Below the pieces are notes generated by a model. It was not told the origin of the DNA. It searched no databases and was given only the letters and a program-made list of their open reading frames with translations. A stretch of DNA of 64,000 nt from Malus domestica (lineage: Eukaryota > Streptophyta > Magnoliopsida > Rosales > Rosaceae), in the NCBI RefSeq assembly GCF_042453785.1, contig NC_091665.1:9805501-9869500 (forward strand), in the 5' to 3' direction. Position numbers and translations under genes: made by a program. Shown here piece by piece: positions 1-64,000 of the stretch. Positions within the stretch are counted from its first letter, which is position 1; each line of letters begins with the position of its first letter.

Positions 1-1134
1 TTTCAGAGACCCTTGGGTCATTGATCTTCGAGCTTACATGGATGGGATTGTCTTAACGTTGCTTTAGGAAGTCTCGACAGTCATGACATATGGCTTTCGA
101 TCCTTCCACTCCTTCTGTAAGGAGGTGTCTTCCTCAACTCCTCCTGCTTCAGGTCGAAGTAGCTGGGTTGAGAGAAGTTTTATGTTGGTCGCCATTTCGA
201 TGAGTAGCTCGCTCCTCAACAGGAATACCCATGTCGAGGGCAAATAACCCTCCGTGTTGGGGGGTACCCAGTAGATGGTTGACCTCTACAGAGGTGGTGA
301 GCTCGTGTGTTTTAGTATATCTAGCCTCGTGGAGCATCTCGAAGACCTTCTCATACTGCTCTTGGAGGATCTCATTCTTCATTGCTATCTTGTTGTTCTG
401 AGCCTCCAGCTCATCGACTTTAGCATGAAGAGCAAACTTCTTTTGTTTCTTTTTTCGTTGCTTCGCACCAGGTGCAAGAGGGGTGTCATTTTGTGTGCTG
501 TGGCTTCCTTCACTCCCCACGTTGGAAAGGGATGCACGGTTAAAAGAGAGTGTACAAATGGTGGAAACCAGCTTAACAAAGCTGAAGAGAGTGGGAATAA
601 GTGTCGTTCCCACAAACGATGCCAGATGTTGATGCACAAAATCAGTGAGGACTTTGGTACAACAGAAAGTGTTAAGTTTGTGACGTTCGCTAGATTGCTC
701 CAGTCATTAGTGTGGATAAGTATGCAAATGGATAGAGACAGGAAAGCAAACACAAGATGTACGTGGTTCACCCATATTGGCTACGTCCACAGAGTAGAGG
801 AGTTCTTATTAATTGTTAAGGGTTTACATAAGTACATAGGTTCAAGCTCTCCTTTAGTGAGTGCTAGTGAATGATTTAGTACAAATGACATTAGGAAATA
901 TTGTGGGAGAATGATCTCATTTTATAGAAGAGTTTCTAGCTTTGTTCTTACATTGACACGTGTCGTGTTGTGATTGGCTTCTGATGTTGACACGTGTCGC
1001 ACTGTGATTGGCTTCTGATGTCGACACGTGTCAAACTATGATTGACCTCCTAGTTGGAGGGAAACTCTTCTGGGTCCTTGACGGTATAACGTTGACCAAT
1101 GCTCAGTAGTTTCGGGATTGGTCAAGTATGGTAC
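1..1134 (-). mobile_element. LTR retroelement end: LTR, primer site and gag-like start
   Basis: Read on the minus strand, an LTR runs from about 1134 down to 627 and ends in TTTTGTGCATCAACA. It contains a TATA-like CTATAAAATGAG near 920 and three copies of a roughly 33-bp repeat carrying CACGTGTC (955-1035). Two bases past the LTR, a TGG-initial stretch (about 625-608) looks like a primer-binding site. A gag-like reading frame follows and runs towards the left edge of the window. The LTR end and primer site resemble those of the element at 4161. The element is cut by the window edge, so its other LTR is not visible. Confidence 0.65.
149..637 (-). CDS. gag-like N-terminal region of LTR retroelement
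   Basis: This reading frame begins at the primer-site end of the LTR. It encodes a basic patch (KQRKKKQKK) followed by a heptad-rich coiled-coil stretch (DELEAQNNKIAMKNEILQEQ) and a polar tail. No capsid or zinc-knuckle motif is visible. The position just behind the LTR and primer site is the reason to call it gag-like. The first dozen codons overlap the LTR/primer region, so the real start is unclear. The frame is probably part of a non-autonomous or decayed element rather than a host gene. Confidence 0.4.
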   Translation of the reverse strand: MHQHLASFVGTTLIPTLFSFVKLVSTICTLSFNRASLSNVGSEGSHSTQNDTPLAPGAKQRKKKQKKFALHAKVDELEAQNNKIAMKNEILQEQYEKVFEMLHEARYTKTHELTTSVEVNHLLGTPQHGGLFALDMGIPVEERATHRNGDQHKTSLNPATST

Positions 1135-2720
1135 AACTACAAACCTTGCATTTGGATGGTTCATCACTTCTTGGTGACTCATCCATTCGTGGCAGCTTCA
1201 GTATAAGAGCCAACAATGGGCCAATTATTCTGCAGTTTTGGTGACTTGAGACCCAGCTCGATCATCAGTTGAAGATGGCTACTTAAGAGTAATTCTAGGT
1301 AAGCAATCAGGAAAGGTTCCAGGCAGTCGGTTCCTTACCAGAAGTTTGATTGGAGGTTCCGACATATTGATTTCTTTATCCTTGTCTTTACAGGTAAGAA
1401 CAAGGACAAAGGAAATGACAGGGAGAAAGCATGATATGAGATACTCTTGCTTTTGACCTTGATGATATGAGATACTCTTGCTCTGGTGTGACTTGTTTTG
1501 AAGAGGTATTCTCAGAGAGGAAGAAAACTGAGTATTTTGAGATGCTTTGTTGAAGATGCATTCTCAGAGATCAGGAAGAGTTAGACATTCTTGCAGGTCT
1601 GCCTTGTTATGGAGAATGGAGGTTGACATATATAGAGATTTTTCAATAACAAGTAGTGGTGTTGTGCCTTTACTCTTGTTAGCAACTATGGTGTAATTAA
1701 AACAGTAAGATTTATGCATTTTCAACTTTGTCAAAGATGTTTGATAAAGTTGCACGTGATATCCGAAAAAGCTGAGATTGCGTCTAAAAAATCCCAACAA
1801 ACTTTATTCAAGAAAATCTGGCTTTTGAAATTCGGAGAGCGGTGCCTCTTCGATCTCTGAACAAGTGGCTCTGTTGCCTCATCTTTTATAGAGACATCAA
1901 TTGTGTTCAAGAGTACGCTCAAAAAGTTGCTGCATGTAGAAATTTTCCCCTTTTTGCACTTCTAAGATTTTATTTGACCTCATTTTTCCTTCATCATTTC
2001 TAAAAATGGCTTGCCCATCTAATAATTGCTTAGATTTGAGTCTTAGGAGTGATACAGACGAGCATCATCAGGATAATATATGGCACCCGTCCTTCCTATC
2101 TTCTAATGGTCCTCTTACAGTTGGGGGACTCTATGATGAAGAATAACATAACCACAACTATGGTAGCTAGGAATCTTCTCACTCCAAATGATAACAAAAT
2201 CTTTTCAAAACTATCTGATGAGTTGGCCATTCAAGACTCATTGGCTCTCAGTGTTCAATGTGCGGGCTCTGTATCCAATATGGGCCAACGCCTACTTGCT
2301 CAAACTTGTCAAGTTGAATCATTGATGGCTGAGGTGGCAAGTCTTAAAAAAGAGATCAGAGGGCTCAAGCAAGAGAATAGAGTGTTACACGTGCCTGCAA
2401 ATAATTACTCGACAAACATGAAAAAAAAGCTAGACCAGCTGCAGAAATCCGAAAGTCGGATTCAAAGTGATCACCAGAGGTTCGTTGCTAGATTATGAAT
2501 GCAACTGATGCCTTCCCCTTTTGGTATTTTGCCAAGTATTGGGATGCCACATGCTCAATCTCCAGTGTCTTCTCCTTCTAGGGTACTGCTGAGCCCTGAG
2601 GCTTCACATGAGCAACCTTTGTGAAGGCTTCATCCTGTTTGTTTGTTTTAACTCATGTGTATACACATATTTGTAATTTCTCAGAGATATTAATAAATAA
2701 GCTTTATCTTATTCAATGTA
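1135..2720 (+). mobile_element. Diverged copy of the antisense-ORF module
   Basis: This stretch is the reverse-oriented, diverged counterpart of the modules at 27509-33908 and 45611-50074. Shared landmarks include the coiled-coil ORF (2007-2498) and its 3' side with the AATAAATAAGCTTT stretch near 2690. The CTCTTCGAT repeat remnant near 1850 and the ATGATATGAGATACTCTTGCTT segment near 1430 and 1464 are also shared. Here it directly abuts an LTR followed by gag sequence. In the other two copies the LTR is broken and fused to LINE sequence. Confidence 0.6.
2007..2498 (+). pseudogene. Frameshifted copy of module coiled-coil ORF
   Basis: Starting at the ATG at 2007, the frame encodes a sequence parallel to the intact ORFs at 27769-28443 and 45871-46545. 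Shared blocks are [41 protein letters not shown] and MKKKLDQ. A one-base change in the G run near 2128 shifts the frame after GPLTVG, and a premature TGA at 2496 removes the C-terminal proline/serine region. It is therefore a dead relative of the two intact copies. Its orientation is opposite to the adjacent LTR, as in those copies. Confidence 0.7.
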
Positions 2721-4160
2721 TTATATTAAATACAATAAAACATATACTTCACTAAGATGTGGTACTTCTGGACCAAATATCAATTTATCTTTACCCTCAC
2801 AAAGATAAATGATCATTCTTAATGTCGACATTATTTGAGTATTTAACTTATAATCTTCAATCTATATGGTTCTTTAATATCATAAACATCATGGATAAGA
2901 TTCGTGTTGGCATATTGTTCGATCTGCAGTTCGAGACAATATTTCTCTCAACACTTTATATTCTTTCTAGACGCTTCGGGAGTTTCAATTTAATATCATC
3001 AACTCTTCAGGAGTTCTAATTTAATGTCATTGACTCTTGCAAGAGATTTTAGTATGTTGCAACAATATCATAATGATAGTACTCACTAAGGCAATTTATA
3101 CCATCAATTGGTATTTAGTACATATTTTATGCTTTACCCTTCCGGGGCTTACTTCAAACAATTTGAATCCTTCAAGGATTTTCTACACTTCATGACACAT
3201 TTTCCTTTGGAATTTATACAGAGAAACTTGCTCTCATGTATAATTGAGAGATTTACTTATGGAGATATGATGTAGGCGACTCACAACCCTTCGTATATAA
3301 TTCTACATTCATATGAACTCGTTTACAAGAGTATAATTTCAGGTTTCAATACCTTGTGTCATATCATGTGAGTGTATTTCACTGTATTACAAATGCCCAT
3401 ATGTAACCTCATTAGTTCAACATATTTTGGCTATTTGTATTGCATTCAAGTATATAGGTCTATTTTTCCACGTTCTTACAAAATTGTAATGGAATTGCCT
3501 TTCTCCATTTTGGCCAATAATTTTGTTGACGAAAAAGAATGGGACTCAATATCAACATAGCTCATTGATGAATTTAGTAGCTACTTATAAAAACCAAAAT
3601 TACCATTGATTATCATCAATTTGTGATCCCATATTCTCATGTGCATGCGAATGCATAAAAACTTTTCATTTCTTTTTATATCCATTGCCTCTTCAAGGGC
3701 ATTACATTGCCTCTTCCAGGATAGTCATAGTTTAGAGAATGCGAATCATAACCTCTTCTTGAGCATTATAGAGCTTGGAATTTAATCTCCACTTCCGGGA
3801 GTTGAGTCATTTGGAACCTATACGTCTATCATGCTTCATGCATGAGACATCAACATTCCCATGTCCACGGATTGTCCTTTCTGGGACGTATATCCATGCG
3901 GCGACTGTCATGCTTCTAGCAGGCAACAGTTATGCTTCGGGAATGCAATAGTTTAGTAGTGCCATATTCTTCCTCTTTCGGAAGACTGAATCTTTTTTAG
4001 TCTGAAGGTCTACCATGCTTCAGGCGTGCAACGGAGAAATCAATTGCTGCCTCATTATTTTTGTCCAACAAGGACATCAATTCTTGTAGGCACATTTGCA
4101 GCAAATATATATGATTTCATCACTTTCGTTGCATCATTAAATGCATCTGGCATTTGATTG
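2721..4160 (-). mobile_element. AT-rich remnant, probably part of a decayed Copia element
   Basis: There is no gene here. The DNA is AT-rich with recurring CTTCGGGA/CTTCCAGGA-type motifs (near 2970, 3710, 3795, 3935). Similar motifs recur beyond the younger LTR element at 8540-8760. That suggests the two flanks were one older minus-strand Copia-type element before the insertion. No protein motif is readable in this part. Confidence 0.4.
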
Positions 4161-4442
4161 TGTTTATACCATATTTAGGGCCTCCGTATTTAGACCTCGT
4201 ATAAATACTCGGAGGACTCAAATGTAATTATATAATAAATGGAGGGGCCTCTCATATTCAGAGTAAAGCTCTCAAGTTCTCTCTCCTTCACAATCCTCTC
4301 ACAAACAGAGAAATACAATATTAGTGTGGACGTAGCCCAAAAATTAGGGTGAACCACGATACATCTTGTGTTCTTTACTTTCTTGCAGTTTCACGGTCGG
4401 ATTTACGTTGTTCCAAAACCCCTCCGGTTTTGTGCATCAACA
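4161..4442 (+). repeat. 5' LTR
   Basis: This is the left 282-bp long terminal repeat of the element at 4161-7951, TG...CA bounded. It includes TATAAATACTCGG near 4200 as a likely TATA box and closely matches the right LTR. The similarity suggests a fairly recent insertion. Confidence 0.85.
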
Positions 4443-5076
4443 TTTGGCGTCGTCTGTGGGAATCGACACAAAAAACTATGTCGGTTCTCTTTCATTTTGT
4501 CCACCTCCATCGTGAATCTGCAAAACCCACACAAAAACCCAGAAACATAAAAGCTCCAAATCTCTCTCATCCATCTCTCTCTCTAAACCCTTCTCTGAAA
4601 CTCTGCGAGTGTTTGGGGTTGGCAATTGGCATCAACGGCGGGAGGCAAAGCGAAGAAAGAAAAGGCAAGGCCAGCCAGGCAGACGCCCTACCAAGAAGGC
4701 ACAAAACGATCCATAAGCAAAAACACAATGTCATCTGAACGCGAAAAAGAGTCCAAGTCCTTCCGGGTCTGAACCATCCTGCAACTGTTCTCCTTTCTTG
4801 CTTCCTTAAATTCTCGTTGTTCTTGCTGCTGTTGTTCGATGTGTTCGGCTTACTCAACCGCATCTGGAATCTTCTCTCCCTCTTCTTTCTCCATTATTTT
4901 TATCTTTCACATCTTCCAGCGATCCAAAACAATAATAAAGAGTTTCGCTGGGGAATCTTGGGAAACGATCAGGAGTTTCACTTCTTTGCTTGAAATCAAA
5001 GAATACCAGCAGCCTCGCCCTTGCAACAGCCACCGCCGTCGGTTCGTCTTCCTCTCGGCGTTCAAACCGCTGGAAG

Positions 5077-5112
5077 TACGAGGTGTTCCTGAGCTTTAGA
5101 GGCGAAGACACA
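5077..5112 (+). pseudogene. Captured TIR-domain fragment of an NLR gene
   Basis: One frame reads YEVFLSFRGEDT, the hallmark first strand of the plant TIR domain in TIR-NBS-LRR resistance proteins. It is preceded by a serine/arginine-rich leader (SSSSRRSNRWK) like that of such proteins. The frame then hits a stop within ten codons, and no NB-ARC or LRR sequence follows. It lies inside the non-autonomous LTR element, so it is best read as a captured 5' exon fragment and not a functional gene. Confidence 0.7.
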
Positions 5113-5215
5113 CTCACTGGTTGGCCAGGATCTTGAAACCACTGTAGACAGCTTAATCCCATGCAAATCGTCGTCCTTAATTCTGTTCCAACTAAGTTCG
5201 CGAACCACCAGGCGA

Positions 5216-5605
5216 TTGGGCAACTGGGTTTTTCTCCCCTGTGGAAAAGACGATGCAGTAACGTCGGCTGATGAGCTTAAAGCCCTAAAGGGAGAGCTAG
5301 TTTCGTTAAGGTTGAGCAACAATGTAGGAGCATGCAACAGGGCCGGAGATCGCAAAAGCAGTGTTGACATGGCGGTAGTAAGTAAAATGAGAGGGTTGCT
5401 TAAGTCGAAGAAGATTTTTGCAAAGCTTTGGTCAAGCAAAGAGGTACAAGGTGAGAACAGTGGCTCCGATTCATCCAAGAGTCTTAGTTCTGCTAATCCT
5501 GAAGAGGCGAAATCCACACATTCCAGAAATCCTCATGGTCGGGACAGTCGTCAACCCAGATCCCATCTCCTACGAATACCACAGGAAAAGCAAAAGCGGA
5601 GATAA
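5216..5605 (+). pseudogene. Captured fragment resembling an NPH3/NPY C-terminus
   Basis: The frame contains a segment with SADELKALKGELVSLRLSN, KMRGLLKSKKIFAKLWS and a serine-rich SGSDSSKSLSSANPEEAKST tail. From memory this resembles the C-terminal region of BTB-NPH3 proteins of the NPY group. No BTB or NPH3 core is present. With the TIR fragment just upstream, this makes the element a carrier of at least two unrelated gene pieces. The family assignment is recognition only and needs a protein search. Confidence 0.45.
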
Positions 5606-6182
5606 GATTCTTTTCTTATTATTAATTCTATTATCATTCCTTGTCTGTCATCTGCCAAAAAAGAAAAGAAAAAGTGACAGCAATAAAGGAAGATGATAGC
5701 TGTGATGCTCATCAGAGACTACGAAGGCTACCAAACTATTAATTCAAATAGTGGTGCCAAAAAATGGATTATTTTCTCAGCACCAAGTCCATCAACAATT
5801 TAAGGCTACTAAAGAAAGCACAAAGTGTAGTGTGGGAGAATATTATAGAGCCTTGGCAGTGGACTCGTGGACCATGCAGCAGAAAAAGGGAAACAAAAGT
5901 AAAAGCAGAAAGCAAAAGAAGATAAAAAGAAGCAGACATAATTGCGGTGGTGATGGCATGCAGAAAAAGGGAATTATGGGCTTGACCCATTGAGCAGAGG
6001 GTCGGATTTATTTTTAAATGATGTAATTTATTTTCCTTATCTTTCGAAGACATCTGTGTAACCCCATCAGAGGGTAATCATAAAAATAAAAAAAATAAAA
6101 AAATAAAAAAAGGGCAAGCCCAAAATAATGGGCTGGAATGTTATGTGGAGGGTGAAGGCCCATATGCCCAAAAGAGCCAGAC

Positions 6183-6560
6183 CCTCTATTATTACCAACC
6201 AGGTGATCAAAAGTACATCTAATACTCCAAATTTATTCGACACCTTGCCGCTAGTATCACCAACCAGGTGATCAAAAGTACGCCCAGTACTCTAAAATTA
6301 TTCGGCAACCTGCCTCTATTATCACCAACCAGGTGATCAAAAGTACGTCCAGTACTACAAAAAATTATTCGGCAGCCTACCGTTATTATCACCAACCAGG
6401 TGATCAAAAGTACACCCAGTACTCTAAAATTATTCGGCACCCTGCCGCTATTATCACCAACCAGGTGATCAAAAATACATCCAGTACTCCAAAATTATTC
6501 GATAGCATGCCGCTATTATCACCAACCAGGTGATCAAAAGTACATCCAGTACTCCAAAAT
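6183..6560 (+). repeat. Six-copy ~70-bp tandem repeat
   Basis: A unit of about 66-73 bp containing TATCACCAACCAGGTGATCA, AGTAC and AAAATTATTCG recurs six times. The core ACCAGGTGAT recurs near 6200, 6262, 6329, 6396, 6461 and 6527. Each unit has a short palindromic core (TGATCACCTGGTTGGTGATA on the minus strand). It is internal to the LTR element. Confidence 0.8.
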
Positions 6561-6566
6561 TATACA

Positions 6567-6770
6567 TGAACATCACTCATGTCAATCATACATAAACATT
6601 CATGAGCATCACTCATGTCAATCATACATAAACATTCATGACCATCATTCATGTCAACATTCATGACCATTATTCATGTCAACATTCATGAGCATCACTC
6701 ATGTCAACATCCATGAGCATCACTCATGTCAATCAACATAAACATTCATGAGCATCACTCATGACAATCA
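6567..6770 (+). repeat. Short tandem repeats with CATGAGCATCACTCATG core
   Basis: Units of about 25-35 bp with ATTCATGAGCATCACTCATG and variants recur seven or more times. The core is an imperfect palindrome. The array lies between the 70-bp repeats and the 3' part of the LTR element interior. Confidence 0.7.
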
Positions 6771-6999
6771 GCTTCGAAAGCTTCATTTACAGAGCTCCAG
6801 CTTCGAGAGCTCCAGCATCAAAGCTTCACTTACAACGCTTCACCCACAAAGCTTCAGTGCAAGGTATACAAATACCGCTTCCGAACAACCGTCACTTCGG
6901 CCCATACATGGATTCAATTTGAAGTCTCCAGCCAACATGCCGTATTGATTGAAGACTTGGGGGACTACATTATGTACCATATATTAGGCCTCAACTGGG

Positions 7000-7460
7000 C
7001 CTCATGAAAAATACTTGGGGGACTTAGCCCATTATTTATGTACTGAGAAGCGAGCCCTTATTCTATAAAAAGGACTCCCTCACTTTCATTAGAGAGCACC
7101 CATTATTCATGTACTAAGGAACGAGCCCTTATTTTATAAAAGGGACCCCCTCACCGAGCATCGTCGCCAGCTGAGCAACCGCCTCGCAGTGAGCATCACT
7201 CCTAACCCATTATTCATGGAGCGAGCCCTTATTTTATAAAAGGGACTCCCTTACCATTATTAGAGAGCATTGCCGCCTGCTAAGCAACCACCTCGCCGCG
7301 AGCATCAACTCTAGCCCATCATTTTATGTATTGAGGAGTGAGCCCTTATTCTATAAAAGGGACTCCCTCACCATCATTAGAGAGCATCAACTCTAGCCCA
7401 TCATTCATGTATTGAGGAGTGAACCCTTATTCTATAAAAGGGACTCCCTCACCTTTAATG
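7000..7460 (+). repeat. ~110-bp degenerate tandem repeats near 3' LTR
   Basis: The phrase GAGCCCTTATTCTATAAAA with GGACTCCCTCAC recurs about five times at irregular spacing. It contains a TATA-like TATAAAAGGGACTCC. The stretch is homologous in style to the sequence upstream of the LTR at 39484, supporting one element family. Confidence 0.65.
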
Positions 7461-7654
7461 CCACAAGCCGAGCCAACCAAGGCAACATAAGCCACAAACC
7501 GAGCAGCCTCGCAACATGTGCTACTTCTGATTGAGCATCATTTCAAATTGGGCATCACCTCATATCTAGTATCAGTTCTAGACAACATCTAGTTACTTCG
7601 GCCCACACATGGACTGAATTTCAAGTCTCCAGCCAAAATACTCTCTTGATTGAA

Positions 7655-7669
7655 GACTTGGGGGACTAC
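7655..7669 (+). promoter_or_regulatory. Polypurine tract of LTR element
   Basis: The purine-rich GACTTGGGGGACTAC sits directly before the TG of the right LTR, the usual site for plus-strand primer formation in LTR retroelements. The same motif precedes the LTR at 39484, and a similar one precedes the LTR-derived segments at 33462 and 49620. Confidence 0.7.
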
Positions 7670-7951
7670 TGTTTATACCATACTTAGGGCCTCCGTATTT
7701 AGACCTCGTATAAATACTCAAAGGACTCAAATGTAATTATGTAATCAATGGAGGGGCCTCACATATTCATAGCAAAACTCTCAAGCTCTCTCTCCCTCAC
7801 AATCCTCTCACAAACAGAGAAATACAATATAAGTGTGGACGTAGCCCAAACATTGGGGTGAACCACGCTACATCTTGTGTTCTTTACTTTCTTGCAGATT
7901 CACGGTAGGATTTACATTGTTCTAAGACCCCTCCGGTTTTGTGCATCAACA
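7670..7951 (+). repeat. 3' LTR
   Basis: This is the right 282-bp LTR of the element at 4161-7951, the same length as the left LTR and differing at scattered positions. The following AATTG is a near-match to the GATTG that precedes the left LTR. Confidence 0.85.
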
Positions 7952-8129
7952 AATTGATACATCATTACATCATTCAATTATTCTTACTTCATTTTGTCAT
8001 TGATTGCTTCATGAATCAAAATAAGACAAATTCTCTTCATTCTTCTGGAACGATATATTCTCATCTTCTGGAATGATATTTTCTCATCATTCTTCTAAAA
8101 CGATGTTATTTTCTTCCCCTAACGGCGAG

Positions 8130-8515
8130 AAAATTGTCTTATCAAAATGATAGTCCGCAAACTAAGCGGTAAACATATCCCTAGTCAAGGGTTCCAAATA
8201 TTGAATGATAGATGGTGTTCAACATCAATGCCCAATCGGCGATGATGCCTCATTTCCGTACGTTGTGGCAGTGCAATATGCACATATATAACACAACCAA
8301 AAACTCATAAATGTATAATGTTTGGCTGGTTCCCAAACACGAGTTGTACTGAGAAGTATTGATGGTTGGTAACATGTCTCAACCGAATTAATAATGCATC
8401 ATGCAAAATAGCATATACCCATGCAAAAACTGGCAGTTTTGTTTTCATGAGCAGAGCATGGATAATCAATATCCACTTAATAAATGCTTCTGCTAAACCA
8501 TTTTAAGTATGGACA
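8130..8515 (-). pseudogene. Copia integrase C-terminal remnant
   Basis: On the minus strand a frame with several stops reads NGLAEAFIK, then a segment like LMKTKLPVFAW and then VFGCVIYV. It finishes with a RLGI-type region. This is the order seen in the C-terminal half of Ty1/copia integrases. It is decayed and not translatable as one protein. Confidence 0.6.
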
Positions 8516-9005
8516 TAAGAAACTTCTGGTCCTTATTTAATAGTCTGTAGACTGAGACTCTTATGGCTTTTATTACAATTAAGTTGAGGCATTGCGGCAC
8601 TTCAAACTTACAGTACTCATCAAGGAACTTCATGTTATGATCTTCAAGATCAAGGGACTTCATGCCTGATCTTTTTGTACGATGGAACTTCGGGTCCAAT
8701 CATTTTATACGATGAGGATTAAGAAACTGCAGGTTTTGATTTGTTCAAGGAACTTCGGGTCCTTGTTATACTCATCGTAACAAAATAGAAGTACAATAAG
8801 TAAATTAAAGATATAGGCGGTAATTCCAGCCATAGTGAATAAATTGCATTTAAGTAAATAAAGCTTGTGGCAAGGGCTTTAATTCAGCACCATTCACATA
8901 AATCAAAACTTAAAGCAATAGGCGGTAAAACCATCCATGGTAAATAAATTGCTTTAAAGTAAATAGAACTTGTGAAAGTGTTTTAAGCCAACACCATTCA
9001 CATAA

Positions 9006-9030
9006 ATATATATATATATATATATATATT
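9006..9030. repeat. (TA)n microsatellite
   Basis: A run of about twelve TA dinucleotides lies inside the Copia remnant. It ends in a T-rich stretch. Confidence 0.9.
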
Positions 9031-9842
9031 TTCTTCTTTCTTTTCAGATGGTGCAACACCATCCAAAAGCCTTTACTTTTATTATTATTATTATTATTCT
9101 TATTCATTCACATGTTGCATCATTCCAAAAACTTTGGCCCTATTATTATTTTTCATTCAAATGGTGCATATGTATCATTCTGCCTTTTCCTTTTTTTTAT
9201 TTCTTGCTTTTTCAAATGATGTCGTGCATTATTGCCTTTTTCAAATGGTGCCATGCATATTTCATAAACTTCCCCCTTTTTCTTTCTTTGTCTGTCTCTA
9301 CCAGTCTTGAAACCCAGGACCAGCTAGGTTGTTATTGAGGTCACAAAAAACCAATTCAATCCAAAAAGGCTACCAGAGACTAGCGTTGTTCTTGCAGGGT
9401 CCAGAGAACATGGCATCGCAAAGCAAGAACCTCCCTACAGAGATATAGATGACAATGGGGTTACGGAGGCACTAGAGATGGAGGCTTAAGTGGAGTCAAT
9501 CTTGCCATCACCATCTCAGACAACCGAGTATTCATGGGAGTTCTCAAGATCCGTCGAAAACAACGCGATCTGGGTTTCCAAGTCTGATAAGATTCTTCTG
9601 GATCTCTGGAAACCAATTGTCAAGTACGAGTTTTCTCATCTCGTGACGACTTCAGGTCGTTGTAAATTTCAATTCTCACCGGAATTCGGTGAGGTGCTTC
9701 AGGCGCGGTAGGAGAGACAGAAAATGGACATACCTTTCATTCTGTGAGATTTTGGCTAGTAGAGGTGAGAGGTAGGTAAAGCTTCACCAGATTTATGGCG
9801 TTGTTCTTTCCACTGACATGAGAGCTTCTTGTGCTGACAACG

Positions 9843-10176
9843 TGTTGTAAAATCGATAGTGTGTGCAGTGGAATAAATGAAACAAGACACAAAATTTACG
9901 AGGTTCCTCTACAGTCAATATGACTGGAGTACATCCTCAGGGTAGCAGTGGTGATTTCATTATAATTTAGAATAATAGGAGTACAAAAATAACTCTCTAT
10001 TATCTCTTTTCCTCTTCCTCTCTTTTCTTTCTTCCTCTTCTGTGAACTTCTCCCTTTGATGTTGTGTGGGGTTTGTATTTATATAGAAAATAGGAGTAGT
10101 GTGCAGGCAAGCTTCAGTAGACAATGGAAGGGCCCATTATTTAATTCTTTGAGTGGACATCCACTATTCTACAACA
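9843..10176 (-). repeat. Copia-type LTR (minus strand)
   Basis: On the minus strand this 334-bp segment begins TGTTGTAGAATAGTGG and ends TTTTACAACA. It is followed by CGTTGTCAGCAC, the post-LTR motif also found after the Copia LTR at 40313 (CGTTATTAGCATG). A TATA-like stretch lies near 10080. Its partner LTR is not visible in the window. It would be the 5' LTR of the decayed minus-strand Copia element. Confidence 0.65.
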
Positions 10177-10795
10177 GTGATGAGAATATATGCATTAAAC
10201 GGAAGAAGTTTTGCGGGATAAAATAGATAACCACCAACATGGGGTTCAAACCTAAAAGAAAAATCTCCATGTTCTACAAACTTATCATTTTCCCACTTTC
10301 GATTGCCCTATAAGTTTAGTTAATATAGCGAAATTCCCTTCAACCATAAATCACTTTCCAACCTTTGTCTTAATTACAGAGTAAAAAAAATCATTATTGA
10401 TCTTCTTCACTCGAGTTTTAGCTTTATCGTTCGTTCTTTATCCACTGTGATGTTTCTCACCTTTGTTCAGGTTCAAGATCGTTGCAGGTACGGTGCCAAT
10501 TATCTCTAATAGAATTCTTTCTCAACTATCTCCTTTGATTTTATAGACATAGATGTATAGATATGCCCCGGTCTATTTTTCTTATCAAATAATTACATAA
10601 GGATTTTACTTATAGAGGTGTTATTATGTGAGAAAAGAGGGCAATCGAGACTGGAGAGAGAAAAATTGATGCAACAATATCAATTTACCAAGCACCAAAG
10701 CGTCGTCCCAAAGAAAGGCCAAAAAGAATAAGGAACGCCCCAAAGTATGTTGGAGAATTTAAGAACAAATGGAAACCTTTCTTCTTTTATTGCTG
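10177..10795. other. Gene-free stretch
   Basis: AT-rich sequence between the Copia LTR and the MULE-like element. I see no coding pattern, RNA gene or clear repeat boundary in it. Confidence 0.6.
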
Positions 10796-10804
10796 ATTTA
10801 TTTA

Positions 10805-12905
10805 GGGAAATAGACAAAAATGACCAATTTTTTTAATCTTGGGATAGAAATAGGTCAAACTGGCCATGCACAAAATTGAAGTTACTAAAATACCCACATA
10901 TAAATACTAAAAACCCATAACTTTTCTCATTTGGAAGAGATGTATGTCGACGGAGCTCTATGAGCTATAGGTTTCTAGGTTGAGCTCGAATTTCAAAGAG
11001 AGGGAAGTCCAAAGAGAGGTGAGAAGAGTGAGCTGGGTTTTGGGTTGACCTCATACCTCTAATTTTGAACAAAAGGATGCGCAAGAGAGGTGAGAAGAGG
11101 TTTGAGCTCAGATTTGTGAGCTATGCGTGTTATTCTTCCATAACCAAACACAACAAATTCTTCCATCCTTAAAGATATGACGTTTGTACCATATTTTTTT
11201 ATTTTAGCCGGAAAGTTCCATTTTTTCTAGCAACTCTTCGGCATGCATAGTAAGGTTGGGTGTTTAGTTCCAAGTTTCTACATCATTGATTTATGGAATA
11301 AATGGGTTGTTTGTAAGATGAATTAATAATTAGAAGTTAAATTAGGGCTTGTGTTTCATGTTGAGGCCTATGGGTTGTGGAATAAACTTTACTTTTTGAT
11401 GTGCTACAAATTTGGGATGGAACATTTTTGGTTCAAGTGTTCAATTGCAAAAATTTGTGAAATTTTTTCCGTAATGTGCATGTGCATATGGTGTGCATGG
11501 CTACATTTTAATATGAGAAGTGGAAATGTTCACTAGTTATGATGCACGTATGTTGTGCCTCAGAATTTAGCGAGTATGACCACAACTAGTTGGCCTTGGC
11601 GAAAAACAAAATTAAGAAAAAGCTTAAAGGTAGTTAAGGGTCATGGTTGTCCATGAAATAACAACAGCGAATATCATGTTTTCTACGTGCACGATTAAGC
11701 GCTGGTTGATATATGTAACAAGATTTGTCATTGTAACCTTATATACGTAACAATTATGTTTAATTGTATCCACAATACCAATAAGTTGTCATTAAAGTTT
11801 CTTATTAATACAAAAAGTAGCTCGTTGCTCAATCTCCGGTTCTGTGCATGTACAGTACATATGATGTGCATGTGGTGTCCATGTGGTGTATATGGTGGTG
11901 ACATCATAGGTGATGACGTCATTTTTCTAATTTCAAAGAGGGAGCTGTGAGCTCTCGATTTTTGGGTTGGCTTAGATCTGTGAGTATATCATGTGCATGT
12001 CATTTGCATGTTGTGTGCATGTCACTGGGAATAGATGATTTTTAATGGGATTTCCAAAATCGAGGTTAAGGTCAAAGATTTGTAAACTACATATCTTTAA
12101 GTGATTTCTAGAATCTAGTCCCCCACATATCCATCAACGCTGTTAATTGCACGATGCACATCCATAACAAAACCGACGTCGTTGCACATATTGATGCAGA
12201 TAACAAATTTAGGATTTTCTTCGAACTTAGAGGGAGAAGGTGTTCGTCGGCGGCAAGACAGAGAGATTGTAGCAGAAAAAAATGGTGTCTTTAGTTTTTT
12301 ATAATGGGTTTTCTTCGACATCTGAAAGTTTTTGGATTACAGATTGGTTTTGACCCATATGGGTTTTGAATGAGATTTCGAATTTGGGGAATAAGATGAT
12401 GATTTGAGGAAGAAATCCTCAATTTGCAATCTACAACTGCAAGCACAGGAATGTGTTCATTTCCCAAAAAGGCCAATCAGCAAACACAAACATTCTCCAA
12501 ATAAATCATTAAATGGACCCTTTTTTTATTTTTTATTTTTGCATTCATACAAGTTTCAACAAAGTTCTATTGGAAAACTATCAGTTCCAGCCAAAGCATA
12601 TATAATCAAAATCAAATCTTTCAATTGGGTTTTCCATTATCTTTCAATAATCTAAGAACAGCCAATCAATATCAATTTTAGAGAGAGAGAGAGAGAGAGG
12701 GGGAGAGGGAGATAGAGTAGAGAGAGAGAAATAAAAAAATGGAAGGAAATAACCTATTTATGTACGAGGGCAATTAAGTCATTTAAGGTGTACGAAAAAT
12801 CTTGTTTCTGTCATATTGTTGTGCATGGTGTGTGCCATTTACAAATTCGAAAAGTCCTATTTTTGTCCCAAGATTAAAAAAATGGGTCATTTTTGTCAAT
12901 TTCCC
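10805..12905. mobile_element. MULE-like element, non-autonomous
   Basis: The ends form terminal inverted repeats of about 52 bp with roughly five mismatches. The left end starts GGGAAATAGACAAAAATGAC, and the reverse complement of the right end starts GGGAAATTGACAAAAATGAC. A perfect 9-bp direct repeat ATTTATTTA flanks the element (10796-10804 and 12906-12914). Long inverted repeats plus a 9-bp target duplication are the signature of Mutator-like elements. The 2.1-kb interior has no transposase, only AT-rich sequence, GTGCATG-type motifs near 11480, 11860 and 12000, and a (GA)n run. Confidence 0.85.
12681..12732. repeat. (GA)n-rich microsatellite
   Basis: Interrupted GA repeats lie near the right end of the MULE-like element. 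Confidence 0.85.
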
Positions 12906-13150
12906 ATTTATTTATTTCTTTAGATGCTAGCTTTTTATGTTCCCGCTTTCTTGTTCAACCTTTTTCTTCTTTTGTGTTAAAGTTTCCTTTCTTATATCTT
13001 TTTCTTTTCTTTAGATAGAAGAGCAAAAATGTTAACACGTTTGTTGCGCATACTCATTATTTTGCAATATAATTTATAGAATTAAATACATAAAACTCAC
13101 AAACCTTTTGGTGTAATCCAAATTATTAACATTGGAATGTGAAGATAAGA

Positions 13151-15680
13151 TGTGACGACCCATCCCTGATTTTACGTTTTTACAAATTTTAAAAATAGTG
13201 ATTTTACAAAAATGCCCTTAGAGGCAAAGATTTTGACGTACGGTGGCCATGGTTAAGAGATATAAGACTCATTCCGCTAAGGTATTCTCGAAGTACTCGT
13301 CATTACGAACTCGTGGGCACAAGCGGAATCAAAATTGAAGTTATAACGAATAAGTTATAAACGAGTAAAGGTAGGGATGAAATTGTCATTTGATCATGAT
13401 CTGGATTTCTCCAGATAATCCTGTGATGCCACATGGAAGGCCGTGAGTGAGTGAAATGGGCTCTGTCCAATCAAAAAATGAGAAAGGAGGAAACGGGAAA
13501 GGAGATGAGCAATACCGGATTTCCTACGACCCGTTTTCTTCCCTTCAACCCAACCCATGTTCCATGCACCCCAACGTCGATTCCGAAATTTTTCCTGACG
13601 AAACAATCGTCACCACTACCCAAAAACAAGTCAGCGACCTTCCTTCTTCAAGTTCCACCTCAAATTTGAGTGAATTTAGCCTTGAAACAGTGAGGGACTC
13701 CCGAGGGTGAGTTAGTGGGGGTCACGGTGGTGATTCACCGTTTGTGCAGCCATCGCCGTCGATCAAACCCACCAAGATACTTCCCTAGAACCCAGGAATC
13801 ATGCCCAATCATTTGTTGGGGCGGTGGGGTTCGATTTGGCAGTGATTCGAAGAACACCCATATTAGGGTTCCGACGGATTCGAGACGAATTGGAGCACTT
13901 CCTGGCCAAATTGGACTTGGCTACAGATATAAAACTTGCTCTACTCATTGAGATCTTCATTTCTATAAATTTTGGTAATTTTTTGAAATAGTTGGATTTT
14001 CTGACGAGTCGGGGCGGCCGACCACCATCCACGGCGGCACGTGGCCAGTGGGCCATTAATTCTATTTTTAGGTTAAATTAGATGCCTTGAGTTCAGTTCT
14101 AATAATCATTTGACGTAGGTTGATCGTTGGAACCTAAAATCTTTACGATACGTTGATAGGTCATTATATAAATCGATGATCCACCTGTTGGATCGTCATC
14201 AAACTTTAATAGGTTATTATTTGTAATATTTAAGGAATGTAGGAACTTACGGATTGGGAATCCGACATACGGATCTTCCTGAATTGGATTTGTAAGTTCA
14301 TAAAATAAAACGTTAACCGCCAATTGGTTTTGGCAATTGGCAGAGATCCGACCGTTGGATCGTTCTGAAACTTTAGTATATTATTCTAGAAACATAATGT
14401 GGATCTTTGGAAGTTACAGATTGGAAATCTGATATGCAGATCTTCCCGATCGAATTACGTAGGGATGTGTTTTATGTAAGTTACATATTCTATCGATAAG
14501 ATTTCTGAGACATGATTTGATAATTGTTCTAGGCACCAATCGTTCGTGACGCCTCAATGTGTGTGCTAGGGAGTGTAGCGCAGAATCTAGGTGAGTGGGC
14601 TTTTGGTTTTTAATATATGTATATATGCATTACATTTTTCCCAGAAAAATTGATTTGAATGATTTTGCGTTTTAGATGCCATGTCAAATGCTTTATATTT
14701 TAGAATATGCATTAGTAGTTATGTATGTTAGTATTTGACGTTGCGGACACTCATGTAAGTTCCAGGTGAGTATATGTGTTATTGATTGTGAGTTGTGTTA
14801 TGATGGTTTTGCATAGATGCATTTAGAGCTCATTAACCTGCACCCTGATGTTAGTGCTCCCGCCTGTGGCCAAGGCATAGTCCTTCACGTGATATTCACC
14901 TCCCGCATCGCACGCTCACCTTGGATCCAAGTTTGGTGCATAGCCCTATCGTACAGACGACAATAAGTGGTTTCGACTCGTAGGTGACCCGCGATTTATC
15001 GCACAACCTTCACGTGATCGTAGCACTTGAGTGTACTTATTCCACCTAGCCATGTCGTACAGACCACATTAGGTGGTTCCGACTCGTGTGCAAGCATACT
15101 TGATGAGCTATAGGTTCAGCCGTACAGGCCACAATAGGTGGATCCGGCTGACATATCACTTTTCATTGATTTACTTCACCTGGCTTACTTATTCATTATG
15201 CTGAGATATTTGACATGGCATACATGTGGATTTTGGTATTTAGAGTATGGTTTCGATGTATGTAAGTATTTTATTTTATGGGAAATTATACGAGTTTTAC
15301 CGCGATGGGTTATTACTTTTGGAAGGAGAAATGGTTTTGAAAAGTTTTGTTTTTGCCCACTCACATTTTCTGTTTTGCGCCCTCCAGGTTTTAGCTGCTG
15401 GAAGTTCGTATCGACGAGGATTATTGGTGAATCTCAGCATAAGTGGCTACCTCTAAGGGTATGATCTTTACCCACACTATTGTACTTTACTTATGCTTTG
15501 ACGACACGTGTGAAAATGGTGCATACCCGCTCACCAGCGCACTCTGATATTTAGGCACTTTTAGGTTTAAATTACTCACATTTTCCATATAACTGCACTT
15601 ATGGCTTCGTCACCTTCCAGGTGTCGGCCAGCACAGCTCAATTCGGAGTCCTAGTGGACATTCCGGGTCAGGGTGTGTCA
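13151..15680 (+). repeat. Solo LTR of a large gypsy-type element
   Basis: A 2530-bp segment starts TGTGACGACCCATCCC and ends GGGTCAGGGTGTGTCA. It is flanked on both sides by the perfect 5-bp duplication TAAGA (13146-13150 and 15681-15685). No primer site, polypurine tract or pol sequence is attached. It therefore looks like the product of recombination between two LTRs. The length and ends resemble LTRs of the Del/Tekay type, from memory. Short ORFs inside it (for example 13447-13710) have no recognisable motif. Confidence 0.85.
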
Positions 15681-15685
15681 TAAGA

Positions 15686-16600
15686 AGTGACATGTAGATG
15701 AGAAACCTATATGAAATTTGCATAATCAGTTACGCCTGGATAGGTGTCACTCGAAAATCCTATTCGAAAAATTATTAAGAGAACATAAAGATAAGAAATA
15801 TGGAGAGTTACTCATTTAGTAACACACAAGGTTCTAAAAAAAACTAGCTGCTAGTCGGGCAACGAGGCTGAGCTTAGCACCTATGTTGACTAGGTGGATT
15901 TAAGTAAATTTGATATAAAATTGATTAAATTTTCTTTATAATATAAAATTATATGTTTTTCTTTTAAAATAGTATACATATCATGTGAGGAGGGTATTTA
16001 ATATAAGGAGAGAGGATCCTCACTAGATCCTCACAAAGAGGATTCGACAAGGATCCTCACTATAATATATGTGGTCTTAAAAAGGTAAAAGAGATAAAAA
16101 AAAATTTTAAAAAATGGATAAAAAAACAGATGATTGATTTAGGTGAGAAAAAAAAAACATAAAATAGTGAGATTAGGAAACTGTGCATTGCGTGTAACCC
16201 AAATAGGGATGGTGGGACCAAAAGAACTCATCCTCTCCAGACCCACCTAATCCTGCCAAGTGTTCCCCTAATACGTTTTCCAATTTTACAATCGATTACA
16301 AGTTAATCATGGTAGTCGTTCTTCGTCTAGGGCCTAGGCAGCCGTCTAGGCCCATTTTTAGAACGCTGGCAACATGTATCACTTGAAAATTCTATCCAAA
16401 AAATGATTGAGATTATATAAAAATAAGAAATCTGGAGACTTATTCATTTAGAGACAAGTGACACTTAAGTATGTCCGGATAACCTTTGTCTAATATAATT
16501 CAATTAACCAATAAAGTTTTAGAACAAACTTAAAAATAATAAATTACTGATGAGCTATGTTTTTACCCATTTGATTGGAGATGTTATATAAATACAGCAT
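15686..16600. other. AT-rich intergenic DNA with a putative MITE
   Basis: A roughly 90-bp segment occurs twice as a diverged direct repeat (about 15740-15829 and 16367-16460). Between the copies lies an insertion with short inverted ends: GGTTCTAAAAA at 15830 and TTTTTAGAACGC ending near 16366. The inner sequence holds CTAG-rich motifs. This may be a hAT-type MITE inside an older repeat. No gene is visible. Confidence 0.45.
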
Positions 16601-16689
16601 GCCGTTATTCATTTAAAATAATTCTGGACTGGACTATGTTTAGCCCATTCGATTGGAGATGGCCTAACAACTCTCCACTCAGATACGCG

Positions 16690-17000
16690 GGAAGACTGGA
16701 GGGGAAAAGGGCCCATATTACATAGCCCAATGATATCCAAATTTGAATTGGGATTGAGTTGTGGTCCAATAACTAGAAACCGACACAAGGCGGGAACAAA
16801 AGAACAGAAGCATGGAGTTGGTGGCAGATGAGCTAAAAGTTGCATGGCCCAAAGGACATTTGGACTTGGGCTGCCACCCAATAATTGTAGCGTGCACAAA
16901 ACGCACTCAATCGTCCTACCTCTTCCCGACAGAGATCAAAACGCAACCAGACAGACGGACACTGACTTCTTCATCTGCTCCTCCTCCTCTCTACGTTTGA
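16690..17000 (+). promoter_or_regulatory. UFD1 promoter and 5' UTR exon 1
   Basis: Several TGGGCC/TGGGCT-type (site II) elements occur: AGCCCAATG near 16725, TGGCCCAAAGG near 16845 and TTGGGCTGCC near 16866. A telo-box AACCCTAAA lies at 17018. This combination is typical of plant housekeeping promoters. A donor-like CG/GTATCAG at 17001 suggests that the first non-coding exon ends there. The transcription start cannot be fixed from sequence. Confidence 0.45.
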
Positions 17001-17581
17001 CGGTATCAGAATTCTCAACCCTAAATTTCAAATTATTTACCGTTTTGTTTCGCCTTTAGTTTTCCAATTCACAATCTAATTTCACAACTTGTAGATCCAT
17101 CCAATTTTTTCCTGCCTAACAAAAGACCCTCAAATTTCTCTATTTTTCTGTTTTGACCATGTCGTTTTCTTTTGAATAAAAACCTCAAATTTTGCTTCTT
17201 TTTTTTTTTTTTTTTTTTGAATTAAGCTAAATATTGGGTTGAGTTTTGAGTAGTGGTTATCTGCAATTCTAGTATGTCATTGATTAGTTATCAGTTTTCA
17301 GAAATTGAATACGATATGTGGTTATTTATTTCTTAACTTTATGAATGTAATTGCTTATTTCATTCATTGTAGCCTGAATTTTGTACAATGAGAAAAACAA
17401 AGGAAATTTTGGTACAAGTTGAAAAAATTGGAACCTTTGAATGATATGATTACCTTGATGCTGGCATTAGTTGCTTGTTAGGGTTGATTGTTTTCAATTT
17501 ATGAACTCATGATAATTTCAGTAGTTGATTATTTGGTTTCGTGTAAGTACATTGAGCAGTGTTTTTGTTTTGTTTTGATAG

Positions 17582-17633
17582 GGAGCTTTCGGAGGTTGAT
17601 AACCGGTGTTCAAATCTGTACTCACTCAATATG
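17582..17633 (+). other. UFD1 second 5' exon ending in the start codon
   Basis: The segment is bounded by an acceptor (TTTTGATAG) and a donor (GTATGG). Its last three bases, 17631-17633, are ATG. Joined to the exon at 18224 this gives [10 protein letters not shown], the expected UFD1 N-terminus. No upstream in-frame ATG competes in the downstream exon. Confidence 0.7.
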
Positions 17634-19986
17634 GTATGGGTTTAGTTTACTATATCTCATTATTTATATAAAGGAATAGAAAAAGGTTTAATATTTCACT
17701 GTTTAATTACTTGGTGCCAATGGGCAGCTGATGGTTTTCTGGGTTGATGAGTATATTATTGACTATATTAGTTCATTCTTTACTTACAACCATCGATTAT
17801 GTGTATTACGTTAAGTGATTAAAGTCTTGACCCCTGGTTCAGTATGACTAATGCGGATTTCAGCTTTTGAGATGGTAATTGTTTGAGTAGTTTTGAGTTT
17901 AACCCATAGCTTACTGTCTACTTTGCATTTTCATGTGATTCGAGAAGTTACTAGTTATGGGTTCTTTTTCTTTAAGACTGATGCTAGTCATCTGCTATTA
18001 ACTTATTGCAGACCAATTTAGATATTATCATCTCTCTTTTTTTCTTCTTCTCATTTTTGTGAATAAAAGTATGTTAACTGCTACCGTTTATTTTGGTTGG
18101 TTTTTGGGACTTGAAGAGATTGTTCTCATGCATTGTTCTCCATTCAAATTTCATGAAAGTCTTATAACCTGGTATTCTTGATTAACCCTGAATTTTTATT
18201 AAAATTTGTCCATCTTGTTGCAGGATTTTTATGGATATGGGTATCATGGGACATCGTTTGAGCAGACATATCGATGTTATCCTGCATCTTTCATTGAAAA
18301 GGTTGGAATACTTCATTTTTTTCAAATATGTATATGTCTCAGCACTGTTAAAGGATAGATTATTTTCCTTAGTTAAAGGCATCCATTACATTTTTCTTTC
18401 TCTCCCCTGTTTGGATGAAGTTTCATTTTTCTTTGCAGTTCTGGATCCATTATTTTGTAGTTGTGGTGTGAATTTATAACACTTGGTTACTGGGCTTTGG
18501 TTTTCTACTGGATGAACTCCCCCTCCCCTGTGATTGTCAGTACTTTGTTCTCACTCGTTCAATTCCTTTATTCTGATATGAAATTTTTCTTTTTATTTTC
18601 AGCCACAAATTGAAAGTGGTGATAAAAGTAAGTCTCCAACTTGTAAGTTAGTTTTGTTAGGTTTTCCCTTTATTGTGTATTCGTAATTTTTTTTATCTTG
18701 CTTATTTTTCAGTTATAATGCCTCCCTCAGCCCTTGACCGTCTTGGTGAGTTGTTTTACTTTAGTCCTTGGTTATGAAGATTTCTGTGTCAAATGAATTT
18801 ATTTTGTATTACTTGCGCCAACTATGATATATTAATGCAGCATCTTTACACATTGATTATCCAATGTTGTTTGAGCTTCGAAATGAATCCGCTGAACGGG
18901 TCTCTCATTGTGGGGTGCTGGAGTTCATTGCAGAAGAAGGCATGATCTATATGCCTTATTGGGTAAGAATTCAGTGTGTTCTAAACTTCTAATATATGCA
19001 TGGCTTTACTTGTTAAAGTTACTTTGCAGTTGATTTTTCAGCCAAAAAGGCTTTCTAATCCTTAACTTGAGCTGTTTCCTTTTGGCGTTTTTATTTCTTA
19101 GATGATGGAGAATATGCTCTTGCAAGAAGGTGATGTTGTGCGAGTGAAAAATGCAACTCTTCCGAAGGGAACATATGTTAAATTACAACCCCATACAAAG
19201 GACTTTCTAGATATCTCAAATCCAAAAGCTATGTAAGTAAATGATTCATATGTTATTCCATATTCATTATTTCTTTCTCTTGGAAAAGAAGATTTTTTAA
19301 GGTGTTATTCGATATTCATTATTTATTATTTTCCTGTATCAATTTTGCGTGTGGTATTTTATTCCAACATGTCTCTCTGTGATTGTTGTACTTGTGTTAA
19401 TTCAATTATTTAGGGGAAACCTAGCTATGGGATTTAGGAATATTTTTGCTTTTCCAATATATCCTTATTTTACATTAAGATATTAATCCATTGTTTCTTT
19501 GATTTGTGTGCTTAAAGGAGGGAAAGTTTTCTTGTAAAGAGGAAGCGAGATCAGTATTATAAGAGTAAATAGTATCACCGTTATAATATAGAAATGAATT
19601 GATATGATCTGTTACTTTGAGGACAACAAACGAGTCGATAATGCGTATTTGACTTGTTAATGTGTCTTGTTGAATTATTGGGTTTCTTTGTTATATCTGT
19701 TGTGTGAGTGGCCTGTCTATTTTATCCTGAGTACCTCTTCCATGTTCATTCTATGAAACCATCTATTTATTGTGATGATCATTTCTTGATTTTGTTTCTT
19801 AAGTTTTCTGTTAAAGTTTTGATGCAAAAGGCTACTTAGTACTACGGTCTAGTGGTATTCCTCTTCACTTGTAAGTGAGAGGTCTTAGGTTCGATTCTCG
19901 CCAAAGGCGATTTTAAACCACATTATTGTTGGCCCATTGTGAGGCTAAGCCCACCCCTCCCCCTTTGTAGATAATATCGTTTGTAC

Positions 19987-20017
<31 letters not shown>

Positions 20018-21532
20018 CTGATGCAAAGGAAGTTGATTATCTTGTTTGCAATGCAGCTTGGAGACAACGCTGAGGAATTTTTCTTGCTTAACCACTGGGG
20101 ACAGTATTATGGTAGCATACAACAATAAGAAGTACTATATAGATATTATAGATGCGAAGCCTTCTCATGCAATAACTATTATTGAGACAGACTGTGAGGT
20201 AGACTTTGCACCTCCGCTTGACTATAAGGAACCTGAAAGGCCAGCCGCATCTGGCCGTCTAAATAAGGCAACTGCTCAAGGTACAGATTTCTTTCCTCAT
20301 GGCCATAAGCATGGCTTGCACAATTTTTCTGGCTTTTCTATTTGTTTATTAAAGTTCTCGGTCTGTGGTTGATTGGATTCCCCTATTGTTTCCTTATTGT
20401 GCCCTTTTCTTTCTCAAAACTATTTATTTTCTGTCCTTGCTCTTGTCTGAGGTTGAGTCGGCTTATCTGGTTCGTCTCATGTATGTCAGCTTTGTGTTGG
20501 AACATGTTGTTCTGGTGTAGTTAGTCGTAGGTATTATACATTTTCATTGATGAACATACTTCTGGAGGCTACATAGCTAAAGATTGAAATATCCTGCTAT
20601 GGGATTCATTTAGGAAGAAGCTAGACTTGGTGAATGCCTGAGATTTTACCAAGTTCACTGCCACTTGGCCATCCATCCCTGTTAATTTTTAAGATCTTGC
20701 GCGTTGTTTGCTACAGTTGACAAACAAATTGTTGATTAGACCTTTTGGATTGGGCCTTTTGACAGAATCCTCATACCATTCAACTTTTTGACACTCGAGA
20801 AATTGGTAGAAAACTTTCACCAAAGAAAACCAGTAAATTGTCAATTACTGAAAAAATGTTTACATTTTCTGCTTGACGGCTGGAATGGAAAATATAAACA
20901 TTCTTGCATATAATGGTGACTAAGGTTTTCTACAAGTCACAGAAATTACATAGTTTTAGTCCTGTTAATTTTGAACACAGCATGTATTTCAACATAATAG
21001 TATTCCGTTGTCCAAAAAGAAAACAGAAAGAAATTATACGAGTTTCTGTTTTTCTTGCAGTTGAAGAGGATCCTGCTGAGGCTGAACCTAAATTTAACCC
21101 TTTTACCGGATCTGGAAGACGCTTGGATGGGAAACCTTTGAAATATGAGCCAGCACCAGCTTCTTCCTCAGGGTCCAACGACAAGAAACCTGCAGTCACC
21201 AATGGAAATGCACAACCTTCTATGGGATCTAGTTCACAGGCTACCAGTCGTCAGGCTCAGGGAAAACTTGTTTTTGGAGCAAATGCCAGTCGCACTCCAA
21301 AGGAAACACAAAAGGTACTCTTGGTTCTCTTGTTTCATGACGTCCATCAACTAACTTTGGAATTATATTACCGACGTTGCCAGTTTGTTGTGATGCTGAT
21401 CGTAAATCACTCTTGATTTATTCAATTCTGCAGGAAGCTGCAAAAGAGACTAAGAAAGAGCAGCAGCCGGAAGCGAAAGAAGAGCCGAAGTTCCAGCCGT
21501 TTACTGGGAAAAAGTACTCGCTGAGGGGTTGA
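17631..21532 (+). CDS. UFD1: UFD1, ubiquitin fusion degradation protein 1
   Basis: UFD1 partners NPL4 to bind polyubiquitinated substrates and hand them to the AAA ATPase Cdc48/p97 for extraction and proteasomal degradation in cytosol and nucleus. Coding exons: 17631-17633, 18224-18301, 18603-18627, 18713-18745, 18841-18962, 19102-19232, 20057-20280, 21061-21314, 21434-21532. All junctions are GT-AG and in phase, giving 322 aa, close to the plant family length. The double-psi-barrel UT3 domain spans about residues 10-195, with blocks [27 protein letters not shown]-like LFELRN and YMPYWMM. A Cdc48-binding SHP-type motif [10 protein letters not shown] lies at 220-229, and a second, weaker [10 protein letters not shown] ends the protein. 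The initiator ATG stands alone at an exon end. The gene is convergent with GC1. Expression is probably constitutive. I am very sure of the identity. Confidence 0.95.
19832..20014 (+). mobile_element. tRNA-derived SINE in UFD1 intron 6
   Basis: The body has a box A-like GGTCTAGTGGTAT and a box B-like GGTTCGATTCTCG, and it ends in 28 consecutive A (19987-20014). Imperfect direct repeats flank it: AGTTTTGATGCAAAAGG at 19815-19831 and AGTTCTGATGCAAAGGA at 20014-20030. These are the signs of a SINE moved by L1-type target-primed reverse transcription. It lies in the sense orientation 42 bp before the next exon. Confidence 0.85.
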
Positions 21533-22385
21533 TTGGATCGGATTATCAAACCATGTGTTGGTTTTAACTTATGTTGTCCCACAACATCTGACCTTATCAG
21601 CGTCGGGTTGGGTGAATATAACAAAATTATGTGCTGGTCTCAGATGTTGTACCGTTGGATAAAACAGTAGGTTTTGTCAAAACTGAGGATAAAAGTACAG
21701 TTTTAGTTTGTGCAGCATTTGGATTTTTTATTTTCCCCTTGCAATCCACCAGCATTGCAACAAAAACCGTCGATGGCTAATCTAACGTTTAATTTAACAA
21801 AATTTATCGTTTGACCAAAAATAAAAAATAAAAACTACCGTTATACACTGACGATTACAGAGGGGGTTTGTTTGGTATCAACTTTAAGACTCAAAAGTCA
21901 TAAACTACAAGGGCCTGTTTGGTAGCATCTTACAAACAATACACTTCCCATGAACTTCCAAGGATTAGATCCGTTTATTTTTCACAAGCATCTCCAGTGG
22001 CATAGGAAATCAAAGCAGGCAAAACAATGCTAAAAAGGTTGACGCGGCATGATGCCTACTCAATTGGCGTTAACTCAAATAAGAACTAGGAGTAATTTAT
22101 ATAGGACACTTTGAAAATGTGTTCAGATAATACATTAACCACTTAAACAAGAGATCCACAGCATCCACAAGGACCAAAATTTCACCTGATTCCTCAAATC
22201 TGAGATTCTTATAATCTGGGATACCTTGTAACTAAAGGAATGAAAAACAAAGATGTTTCCTCTGGCAACTTGTTACAACATTTTCTTTACGATAACTGAT
22301 CGTGATGCATCTTTCAGGTAGGTTTTGGAGATTCTGATACCCACTGCCTAAAAAATGAAAAACTACAGATATTTTCTCCGCCAAA
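21533..22385. other. UFD1/GC1 convergent 3' region
   Basis: Holds the 3' UTRs of UFD1 (+) and GC1 (-). AATAAA-like runs occur near 21820 (AAAAATAAAAAATAAAAA). I see no further gene. Confidence 0.6.
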
Positions 22386-25300
22386 TTAGGCCGCCTTTTG
22401 TGAAATAATGGATCGTAATGCATCTCTCACATAAGAGTATTTGAACGAGAAACCCAACTCCTCGGCTCTAACTGGAAGCACCCTCTGCCCATCCAGAACC
22501 TGCAACGACCTTGTTATGTATCTCAGCAATATGAAATCAGGAAAGAGTTGAAAAGAAAATAAAGAAATTCTTACCACAGAAGCACCTTCTCCAAGGACTG
22601 CTTTCAGGGCAAAGTCCGGTACAGGCAGCCATGAGGGCCTGCCCAAGACATTTCCCAAATGCTCACACATTTCTGCAAATCGAACAGGGTTTGGTGCAGT
22701 TCCATTGATAACTCCTGAGATTTAGGTAAAAACTGTGTTCAATATGTTGAAAAGTTTCGAGAACCAGTGTCACACGACATTGTTGAGTGAACACATATCA
22801 TCATTAATTCGTTTATTGAAATTCTTAAAGAGTATTCGAACTATTTACAAGTGTAGTTATCTCCACGTACCAGCAAACTTTAGATGAAACCAATATCAAT
22901 CCTTTGGTTCTTTGTTTCACTTCATATCAGCAATAAGCAACGAATCTTTACCTTTATAAGATGGATTGGATAGGGCTTCATATATCAGGTTCACTATGTC
23001 GTCCAGATGAATCCAGGAAAACCTACACGATGTTGAAAAGGATCAATTATCCAAGATGTTGATCATAAATATCTAAAATGAAACTTAACTGACGATGTCA
23101 TATTGTCTGATTAGCTAAACCAGAGCAATCTTTGCTTTCAAAGTGGCAATTGGAAAGTCTTAGTAGTAAAACATTGACTGATACCCATCGGACAGAATTG
23201 AGGACAATACCATTGCTTTCCAGAGCCCAAGGGTCCTCCAGCAAACACCATAAAGAGAGGGATCATTTTAGCTGCAAACGCTCAAAGGTGTAAGCATGCG
23301 TGAGGCAGACTGAGATTATTAGTGTCATACGAACCACGGTTATAGATATGTACAATTTGTAACAAAATCGAGTGCCATTTTAAATGTTTTTTTGCTGGTA
23401 TCTAACGCAAGTCATGGCATAGAACCGAGCACAATGGCATTCTAGGATTGATATGGCCCATCCCACTTAGTGGGAAAAGGCTTTGTTGTTGTATATTTTT
23501 CAAACATGACATCAGAAATTGAAAGTTAGAGATAATTATGCATAGAACAGCCTGATACAATTGCGGGGTCATGCAAGCCTCAGTGCAACCAGATTGGTCA
23601 ATGTATAATCAAACATAAAGCAGAAAAATTGCAAACCAAAGTCAATTTTAGCAAGTCTAGTTAGTGAGCAAACATTGCAATTAAGGTTTCACAGTATAGA
23701 GCATACCTAAAGCTCCACCATCTTTACCAAGAACAACACCAATGCGAATGAGCGCTAGCCTAACATCCTTATTCACTTTGAGGGCAGTTCCTTCCCATTC
23801 TCTACAAACCTGAAAAGACTTACATGTTAGTTGAAGATCCTGAAAGGCTTAGATGCGAGTTAAAGATGAGGACAATTTTTTGCACAAACGAGAAGTTCCA
23901 ATAGTGATGATGTGATATTCCGCCATGGACTGGAAGCTCTGTGTTGGTGATAGAGTGTGTATTTAGCCGGACTGACAATACGTACAAAAGTCCATTCTAC
24001 AACCCATAATAACACTAGGCACCACGACTATGAGTTCTAAAAAGAAAACATAAACATAATTCATCTGAGCTGCAATAGCCCTTGGCCAGTGATCCTAAAA
24101 CTCGGAAACCGAGATTAAATATGATCAAAGTAATCAGGAATTCTTCTACCCATTCAGGTCGTACAGCACCATTGAAATTAGAAAGTTCAATGTTCCATTT
24201 AATTATTTCCATCATGTCATTTTTTTTTTTTTTTTTAAACTCCGCCGTGTAAGTTTATCTTACATTGCCGGTCCCAAGCCCGGATAAAGGAGGAGGGGGA
24301 GGGCGTCAGGTAGTCGACAGCCGGCACTCCATGATCACGTCGAATCCTTATGAAAATGAATCCAGAACGAAATCGCGCTAAAGCTAGGGCGTCACCCGTA
24401 AGTGGCGCGCTGTGTGGCCTGAGCACAGTGATAAGTGAGCAAGGGTCGCTGTATCTCCATCGGCACCCGGATGCAGTGTTAAATGAGCAAGGGGGCTATA
24501 GAAACTTCTTTTCGAACGACTCCACTCAAAGTTGTTTGGGAGCATATGCTCCTATCAACTTTACACGGGACACACAAAAGAAGTACTTTGATCCTATTAG
24601 ACGGGGAAGGGTGAAGAAGCTAGGACAGAAGGGTAGAGTTCAAGAGAGCAAAATGCGTTTAGGAACGTGGAATATAGGAACCTTGACGGGAAAATCTATG
24701 GAAGTAGTAGAAGTTATGGTAAGGAGAAGGATAAATATTATGTGCCTACAAGAAACTAAGTGGGTTGGTCGTACGGCAAAGGATCTAGAAAACTCAGGGT
24801 TTAAACTATTGTATTCGGGCACAAATAGAACGAGAAACGGTGTTGGCATCATCGTGGACAAGACCTTGACACAAGATGTTGTAGATGTCAAGAGGGTAGG
24901 AGATAGAATCATGGCAATCAAGATTGTAATAGGACAAGAACTTATCAATGTGATTAGTGCGTACGCACCTCAAGTAGGGTTGGATACGAGTTCGAAGGAG
25001 AAATTTTGGGAAGACCTTGGAGACTTGGTGCAAGGAATTGCTCAGACGGAGAAGTTATTTATAGGAGGAGATTTAAATGGACACGTGGGCAGGGAGACAG
25101 GCAACTATGGAGGTTTTCATGGTGGCCATGGTTTTGGGGAGAGAAACGAGGATGGGGAAGCTATCTTGGATTTTGCAATGGCATATGATCTCTTCTTAGC
25201 CAACACCTTCTTTAAGAAGAGAGAAGAACATGTAATCACCTACAAGAGTGGGTCGTCAAAAACACAAATAGATTTTCTTCTAATGAGGAAAGGGGATCGT

Positions 25301-28300
25301 ATAACTTGTAAGGATTGCAAAGTTATACCAGGAGAGAGCGTGGCTAATCAACATCGCTTGTTGGTGATGGATGTACATATCAAAAGAGTGAGAAAAAAGA
25401 ACAAGACTTGGAAGTGCCCAAGGACTAGATGGTGGAATCTAAAAGAAGAAAAACAAGCCATTTTCAAAGAGAAAGTAATCACCCAGTATGTGTGGGATAG
25501 AGAGGGGGAAGCTAACCAAATGTGGGATTCCATGGCTAGTTGTATCCGAAAAGTAGCAAAAAAGGTATTAGGAGAGTCCAAGGGCTTTGCCCCACACCAA
25601 AAGGAATCTTGGTGGTGGAATGAGGAGGTACAAGCAAAGGTGAAGGCTAAGAAGGAATGTTGTAAAGCCTTATACAAGGATAGGACCGATGAAAATGGTG
25701 AAAGGTATAGAAAAGCGAAGCAAGAGGCGAAGAAAGCTGTGAGAGAAGCTAAGTTAGCGGCTTATGACGATATGTATAAGCGACTAGATACCAAAGAAGG
25801 AGAGTTGGATATCTATAAACTAGCTAGAGCAAGGGCAAAGAAGACAAGGGACCTAAACCAAGTGAGGTGCATCAAGGATGAGGATGGAAAGGTTCTTGCT
25901 ACAGAGAACGCGGTTAAAGACAGATGGAAAGGTTATTTTCATAATCTTTTCAATGAAGGACATGAAATGAGTGCTTCTTTAGGGGAGTTGAGTAACTCAG
26001 AAGAGTGTAGAAACTACTCTTTTTATCGTAGAATCCGGAAGGAAGAAGTGGGTGTAGCTTTGAAGAAGATGAAGCATAGAAAAGCAGTAGGCCCAGACGA
26101 TATACCAATCGAAGTGTGGAAAGTTTTGGAAGAGACAGGTATAACATGGCTCACTGACCTTTTCAATAGGATTTTGAAAACGAAGAAGATGCCGAATGAG
26201 TGGCGAATGAGCACTTTAGTGCCTATCTACAAGAATAAGGACGATGTACAAAATTGCATGAACTATAGGGGTATTAAGCTAATGAGTCATACAATGAAGC
26301 TCTGGGAGAGAGTCATTGAGCATAGATTGAGGCAAGAGACACGGGTTTCGGACAACCAATTCGGGTTCATGCCAGGGCGCTCAACCATGGAGGCAATCTA
26401 TCTCTTACGAAGATTGATGGAAAGATATAGAGATGGGAAAAAGGATTTACACATGGTCTTTATAGATTTGGAAAAAGCGTATGATAGGGTCCCAAGAGAC
26501 ATTCTTTGGAGGATTTTAGAGAAGAAAGGAGTACGAGTAGCATATATCCAAGCTATACAGGATATGTATGAAAGAGCAAAGACTGCCGTAAGAACTCATG
26601 AAGGACAAACCGAAAGCTTTCCCATAACTGTAGGATTACATCAAGGCTCATCCTTAAGTCCTTACATTTTTGCGTTGGTAATGGATGAGTTAACAGGACA
26701 TATTCAAGGTGATATTCCTTGGTGTATGCTTTTCGCAGACGACATAGTGTTGATAGATGAAACTCAGGAAGGGGTAAATGCAAAGCTTAACCTTTGGAGA
26801 GAAGTGTTGGAATCTAAAGGTCTTCGCCTAAGCCGATCAAAGACAGAATATATGGAGTGCAAGTTCAGTGCAAATGGAGGCCAAAACGAGTTAGGGGTGA
26901 GGATCGGAGATCAAGAAATACCAAAGAGCGACCGTTTTCGCTACCTAGGATCTATCTTGCAAAAGAACAGAGAATTAGATGGAGATCTCAACCATAGAAT
27001 ACAAGCTGGATGGATGAAGTGGAAGAGTGCATCCGGCGTGTTGTGTGACCGCCGTATGCCACTGAAGCTCAAGGGAAAATTTTATAGGACGGCAATAAGG
27101 CCGGCGATGCTGTATGGCACAGAATGTTGGGCGGTGAAGCATCAACACGTACACAAAATGGGTGTAGCGGAGATGAGGATGCTTCGTTGGATGTGTGGGC
27201 ACACGAGAAAGGATAAGATTAGGAATGAGGATATCCGGGGTAAAGTAGGAGTAGCCGAAATTGAAGGAAAGATGAGAGAAAATCGGTTACGGTGGTTTGG
27301 ACATGTGCAAAGAAGGCCTACTGACGCTCCGATTAGAAGATGTGACTATGGGACAGAGGTTCAGGGCCGAAGGGGCAGAGGAAGACCTAGGAAAACTTTG
27401 GAAGAGACCCTAAGAAAAGACTTAGAGTACTTGGATCTAACGGAGGACATGACACAGGACAGAACACAATGGCGTTCTAAGATTCATATAGCCGATCCCA
27501 CTCAGTGACTTGGATTTTCCAAGTCTCTAACCAAGAAGTTTTCCTCACTCGGGAAATTAAGGGAACACTATCTCAACCTATATGCTCCACTCACAAAGCT
27601 TCAACATACAAGCTTCAACAAAAGAAAATTCAAAGAACTTTGCGAAGAAGGCTTTGGTGTATTTAACACAATACGTTGAAATGAAGGAAAGCTTATTTAT
27701 TGATATCCCCGATAAGTTACAAATATGTACATATACTTGAGTCAAAATAAACAAACAAGAGGAAGCCTTCACAAAGGTTGCTTAGGAGAAGTCTCAGCAG
27801 TCGGTAGAGCCCCAGAAAGAGAAGGCACCGGAGGGGGATCATTCGGAGTCTCAGTACTGGACAAAACCCTAGAAGGAGGAGGCATCAGAGGTTGATCATT
27901 TGGAGATTCATTACGCGGTACAGCCCCAGAAGACGAAGGCAATAAATGCCTTTGGAACAAACCCACAAATCTCTGATGATCAAGTAAAACCTGACCATCA
28001 GATTCCTTCATCTGGTCAAGCTTCCTCTTCATGTTTGTAGCATAGTCATGTGCGAGCCGGTGCAACTGTTTATTCTCATGCTTGAGCCCTCTAATCTCCT
28101 GTTTGAGACTCATCACTTCAGCCGCCAATGATTCAACTTGGCGGGTTCGAGCAAATAGGCGTTGGGCCATATTAGACACAGAACCTGCACACTGAACACT
28201 GAGAGCCAGAGAATCCTTAACAGCCAACTCATCAGACCGTTTGGAAAGTAGTCTGTTATCTTTGGGAGTGAGAAGGTTCCTGGCCACTACCGCAGCGGTC

Positions 28301-31300
28301 ATATCATTCTTCATCACGGAATCCCCAACGGTAAGAGGACCAGTAGGGGAGACGAAGGATGGGCGCCATATGTTGTCTGGAGAAGGCGGGGCTGCCTCTT
28401 CAACAAGGTTCAAGTCAAAACGACGGTCGGAGGGGCCAGACATTTTCAAAGGGTTGAAGAGAGAAGAGGTCGGACAAATCAAGATCTTAGAAGTGCAAGA
28501 ATTGAGCTTCTACTGGTGGATATTCAAGTGTGCTTTGGAACTTAATGTCAGCCTCTATAAAAATCTGCACTCAACGAAGCTTCGGAAATCGAAGAGGCGC
28601 CTGCTCAGAAATCGAAGAGGCGTTTGCTTTCTCAAAAGCTGGGCTGTTCAGAGACCACGAGGGTCGATCTCAGAAATCGAAGAGGCGTTTGCTTTCTCAA
28701 AAGTTGGGCTGCTCAAAGACCACGAAGGCCGATCTCAGAAATCGAAGAGGCTTGCTTTCTCAAAAGCTGGGCTGCTCAGAGACCACGAGGGCCGATCTCA
28801 GAAATCAAAGAGGCACCTATTTTTCCAGCCTTGTCAGCACCTGTCACACGCACACTCAGCTTTGCGGAAATTATGGGCATTCTGTCGAAGATTTCTGGCG
28901 AAGAGAAAGCACATGAATCGTACTGTTCAATCACCCACTTCCCACACGCAACAGTAGCTCATGGGTACCACAGATAACTTTGCCAAAGTTCTCTGACAAA
29001 GTTGAGACACGTGAAGCTTGCAGCTCCCACTACATCGCTCTGACCAAGAAGGGTAAAAGAATTGCAAAGAAACAACACTAACAAAGTTTAGACACATAAA
29101 TTTTGAAGGTCTAGCTACCATATTATTACCCACAAGGGTAAAGGAACAGTACCACTGCTGGATAATTGGAATGTCCCGGTGTGTCAACCTCTGTGCTTCG
29201 TGGCAAGGTAGACTAGCAAACATGCCTAACCTTTACTCACATTCGAGAAAACACTCCCAACAAGATTGCTTGCCCCAAAATCGAAGAGGCACCGCCCTCC
29301 GAATCTCGAGAGCCAGACTCCCAACATGATTACTTTCTCAAAAATCGAAGAGAGGGTAAAGGAACAGTACCACTGCTGGATAATTGGAAAGTCCCTGTGT
29401 GTCAACCTTTGTGCTTCGTGGCAAGGTAGACTAGCAAACATGCCCAACCTTTACTCACATTCGAGAAAACACTGCCAACAAGATTGCTTGCTCCAAAATC
29501 GAAGAGGCACCGCCTTCCGAATCTCAAGAGCCAAACTCCCAACATGATTACTTTCTCAAAAATCGAAGAGAGGGTAAAGGAACAGTACCACTACTGGATA
29601 ATTGGAAAGTCCCTGTGTGTCAACCTCTGTGCTTCGTGGCAAGGTAGACTAGCAAACATGCCCAACCTTTACTCACATTCGAGAAAACACTCCCAACAAG
29701 ATTGCTTGCTCCAAAATCGAAGAGGCACCGTCCTCCGAATCTCGAGAGCCAGACTCCCAACATGATTACTTTCTAAAAAATCGAAGAGACAACGCTCTCC
29801 GAATCTTGAGAGCCAGACTCCCAACATGATTACTTTCTAAAAAATCGAAGAGACAACGCTCTCCGAATCTTGAGAGCCAGACCCCCAGCAGGATTGCTTT
29901 CTCAAAAATCGAAGAGGCATCGTTCTCCGAATCTCGAGAGCCAAATCCCCGACAGGATTGCTTGTTCGAAAACCGAAGAGGCACCACTTTCCCAACTTCA
30001 AGAGCTGGATCTCTTTGGATAAAGCTTGTCTGTAATCTTCACACGCAACATCAGCTTTCCAGATACCACAGACCACTTTTTCAAAGTGCTCTGACAGAGT
30101 TAAAACGTGTGAAGCTGGCAGCTCCCACTACCGTGCTATAACCAAGCAGGGTAAAGGAATAGCATTATTACTTGATGTTAGGGAGACTCCTATATATGTC
30201 GACCTCCATCCCTAACGGACAGGCAGACCTGCAAAAATGCTCAACCCTTTCTCTTATCTGAGAGGGCACTCCCAACGAAGCCTTTCGAAATTTTCAGCTT
30301 TCTTTCCCCCCGATAATACCTCTGTAAACAAGCTATACTAGAGCAAGAATATCTCATATCATCAGGGTTAAAAGCAAGAGTATCCCATATCATGCTTTTT
30401 CCCTGTCTTTTCCTTTGGCCTTGTTCTTACCTGCAAGTAGACCTGGCAAACGGGTCGTGTCTGTCGTGTTCGTGTCGTTTTCGTGTAACACCTGTTATCT
30501 TAACGGGTCGTGTCGTGTCACACCTGTTATCTTAACGGGTCCTTAACAGGTCGGGTCACTTTACCCAACAGGTAAAGTGACCCGACCCGTTATGACCCGT
30601 TAAGAAAAATATATTTTTTTCTTAAATTTGCACATACCACACATTACCACATAAATATTACTTCAAAACATTAAAACATATTTGTCATTTAAGTACTACA
30701 TCTACACTCGAAAATAAGAGCCTAATATTTTGTGGTATCCACTTGTGTAAATATTTTAAATTGACGATCGAATTCATTCATTGTATTCGTATAGAGTCAA
30801 CAAGTGTAGTTGTAAAAAATCATCAAAATCGGAGTTAAAATAACCGTTAAATCGTGGTTTTTTGTTTTATAACCGTCGAAAAGCTTTGTCTCATTACTTG
30901 ATCTCTGAATGTTTGTTTTTTGTGATTTTTGGCGTATGCGATCTCGAAGCATATACAAACAAGTTTGACGGTTGGATCGTTGAAATTAGTTTCATAGAAT
31001 TCGTATCCCATCAAAACGATAGATTCACTAACACTTAGAGTTTATTTATACTTTCATTAAGTATAAAATAAGATTTTGTGGTATCCACTTGTGAAAATAT
31101 TTTAAATTGGCGATCGAATTCATTCATTGTATTCGTATAGGGTCAACAAGTGTACTTGTAAAAAATCATCAAAATCGAAGTTAAAATAACCGTTAAATCG
31201 TGATTTTTTGTTTTATAACCGTCGAAAGGTTTTGTCTCATTACTTGATCTCTGAATGTTTGTTTTTTGTGATTTTTGGCGTATGCGATCTCGAAGCATAT

Positions 31301-34300
31301 ACAAACAAGTTTGACGGTTGGATCGTTGAAATTAGTTTCATAGAATTCGTATCCCATCAAAATGATAGATTCACTAACAATTAGAGTTTATTTATACTTT
31401 CATTAAATATAACATAAGATTTTGTGGTATCCACTTGTGTAAATATTTTAGATTGACGATCGAATTCATTCATTGTATTCGTATAGGGTCAAAAAGTGTA
31501 CTTGTAAAAAATAATCAAAATCGAAGTTAAAATAACCGTTAAATCGTGATTTTTTGTTTTATAACCGTCAAAAAGTTTTGTGTCATTACTTGATCTCTGA
31601 ATGTGCGTTTTTTGTGATTTTTGGCGTATGCGATCTCGAAGCATATACAAACAAGTTTGACGGTTTGATCGTTGAAATTAGTTTCATAGAATTTGTATCC
31701 AATCAAAACGATAGATTCACTAACAATTAGAGTTTATTTATACTTTTATTAAGTATAAAATAAGATTTTGTGGTATCCACTTGTGTAAATATTTTAAATT
31801 GACGATCGAATTCATTCATTGTATTCGTATAGGGTCAACAAGTGTACTTGTAAAAAATTATCAAAATCGAAGTTAAAATAACCGTTAAATCGTGATTTTT
31901 TGTTTTATAACCGTCGAAAAGTTTTGTCTCATTACTTGATCTCTGAATGTTTGTTTTTTGTGATTTTTGGCGTATGCGATCTCGAAGCATATACAAACAA
32001 GATTGATGGTTGGATCGTTGAAATTAGTTTCATAGAATTCGTATCCCATCAAAATGATAGATTCACTAACACTTAGAGTTTATTTATACTTTCATTAAGT
32101 ATAACATAAGATTTTGTGGTATCCACTTGTGTAAATATTTTAAATTGACGATCGAATTCATTCATTGTATTCGTATGGGGTCAAAAAGTGTACTTGTAAA
32201 AAATCAACAAAATCGAAGTTAAAATAACCGTTAAATCGTGATTTTTTGTTTTATCACCGTCGAAAAGTTTTGTCTCATTACTTGATATTTGAATGTTTGT
32301 TTTGTGATTTTTGGCATATGCGATCTCGAAGCATATACAAACAAGTTTGACGGTTTGATCGTTGAAATTAGTTTCGTGTATCCCATCAAGTTCAATGGTG
32401 TGTGTGTATATATATATATATATTTATTATGTAGATTTAAATCTATTTATTTTGTACGTATAATTATTATAGTTTTTTTTAGGGGTATAAAATTTAATTT
32501 AAAATTTAATATATATATATATATATATAATTATTATATTTAATATTTTGGGGGTATAATTATTATAGCATATATAATTATTATAGTTAATTTAATATAT
32601 ATATATATATAATTATAGTTTTAAACTTTTTAGGGGTATAAAATTGTTAAATTATTATATATAATTATTATAGTATTTTTTAGGGTTATAAAATTAGTAA
32701 ATTAATATTCTGCTTATCGTGTATCGTGTTACCTACGTGTATACCCGAACCAACCCGTTATCTTAACAGGTGCTTATCGGGTTACCCGAAAATACCTGAT
32801 TCGTTATCGTGTCGACTCGAACACCTGTTAATTTCGGGTCGTGTCGTGTCGGGTTATCGGGTCGTGTCAGGAATTGCCAGGCCTACCTGCAAGACAAGGA
32901 GAAAGAGAGCAATCAGTCAGCACTTGGAATCAAGCTTCCAGCCAGGAACTGACTGCCTGGAAACCCTTACCTGATTACTTACCTGGCATTGCTCTCGAGT
33001 ACTCATCTTCAACATCTTATGCTTCCAGGGAAGATACCGCATCTGCTTGAGGAACAGATAGGGCAAGTGAGAAGGATACAAGGAAGCATGTGGAGACAAG
33101 CGTAACAGCACACGTACCGATACATCCACTACTCTGTCAAAAGCAAAAGTATCCCATATCAGCAGGGTCGAACGTACTCTAGATTTGATGGACTTGTTTT
33201 GACCCTCAAATTCTTCAGTCGGCCTTATACTCTGGAGGAAACCAGAAAACCCTCCAGCCCAGTTCAAGAATAAGCCTGTGGAAAGTTACTTCTTCAAAAG
33301 CAAAAGTATCCCATATCATCTCTCCTCATTTTTCTTCTCTTTATCCTTCATGCTGCCTGCAAGATAGGGAGAATGTGAACAATCAGCCGGAGCTCTGATT
33401 GCTTACCTTGTCTGTCACCTCTTTCAGCAGATCCCCTAGCTCGGCGACTTGGGGGACTCCTACTACATGGTTTGTATCGCGCTTGACCAAGCATGAAACT
33501 ACAAGTAAGCTTCAAGTGAAATTGATACATTACCTTGTGCATCTCCACCAGTTACAGATACCACCCCTGGATGGAGGAAGAGTACTTCCAGAGAAGATGC
33601 CACATCTACCTATGAGACAGATAAGGCAAGTCAAGACGATACCACACTCCGGTACTTAGAAGTTTCGTGGCTACGAGATCATTCTCCCACAATATTTCAT
33701 AATGTCATTTGTACTAAATCATTCACTTGTACTCACTAAAGGAGAGCTTGAACCTATGTACTTGTGTAAACCCTTCACAATTAATGAGAACTCCTCTATT
33801 CCGTGGACGTAGCCAATCTGGGTGAACCACGTACATCTTGTGTTTGCTTTCCTATCTCTATCCATTTAAATACTTATCCACACTAATGACCGGAGCAATC
33901 TAGCGAAGATTACAAAAAGTGACCGTTTTCGCTACCTAGGATCTATCTTGCAAGAGAACGGAGAATTAGATGGAGATCTCAACCATAGAATACAAGCTGG
34001 ATGGATGAAGTGTAAGAGTGCATCCGGCGTGTTGTGTGACCGTCGTAGGCCACTGAAGCTCAAGGGAAAATTTTATAGGACGGCAATAAGGCCAACAATG
34101 TTGTATGGCACAGAATGTTGGGCGGTGAAGCATCAACGTACACAAAATGGGTGTAGCGGAGATGAGGATGCTTCGTGGGATGTATGGGCACACGAGAAAG
34201 GATAAGATTGGGAATGAGGATATCCGAGGTAAAGTAGGAGTAGCCAAATTGAAGGAAATATGAGAGAAAATCGGTTCCGGTGGTTTGGACATGTGCAAAG

Positions 34301-37300
34301 AAGGCCTACTGACGCTCCGGTTCGAAAATGTGACTACGGGACAGAGGTTCAGGGCCGAAGGGGTAGAGGAAGACCTAGGAAAACTTTGGAAGAGACCCTA
34401 AGAAAAGACTTGAGTACTTGGATCTAACGGAGGACATGACACAAAACCGAGCGCAATGGCGTTCTAGGATTCATATAGCCGACCCCACTTAGTGGGAAAA
34501 GGCTTTGTTGTTGTTGTTGTTGTTGTTGTATGTCATTTTTTTTAAATAAAATTAAAAAGTTACTCTCACATCCAAAGGACATGCCAAGAAGCTATTATTT
34601 CAATTTCCTGGAAATTCAAACCTTATTCAGAAAATTAGTCATCCGTAACCACAAAGCCTAAAGGAGGTTAAGGTAGCATCCCCAAAAGGGTATCAGGGTG
34701 GTAATAAGTTTGATCCAACTACAATGGCTATGTTGTCGATCAATCTGACTATGCATTCAACATCTATTTAGTATGACAGTCATTAGTCAGATAATTAAAT
34801 AGTCTGAAAACATACTGGATAATGGAAATCTTAGAAGTTTTAAGCATCTTTTACCACATCAATTAGGCTTTCATATATTCTTTTTGGAACTGATTATGCA
34901 TAAAACATACATAATAAAATAATTCCATTGCTTACCTCAGCTAAGTAATCATTCCCTGATGGACTTTGCTCATCAAATATTTGTGTCTCACTAGTACCTG
35001 ACCATAATGAATAAAAAATTAAACAAGATCCAAAAATGAAAATGAGCTTAGTAACTTTAAAGAGGCTCCTTAAATTTGGATTATGAGTCTCGAGTAACGG
35101 AAAATCATATGCCAGCTATGGGGAGATAATGAGTGTTGCCTCAGCACAATGACTATATAATAGTTACTAAATGGTCTTCTAACTCACTCCGACATCAGAA
35201 TGTATCACTTAAGATATTTATCAATTAACTAGCACGCTCCAATTCCATGGGGTATTGAAATGCTCAGTCAGAATCTAATGATCCAGAAGAATAAATTCCG
35301 CATAAATGTCTACAATGTTTTACAGATGAATACTAGCACAGCAAGAAAAATAACTGAAACTTCATGCAAACCAAGCAATAGGATGATGCAGTGACTTAAT
35401 AGATAAAAAGCATGAGACTGAACAGACCGTAGTAACCGACAGCTGTTGCGCTAACCAAGACTGTAGGTCGAACTGCATCTGGTAAATCGTTTATTAAATC
35501 TATGACCTTCACAACCAGTTGAAAGGTCAAATCAGTTTTTGGTTAAATAATACTCTTTTTATTAAGAAAAGGAGCAAAAAGTGATTTGTATTTTGACAGC
35601 CGCATGAACTAATCAGTGTAAGAAACACTACTAACCTTCGATGTGACTCTAATCCTGCTAGTCTTTATCTCTTTCTTTATCTACAGTCCAATTAGAAGTT
35701 AGTAACTTCTAGGCATACATACATATGTTCACTTCTGATATTAAAACACCATGAATCACATACTGTATGGCCTTAGCCAGCAATGTTCTGTCAATTCATG
35801 GCAGTTTTACTGCTATAAAGTTTAAATATTCACCACTGGTACCAACCTCAGGAGACCATCTTGTGCTTATGGGCAGTCCACCCAAATTTACGACACCAGT
35901 TGAACCTTGAATGCTGTCTTTCCACTGTGGCTCCTCTGCAATCATGATTCCTGGAAAATCCTTGACTACAGATGGCAGGGAAAATTTCAAGTGTTAACCC
36001 AATACAGAAGACTAACTATCTCAATATTACCCCGGACAATAAACCAGCAGTTAACAATGATTCAAGTACTGGGGTTATTTCAATCTGTATACGAATGTAA
36101 CAACTTATATTCGGCAATTTTTTTATATTTCATAATAAACAAATAGAATCAGTTTTTTTGTTAAGTTACCATGTCCCCAAAAGCTTAACTATTAGGAACC
36201 AAGCCCAACAACGTATATCAAGAATAATTTAACATGAAACACTAACACTCCTCCTCACATGACGTTCACACAACAACTGAACCAAATGAGGCCTTACAGG
36301 AGCACAATAGAAATTAACAAAAAACTGGGGTATCAATACTAGAACCGATGGCTTGAGGAACAACCTCTCTCCAAACCCTAACCCTATCAAGCATCAAACA
36401 ACAACACACACTAAAAATTTGTGTAAAGTATACATAAAATAATTCTTCCTTTGGTTTTTGAGTTTATTCTTTGGGATGAAGGAGGGGTTGTTGGACAGAT
36501 ATCCAACTGTTTAACCCATTCTAATTTTTTTCTTTCTAGAAGTTGATTATCACAAGAGGTCGCACTTGGTGCGATGGCAAGTGCCTTCGCCCATGAGTTG
36601 TAGGTCTCGGGTTCGAGACTTGGGAGCAGCCTCTCCATAAAATGGGGGTAAGGCTAGCCGACATGCACCTCTCCCAGACCCTGCGTAAAGCGGGAGCCTT
36701 GTGCACTGGGTACGATTAGTTAGATTAGTTTAGAAGTTGATTATCCTTCCAAGTGTTGGAAAAGTAAACACTAGCTGCTTATATATCATTGCTTTTGATG
36801 TAATGAGGAAGTGACTGGTAGAAAGCACTGGTGGAAGAATAGAGCAGCTCCACTTTCAAATGATTCACATGAATTTGATTTTCTTGGTCCTCAGAAAATC
36901 TAACTGAGTCTAATTTAACTTGGATTCATAGAATCATGTGCACAAACTTACTATTCCTAGATTTCAAAAGATTTGAGAAAATAGCCAACAAGTGTACATT
37001 ACCTTCTTACCCGGAAAAATTAACTCAGCCTTTGATCTGGACCGTGTCAAGACATGCACACTATGATTATCTGCATTACAAATTGGATCACCACAACCTT
37101 GAAATCATTTGTTTTGGTCGTAAATGCACCTTGTTATGCATAAATACTGAAAGATATGCATGTCCCTTCTTGCTAGCTCCAGTAAAAAATAAGGACCAAA
37201 TCAATAGTCATTGGGAAATAATCAAATAACATAAACAGGCATTAATCCGAGGTGGATGCACGAAAATAAAATATAAACACAACAGAATGGAAACACTGCG

Positions 37301-38088
37301 CATAAGTCTGCAAGATTTCTATAATAATGGAGAAGAGAATGAGCATAACCTGCATGCAGCCTTTGCACCAATCTTCTCCCGATAAAACCCGTAGCTCCAG
37401 TTATTGATACAGTCAACTGATTTGCCTAAGACAACCTACAAAGAGTCAATCTCCAACAGGCAAATGCAACCTATAAATGCTCAAATACATTCATGTGACT
37501 TTCCAACTTTTTAACCACACACATAAATGCAATCATCCTAATCATCTGATTTATCACTCATCATCACCCACTATGTTATATTAAAAGGGCTGATGATAAG
37601 TAACTTTGTGAAGCCAAATCCCTACAAGTTCTGGACCAAACTGCAATGCAAAGAGGTGGTAAACGTGAAGTTAGTTAGTTAGTTATGTGGTCAGTCCAGT
37701 CTCCTTACACCCAAGTTCGAATCCCCCTCCCGGAAAATTAGAATAGTTTAGAATATCGCTTGTGTCAGTGATAGAGTAATAAATTCTAGTAAATACTGAA
37801 TTGACCAAGTAATTTGTATAAATATGAACAGAAATGTACGTGTGCGTGTGTGGAAGGATTCGTAGTTTGAAGAGCATTACCTTCTGGGGTTGGTCAGACG
37901 CACACCAAACACAGAGTCCCCGAGTCTCACGCTTCTAAGAAGCCAGAAAACAAAAAAGATTAAAAACAAAACAAAGGAGAAATTGGAGAAGTGGGTAGTG
38001 AGTTACTCACAGAGAGGGGCAGAGAGACGTGAAGAGAGGTGGAGACAGTGTGGGTCCATGAGAGAGCAGTGGCTCCACAGACCTCCAT
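22386..38088 (-). CDS. GC1: GC1 / SDR39U1-like epimerase, plastid
   Basis: This is a NAD(P)-binding epimerase-family protein. The Arabidopsis counterpart, GIANT CHLOROPLAST 1, acts inside plastids in chloroplast division. Coding exons from the 5' end: 38088-38011, 37934-37881, 37416-37350, 37070-37011, 35965-35847, 35680-35636, 35506-35428, 34997-34936, 23809-23707, 23271-23211, 23022-22952, 22714-22575, 22499-22386. All are GT-AG and in phase, giving 350 aa. Residues 1-44 are Ser/Thr-rich and look like a transit peptide. The Rossmann motif [11 protein letters not shown] is at 50-60 and ATAVGYYG is near 162-168. A C-terminal DUF1731-type block runs from about 296 ([24 protein letters not shown]). 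Intron 8 is 11.1 kb and holds a 10.3-kb retroelement, yet both splice sites are intact. Identity is firm; enzyme substrate is unknown. Confidence 0.93.
23418..23498 (+). mobile_element. RTE LINE 3'-end fragment in GC1 intron 9
   Basis: About 80 bp match the terminal part of the RTE LINE: AACCGAGCACAATGGC, then CCCACTTAGTGGGAAAAGGC, then TTGTTGTTG. This is a severely 5'-truncated insertion. It shows the natural LINE 3' end (stop codon TAG, about 14 nt, TTG repeats), which helps define what the chimeras have lost and regained. Confidence 0.8.
24350..27508 (+). CDS. RTE-clade LINE endonuclease-reverse transcriptase
   Basis: This uninterrupted 1052-codon ORF should encode the whole retrotransposition enzyme. 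An apurinic-type endonuclease domain spans about residues 104-340, with GTWNIG, LQETKW (catalytic Glu near 135), SAYAPQ, GGDLNGH, QIDFLL and NQHRLLV. The reverse transcriptase spans about 560-860, with [53 protein letters not shown] and FADD at 795-798. A conserved C-terminal block follows with [12 protein letters not shown] and [11 protein letters not shown]. The domain order and single ORF fit the RTE clade. The first ATG is used; in-frame sequence before MRLGTW is present in the 5' region. Retained coding capacity suggests a young insertion. It differs from a standard copy in ending ADPTQ-stop instead of ADPT-stop, because the 3' junction lies there. Confidence 0.92.
27507..27525 (+). other. 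Short hairpin at the LINE/module junction
   Basis: GACTTGGA and TCCAAGTC form a perfect 8-bp inverted repeat with a three-base loop, overlapping the LINE stop codon. Copy B keeps both arms (45609-45627), although the loop differs by one base. Confidence 0.7.
27769..28443 (-). CDS. Module antisense ORF, coiled-coil protein (copy A)
   Basis: This intact 224-aa ORF starts [16 protein letters not shown]. The same start and length are kept in copy B, so it was preferred over the in-frame ATG 13 codons upstream. Residues about 65-150 form a heptad-rich helix ([19 protein letters not shown], then [10 protein letters not shown]). They are followed by MKRKLDQ and a C-terminal tail with three proline/serine repeats of the type [15 protein letters not shown]. 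No enzymatic motif, signal peptide or membrane segment is seen. It runs opposite to the LINE and to the LTR fragment. Plant Tat-lineage elements are known to carry antisense extra ORFs between pol and the 3' LTR, which may be its origin. Function is unknown. Confidence 0.6.
   Translation of the reverse strand: MSGPSDRRFDLNLVEEAAPPSPDNIWRPSFVSPTGPLTVGDSVMKNDMTAAVVARNLLTPKDNRLLSKRSDELAVKDSLALSVQCAGSVSNMAQRLFARTRQVESLAAEVMSLKQEIRGLKHENKQLHRLAHDYATNMKRKLDQMKESDGQVLLDHQRFVGLFQRHLLPSSSGAVPRNESPNDQPLMPPPSRVLSSTETPNDPPPVPSLSGALPTAETSPKQPL
28556..28563 (+). promoter_or_regulatory. TATA-like box in module
   Basis: TATAAAAA followed by TCTGCACTC is present in both copies (46659-46666 in copy B) on the strand opposite to the antisense ORF. 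Conservation and context fit a core promoter, but nothing else proves transcription. Confidence 0.35.
28586..28815 (+). repeat. ~64-bp tandem repeat
   Basis: The unit contains ATCGAAGAGGCGTTTGC, TTTCTCAAAAG and GACCACGAGGG. It is present about three times plus partial copies, and the same array is at 46690-46920 in copy B. Confidence 0.8.
29100..29990 (+). repeat. ~217-bp and ~62-bp tandem repeats
   Basis: The phrase GGGTAAAGGAACAGTACC starts units near 29138, 29353 and 29572, giving a period of about 217 bp. A shorter repeat of about 62 bp with CCGAATCTCGAGAGCCAGAC continues to 29990. The 217-bp unit itself contains one short unit, so the array is hierarchical. Confidence 0.8.
30725..32385 (+). 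repeat. 346-bp tandem array inside the hAT element
   Basis: ATTTTGTGGTATCCACTTGTG recurs near 30726, 31073, 31421, 31765 and 32111, a period of 344-348 bp. That makes nearly five copies with only scattered differences. The unit contains GACGGTTGGATCGTTGAA and AACCGTTAAATCGTG. It makes up about two thirds of the element. Confidence 0.9.
32398..32690. repeat. (TA)n-rich low-complexity block
   Basis: Several TA runs and repeated TAATTATTATAG phrases lie between the 346-bp array and the right end of the hAT element. Confidence 0.8.
33909..34529 (+). mobile_element. Second LINE 3' end with (TTG)n tail, copy A
   Basis: The sequence re-enters the LINE at the codons for [11 protein letters not shown] (LINE residue about 862) and runs to the natural end CCCACTTAGTGGGAAAAGGC plus eight or so TTG units. 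The frame is broken: two bases are missing where the intact ORF has CATCAACACGTACAC. The stretch is therefore non-coding and may serve only as the 3' recognition signal for the LINE enzyme. Confidence 0.8.
34530..34935. other. Remainder of GC1 intron 8
   Basis: AT-rich intron sequence after the composite's target-site duplication. No other element is recognised. Confidence 0.6.
36552..36730 (+). mobile_element. Au-type SINE in GC1 intron 4
   Basis: A tRNA-derived head carries CGCACTTGGTGCGATGGC (box A region) and CGGGTTCGAGACTTGG (box B region). The body GGGGGTAAGGCTAGCC and GACCCTGCGTAAAGCGGGAG is typical of the plant Au SINE family, from memory. A perfect 15-bp duplication TAGAAGTTGATTATC flanks it (36537-36551 and 36731-36745). 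It lies antisense to GC1. Confidence 0.92.
37665..37790 (+). mobile_element. Possible SINE remnant in GC1 intron 2
   Basis: A box B-like AGTTCGAATCCC (37714-37725) is followed by CCTCCCGGAAAATTAGAATAG. The stretch at 44090-44160 has the same layout, suggesting two relics of one SINE family. No target duplication was identified. Confidence 0.4.
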
Positions 38089-38854
38089 TGCTGCAGCTTG
38101 GGAGCTCTCTCTTTCTGCTAAAACAAGAAACAAGATGTTTTATTTCTGTTCTGTGAGATGGCGGTGAAAGGAAAGACTCACAAATGGCAATGTGTTCGAT
38201 TTCGAACCACACCCAATGACCCAAACCAAAGCAACCACCGATTTCCATCAATTGTCTTTTCTCTTTTGTTTTTGGTAAATTATTAAATTAGATACGATTT
38301 GTATCTAATTTAATAATATATTTCACTCTTGTATTCTTATCTTGGGCTATTTTCAATATTTAGGCGTAACGTTTGAAGCTATAAAGTCATACTTGACTTT
38401 AAATTTGACTTCAAAAGTTATATCATCTTCAATGCACATTTTGACTTTTAACTCTTGTGCATAAAAAATAGCTAAACTTAAAGCTAAATTTTTATTTTAT
38501 TTTGAATCGTAAACCACCGTACCATGTACATTTATCCATGATATAAAAAACCATCATCGACGTTCTCCTTGTTGATTCCACGATAGAAGCATCTTGAGTG
38601 ATACAAAGCCAAGTCTTACAAACAACAATATCTTCTTCATGAGAAAATGATGGACCTCTTGCTCTTTTGATTTCCTAGCTCGACTACGTGTGTTTTCCAT
38701 AATATGACGAGGCTAAATAGATTAAATGTAATTCGAATAAAAATAAAGGTTTGCATTTGTAGGAGAGTTTAGAACTAGTCGTCACTACTTTTCGTCAAGA
38801 TATAGATTATGGGCGTTGAATATATGTTAGGTGCAACTCTTTCAAAGAAAAAAT
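38089..38854. promoter_or_regulatory. GC1 upstream region
   Basis: Upstream of the GC1 ATG the sequence is AT-rich. It includes the 39-bp palindrome at 38279-38317 and TTGACTTT/AAGTCAA motifs in both orientations (38385-38450). No clear TATA box was fixed. It is truncated on the far side by an LTR-element fragment. Confidence 0.4.
38279..38317. repeat. Perfect 17-bp inverted repeat upstream of GC1
   Basis: The arms ATTATTAAATTAGATAC and GTATCTAATTTAATAAT are perfect complements around a five-base loop (GATTT). They lie about 190 bp before the GC1 start codon. Confidence 0.85.
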
Positions 38855-39793
38855 GACAGCAACTATTTGAAATTAAAGTCATTAAGCAAGAATTTTATTG
38901 TATACCATTGAATGATGACAACAACTATTTGTAGTTTGGTTCGAACAGTGATCTCTTGTTTGACTGGACACTCGCTCACTTGGACACCTATGTGCTTGGA
39001 CACCCATTCGTTCGAGCACTTACAAGACTGAACACCCACAAGCTCGGACACCCTTAAGCTCGGACCTTGACTCATAGACCTAACTTGTGGACCCAACTCA
39101 AAGACCATATGTATGGTCCCGACTTAAAGACCTAATGTGTGGACCTGACTTGTGGACCGACATAAAGAACTAATATGTGAACACGACAAGCAGATCATGC
39201 TTATGTTGAGAATCAACTCATAATGAGTGCACAATGAAGCAAGTGCATACTTGCAATGAGGAATGCCACCAGCTGAGTTGTCTCAGAACGAGCATAGCCT
39301 CTAACCGCTCAATTGCCTCGCCGCTAGCACTGTCTCTAGTCGAGCAGCCTCGCAACTTGTTTTACTTTTTGCCGAGTATTGCTTCATGATGAGCACCGCC
39401 TCATGTTGAATTCGACCTGCACATGGATTGGATTTGAAGTCTTTAGCCAAAAGACTCTATTGACTAAAGACTTAGGGGACTCCTGTTGTACCATATATGG
39501 GGTCTCAATATTTGGACCTCAATGCATAGCCCATGATGTATGTATGAGAGAAGGGAAACTCTTAGTCTACAAAAGGAATCATTCACCCTCACTTTAGGAA
39601 GATGGCAAACCTAGCTTCTTTAACAACAAGCCTTCATATACAATGTAACTCTCATTTTAACTGGATCGACACCAGTGTGGGCATAGCCCCCACTTGTGGT
39701 GAACCACTCTATGTTGTTGTGTTCTTGTGCGTATGTGTGATTTATGATCGAATTTAGTTGGTCCAAGATCGACCCCGATTTTGTGCATCAACA
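38855..39793 (+). mobile_element. Truncated LTR element with one LTR
   Basis: The LTR at 39484-39793 starts TGTTGTACCATATATGG and ends TTTTGTGCATCAACA. It is preceded by the purine tract AAAGACTTAGGGGACTCC. Internal sequence at about 39240-39480 parallels 7440-7669 of the element at 4161 (GAGCAGCCTCGCAAC, GATTTGAAGTCT), so it is the same family. No left LTR is found, so the left boundary is approximate. Confidence 0.7.
39484..39793 (+). repeat. LTR of truncated element
   Basis: A 310-bp TG...CA LTR that shares ends with the 282-bp LTRs at 4161 and 7670 but is diverged in the middle. It keeps the GTGGTGAACCAC phrase common to the family. Confidence 0.7.
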
Positions 39794-40044
39794 AAGTTGG
39801 TCATCACTTTTTGAAATGATAATTATATTTTGTGTAATTCAATGAGGATCTTACTTTTAACCGAATGATTGTGTCAAATTTAGAGTCAAATATGACTTTT
39901 GACTCTAAATTATTCAGCCTATTAGAGATAGCCTTATAAGTTTACAGGTTGTTTAAAGAATTTGACATAGATTTTTTTTATACTATTTCAAATTTCAAAA
40001 AGAGAGAGAAAAAAGGGAGATAATTCTCTAATGTAATTTGCATC

Positions 40045-40313
40045 TGTTGCAGTCATATTTAGAATATGAATATGATTGTGTAAATTCTAGTAGATATAGG
40101 AATATCTTTTATATTCCTATTAGGAGTTGATTACCTATTAAGAGTTGTAATCCTAGAAAGGTAAGGATTTTACCTATCCTACTACTATAAATAAAGGCAC
40201 AATGGGGCAATACAACACACACCTCACAATTAAATCTCTCTCTTCTCTCTTGCTACCGCCGACCCTTCCCTCTCTATTCCTTTAGAATAGCTTAGTTAAA
40301 TAGGCCTACAACA
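40045..40313 (+). repeat. Copia 5' LTR
   Basis: 269-bp LTR with a CTATAAATAAAGGC TATA-like site near 40186. It is followed by the CGTTATTAGCATG motif typical after Copia LTRs. Confidence 0.85.
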
Positions 40314-41686
40314 CGTTATTAGCATGTTCTTGCCAGAAGCTGAGGAACTAACTAATCGTAGGAGGAAGCTATCTTCCACAAAATCCAAAGGCTCTTATTT
40401 GTTTTCTGCTAATCAGGTACACTTAAAATAAAGAAAGATATTTGAAACGTCCACAAAGCATGCAAACATTCCCCATGATGCATGAACCCCTCTATGTTTA
40501 TATTTTCCTTATAATATATATTGTATATGTTTCATATATTTGTCAATCATATGTTTCATGCATTACACAATTAAATTGCTATGTGGAATTGTGAGTCAAG
40601 GAATATAAAAAAATTAGAAGCAATTTAGTGTTTTTAACCCTAGAACTCGAAAAAAAAAAAAGGAAAAATTTGGGAATTTTTTTTTACGGCACCACTATGC
40701 TGGCTTGAAGCCTAGCCATGTGATGACAAACTCTTGGGAAGACGTCGTTTCGATGTCCCTGGACCATGTGTGCAACCCTCTAGGCTTGTTGCATCTCTTA
40801 GACCCAACCATGCTTTGGCCTGGATTGTATGCTAACACAGGCCTGCAACCCCGATCCAATCCAGCCCAAACTCACATGCTAGAAGCATGCTGGGCTTGTC
40901 CCCTGACATAGGCTTGAAGCCCCGATCCACTCAAGCTTATTTCAGCACAGCCCGTAGCTTGCTGGGCTTGGCCATGCCACAACCCGTGACACTAGAAGCC
41001 AGCCTAAATGGCTAGGCTTGTCCCTGCGGCCTAAAACTGAAACCCAGTTGCGACTAGAGTTTCCTCGCTCACCCGCAAGCCTTTGGGCTTGCCCTGTGCA
41101 CATGGCATGGCCCAAAATGCCAGCAGATTTGCTATTGGGCTTCCCACCCGCTCTCCCGAGGCCCAATACGCCTACAGCCAAACCTGCAGGGCCCTTGTCC
41201 CATATTATTTTGCTTCCATGATCGACCTCGTTTGGTCCCGATCTATTGAATTAATTAAAACCGACCTGCAGTCCATTAATCTGATTATGAATATAAAATT
41301 ATTGACCTGAATATCACTTTTGGACATTAACGATTCAATAATTTATTTTTATACTTTGAACTGTTGACATACTTTCGTAGTCCCCAAGCTCTCACACTTG
41401 GGTTCCCGAAGAAACTCAAATCCACTACACCATATTGCATTCTATGTTTCTTGCAGGAACCTTTTCTTTATGAACTAATCATTCATAAAAACTAAATTGA
41501 ACCTGTAGTTTCATATTTAGTGCCTTTGAAACCTGAAGTTTTCATTCAAAACTTACCACATGAAACCTGTAGTTTTCATGTATAAATTAAACCAATACAT
41601 GTCTATAGACCCTGAATGTTCTACGATATATGTCTATGGATCACCATATGATTAATCATGTTTTTTGTACCCTTCGTTTTAGGGAC

Positions 41687-42661
41687 ATGTCGAACTTGAA
41701 CAAGCTCGATTTCACCGCTCTAAAAGTATCTGGAAGAAATTACCTGAAGTGGTTTCAAGACTTGAAGCTCCATCTTACTGCTATAGTCGTTCGGACTTTA
41801 GATGCTAAACAAGATCCCTTCCGTCCAAATGAGGATGAGGAAGAGATCTTGGAACCCGAAGTTCCTTACCTAAGTGCAATTGGGGCTTTATTGTATTTGT
41901 CTCAATGCATTAAACCCGACATTTTCTTCGTTGTTAATCTTTTGGCTAGATATAGCAATGCGCCTACATGCAAGCACTGTAATGGTGTTAAAGACATTTT
42001 CTACTACCTCAAGGGCATTAAGGATTTAGGCTTGTTCTATACCCGTGAATCTTCAAGCATTACCGCCCCCCTCAGTTCTTAGATTGATTCTCACCTTGTT
42101 GGTTACGCAGATGTTGGATATATGTCTGACCCACATAGGGCATATTCTCAAACAGGCTATGTCTTTACCGTTGGAGACATCGCTATATCATAAGGGTTTA
42201 CCAAGCAAACGCTAGTTGCAACTTCTTCGAACAATGCTGAGATTTTCGCCTTGCATGAAGCATTGCGTGAGTGCTTTTGGTTGAGAGTAGTTATGAAACA
42301 TATTCGAAACACTAGTGATCTTACTTCCATCGTTGGCCTTTCTACGACGATCTTTGAAAACAATACAGCATGTATCGAGCAGTTAAAGAATGGATACATC
42401 AAGGGAGACAACACCAAGCACATAATGCCGAAATTCTTTTATTCTCACCAGCAACAACAGCATCAACGCATTGAAGTCAAGCAAATCCGTTCCCAGGACA
42501 ACCTAGCCGATCTCTTTACCAAGTCATTGCCCAAGTTTACTTTTCAGAAGCTCGTCCAAGGAATCGGTATGCGTAAATTATCTGAGTTGAATCGCTTGTA
42601 TTTCTCTTATTTTGAAGTTATGTCTAACTCAGGGGAAGTATCCAGAAACATACTCACTTAA
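41687..42661 (+). pseudogene. Copia gag/reverse transcriptase-RNase H fusion remnant
   Basis: From the ATG at 41687 one frame carries a Copia gag N-terminus (LDFTALKVSGRNYLKWF). It passes without a break into the end of the reverse transcriptase (VPYLSAIGALLYLSQC, PDIFFVVNLLARYS). After stops at 42080 and near 42190 the same frame continues through the RNase H region (TLVATSSNNAEIFALHEA, CLIEQL-like CIEQLKNG, DNLADLFTKSLP). The in-frame junction near residue 35-45 shows that several kilobases of pol were deleted without shifting the frame. It cannot make a working polyprotein. Confidence 0.8.
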
Positions 42662-43033
42662 TCTTAATGTACTCTTTTTCCTATGATTATGAGCATTTTT
42701 CTCATTGGATTTTTGCTACCTAACAAGGTTTTGATGAGGCACCCATCTTGGGATGATCATACTCCATTGAGTTCACTATTTTCGTCTTGTTTGATGTTTG
42801 ATGTTTGTTTTAGACATTATGCATACTTCTCACTTTTCTTCTTGGTCTATGGGTTTTTCTCCCATCTTGGGTTTTACCATAGCGAGGTTTTGTGAGTTTT
42901 ACTACCAATGCATACTTTCTTTAAATTTGAGACTTTGTTCACCAGTTGTGTCGACGACTTCATCAACTATTCTACCTTATTAGCTGAAGATATGATGCGA
43001 TGGTTTGTTGAGTATTTATACACTTAAGGGGAG

Positions 43034-43303
43034 TGTTGGAGTCATATTTAGAATAAGAATGTGATTGTGTAAATTCTAGTAGATCTAGGAATATCTCTTA
43101 TATTCCTATTAGGAGTTGATTACCTATTAAGAGTTGTAATCCTAAAAGGGTAAAGATTTTACCTATCCTACTACTATAAATAAAGACACAATAGGGTGAT
43201 ACAACATACACCTCACAATTAAATCTCTCTCTTCTCTCTTACTACCGCCGGCCCCCTCCCTCTTTATTTCCTTAGAGTATCTCAGTTAAATAGGCCAACA
43301 ACA
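43034..43303 (+). repeat. Copia 3' LTR next to bTHXm
   Basis: 270-bp LTR in the same orientation as bTHXm, ending 205 bp before its start codon. It has its own TATA-like CTATAAATAAAGAC near 43181. Confidence 0.85.
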
Positions 43304-43508
43304 GGATCACCCATTTTTCTAGTAATATTCTCTCTTCTTTTTTATTTTTTTAAACAGTAATTAGTAATATTATTAGAACATAATGGATTTGGGCTTTATA
43401 GCCAATCCGGGCACAATACAACTCAGCAACGGAAGCCTACCCAAAAACTAAAATATTTGATAACAGCAGCTGTGAATAGTCAGAATAGTGGTGGATGAAG
43501 TGGAAGAA

Positions 43509-43808
43509 ATGGCGATGATGATGCAGTGGTGCGGCGCAGCGGCGAGGCGGGTGCTGATGGCGGAGCAGCGCGCCCTCTTCACAACCTCCTCCTCTTCCTC
43601 CCTGGCAGCAGCAGCAATTGCAAAAGCAAATGTGCTTGGGGCGCCGATGCTGTGCGGGCGAGGAGACAAGAAGACGAAGAAAGGGAAGCGATTCAAAGGG
43701 TCGTTCGGAAACGCTCGGCCGAAGAAGGAGAAGAGGATCGAGCGCATTAAGGACAAGGTTGAGGTCCCCAGGTCCACCCCTTGGCCTCTCCCTTTCAAGC
43801 TCATCTGA
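43509..43808 (+). CDS. bTHXm: Mitochondrial small-subunit ribosomal protein bTHXm (S31)
   Basis: A single-exon 99-aa protein of the bTHX/Thx family, which sits in the head of the small ribosomal subunit. The N-terminal half is Ala/Ser/Arg-rich (ARRVLMAEQRALF, then a serine run) and looks like a mitochondrial presequence. The conserved core is GRGDKKTKKGKRFKGSFG, then RPKKEKRIERIKDK, ending VPRSTPWPLPFKLI. I chose the ATG at 43509 (MAMMMQWCGAAARR) over the in-frame ATG at 43488, because family members start this way and the extra seven acidic residues would spoil the presequence. It is divergent from GC1. The Copia LTR 205 bp upstream may have altered its promoter. Confidence 0.92.
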   Translation: MAMMMQWCGAAARRVLMAEQRALFTTSSSSSLAAAAIAKANVLGAPMLCGRGDKKTKKGKRFKGSFGNARPKKEKRIERIKDKVEVPRSTPWPLPFKLI

Positions 43809-44799
43809 AATTTTCAATTTTTCACTCTCTTTTTTCTTAGGGTTTTAGCTCCATATATGTAATGTCGAACTCCCTAATTTTAAGTGTTTATGTCATGCCT
43901 TGTTATCAAATGGAGGCATTTTTATTTTATGTCAATGCATATTTCTGGTATATATGTTTCTATTGTTAATTTGTTTGTTTGATGGGTGTTATAATTTTGT
44001 TGTCTAAAACCACAAACGCATGATAATATTTGAAATTTTGATTGAGAGAGCTACTTACAATGGGCAGACATGAGCGTGGGCAGACATGAGCGATTGTGCT
44101 CCCCCGCTTCGAATCCCCCTCCCCGTAGTTTAGATTGGATTAGGATGTTGCTGGAGCTACTTAGAATGGAAATGTAGGGACTTATACTGTTTAACTGTGC
44201 TATTCATTCTTATTGGGGTTAAGAATGAAAATGGTGATTGCTGAATTAGTAGGGATTTGATCTGCATACGGTGAAGTACTTCCTTTTCTCAGGAGCCTTT
44301 AGCAGGGGATTAGGGTTTAGGGGTTCTAACTTCGGGTTCTGTGGTGGACTTGTAAATTCTATTCTCATAGTGTGTATTTTCAGTATATAATCTTATAAGA
44401 CCATGTTTCACTTACTTGCTTGAGTAACTTCGAAGATATCTAGAAATAGATTGAAGCAATTTTGTTGGAGTGGAACTGACAAAAAGAGATGAGTGCAATA
44501 CTAGGCGGAAATATTGAACTAGGTAGATACATTAGAGTTTGGACTGGTGGGTGCAATGTGAGTGTAGCATATAAGGATGGTTTGTGCTTTTGATAAGATG
44601 GACACCAACTATTTACTTCAAAATGCTTTATGCATAGGATTAGGTGTCATGAGTTATGATATTCAGTTTGTTGTGTGCGGGGTGAAAACGCATTGTGGTT
44701 CAATTTGTGACACTAGCTGCATGCCGATGGTATTATTCCAAACATTGGTATGATTGTATACGGATAATAGTGGTTATGGTAGAGCTTAGTTGCCATGGT
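43809..44799. other. bTHXm 3' region with possible SINE relic
   Basis: 3' UTR and intergenic DNA. The segment GGGCAGACATGAGCG is duplicated in tandem near 44059-44090. A box B-like CTTCGAATCCCCC (44107-44119), followed by CCCCGTAGTTTAGA, parallels the SINE-like relic at 37714. No gene is seen. Confidence 0.45.
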
Positions 44800-44800
44800 A

Positions 44801-45610
44801 CATATTCAAGATGATATTCCTTGGTGTATGCTTTTCGCAGACGATATAGTGTTGATAGATGAAACTCAGGAAGGGGTAAATGCAAAGCTTAACCTTTGGA
44901 GAGAAGTGTTGGAATCTAAAGGTCTTCGCCTAAGCCGATCAAAGACAGAATATATGGAGTGCAAGTTCAGTGCAAATGGAGGCCAAAACGAGTTAGGGGT
45001 GAGGATCGGAGATCAAGAAATACCAAAGAGCGACCGTTTTCGTTACCTAGGATCTATCTTGCAAAAGAACGGAGAATTAGATGGAGATCTCAACCATAGA
45101 ATACAAGCTGGATGGATGAAGTGGAAAAGTGCATCCGGCGTGTTGTGTGACCGCCGTATGCCACTGAAGCTCAAGGGAAAATTTTATAGGACAACAATAA
45201 GGCCGGCGATGCTGTATGGCACAGAATGTTGGGCGGTGAAACATCAACACATACACAAAATGGGTGTAGCGGAGATGAGGATGCTTCGTTGGATGTGTGG
45301 GCACACGAGAAAGGATAAGATTAGGAATGAGGATATCCGGGGTAAAGTAGGAGTAGCCGAAATTGAAGGAAAGATGAGAGAAAATCGGTTACAGTGGTTT
45401 GGACATGTGCAAAGAAGGCCTACTGACGCTCCGATTAGAAGATGCGACTATGGTACAGAGGTTCAGGGCCGAAGGGGTAGAGGAAGACCTAGGAAAACTT
45501 TGGAAGAGACTCTAAGAAAAGACTTAGAGTACTTGGATCTAACGAAGGACATGACACAGGATCGAGCACAATGGCGTTCTAAGATTCATATAGCCGATCC
45601 CACTCAGTGA
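44801..45610 (+). pseudogene. 3' third of RTE LINE ORF
   Basis: The frame is open from the FADD box to ADPTQ-stop and is nearly identical to residues about 784-1052 of copy A, with a few substitutions (for example LQWFGH for LRWFGH). Endonuclease and most of the reverse transcriptase are absent. A chance ATG at 44795 is in frame, but no function is expected. Confidence 0.85.
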
Positions 45611-45870
45611 CTTGGATTCTCCAAGTCTCCAACCGAGAAGTTTTCCTCACTCGGGAAATTAAGGGAACACTACCCCAACCTACATGCTCCACTCAGAAAG
45701 CTTCAACATACAAGCTTCAACAAAAGAAAATTCAAAGAACTTAGCGAAGAAGGCTTTGGTGTATTTAACACAATACGTTGAAATGAAGGAAAGCTTATTT
45801 ATTGATATCCCCGATAAGCTACAAATATGTACATATACATGAGTCAAAATAAACAAACAAGAGGGAGCCT

Positions 45871-46545
45871 TCACAAAGGTTGCTTAGGAGAAGTCTCAGC
45901 AGTCGGTAGAGCCCCAGAAAGAGAAGGCATCAGAGGGGGATCATTTGGAGCCTCAGTACTGGACAGAACCCTAGAAGGAGGAGGCATCAGAGGTTGATCA
46001 TTTGGAGCTTCATTACGCGGTACAGCCCCAGAAGACGAAGGCAATAAATGCCTTTGGAACAAACCCACAAATCTCTGATGATCAAGTAAAACCTGACCAT
46101 CAGTTTCCTTCATCTGGTCAAGCTTCCTCTTCATGTTTGTAGCATAGTCATGTGCGAGCCGGTGCAACTGTTTATTCTCATGCTTGAGCCCTCTAATCTC
46201 CTGTTTGAGACTCATCACTTCAGTCGCCAATGATTCAACTTGGCGGGTTCGAGCAAATAGGCGTTGGGCCATATTAGACACAGAACCTGCACACTGAACA
46301 CTGAGAGCCAGCGAATCCTTAACAGCTAACTCATCAGACCGTTTGGAAAGTAGTCTGTTATCTTTGGGAGTGAGAAGGTTCCTGGCCACCACCGCAGCGG
46401 TCATATCATTCTTCATCACGGAATCCCCAACGGTAAGAGGACCAGTAGGGGAGACGAAGGATGGGCGCCATATGTTGTCTGGAGAAGGCGGGGCAGCCTC
46501 TTCAACAAGGTTCAAGTCAAAACGACGGTCGGAGGGGCCAGACAT
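45871..46545 (-). CDS. Module antisense ORF, coiled-coil protein (copy B)
   Basis: An intact 224-aa ORF of identical length to copy A (27769-28443). It differs at only about six residues (for example LATEV for LAAEV, MKETDG for MKESDG), most of them in the C-terminal proline/serine repeats. Two intact copies plus the recognisable ruined relative at 2007 argue that the ORF was selected in the source element. It may be expressed from the minus strand of the module. Function unknown. Confidence 0.6.
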   Translation of the reverse strand: MSGPSDRRFDLNLVEEAAPPSPDNIWRPSFVSPTGPLTVGDSVMKNDMTAAVVARNLLTPKDNRLLSKRSDELAVKDSLALSVQCAGSVSNMAQRLFARTRQVESLATEVMSLKQEIRGLKHENKQLHRLAHDYATNMKRKLDQMKETDGQVLLDHQRFVGLFQRHLLPSSSGAVPRNEAPNDQPLMPPPSRVLSSTEAPNDPPLMPSLSGALPTAETSPKQPL

Positions 46546-46849
46546 TTTCAAAGGTGTTGAAGAGAGAAGAGGTCGGACAAATCAAGATCTTAGAAGTGCA
46601 AGAATGAAGCTTCTACTGGTGGAGATTCAAGTGTGCTTTGGAACTTAATGCCAGCCCCTATAAAAATCTGCACTCGACGGAGCTTCAGAAATCGAAGAGG
46701 CGCCTGCTCAGAAATCGAAGAGGCGTTTGCTTTCTCAAAAGCTGGGCTGCTTAGAGATCACGAGGGTTGATCTCAGAAATCGAAGAGGCGTTTGCTTTCT
46801 CAAAAGTTGGGCTGCTCAAAGACCACGAAGGCCGATCTCAGAAATCGAA

Positions 46850-48680
46850 GAGGCGCTCGCTTTCTCAAAAGCTGGGCTCCCCAGAGACCACGAGGGCCGA
46901 TCTCAGAAATCGAAGAGGCACCTACTTTTCCAGCCTTGTCAGCACCTGTCACACGCACACTCAGCTTTGCGGAAATTATGGGCATTCTGTCGAAGACTTC
47001 TGGGGAAGTAGAAAACACATGAATCTTACTGTTCAATCACCCACTTCCCACACGCAACAATAGCTCATGGGTACCACAGATAACTTTGCCAAAGTTCTCT
47101 GCCAAAGTTGAGCACGTGAAGCTTGCAGCTCCCACTACATCGCTCTGACCAAGAAGGGTAAAAGAATAGCAAAGAAACAGCACTAACAAAGTTTAGACCC
47201 ATAAATTTTGAAGGTCTAGCTACCATATTATTACCCGCAAGGGTAAAGGAACAGTACCACTGCTGGATAATTGGAAAGTCCCTGTGTGTCAACCTCTGTG
47301 CTTCGTGGCAAGGTAGACTAGCAAACATGCCCAACCTTACTCACATTCGAGAAAACACTCCCAATAAGATTGCTTGCTCCAAAATCGAAGAGGCACCGTC
47401 CTCCGAATCTCGAGAGCCAGACTCCCAACATGACTACTTTATTAAAAATCGAAGAGAGGGTAAAGGAACAGTACCATTGCTGGATAATTGGAAAGTCCAT
47501 GTGTGTCAACCTCTGTGCTTCGTGGCAAGGTAGACTAGCAAACATGCCCAACCTTTACTCACATTCGAGAAAACACTCCCAACAAGATTGCTTGCTCCAA
47601 AATCGAAGAGGCACCGCCCTCCGAATCTCGAGAGCCAGACTCCCAACATGATTACTTTCTCAAAAATCGAAGAGACACTGCTCCCCGAATCTTCGAGAGC
47701 CAGACCCCCAGCATGATTGCTTTCTTAAAAATCGATGAGGCATCGTTCTCCGAATCAATCGAAGAGGCACTCGCTTTCTCAAAAGCTGGGCTGCTCAGAG
47801 ACCACGAGGGCCGATCTCAGAAATCGAAGAGGCGCCTACTTTTCTAGCCTTGTCAGCACCTGTCACACGCACACTCAGCTTTGCAGAAATTATGGGCATT
47901 CTGTCGAAGACTTCTGGTGAAGTAGAAAGCACATGAATCTTACTGTTCAATTACCCACTTCCCACACGCAACAATAGCTCATGGGTACCACAGATAACTT
48001 TGCCAAAGTTCTCTGCCAAAGTTGAGTACGTGAAGCTTGCAGCTCCCACTACATCGCTCTGACCAAGAAAGGTAAAAGAATAGCAAAGAAACAGCACTAA
48101 CAAAGTTTAGACACATAAATTTTGAAGGTCTAGCTACCATATTATTACCCACAAGGGTAAAGGAACAGTACCACTACTGGATAATTGGAAAGTCCCTGTG
48201 TGTCAACCTCTGTGCTTCGTGGCAAGGTAGACTAGCAGACATGCCCAACCTTTACTCACATTCGAGAAAACACTCCCAACAAGATTGCTTGCTCCAAAAT
48301 CGAAGAGGCACCATCCTCCGAATCTCGAGAGCCAGACTCCCAACATGACTACTTTCTCAAAATCGAAGAGAGGGTAAAGGAACAGTACCATTGCTGGATA
48401 ATTGGAAAGTCCCTGTGTGTCAACCTTTGTGCTTCGTGGCAAGGTAGACTAGCAAACATGCCCAACCTTTACTCACATTCGAGACAACACTCCCAACAAG
48501 ATTGCTTGCTCCAAAATCGAAGAGGCACCGCCCTCCGAATCTCGAGAGCCAGACTCCCAACATGATTACTTCCTCAAAAATCGAAGAGACACTGCTCTCC
48601 GAATCTCGAGAGCCAGACCCCCAGCATGATTGCTTTCTCAAAAATCGAAGAGGCATCGTTCTCCGAATCTCGAGAGCCAG
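46850..48680 (+). repeat. ~915-bp tandem duplication in copy B repeat zone
   Basis: The block with CCTTGTCAGCACCTGTCACA, ATTATGGGCATTCTGTCGAAG and two 217-bp units occurs twice. The first starts near 46850 and the second near 47765; matching positions are about 915 bp apart. Copy A has only one such block. Unequal exchange between the short CGAAGAGGC repeats would explain it. Confidence 0.8.
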
Positions 48681-50074
48681 ATACCACAGACCACTTTTTC
48701 AAAGTGCTCTGACAGAGTTAAAACATGTGAAACTGACAGCTCCCACTACCGTGCTATGACCAAGCAGGGTAAAGGAATAGCATTACTACTTGTTGTTAGG
48801 GAGACTCCTATATATGTCGACCTCCATCCCCAATGGACAGGCAGACCTGCAAAAATGCTCAACCCTTCATCATATCTGAGAGGGCACTCCCAACGAAGCC
48901 TTTCGAAATATTCAGCTTTCTTTCCCCCCGATAATACCTCTGCAAACAAGCTATACTAGAGCAAGAATATCTCATATCATCAGGGTTAAAAGCAAGAGTA
49001 TCCCATATCATGCTTTTTCCCTGTCTTTTCCTTTGGCCTTATTTTTACCTGCAAGACAAGGAGAAAGAGAGCAATCAGTCAGCACTTGGAATCAAGCTTC
49101 CAGCCAGGAACTGACTGCCTGGAACCCCTTACCTGATTACTTACCTGGCATTGCTCTCGAGTACTCATCTTCAACATCTTATGTTTCCAGGGAAGATTCC
49201 GCATCTGCTTGAGGAACAGATAGGGCAAGTGCGAAGGATACAAGGAAGCATGTGGAGACAAGCGTAACAGCACACGTGCCGATACATCCATTACTCTGTC
49301 AAAAGCAAAAGTATCCCATATCAGCAGGGTGGAACGTACTCTAGATTTGATGGACTTGTTTTGACCCTCAAATTCTTCAGTCGGCCTTATACTCTGGAGG
49401 AAACCAGAAAACCCTCCAGCTCAGTTCAAGAATAAGCCTGTGGAAAGTTACTTCTTCAAAAGCAAAAGTATTTCATATCATCTCTTCTCATTTTTCTTCT
49501 CTTTATCCTTCATGCTGTTGCAAGATGGGGAGAAGGTGAACAATCAGTCGGAGCTCTGATTGCTTACCTTGTCTGTCACCTCTTTCAGCAGACCCCCTAG
49601 CTCGGCGACTTGGGGGACTCCTACTACATGGTTTGTATCGCGCTTGACCAAGCCTGAAACTACAAGTAAGCTTCAAGTGAAATTGATACATTACCTTGTG
49701 CATCTCCACCAGTTAAAGATACCACCCCTGGATGGAGGAAAAGTACTTCCAGAGAAGATGCCACATCTACCTATGAGACAGATAAGGCAAGTCAAGACGA
49801 CACCACACTCCGATATTTAGAAGTTTCGTGATTACGAGATCATTCTCCCACAATATTTCCTAATGTCATTTGTACTAAATCATTCACTTGTACTCACTAA
49901 AGGAGAGCTTGAACCTATGTACTTGTGTAAACCCTTCACAATTAATGAGAACTCTTCTATTCCGTGGACGTAGCCAATCTGGGTGAACCACGTACATCTT
50001 GTGTTTGCTTTCCTATCTCTATCCATTTATATACTTATCCACACTAATGACCGGAGCAATCTAGCGAAGATCAC

Positions 50075-50693
50075 AAAAAGCGACCGTTTTCGCTACCTAG
50101 GATCTATCTTGCAAGAGAACGGAGAATTAGATGGAGATCTCAACCATAGAATACGAGCTGGATGGATGAAGTGTAAGAGTGCATCCGGCGTGTTGTGTGA
50201 CCGTCGTAGGCCACTGAAGCTCAAGAGAAAATTTTATAAGACGGCAATAAGGCCAGCGATGTTGTATGGCACAGAATGTTGGGCGGTGAAGCATCAACAC
50301 GTACACAAAATGGGTGTAGCGGAGATGAGGATGCTTCGTGAGATGTGTGGGCACACGAGAAAGGATAAGATTGGGAATGAGGATATCCGAGGTAAAGTAG
50401 GAGTAGCCGAAATTGTAGGAAAGATGAGAGAAAATCGGCTCCGGTGATTTGGACATGTGCAAAGAAGGCCGACTGACGCTCCGGTTCGAAGATGTGACTA
50501 CGGGACAGAGGTTCAGGGCCGAAGGGGTAGAGGAAGACCTAGGAAAACTTTGGAAGAGACTCTAAGAAAAGACTTAGAGTACTTGGATCTAACGGAGGAC
50601 ATGACACAAAACCGAGCGCAATGGCGTTCTAGGATTCATATAGCCGACCCCACTTAGTGGGAAAAGGCTTTGTTGTTGTTGTTGTTGTTGTTG
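50075..50693 (+). mobile_element. Second LINE 3' end with (TTG)n tail, copy B
   Basis: It re-enters the LINE at SDRFRYLG just as in copy A, preceded by the same GATCACAAAAAG join. A TGA replaces the Trp codon of RLRWFGH at 50447, so it is non-coding. It ends CCCACTTAGTGGGAAAAGGC plus TTG units. Confidence 0.8.
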
Positions 50694-51023
50694 TTTAGTC
50701 AATTTGCTAGATAAATGTTGCTAATTGATTTATAATGCTAATTTTGATAGAAAGCTAGCGACTTCATGCTTGTCCCCAAATCATTTTGACTCTTGCTAGA
50801 CATTGAGGGCAAACCTTATAGGTATCTTTGGTTTTCGGAGTACCAATTGTGGATTGCCAGATGGTTCATAAATTGGTAAGGAAATAAATGATAGGGCATG
50901 ATCATAGAGCATCTGATACCAAAAACCTTTCCATCTTTGTAGCTGATGCCCTGGAGCCATAATCGCAGCTTAAATCGGAAAATATAATGTTATTTACACA
51001 TGGTGTGGTGTATTATAGCAGTG
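50694..51023. other. Intergenic
   Basis: 3' flank of the membrane-protein gene; nothing recognised. Confidence 0.6.
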
Positions 51024-51916
51024 TCAAACAGAACATTTGACGTTTATTTTGCGTACTTGTTGATTTACATTTTCATTGTTCTCTGTCGTTTGCAACTGCT
51101 TTGTCAACTCCACTGCTAGCTCTGCAATTATGCAGAGTCCGATGATAGAATAAGTGAAGCCAAACATGATAGTCACGACACCAACTGGCGATGCTAGAGG
51201 ATAATATTTGCCTTCTCTTCTAGGTTCAGTTGCAAGCCTAAATCCAGTTTTGATTGCCCATGCCAGCATGATCATTGCGATGATACTCACAACTATGCGG
51301 CTGACAATGCATATCGTCTTCAGCTTCCCTGCTGCATCATTAGGAATCGAGTAAGATGAGAAGTTCAGATGAATGAAATTTCATTAATTAGTTTTGGAAG
51401 GTGTTAATTTAACTATCCTGGTTTCATACATCCCCGCCCCTCCTCTAGGCTCTCTCTCATCATCTCTCTCATCATATGATGAGAGAGAGTGAGGAGAGCG
51501 GGTGCATGAAACCGTTGTGTAAGTTTCCTCCTAGCCTGAAACTAACACCTTCTGCTTTGTATTAAGTTCTCGTTTTCGGTGTTGGTTGCGTTACCTTGAG
51601 CTTGAGGTTTCCTGGACTCCTCCTGCCTCTTCTGCAATTGTTCCGAGAGTTTCATAACCAAGTTTGCTAGTAAAGAAAGACCAGCAGCCAAAAACAAGAA
51701 ACCGAGAACTAGAGTTAGAACTCCGACGCAGAATGCCCAATTGTTCGACTCCCGCTTTATCCCCGGCGTGTCTGCAACTCCAGATTCGGACCAAATGGTC
51801 CACAGGAACAGAAGTACCATGACAAGAGACGTCAACACAGAAAACAATGTTGCACATAGGGTTTTGGCATCTCCGATGGGCTTCCACCCGAAGGCTCTTA
51901 TGCCTTCTTCCTCCAT
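51024..51916 (-). CDS. Four-helix membrane protein of unknown function
   Basis: Two exons (51916-51595 and 51331-51024) join in phase with GT-AG borders to give 209 aa. Four hydrophobic helices are visible: about residues 19-42 (SVLTSLVMVLLFLWTIW), 62-88, 112-135 (IVVSIIAMIMLAWAI) and 155-180. The two halves resemble each other: helix pairs followed by LLANLVMKLSEQLQK in the first and IIAELAVELTKQLQ in the second. A two-helix plus amphipathic unit was probably duplicated. Each half ends in a hydrophilic Gln/Glu/Asn-rich tail. I do not recognise a named family. An alternative reading without splicing would give two shorter proteins, but the splice sites and phase favour one gene. Confidence 0.75.
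51398..51551. mobile_element. Foldback MITE in membrane-protein gene intron
   Basis: The ends AAGGTGTTAATTT and AACTAACACCTT are inverted. GGTTTCATACATCC pairs with GGGTGCATGAAACC, and the centre is the palindrome CTCTCTCATCAT/ATGATGAGAGAG. The element makes up more than half of the 263-bp intron. Confidence 0.65.
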
Positions 51917-53232
51917 CTTCGGCCGCCGGACGGAGTTGGAAGAGAGGAGAAGAAAAACAGAGAAGAAACAGAAGAAATGGTTTTGGCACTGAGAAACTAA
52001 AGTGGGTTTTTTGTTTATGGGTCAGCCGAGATAAGTGGGGGTTAGTTGGGTCATCACATAATTCAAAAATAAACAAACATGAAAGCGATGGTGGTAATTA
52101 ACCATGAATTATCACCCAATTTATGAGTAAAATACCCTGTTCCTTCTTGGCTTTGTTTTGATTGGGCGTTACCATGGGAGAGTTTGAACGGAGACACAAT
52201 GAGTTGAAGAATACGGGTATACTCTATCCGCCACAATGATCCACCGCTTGTTATTGGTTGTTGTCAGTAAACACGAGTCATTAGTAATGAAAAGAAAGAA
52301 AATAACATATTAGGATTATGTGCCAAATTTCACCATTAAAGGAAAGAGACTATGTATTAGGAGGAGCCTTAACAATTTAATTACGCTTTCCACAATGATA
52401 GCACTTTGAAATTGAAATTGAGACGTCTCATCTTCAAATTTTGAGTTATTGTTTTCCATGCCAATTTCAAAGTTATTTCAATATTAATTAAAACCGAAGG
52501 TAATGTCAAATATTAATTATAACATCATGTCCTACTCACCCTTCTAATTCAATGGTGTAATGATGCTGATTAGTCATAATTAGTGGAAGTCGAGTTCGAG
52601 TTCAAGCTTATAATCAGCAGCAACACTCTCCTCAGTCTCGTGGGCGTTTCGGCTGGGCGGATGATGAGACTGGACCGTTCAATCGAAGAAACACATACCA
52701 AATGAGGTCCTAAGTCGTACCTCTACGCGAGTATGTGCGACGAGATTTTTCCAACAAACAGACGGATTTCGAAATGACAGACCGCTGCCTCGGCATTTTA
52801 ATTTGCAATTTTATGAAGGCGAATTCCAGATCCGGAAGTTCATACGGACCAAAATCACTAAATTCACTACTGGAAATGCATGCCTAGAACCCAACCTATC
52901 AAACAAATGTACGTGTGTGTGTGTGTGCGCGCGCGAGCGCACGTGTGTGGACGTAGCACACGTACATGCACTCGTGCACCCGCACTACATGACTCCAACT
53001 GCAGGTCTAGTACTTGCACACCAGTGATAACTCAGTTCAGGGAATCCAAATTACATGAACAGGAGAAACTTGTTCATATCAAGCGTCACGCTTAATCCAA
53101 TCCTGATCCTGCAGCATATGCCGCATTGTACAAAAATACCAAACACACCTTGAAAAGGAGATACTAAGCATTTAAAAGTATTCAAAGCTTAAATCCGTCA
53201 TTTGCTTAAGCAACATGTCACACATGCTGGCC
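51917..53232. other. Intergenic, with GT/GC microsatellite
   Basis: Contains the promoter side of the membrane-protein gene. A (GT)n(GC)n tract at 52913-52945 lies within it. Short ORFs across the tract reflect low complexity. No gene recognised. Confidence 0.6.
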
Positions 53233-53274
53233 TCAATAATTATCTTCATCATCATAGTCACTCTCCATCTTGAT
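53233..53274 (-). other. Candidate second terminal exon of NDUFB9
   Basis: Behind an acceptor (GATGCAG) lies a 42-nt stretch coding IKMESDYDDEDNY-stop. It has the same length and phase as the proximal terminal exon (54481-54440), which codes IEIVYDYGKEDND-stop. Both fit the donor at 55212. Use of this exon would change only the last 13 residues. The resemblance (I-I/M-DY---DN) suggests an exon duplication, with the distal copy about 1.2 kb downstream. Confidence 0.55.
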
Positions 53275-54439
53275 CTGCATCGTTAAAAACTAAGAGACAT
53301 CAACATATAACATCATATTATTATTTTTTTTATTAGAATGAATTAAGAAGAAAAGCATTGCACGACCGGGGAACGCTTCATGCGTGTTAAAATGGGAAAC
53401 ACATTGCTACACAAAATTCTCAACAACATAACCCAAATAAGTACTTTACACTTGTTTAAGGAAATAATCTCTCTCCCTCCCTCCTCTAGTCCTTTGTTTT
53501 CTGCCCCCATCTCCCTCCGTCTCCTTTCTCAATCAGTTTCCTAATTCTCGAAGCTAGCGCCATCAAAACTTCACAAGAAGAACTACTGCCAAGGACTTGT
53601 AGTCACTATGGGCTTCAATAACAAGAGCCCTTATGCCTATGTTCAACTTCATGCACACACACTTGCAAATTGGTGGAATTATGGAAAATCTTGATTACAT
53701 TTCAGGGTCTTCTACTTTCCAATTTCCCTCCCGTTAATCCTTCTCTTTGTTTCCGTTGCTTTAACTCTGTTTGGGTTCATATCATTTTTTTTCTTTCTTC
53801 CTTGTTCTATTTTCACTCCCTCTTCACTTTCTGTGTACAAATTTGCGGTGTACAAATTTGCTTCCTTCAATTTTTCAAGATTAAGCAGGAGTTGATGCAA
53901 GATGAGTAACAAAGAAAACAAAATTTTCAGTCTAGTACTATAATCCCCTTGCAATCAACAGTGTCACAATTTGGGTGTATAAAATCGATCCGAAGACTGG
54001 TTCATATTGAACTAAAAGAGGTGGAAAAATAAGATTTTGAATTTGTGGATGGTAGAAGAACAAGACTGTTTTGGTAGCACAAGATTTGTGATTTCCTATT
54101 AAAATTACAATGAGGCTACAAGCTGTGCTTGTACTACACAAATCACTTTAGCTATTTATTTATTTATTGGAAGTAGGAAGGAGGAAAATGTCAGTCTAGT
54201 GAAGATGTCACTAATCTGTTAAGAAATGGCGAGTTGACAAAATGTGGCACTCGTCATGTAAAAATTAGATAGAAGGGAAGTGTGATTCTCAGTCTCGGAA
54301 GAAAGGGTGAAAACTCAAGAAAGCCAATGAACTGAGTATCCACACTGAAAAGAGTTAAAGAAACCACAACGAATAACACATATCAAGTATATAATTAAAA
54401 TGCTCACCTTTATTTATTGTGAAGAAAAACATTTGAATT

Positions 54440-56471
54440 TTAGTCATTATCCTCTTTTCCATAGTCGTATACTATCTCAATCTGCATTAAACAACAAATA
54501 CCACCATGGTTAAACCCGTTCCAGGTGCAGTATTGTTCCAGGAGGGAATAGCATGATAAACAGGAACAATGCAAAGCCAAGAATTTTTTTAAAAAGTAAG
54601 TAACTTTCTACTTGCAATAGGAAGCCACCATTTTGTTGGAGACTGACAATAGTAATATTAAACCAAAAAAATCGTAATTAAGAAAACAAATTAGTGCTCT
54701 AAAGGATCCTTTAAAACTTGACCAATAACAGTATTCTATCTTTCTGAATGAAATAAAGAATGATGGTAGAACGTCAGTTAAAACAAATTAGTAGGTAACT
54801 AAGAAAACTCTCAAGGATCCATTTTTTAAGACTGGGCAATAACTGTACTCTTATCTTCCTGAATGAAATAAAGGATGATGATAAAACGTAAAAAATAAAA
54901 GCAAAAAGTCATGCAAGACAAATTAAACTCTTAGTTTTGAGTACTCATCTAGAAATGATAATTATGCCAGCTATTATACGACTGTAACATATGAGAATAC
55001 TTGTCCAATTCCACTTGTGCCCTCTGATTAGAAAACAAATGCATGACTAGTTTACTAGCCACAAAGTAAACATAAAACACAACACAACAAGTGAATCAAA
55101 AGCAAGTAAGAAAATGATTGAAAACAAATGTAGATATCCTCAAAATAGATGTGAACAAGTAATACTCAAAAGAACAATGATAAACTGAAGAATGAGTTGT
55201 AATAAAATTACCCCAGCCGGTGGAGTAGGATTCCGGTGAAACTTTGAACCACCGGGGGCCCAAGGAACTGCACAGACAAGATGGAGAGAGGAGAAGATGA
55301 GACCATATATAAAAACCATTAGTAAAAACATAATCTGGGAAACACATGGATTAATTAAGTAAAACAATGATAGACCAAACCTATTAGAATTTACAAAAGC
55401 AAACTCTCAATTCAAGTTTTTATCAATATACAAATGAGAACAAAAATATGGCTTTAGGGATAGGTTAATAGGGTGCCACAATATTGATTCCAAAAAAATA
55501 AATAATTAATATGAGCACCAAGCTAATCAGAGACAGACATAGACCACCATAGAGAAGCACTGATGAGTTTGTTGATCATCCAAGATAATTTCTCGAGCAT
55601 AAGGTAGCTTAAACGCGCTAAGAAAATTTGAGGTGAGGTTGAAACCCCATCAAATCTAGAATGAATGCCAGTTCCAAAATCCTCTCTCCCTAAACTAGTA
55701 CCCATATTAAAAGCTTAAAAGACATTAGAGCTTACAGCAAAAAATGAGGTCCAGAACATCAAACAAGAAACACAGAACCTATATGCCTGGAATTTTATAT
55801 AAGCTGTTCCCATGCCTTCCAATTGAGGGCAAGAGCAATGAATTTATGCAAGTAAAATGGGCATTTTATGAAAGGGATTGTACCAATGTAAGGATCAGGA
55901 TGGCGCCACTTATTGTAAGTGGCTTCGGCATTCGCTATGAGTCTATCAACGGTGTCAGGATCTTCCTGTAAATCCACACCAATCAAACAATCAAACCATC
56001 AATCAAAAGGGTACCTTAATTCATCAGCAAAGCAATCAAAAGGGTACATTTATTCAATAACTGAAAATGCAGCCAAGCTAAAAAATTCAAATTTTGAAAC
56101 TAAATGTGAAAAATTCAAAAGAAATCGAATCGAAACAAAAACAATAACAACAAAAATTGGGGAAACTGAATAAAAGGGAAGAGACCAACCACATGTTTGT
56201 TGGTTTCGAACCTCTCACGGAGGGCATCAGCCTGAAAAAACAAAAATAATCAGAAAGCGATTGAAATCGAATGTATGCAATGGTTGATGGATGGTTGTGA
56301 TTGAATAATGAAGATTGTAAAGGGGGGCGCAGCGAGTACATCTGGGTAGAAGAGGTGGCGGTGAACGGCCCAGTTGAGAGTGTCTCTGAGGGCTCGCCTG
56401 TAGAGGATCCGAACCTTCTCCTTCTGAGCTGCTCGACGAGCCACGTACGCTGCTGTTGACACTCCGCTCAT
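54440..56471 (-). CDS. NDUFB9: NADH dehydrogenase 1 beta subcomplex subunit 9 (B22)
   Basis: This is an accessory subunit of mitochondrial complex I of the LYR family, which docks an acyl-carrier protein on the distal membrane arm. Exons from the 5' end: 56471-56340, 56231-56190, 55965-55884, 55267-55212, 54481-54440. All are GT-AG and in phase, giving 117 aa, the usual plant length. The LYR motif is at residues 23-25 in KVRILYRRALRDTLNW. ADALRERFETNKHV and the C-terminal KWRHPDPYIVPWAPGGSKFH follow. There is no cleavable presequence, as usual for this subunit. The start is the first ATG, followed by SGVSTAAYVARRAA as in plant homologues. Identity is firm. Confidence 0.94.
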
Positions 56472-56704
56472 CTCTCTCTCCTCTCTCTCTGCACTCTTCC
56501 TTGTTTCAGGTCTTTCTACAGACGAAATTCGATGACGAACTGACTGGCTGGCACCACGACGTCGTTTCCTTTCTGGGCCGAACGATGTTGACGTAATTGG
56601 GTAGGGCCGGGCCGGGCATATTGTACCAGGAACCGAAACTCGAACCGATCGGTTTGGTTTATTCAGTATTTTCCCGGTTTTCGATATGAAACTGGAGTTC
56701 TATG
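56472..56704. promoter_or_regulatory. NDUFB9 upstream region
   Basis: Short upstream region with CT-rich leader (GAGAGAGG/CTCTCTC) and TGGGCC-type motifs (TTTCTGGGCCGAACG at 56568). The promoter is bounded by the Harbinger element. Confidence 0.45.
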
Positions 56705-57340
56705 AGAGCAACTCCATCCTTGGTGGTTGCTTGGGGGACAGGCAAAGGGAAAGGGCATGAGGGCCGGTGGATAGGGCTCCAACGTTGGGCAGCCCAAGTG
56801 AAGGTGGGAGCCCGAGGGCCAGGCCCGTGGAGGATTGCCAGCCTTGCAGCCCGAGATGGGTGTGACGTCAGGCTAACGCCAGGCCTGGCGTCGGTCCTTT
56901 TTTTTTTTTTTTTTGTGTCAGGCGCGTGCCCCTCACTCGCGAGTGGGGGCGCTTCAGCCGACAGCTTTACAAGGCATGGGGTTCACGCGCCAGTTTCAGC
57001 AGGTGACAGTTGGGAAGCCACGTGGCTTCCCACGGTCCGTTCGATCTTAATGGCTCTTTAATATGAGCCGTCCGATTTGAAACGGTAATAAAAAAACTGA
57101 TTTAATATCAACCGTTCGATCTGAGATCAACGGTTGATATTAATCTACTTTATAAATTAAAAAAAAAGTTTTAAAATTAAGAAAAGTTACCGTTGTGACA
57201 CGTGGCACAATCTGGAATGTTGGAATTCAATTTTTTTTTAAATCCAATGGCAGAGATTAATTATTTGAATAAAAAAATTTAAAAATTGTAAAAAATCCGA
57301 AAAAAAATATCTGAAAATTAAAAAAAAAATGTTTCTACTT

Positions 57341-57351
57341 TTCTATAAATA
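57341..57351 (+). promoter_or_regulatory. TATA box of Harbinger ORF1
   Basis: TTCTATAAATACC lies about 110 bp before the ATG at 57459, a normal spacing for a plant core promoter plus leader. Confidence 0.5.
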
Positions 57352-57458
57352 CCTTTTCATTATCATCTACCTTACACCATAATTTCATATGTTATCAACT
57401 ACTTTCAATCACATTCCTATCTTTCTCTCAAAGTTTCAATCCAATTTTTTTCAACAAA

Positions 57459-57824
57459 ATGATTACTGATGCAGGTACGAATTGGACGTCTCTTGAAGAT
57501 GTTGCATTGTGTACTAGTTGGGTTGAAGTTACTCATAGTTCGCGTACAGGTAATGAGATGCAGTTGCGAGAAATGTGTAGTCTTATTCATACCAATTATC
57601 TTAAGAAAATGGGTGGGAGTAGAACCAAAGAATCGATGTCTAATCGTTGGAAATTACTTAGTCAATCGTTTACTATTTGGAGAGACGCCTTGGCACAAGC
57701 TAGTAGTAATCTTCGAAGTGGGGAAAATTACGTGGATCAAGAATGGTTGATTTCCCCATCCTCGCTATCTCATCCACTTGGTTTGCAGATGCTCCATATG
57801 CAAGCATCTGTAGCGCAGCAGTAA
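57459..57824 (+). CDS. Harbinger ORF1, SANT/Myb-like DNA-binding protein, truncated
   Basis: The N-terminal 90 or so residues fit the ORF1 protein of PIF/Harbinger transposons, which binds element ends and helps the transposase. Visible blocks are NWTSLEDVALCTSWV, then KESMSNRWKLLSQSF and FTIWRDALAQA. The Trp residues are spaced as in a SANT/Myb fold. After about residue 96 (YVDQEW) the frame runs into antisense transposase sequence, so the native C-terminus is lost. The reading frame is still open, so a short protein could be made. Confidence 0.75.
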   Translation: MITDAGTNWTSLEDVALCTSWVEVTHSSRTGNEMQLREMCSLIHTNYLKKMGGSRTKESMSNRWKLLSQSFTIWRDALAQASSNLRSGENYVDQEWLISPSSLSHPLGLQMLHMQASVAQQ

Positions 57825-58257
57825 TTTTTTGCTCAGGAAGGAAACCCATAGCACCAAAAGCATCATTCTTTTGCACAAAGTAAGAATCATGGTTGCAAAC
57901 AGGAATCATGATTTTGTTGAACAAATGTCGTTCCATTCTAAAACAACGTCTGAAGTACGTATCAGGAAATGCACTATTATGGACAAAATAATTGTCCAAC
58001 AGCTCCACACCCCGTTGTTGCCTGCTTCTATCAAGGTTTTCAGAACGGGTGGGCCTGTATATCTAAGCCACAGCTTGGATGACTCGACGGGAATGTGAGT
58101 CTCTGGCCATTCTTGCTTCGTCATCTCTCCTTCTCTGCTCTTCATCCTCTTCCTTCTCATTTTGGGCTATATGGAGATTGAACATTCCTTCAGATTGGTT
58201 AAACAATTCTTCCTCTTCTTTATCGATTTCCCACATCATGCTTGAAGAAGAAGACAC
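57745..58257 (-). pseudogene. HARBI1-like transposase N-terminal fragment
   Basis: On the minus strand the start MSSSSSMMWEIDKEEEELFN is followed by an acidic/arginine-rich region (DEEQRRRDDEARMARDS). A stop then follows after RVIQAVA. The same frame resumes with VELLDNYFVHNSAFPDTYFR, FRMERHLFNKI and ends near RMGKSTIL. These are the N-terminal and helix-turn-helix parts of ALP1/HARBI1-type transposases. The DDE catalytic domain is absent. Confidence 0.75.
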
Positions 58258-59325
58258 TGTAAGTAGAAACTAAGAATAATGATATAGATTTTGATTTGGT
58301 GAAGAAGGAAGCAGAAACTATGAATAGTGATAGAGATATTGAAAAAATTGGTGTGAGATTTAAAAGGATGGATGATGGATTATATGGAGGATTCTGAAAT
58401 GATTAGGTCGTCATTCGTTAAAAATCTGATCGAAATCTGTCCTAAAAGATTATGAAAAGATAATGACATGTGGCACAACGGCATTGGATAAAAATCTTAT
58501 TGAAATCCATCACCAATAATTATTTTTTCGGATAATGACACGTGGCGCAACGAGAACGATTTAAAATCTGATCGAAATCTATCCTCAAAGATTCTGAAAA
58601 GATAACGACACGTGGCACGATGACATTGGATAAAAATCTTATCGAAATCTATGACCAATAATAGTCGTTTTGGGTAAATGACACGTGGCGCAACGAGAAC
58701 GATTTAAAATATCTTATCCGAAATTACAAATAAATTTATTTAGTATTATTTTGTAAAAAAAATAATTAATAATATTTTATTGCCTATTGCCACAGCTATT
58801 CAAGTGCAATGGTGGAGATGCAAAAGGTAGTTACTATTCATTAAGGCAGTTACTGTTCACATGGTGGATTGAATAGTGGATTGCCTGGGGGGAGGGCTCC
58901 AAGGGTGGAGTTGCTCTGATTAACTGATTTGGGGGCCATCTTTTTTTTTTTTGGAAAACTAGAGATGTATTAACCAGGGCAAAAGAAGCCAAGGAGAACA
59001 ACAAAAGCTAAACAAGAGGCTAACAAGCAAAAAACAAACCGGAAGTGCAAGGGGTAAGAAGATCGGACACTCAAAACAACCTCAAAGTGTTCCCCCTTGT
59101 ACCACCAACACCAACTTAAGGCGGACAAGGTAAGCCATCCTTATTCAGCACATGTACCAGTGAAGATGGGGGCCTAGCAACCCAAGACACGTCACACATC
59201 TCCACACAACTACACGATGCCAAATGGTCCGCCGCCAAATTGGCTAATCTTGGAATCCAAGACCAGCGACAGTCTTGAAAGGCTTCCCCAAGCTTTAAAC
59301 ACCTCGCTAAAATGGGAAATGCCTC

Positions 59326-59655
59326 CTATTTGCCATCAAAGAGAGATCTCCGCAGACATGAAATAGATTGTTGAGAATCAGATTCAAGAACAACATGAGT
59401 TTGACCCAACTCACAACCATACTGCACAGCCACCACTTCAGCATCGGCTACAGAAGACACACAGAGGCTTTTTCTGGTAATGTTAAGGAAATTACCGAAA
59501 GAATCCTGAATTATAACTCCTGCATAACCACCCCTGGTGCCTGCATCCCAACTAGCATGCCCATCACTCCGAGAATGCATGTGCACACTGCGGACCGAGA
59601 AAGACGTCATGGCAGCAAGGAAACCAGCTACACTCGTGGAAATATTGGAAACCAC
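59326..59655 (-). pseudogene. L1 RNase H domain
   Basis: Catalytic-type residues are visible in order: HASWDAGTRGGYAGVI (Asp), VADAEVVAVQYG (Glu) and VVLESDSQQ (Asp). It is the C-terminal domain of a plant L1 ORF2, separated from the rest by frame breaks. Confidence 0.75.
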
Positions 59656-59795
59656 CTGGAACGGGTAATAGGTCTATGTTGGAAGAGGAACCTACACCTA
59701 GCTTTCCAAATATGCCAACAAGAAAATGCAATGTAAGACATCACCCACTATAAATCCTCCTTCGAGTGAGCATGAGCCTGAAAGAGAGCAAGAAG

Positions 59796-60218
59796 CTAAT
59801 TGCCCCACGAAGTAATGGCATTCCTGTCAACCCGATAAGTTAAAGCTCCCCCAAACCAAATAGCCGTAACCCAGAGACATAGGAGAAAGAGGTGCTCAAT
59901 CGACTCATCATGGTTATGACATAAAGGGCAAGTTGGTGAAGATGATGATTTTCGATGATAAAGAGCTACCATCGTGGGCAGGGCACCAAGCAAAGTCTTC
60001 CACATGAAACAACGAAGTTTAGGGGGAGTATGGAGCTTCCACACCCACTTCCATAAAATTGCTGTAATAGTGACAATCGAGGAGGAGGCACGAGGAAGCC
60101 TAGGAAAGACCTGGGAATGCTTCCAATGATAACCTGACGTGACAGAATAAACACCTTTTGAAGCAAGAGACCAAACCAACCTGTCCCGCATCTTGGAATC
60201 ACAAATTTGGGTTGCCAA
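59796..60218 (-). pseudogene. L1 ORF2 zf-RVT region
   Basis: Blocks DRLVWSLASKGVYSVTSGY, WKWVWKLHTPPKLRCFMWK and CPLCHNHDESIEHLFLLC match the zinc-binding segment found downstream of plant LINE reverse transcriptases. Confidence 0.75.
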
Positions 60219-60856
60219 AATAGCATTAACCTCCTAAACTGAAATAAACAGTCGAATAAACTCAATATTCCAAACCCAGTGTCTGGATCAAATAAAGAAT
60301 CCACAATAGTATTTCAGCTAACCTGCACCTCTTTGGAAAGGATAGGGTGAGCATGAGGAAGTGAGGGTAACCAACGATCCCGCTAGAGGCGAATCTCCCA
60401 ACCACTCATAACTTGCCAATGAGAGCCTTGAAGCAACAAGTCACGACCCATAAGTAAACTCGACCAACCCCAGGAAGCTCGTCATCCCCGCTTGGCATCC
60501 AAAAAAGAACAGTAAGGGAAATAACAAGCCTTCAACACCCTTGCCTATAGTGACTCAGGTTCCCGCAGTAAACGCCAACATTGTTTCGCTAACAAGGCAT
60601 CATTAAACTCCATAAAACTTTAGAAACCCATCCCCTCCCCCCCTGAGCCTTCAGAAGTCTGAGAATATCCCGAGAAACCCAATGTATATGCCGCTCCCCT
60701 GGATCAGGTCCCCACCAAAAAGTCGAAAGCAAGGATTTCATTTCTTTACAAATAGTCTCAGGAAACTTAAAACGGGTTCATCGAATAAGCCGGGATCGCT
60801 TAAATGACCACCTTAATCAAAACCTCCCTCCCAGCCTATGAGAAAAGAGCATGCTT

Positions 60857-61258
60857 TCATCCCTGAATTTTGCTCAAAATCCTATCATTGACATAAGCGA
60901 GACCCTTGGATTTGGATCTACCCCACATTTCAGGCACACCAAGATAAGTCCCCGGATCATCCACAAGTGGCATTCCCAAAATACCACCAAGCTCCTCAGC
61001 TAAAACAACAGGAACATTCGTACCAAAGAAGACACTCGACTTATTAAGATTAACCAATTGTCCCAATGCGTCACAATATACCTTCATTAATTTCACCAAA
61101 TTACGACAGTTCACCTGATCCGCTTTAAGAAAGATGAGGGTATCATCTGCAAAGAAAATATGCGAAATAGTAGGCCCATGCTGATTAAGCTGAACACCAG
61201 AAAGTTCACATTGAGCACACGTCTGCGAGATGAGTAACGAAAAGACCTCAATAACCAA
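60857..61258 (-). pseudogene. L1 reverse transcriptase fragment
   Basis: The catalytic box HIFFADDTLIF is present, followed by LNKSSVFFGTNV and LPLVDD-like MPLVDDPGTYLGVP. Only the C-terminal palm/thumb part lies here; the fingers and endonuclease are missing upstream of the inversion point. Confidence 0.8.
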
Positions 61259-61310
61259 AAGAAAAGGATAAGGTGATAAAGGATCTCCCTAACATAAACC
61301 CCTTGATAGG

Positions 61311-61800
61311 GAAAATTCTACAACTGGAGTTAGTTCCTTTTTGGGTTCAGATTCATGGTCTTCCACTGAATCTCAGCTTGGAGACTAACGTTCGATCACT
61401 TGCTTAGGAGATTGGCGAATTTTTAAACTTTGAGAATCCATCTCTCGCTAGGGGTTTCCTACAAGTTAAAGTAATGGTTAATACCCTGAATCCTTTGGTC
61501 ACCGGGTGTTGGTTACCCCGAGAAAATAATGATGCAACGTGGATCAAGTTTTGTTATGAACGTTTACAGGATTACTGTTACCGGTGTGGAAGAATTGGTC
61601 ATGATAATAATGAATGTTCTTTTGAGCCTATGAAAGGTGGAATGGCAGGATATGGTGATTCTCGGACGACGCCTATTCGAGACATCACGGACAACGTTCG
61701 TAACTTACTTGTCAGTACTAGGGAGCACCGACGAGCTGGAGTACGACGAAGTGGAGTGCAGTGTATTGGAATGAGTCACATTAAGTAGCTGCAGGGTGAC
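61311..61800 (+). mobile_element. Inverted 5' piece of the L1 LINE
   Basis: This part is on the plus strand, head-to-head with the rest of the LINE. It encodes part of an L1 ORF1 and ends within 100 bp after its zinc knuckle. Such a 5' inversion is the usual result of twin priming during L1 insertion. Confidence 0.6.
61474..61788 (+). pseudogene. L1 ORF1 fragment with CCHC zinc knuckle
   Basis: The block TWIKFCYERLQDYCYRCGRI is followed by GHDNNEC, a CX2CX4HX4C knuckle of the zf-CCHC_4 type common in plant LINE ORF1 proteins. Upstream in the same strand FWVQIHGLP is visible near 61340, as in DUF4283 proteins, followed by a stop. It is a fragment without its own start. Confidence 0.7.
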
Positions 61801-63298
61801 CAAAGTTTGACTACTGGTACTTACAGTGGTCCTCATTTCCCCTGTGGGACTAATAGGGGTAATTCAACATATAGGCACTGGTGTAGACGGGATTGCAGAA
61901 CAGGTGACATGGAGAGGTCTCCGGCCCATGAGTTTGGGCTTGATAGGAACCCATCAATGCATTAACATGTCTTTCTTAAGTTCGGGTCGTTGGGATATTT
62001 ACCTAATAACCCATTGGAGACTTTACCTACACAAGTTCCTTATCCAAGAGGGTGGATGGTGCATATGCTAGGTGGCGTATGGTCTTATCTGAGGGAGGAA
62101 TCTATTGTAAGGGTCTATCAACAGGCCCAACCTGTCGTTCCAGCCTTCTATTGTAAGGGTTAATCAATAGTCGTAGAAGGCTGGAACATCAGGTTGGTAC
62201 ACCTTTCTTAAGTACATTTTTTAGTTCGGCATTTCTACGATCAAACCACATTTACAATCATGACACTTATCTCTTTTGAGTATTTGTGTTCATATAGTCT
62301 GGTACCAGTTTGACATACTTATATTCTCACAAATATAATTATTGAGGCCGAACAACGTCGACGAATCATGAACTTCGGAAAAACTAGCAGCCTTGTCTTC
62401 AGGCTCTAGAATCCAAATGCCGAGACGAGTTCCTTCCTCGGTCGAAATCGCAAGACGCAGAAGTCAGCGGTGCACCCAACACACTCAATATTCATTTTAC
62501 TCCTCGGTCAAACTCGGCCAACGAGTTGGCACGCCTCACATTCGACCGAATGATGTAGTTAGCTTATTAATTACTCGGCCTACGCGCCACGTAGGCTAGG
62601 TAGTTTTTAGTGTCAAAACTTTCCCTCATCAATGCTGCAATAAAAAAGACGATTGACAGGGCTTTCGCAACTAAGCTTTCAGCCTATTTCGAAAAATTTA
62701 ATCGCGAGCTAAACTCTTGAGGTGCCTGGGAAGGTAACTCTACCTCTCTAACCGCCAATCATCATGTTTCTCGTGAGATTGATCAAATCCAGCTACCTCA
62801 GAGCCTGTTTTGGATGAGCCCAATCATAATGTATTTCGTCGAAAGCTGTTGCCAATTCCTTTCCAACACTGTTCTCATCCTTTTGTTATCAGTTGCACTT
62901 CCTGGTTCAACACTAGTGCTTCATGCTTTGATGATGCCCAGAGCTTCGCACTGCTACTAGTTGACAATGAATCAGTCCTCATGACCTTTGCACATTCCTT
63001 ATGTGTACCAAGAACACTAGACCTGAAGTAATTTTTTATTTGAGTTCTATTTTAGTAAATTCGGAGGCTATATTCCATTCGCTTACAAATGATAACTATA
63101 GTGCAACTTGAATAATAAATATGAGTGGTTTAGTATCTTGTGGGTAAATTTATGATGAAGGATTTATATAGACGATTCTTCAGAATCACACAGCCATTGA
63201 ATTTATAATGACTCATCTCGAGATTCATGGATTCGGTGGTTGGATCCTCTTGAAAATGTAAAAAGTGTATTTTACCCCTCGAAAACGTAAAAAACGTA
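61801..63298. other. Unassigned, gene-free stretch
   Basis: Contains the hairpin at 62127-62197. A stretch at 62340-62600 has TTCCTCGGTCGAAAT and CTCGGCCAACGAG motifs that may be retroelement leader. I see no gene in it. Confidence 0.45.
62127..62197. repeat. 24-bp-arm inverted repeat (hairpin)
   Basis: The left arm (62127-62150, CCAACCTG...CAGCCTTCTA) pairs with the right arm (62174-62197, TAGAAGGCTG...CAGGTTGG) at 22 of 24 positions around a 23-base loop. Confidence 0.8.
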
Positions 63299-63658
63299 GG
63301 CCTAATTGGATTAATAGTCCCTGTGGTAATAGGGTAGTGGGAAGATAGCCCTTGTGGTGAAAAAAAAAAAAACTAGGATTTAAGCCCCTGTGATAAAGTC
63401 TGTTAGGATTTATGCCCAAAATTGAAATTTTCGTCAAATTTTTATTAATTATTAGCACGTGAGACGCACATATTAGGCTAAAAAAGAACTCTACATACAT
63501 ATATTAGGCTAAAACGGACCTCTCCGTTAATTGTTAACACGTGGGGATGCTAATAATTAACAGAAAGTTGACGAAATTTTCAATTTTGGGCACAAATCCT
63601 AACAGACTTTACTACATGGGCTTAAATTCAAGTTTTTTTTTAATATTATTTATTTATG

Positions 63659-63693
<35 letters not shown>

Positions 63694-63754
63694 TTATCAT
63701 AGGGGGTATCTTTCAACTACCTTGTCACCATGGGAACTATTAATCCAATTAAGC
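63299..63754. mobile_element. Foldback (long inverted repeat) element
   Basis: Both ends read GGCCTAATTGGATTAATAG or GGCTTAATTGGATTAATAG inward. Similarity continues with indels for about 180 bp per arm, including AAGTCTGTTAGGATTT and GCCCAAAATTGAAA in both. The unpaired centre is short. It encodes nothing. Confidence 0.75.
63662..63696. repeat. (ATT)n microsatellite
   Basis: About eleven ATT units inside the right arm of the foldback element. Confidence 0.9.
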
Positions 63755-64000
63755 CAAAAATGTATTGTTTTTCGCGAACATGAAATGTGACATCTCTCCA
63801 TCATTGTTGTTGTAATGACAATACTCTCGAGATTACACGTTTTAATTTGGAATGCCTCCCTCCACTACCCTGCATTGGTAACGGAATTGGATTGACAAAT
63901 GTTAAAAAATTTTGAACGGCAAGTTATTTCGATCTACTCCGAAAGGCATAGTCCTTGGTAACTATCCATCCTCGAGGAGAACACCCTTTCCTAAGCATAT
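63755..64000. other. Right edge of window
   Basis: No feature recognised in this short end piece. Confidence 0.6.

What the first reader, a model, noticed from the sequence alone, without database searches (positions are those of the whole stretch)
24237..34529. A LINE fused to an LTR-retroelement module behaves as one retrotransposon
Seen directly: the LINE reads to its last codon, jumps into a foreign module of about 4 kb, and then a second LINE 3' end with (TTG)n follows. The 14-bp repeat ATGTCATTTTTTTT flanks the whole 10.3 kb, not the inner parts. Known: RTE LINEs recognise their own 3' end. Inference: the second 3' end gives a hybrid RNA the recognition signal, so LINE enzymes insert LINE plus passenger together. 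I know of no described plant element of this design.
Basis: partly seen in the sequence, partly recalled or inferred. Interest (0 to 1): 0.88.

Follow-up and report, generated by a model that had tools for sequence, protein, structure and literature searches.

The report
Apple LINE carrying an LTR-element passenger
In an apple-type genome a jumping gene of the LINE kind has fused with a 4-kb piece of an unrelated jumping gene, and the fusion copies itself to new places as one unit, which shows how new composite transposons can arise in plants.

Summary
The window holds a second, 5'-truncated copy with both junctions (44800-50695). A genome search scored 40 matches, all spanning the LINE/module junction (capped list). 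All 22 copies read in full have one order: RTE-type LINE, ~4-kb module, LINE 3' end, (TTG)n. Nine of 10 full-length copies carry their own 14-20 bp target duplication; among 12 truncated ones 4 do. No two of 33 3' flanks share a 14-mer. Subfamily mutations in all three parts travel together. So segmental duplication and assembly artefact are refuted.

The module is the region behind pol up to near the 3' LTR end of a Retand-like gypsy element, which also supplies the LINE's new stop codon. Full-length copies start at the presumed cut site of a twister-like ribozyme.

Best reading: a double template switch founded a LINE lineage that keeps its passenger. Chimeric LINE products and SVA-type composites are known; I found no description of an ORF-bearing plant LINE family of this design. 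Total copy number remains uncounted.

The parts
24214..24227 (.). 5' target-site duplication ATGTCATTTTTTTT of copy 1
24233..24301 (+). twister-P1-like ribozyme at the LINE 5' end; the element itself starts at about 24238 (AACTCCGCC)
   Evidence: Rfam RF03160, 56.3 bits (gathering score 67.2), E 5.1e-12; 10 of 10 full-length copies start AACTC
24238..27502 (+). LINE A: RTE-type LINE without its 3' tail
   Evidence: edge at CCACT from comparison with gypsy and plain LINE ends
24350..27508 (+). LINE ORF from first ATG (frame open from 24335); endonuclease and RT; last codon CAG and stop TGA read as in the gypsy relative
27498..27507 (+). junction 1: CCACTCAGTG, also in the gypsy relative; plain LINE ends read CCACTTAGTG
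27503..33916 (+). passenger module, Retand-like gypsy DNA, sense to the LINE, ending 58 nt before the LTR end of relatives
27772..28443 (-). 224-codon antisense ORF in the module
28604..30008 (+). tandem-repeat part of the module (64/65- and 218-bp units)
30438..32884 (.). later guest element (2447 bp) with 9-bp duplication ACCTGCAAG, short inverted ends and a 346-bp x5 tandem array; not part of the mobile unit
33913..33916 (+). junction 2: CAAA shared by gypsy relatives and LINE
33913..34529 (+). LINE B: second LINE 3' end with (TTG)n
34530..34543 (.). 3' target-site duplication of copy 1
44800..45610 (+). copy 2: LINE A, 5'-truncated
45611..50073 (+). copy 2: module (no guest element)
50074..50695 (+). 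copy 2: LINE B with (TTG)n; no target duplication found

Best explanation
A chimeric RTE-type LINE family. SHOWN: a three-part unit (LINE A with ORF, ~4-kb gypsy passenger, LINE B 3' end with (TTG)n) has inserted as one piece at many separate sites with the marks of target-primed reverse transcription, and its three parts are inherited together through successive rounds. INFERRED working: the RNA is cut to its 5' end by the twister-like ribozyme, the LINE protein is made from it, binds the second 3' end, and copies B, passenger and A from the (TTG)n end. INFERRED origin: one reverse transcription started on a LINE RNA, switched at CAAA to the RNA of a Retand-like gypsy element, and switched back to a LINE RNA at CCACT within a stretch alike at 9 of 10 bases. 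The product had an open ORF with a gypsy-supplied stop and a complete LINE 3' end, so the accident could go on copying itself.
For: Junction 1 in 40 of 40 scored matches; same three parts and junctions in 22 of 22 copies read and a B end with tail at the expected place in 12 of 19 sampled by end windows. Own target duplications in 9 of 10 full-length and 4 of 12 truncated copies and in 2 of 3 sampled. Various 5' truncation points, constant (TTG)n 3' end. Unlike flanks. Congruent shared variants in A, M and B, 0 of 300 permutations reaching the observed value for each pair of parts. Inherited ORF changes 12 synonymous to 10 non-synonymous against 42 to 103 for private ones, Fisher p 0.026; inherited variants at third positions 14 of 24, p 0.010. 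Junction microhomologies and gypsy-derived stop. 5' ends at the presumed ribozyme cut.
Against: One of 10 full-length and 8 of 12 truncated copies show no clear target duplication. In 7 of 19 sampled matches no LINE B end was in the short window read. Per-copy private substitution rates of A and M do not correlate (rho 0.16, p 0.52), though those of M and B do (rho 0.68, p 0.0006). Shared-to-private ratio in A does not differ significantly from part B (p 0.16) or from the non-repeat module (p 0.24). The exact gypsy and LINE parents were not found: the junction 1 comparison rests on one 88% relative. Template switching is inferred from microhomology alone. No RNA or protein evidence.
Confidence: 0.78

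Rival explanations
1. Same mobile unit, but founded by a DNA rearrangement (microhomology-mediated joining or recombination between LINE and gypsy copies) and only then spread as a LINE.
For: Microhomology at both junctions fits DNA joining as well; both partners are abundant repeats in this genome (first-look candidates 2096 and 4306; these are not copy counts).
Against: The passenger is sense to the gypsy and LINE RNAs and ends inside the LTR rather than at it, as a copy of RNA could; this is weak, since orientation alone has even odds.
Confidence: 0.3
2. The composite is non-autonomous: protein from plain LINEs moves it in trans and its own ORF is along for the ride.
For: A shared 3' end is thought to suffice for SINEs moved by LINEs (PMC3747384, passages). 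The ORF is broken in 5 of 10 full-length copies.
Against: Synonymous and third-position bias of inherited ORF variants. The ten proteins ending in the fusion form DPTQ include all nine Malus-named ones among the 120 listed; no plain-form Malus ORF is in that list, which ranks by likeness to the composite ORF.
Confidence: 0.2
3. Read-through 3' transduction: a LINE lying upstream of a gypsy fragment and of another LINE 3' end was transcribed through both, and that RNA founded the family.
For: 3' transduction is well known for L1 and reported for plant retrotransposons (PMC13317346, passages).
Against: LINE A lacks its own 3' tail at junction 1, which a normally inserted LINE would have; an extra deletion at microhomology is needed.
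Confidence: 0.1
4. Ordinary nesting spread by segmental duplication, or an assembly artefact.
For: None found beyond the repeat-rich setting.
Against: Unlike flanks and own target duplications; recurrence in 40 scored matches.
Confidence: 0.02

Closest known systems
Plant RTE LINEs (RTE-1_Mad of Malus, RTE-1_Stu of potato; named in PMC9033089 and PMC3747384, passages)
   Same: One ORF with endonuclease and RT, (TTG)n tail, twister-like 5' end (PMC7761336 passage)
   Different: Here a ~4-kb gypsy module and a second LINE 3' end follow the ORF, and the stop codon is changed. The Repbase entry was not held, so whether RTE-1_Mad already contains part of this unit is untested
Retand lineage of Ty3/gypsy elements (PMC11963269, abstract and passages)
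   Same: Antisense ORF and tandem repeats between pol and the 3' LTR
   Different: Only that region is carried, without gag, pol or primer site; no TRP28 domain seen
LINE template-switch chimeras, e.g. Magnaporthe WEIRD/Mg-SINE/MGL (PMC2104539, abstract)
   Same: Two or three RNAs fused in one insertion with target duplication
   Different: The abstract describes 33 bipartite elements and one tripartite one as retropseudogenes; here one fusion became a family with an ORF
SVA, LAVA and related VNTR composites (PMC4432496, PMC7353768; search listing only)
   Same: Composite unit moved by LINE machinery
   Different: Those are non-autonomous; this unit carries a LINE ORF
R2/R1 hybrid SIDEs of Drosophila (PMC3414825, abstract)
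   Same: 5' ribozyme of one element joined to the 3' end of another LINE, which gives recognition
   Different: Short, no ORF, no LTR-element passenger
HODOR of apple (PMC13334179, PMC6901071; passages)
   Same: High-copy retroelement of apple
   Different: Described as a 9.2-9.7 kb LTR element enriched at centromeres; its sequence was not compared here

Membership tests
RTE-clade LINE | ORF with endonuclease and RT | tested here: met
   PF03372 and PF00078 above cut-off
RTE-clade LINE | (TTG)n 3' end, stated for RTE LINEs of flowering plants in PMC3747384 | tested here: met
   Window copies and 20 of 20 fetched copies (L026 with a T-to-A variant at the tail start)
RTE-clade LINE | RT tree placement in the RTE clade | not tested
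   No tree was built; nearest proteins are plant and fish RTs
RTE-clade LINE | Twister-like ribozyme at the 5' end (PMC7761336 passage) | tested here: inconclusive
   E 5.1e-12 over the whole model but 56.3 bits against a gathering score of 67.2; activity not testable here
Unit moved by target-primed reverse transcription | Own target duplications, variable 5' truncation, constant 3' tail | tested here: met
   9 of 10 full-length, 4 of 12 truncated copies with duplications; 12 truncation points
[quoted passage not shown]
   224 codons, intact in 20 of 22 copies
Retand gypsy lineage (source of the module) | Tandem repeats in that region (about half of elements in PMC11963269) | tested here: met
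Retand gypsy lineage (source of the module) | TRP28 (PF04195) in the antisense ORF, 97% of clusters in PMC11963269 | tested here: not met
   No PF04195 among 13 Pfam matches at E up to 10; hence only called Retand-like
Retand gypsy lineage (source of the module) | RT tree placement | not tested
   The module carries no RT; the relatives' pol was not analysed
SVA-type non-autonomous composite | No LINE ORF of its own | tested here: not met
   Frame open in 5 of 10 full-length copies
HODOR | Match to the 9,716-bp sequence KX869746 | not tested
   Sequence not held; described as a centromere-enriched LTR element

The most novel reading that the evidence does not exclude
The passenger is more than cargo: a self-sufficient LINE lineage has taken over the gypsy region behind pol, with its antisense protein and LTR sequences, as a working part, and has displaced plain RTE LINEs as the main active RTE source in apple. 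The antisense frame is intact in 20 of 22 copies; its inherited variation (1.04% of sites) is lower than in the non-repeat rest of the module (1.88%), but not significantly so (p 0.12). All nine Malus-named LINE proteins in the 120 listed hits end in the fusion form.
Probability: 0.15. Interest if true: 0.88.

Novelty: new variant of a known kind. Interest (0 to 1): 0.74.

Why it matters
It shows a LINE gaining 4 kb of an unrelated retroelement and going on to multiply with it, rather than leaving a dead chimera. It offers a natural test of 3'-end recognition in plant RTE LINEs, because one unit holds a tail-less and a complete LINE 3' region. It also gives a route by which LTR-element sequences can be spread by LINE enzymes, and warns that annotation will tend to split such units into a LINE and a gypsy fragment.

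Tried and rejected
Considered and rejected: nesting plus segmental duplication (unlike flanks); assembly artefact (recurrence); splicing as the cause of junction 1 (the gypsy relative reads continuously through CCACTCAGTGACTTGG); HODOR (different by description only).

Led nowhere: junction pattern in viral contigs, 0 matches. Genome-wide counting by exact pattern did not complete. Selection on the antisense ORF not significant. A contrast of shared and private variants between A and B, and between A and the non-repeat module, not significant. The borders of the 3' LTR inside the module were not determined. Seven literature searches showed no plant LINE of this design (open-licence PMC papers only); three others were on HODOR, Retand and twister. 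Passages of PMC10085705 had no bearing. Scripts stopped with errors part-way; tables come from the mended runs 28 and 33, and the junction letters of L009-L018 from the part that one search printed.
Full report
WHAT IS THERE. The region was read directly. A LINE starts at about 24238; its frame is open from 24335 to 27508 (1057 codons, first ATG 24350), with endonuclease and reverse transcriptase domains. At 27498-27507 it passes into unrelated DNA. At 33913 a second LINE 3' end begins, 94% identical to 26922-27507, and runs to (TTG)n ending at 34529. ATGTCATTTTTTTT lies on both sides of the whole (24214-24227 and 34530-34543). Inside the module a 2447-bp element (30438-32884) is a later guest with its own 9-bp duplication and short inverted ends, so the original unit is about 7.8 kb.

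A SECOND COPY IN THE WINDOW. Self-comparison shows another copy at 44800-50695, 96.9% identical over aligned stretches of 2878 and 1661 bases. It has both junctions, is 5'-truncated inside the LINE ORF and ends in (TTG)n; its flanks are unrelated to those of copy 1. It lacks the guest element and so shows the guest's empty site. No target duplication was found for it.

THE GENOME. The window lies in an unnamed 651-Mb, 19-contig assembly. The nearest named proteins to the LINE ORF and to the antisense ORF are from Malus, so the host is apple or a close relative. A 401-base query across junction 1 gave 40 scored matches, the window copy among them, 39 covering the query from end to end and one lacking a base at each end, at 99-100%. 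Of the other 39, I read 20 in full and 19 through short end windows. With the two window copies, 22 of 22 copies read in full have LINE A, module and LINE B in the same order with the same junctions. Of the 19 sampled, 12 show the B end with its tail at the expected place (one with a shortened tail start) and 7 do not within the window read; 6 show the full-length 5' start at the expected place.

INDEPENDENT INSERTION. Of 10 full-length copies, 9 have exact target duplications of 14-20 bp, each of a different sequence; L014 has none. Of 12 truncated copies, L013 (16 bp), L025 (18 bp), L027 (18 bp, then one mismatch, set off by a 16-nt filler) and L012 (11 bp, mostly TTG-like and so weak) have one; L016, L019, L020, L021, L024, L026, L028 and copy 2 show none. 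Three sampled copies showed both ends; two have duplications of 16 and 18 bp, one none. Among 33 3' flanks (80 bp) and 22 5' flanks (100 bp) no pair shares a 14-mer. Truncation points all lie in LINE A because the query required junction 1; copies truncated further in would not have been found.

ONE HEREDITARY UNIT. Variants shared by subsets of copies define the same groups in the three parts: {L009, W1} at 7, 14 and 2 sites in A, module and B; {L022, L028} at 4, 15 and 5. The members of each pair lie on different contigs. In 300 label permutations none reached the observed congruence for any of the three pairs of parts. LINE, passenger and second 3' end have therefore been copied together through more than one round. 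Private substitutions average 0.32% (A), 0.41% (module) and 0.41% (B), which means a young burst; with plant rates recalled from memory (about 4e-9 to 1.3e-8 per site and year) roughly 0.3 to 1 million years. The copies were picked by likeness to the window copy, so the family may reach further back; copy 2 is clearly older (2.0-2.6% private in B and module). Per-copy private rates agree between module and B (rho 0.68, p 0.0006) but not between A and module (rho 0.16, p 0.52; 18 copies).

THE ORF AND SELECTION. The frame is open in 5 of 10 full-length copies. Private codon changes are 42 synonymous to 103 non-synonymous (10 of them stops), as expected of dead copies; inherited changes are 12 to 10 (Fisher p 0.026). 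Inherited variants fall at third positions in 14 of 24 cases (p 0.010). The homologous non-coding part B shows no such bias (8:4:7). But the ratio of shared to private variants in A does not differ significantly from B (p 0.16) or from the non-repeat module (p 0.24). So use of the composite's own ORF is supported, modestly.

WHAT THE PASSENGER IS. A relative of the module lies on the minus strand at about 2756-677 of the window; its LTR-like end is followed by a primer-site-like and a gag-like stretch, by my reading. Other copies end ...CAACA followed by TTTGGCGCCGTTTGTGGGAAC. The module stops about 58 nt before that end. The 10 kb left of the window (L033) matches the first 963 bases of the module at 88%; about 2.5 kb upstream of that match is an integrase-like frame, by my reading and without a domain search. 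So the module runs from behind pol into the 3' LTR; where the LTR begins inside it was not determined. An antisense ORF and tandem repeats in this region are marks of Retand elements (PMC11963269, abstract and passages). The usual TRP28 domain was not detected, so I call it Retand-like. The 224-codon antisense frame is intact in 20 of 22 copies. Close relatives abound in Malus: cluster P0002, 98% identical, has 2492 members over an unknown number of assemblies; whether those lie in composites or in gypsy elements is not known.

THE JUNCTIONS. At junction 1 the gypsy relative reads CACGACCACTCAGTGACTTGG. Plain LINE ends read CCCACTTAGTGGGAAAAGGC, as in part B and in a plain LINE remnant at 23400-23497. 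The composite reads CCCACTCAGTGACTTGG in 22 of 22 copies (one base differs further on in copy 2). The crossover thus lies in CCACT, within a stretch alike at 9 of 10 bases, and the last codon CAG and stop TGA match the gypsy. In agreement, of 120 listed homologous proteins 18 end in DPT, the plain form, and 10 in DPTQ, the fusion form; those ten are nine named Malus domestica (two of them forms of one locus) and one unnamed. At junction 2 the gypsy reads TCACAAAC and the LINE A homologue ACCAAAGAG, sharing CAAA, which alone could be chance.

THE 5' END. Rfam's type-P1 twister model matches 24233-24301 at 56.3 bits, below its gathering score of 67.2 but at E 5.1e-12 over the whole model. All 10 full-length copies begin at AACTC. 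From memory, twister cuts just before the AA of UAAcgCcGCC, so the DNA start equals the presumed cut site. A review states that truncated, active twisters are conserved at the 5' ends of RTE elements, citing work in preparation (PMC7761336, passage).

HOW IT MOST LIKELY WORKS. Shown: unit insertion with LINE hallmarks, repeated and heritable. From established knowledge: plant RTEs end in (TTG)n or (TTGATG)n, and a tobacco SINE sharing an RTE 3' end is thought to use its machinery (PMC3747384, passages). Inferred: the second 3' end is what the LINE protein binds. Inferred origin: two template switches at microhomology in one reverse transcription, as reported for other LINEs (PMC2104539, abstract; template jumps of R2, PMC3414825, abstract). 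DNA joining at the same microhomologies is the main rival for the origin and would not change what the unit does now.

NOVELTY. Chimeric LINE products, 3' transduction and non-autonomous composites are known. What I did not find, in seven searches of the held open library, is a plant LINE that keeps an ORF, carries a multi-kilobase LTR-element passenger and a second 3' end, and forms a family. I rate this a new variant of a known kind.

Noticed in passing
24233-24301: Twister-P1-like ribozyme at the LINE 5' end; the element's first bases coincide with the presumed cut site.
   Followed up: partly
30438-32884: Guest element of 2447 bp with 9-bp duplication, short inverted ends (about AGRCCTGGCAA) and five 346-bp tandem units; looks Mutator-like by its 9-bp duplication (recalled trait), present in copy 1 only of the 22 copies.
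   Followed up: partly
27772-28443: Antisense 224-codon ORF kept intact in 20 of 22 composite copies; abundant in Malus protein sets, no Pfam family.
   Followed up: partly
L009:500-560: A 17-bp tandem duplication of the LINE 5' start (AACTCCGCCGTGTAAGT) inside the target duplication; the sampled copy at C1:7.5M has a similar start.
   Followed up: no
23400-23497: Remnant of a plain LINE 3' end of the same family, without module, with TAG stop and a short (TTG)n.
   Followed up: partly
L010, L011 and most other fetched copies, near the module end: Most copies have about 90 extra bases near the module's 3' end that L009, L026 and the window copies lack; {L009, L026, W1, W2} also group by shared variants in module and B.
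   Followed up: partly
4161-4442 and 7670-7951: Direct repeat of 282 bp, 93% identical, perhaps ends of another LTR element.
   Followed up: no
1-2756 minus strand, continuing into L033: Retand-like gypsy DNA with LTR-like end, primer-site-like and gag-like stretches; the aORF-like region stands both before and after it, so elements may be overlapped or in tandem.
   Followed up: partly
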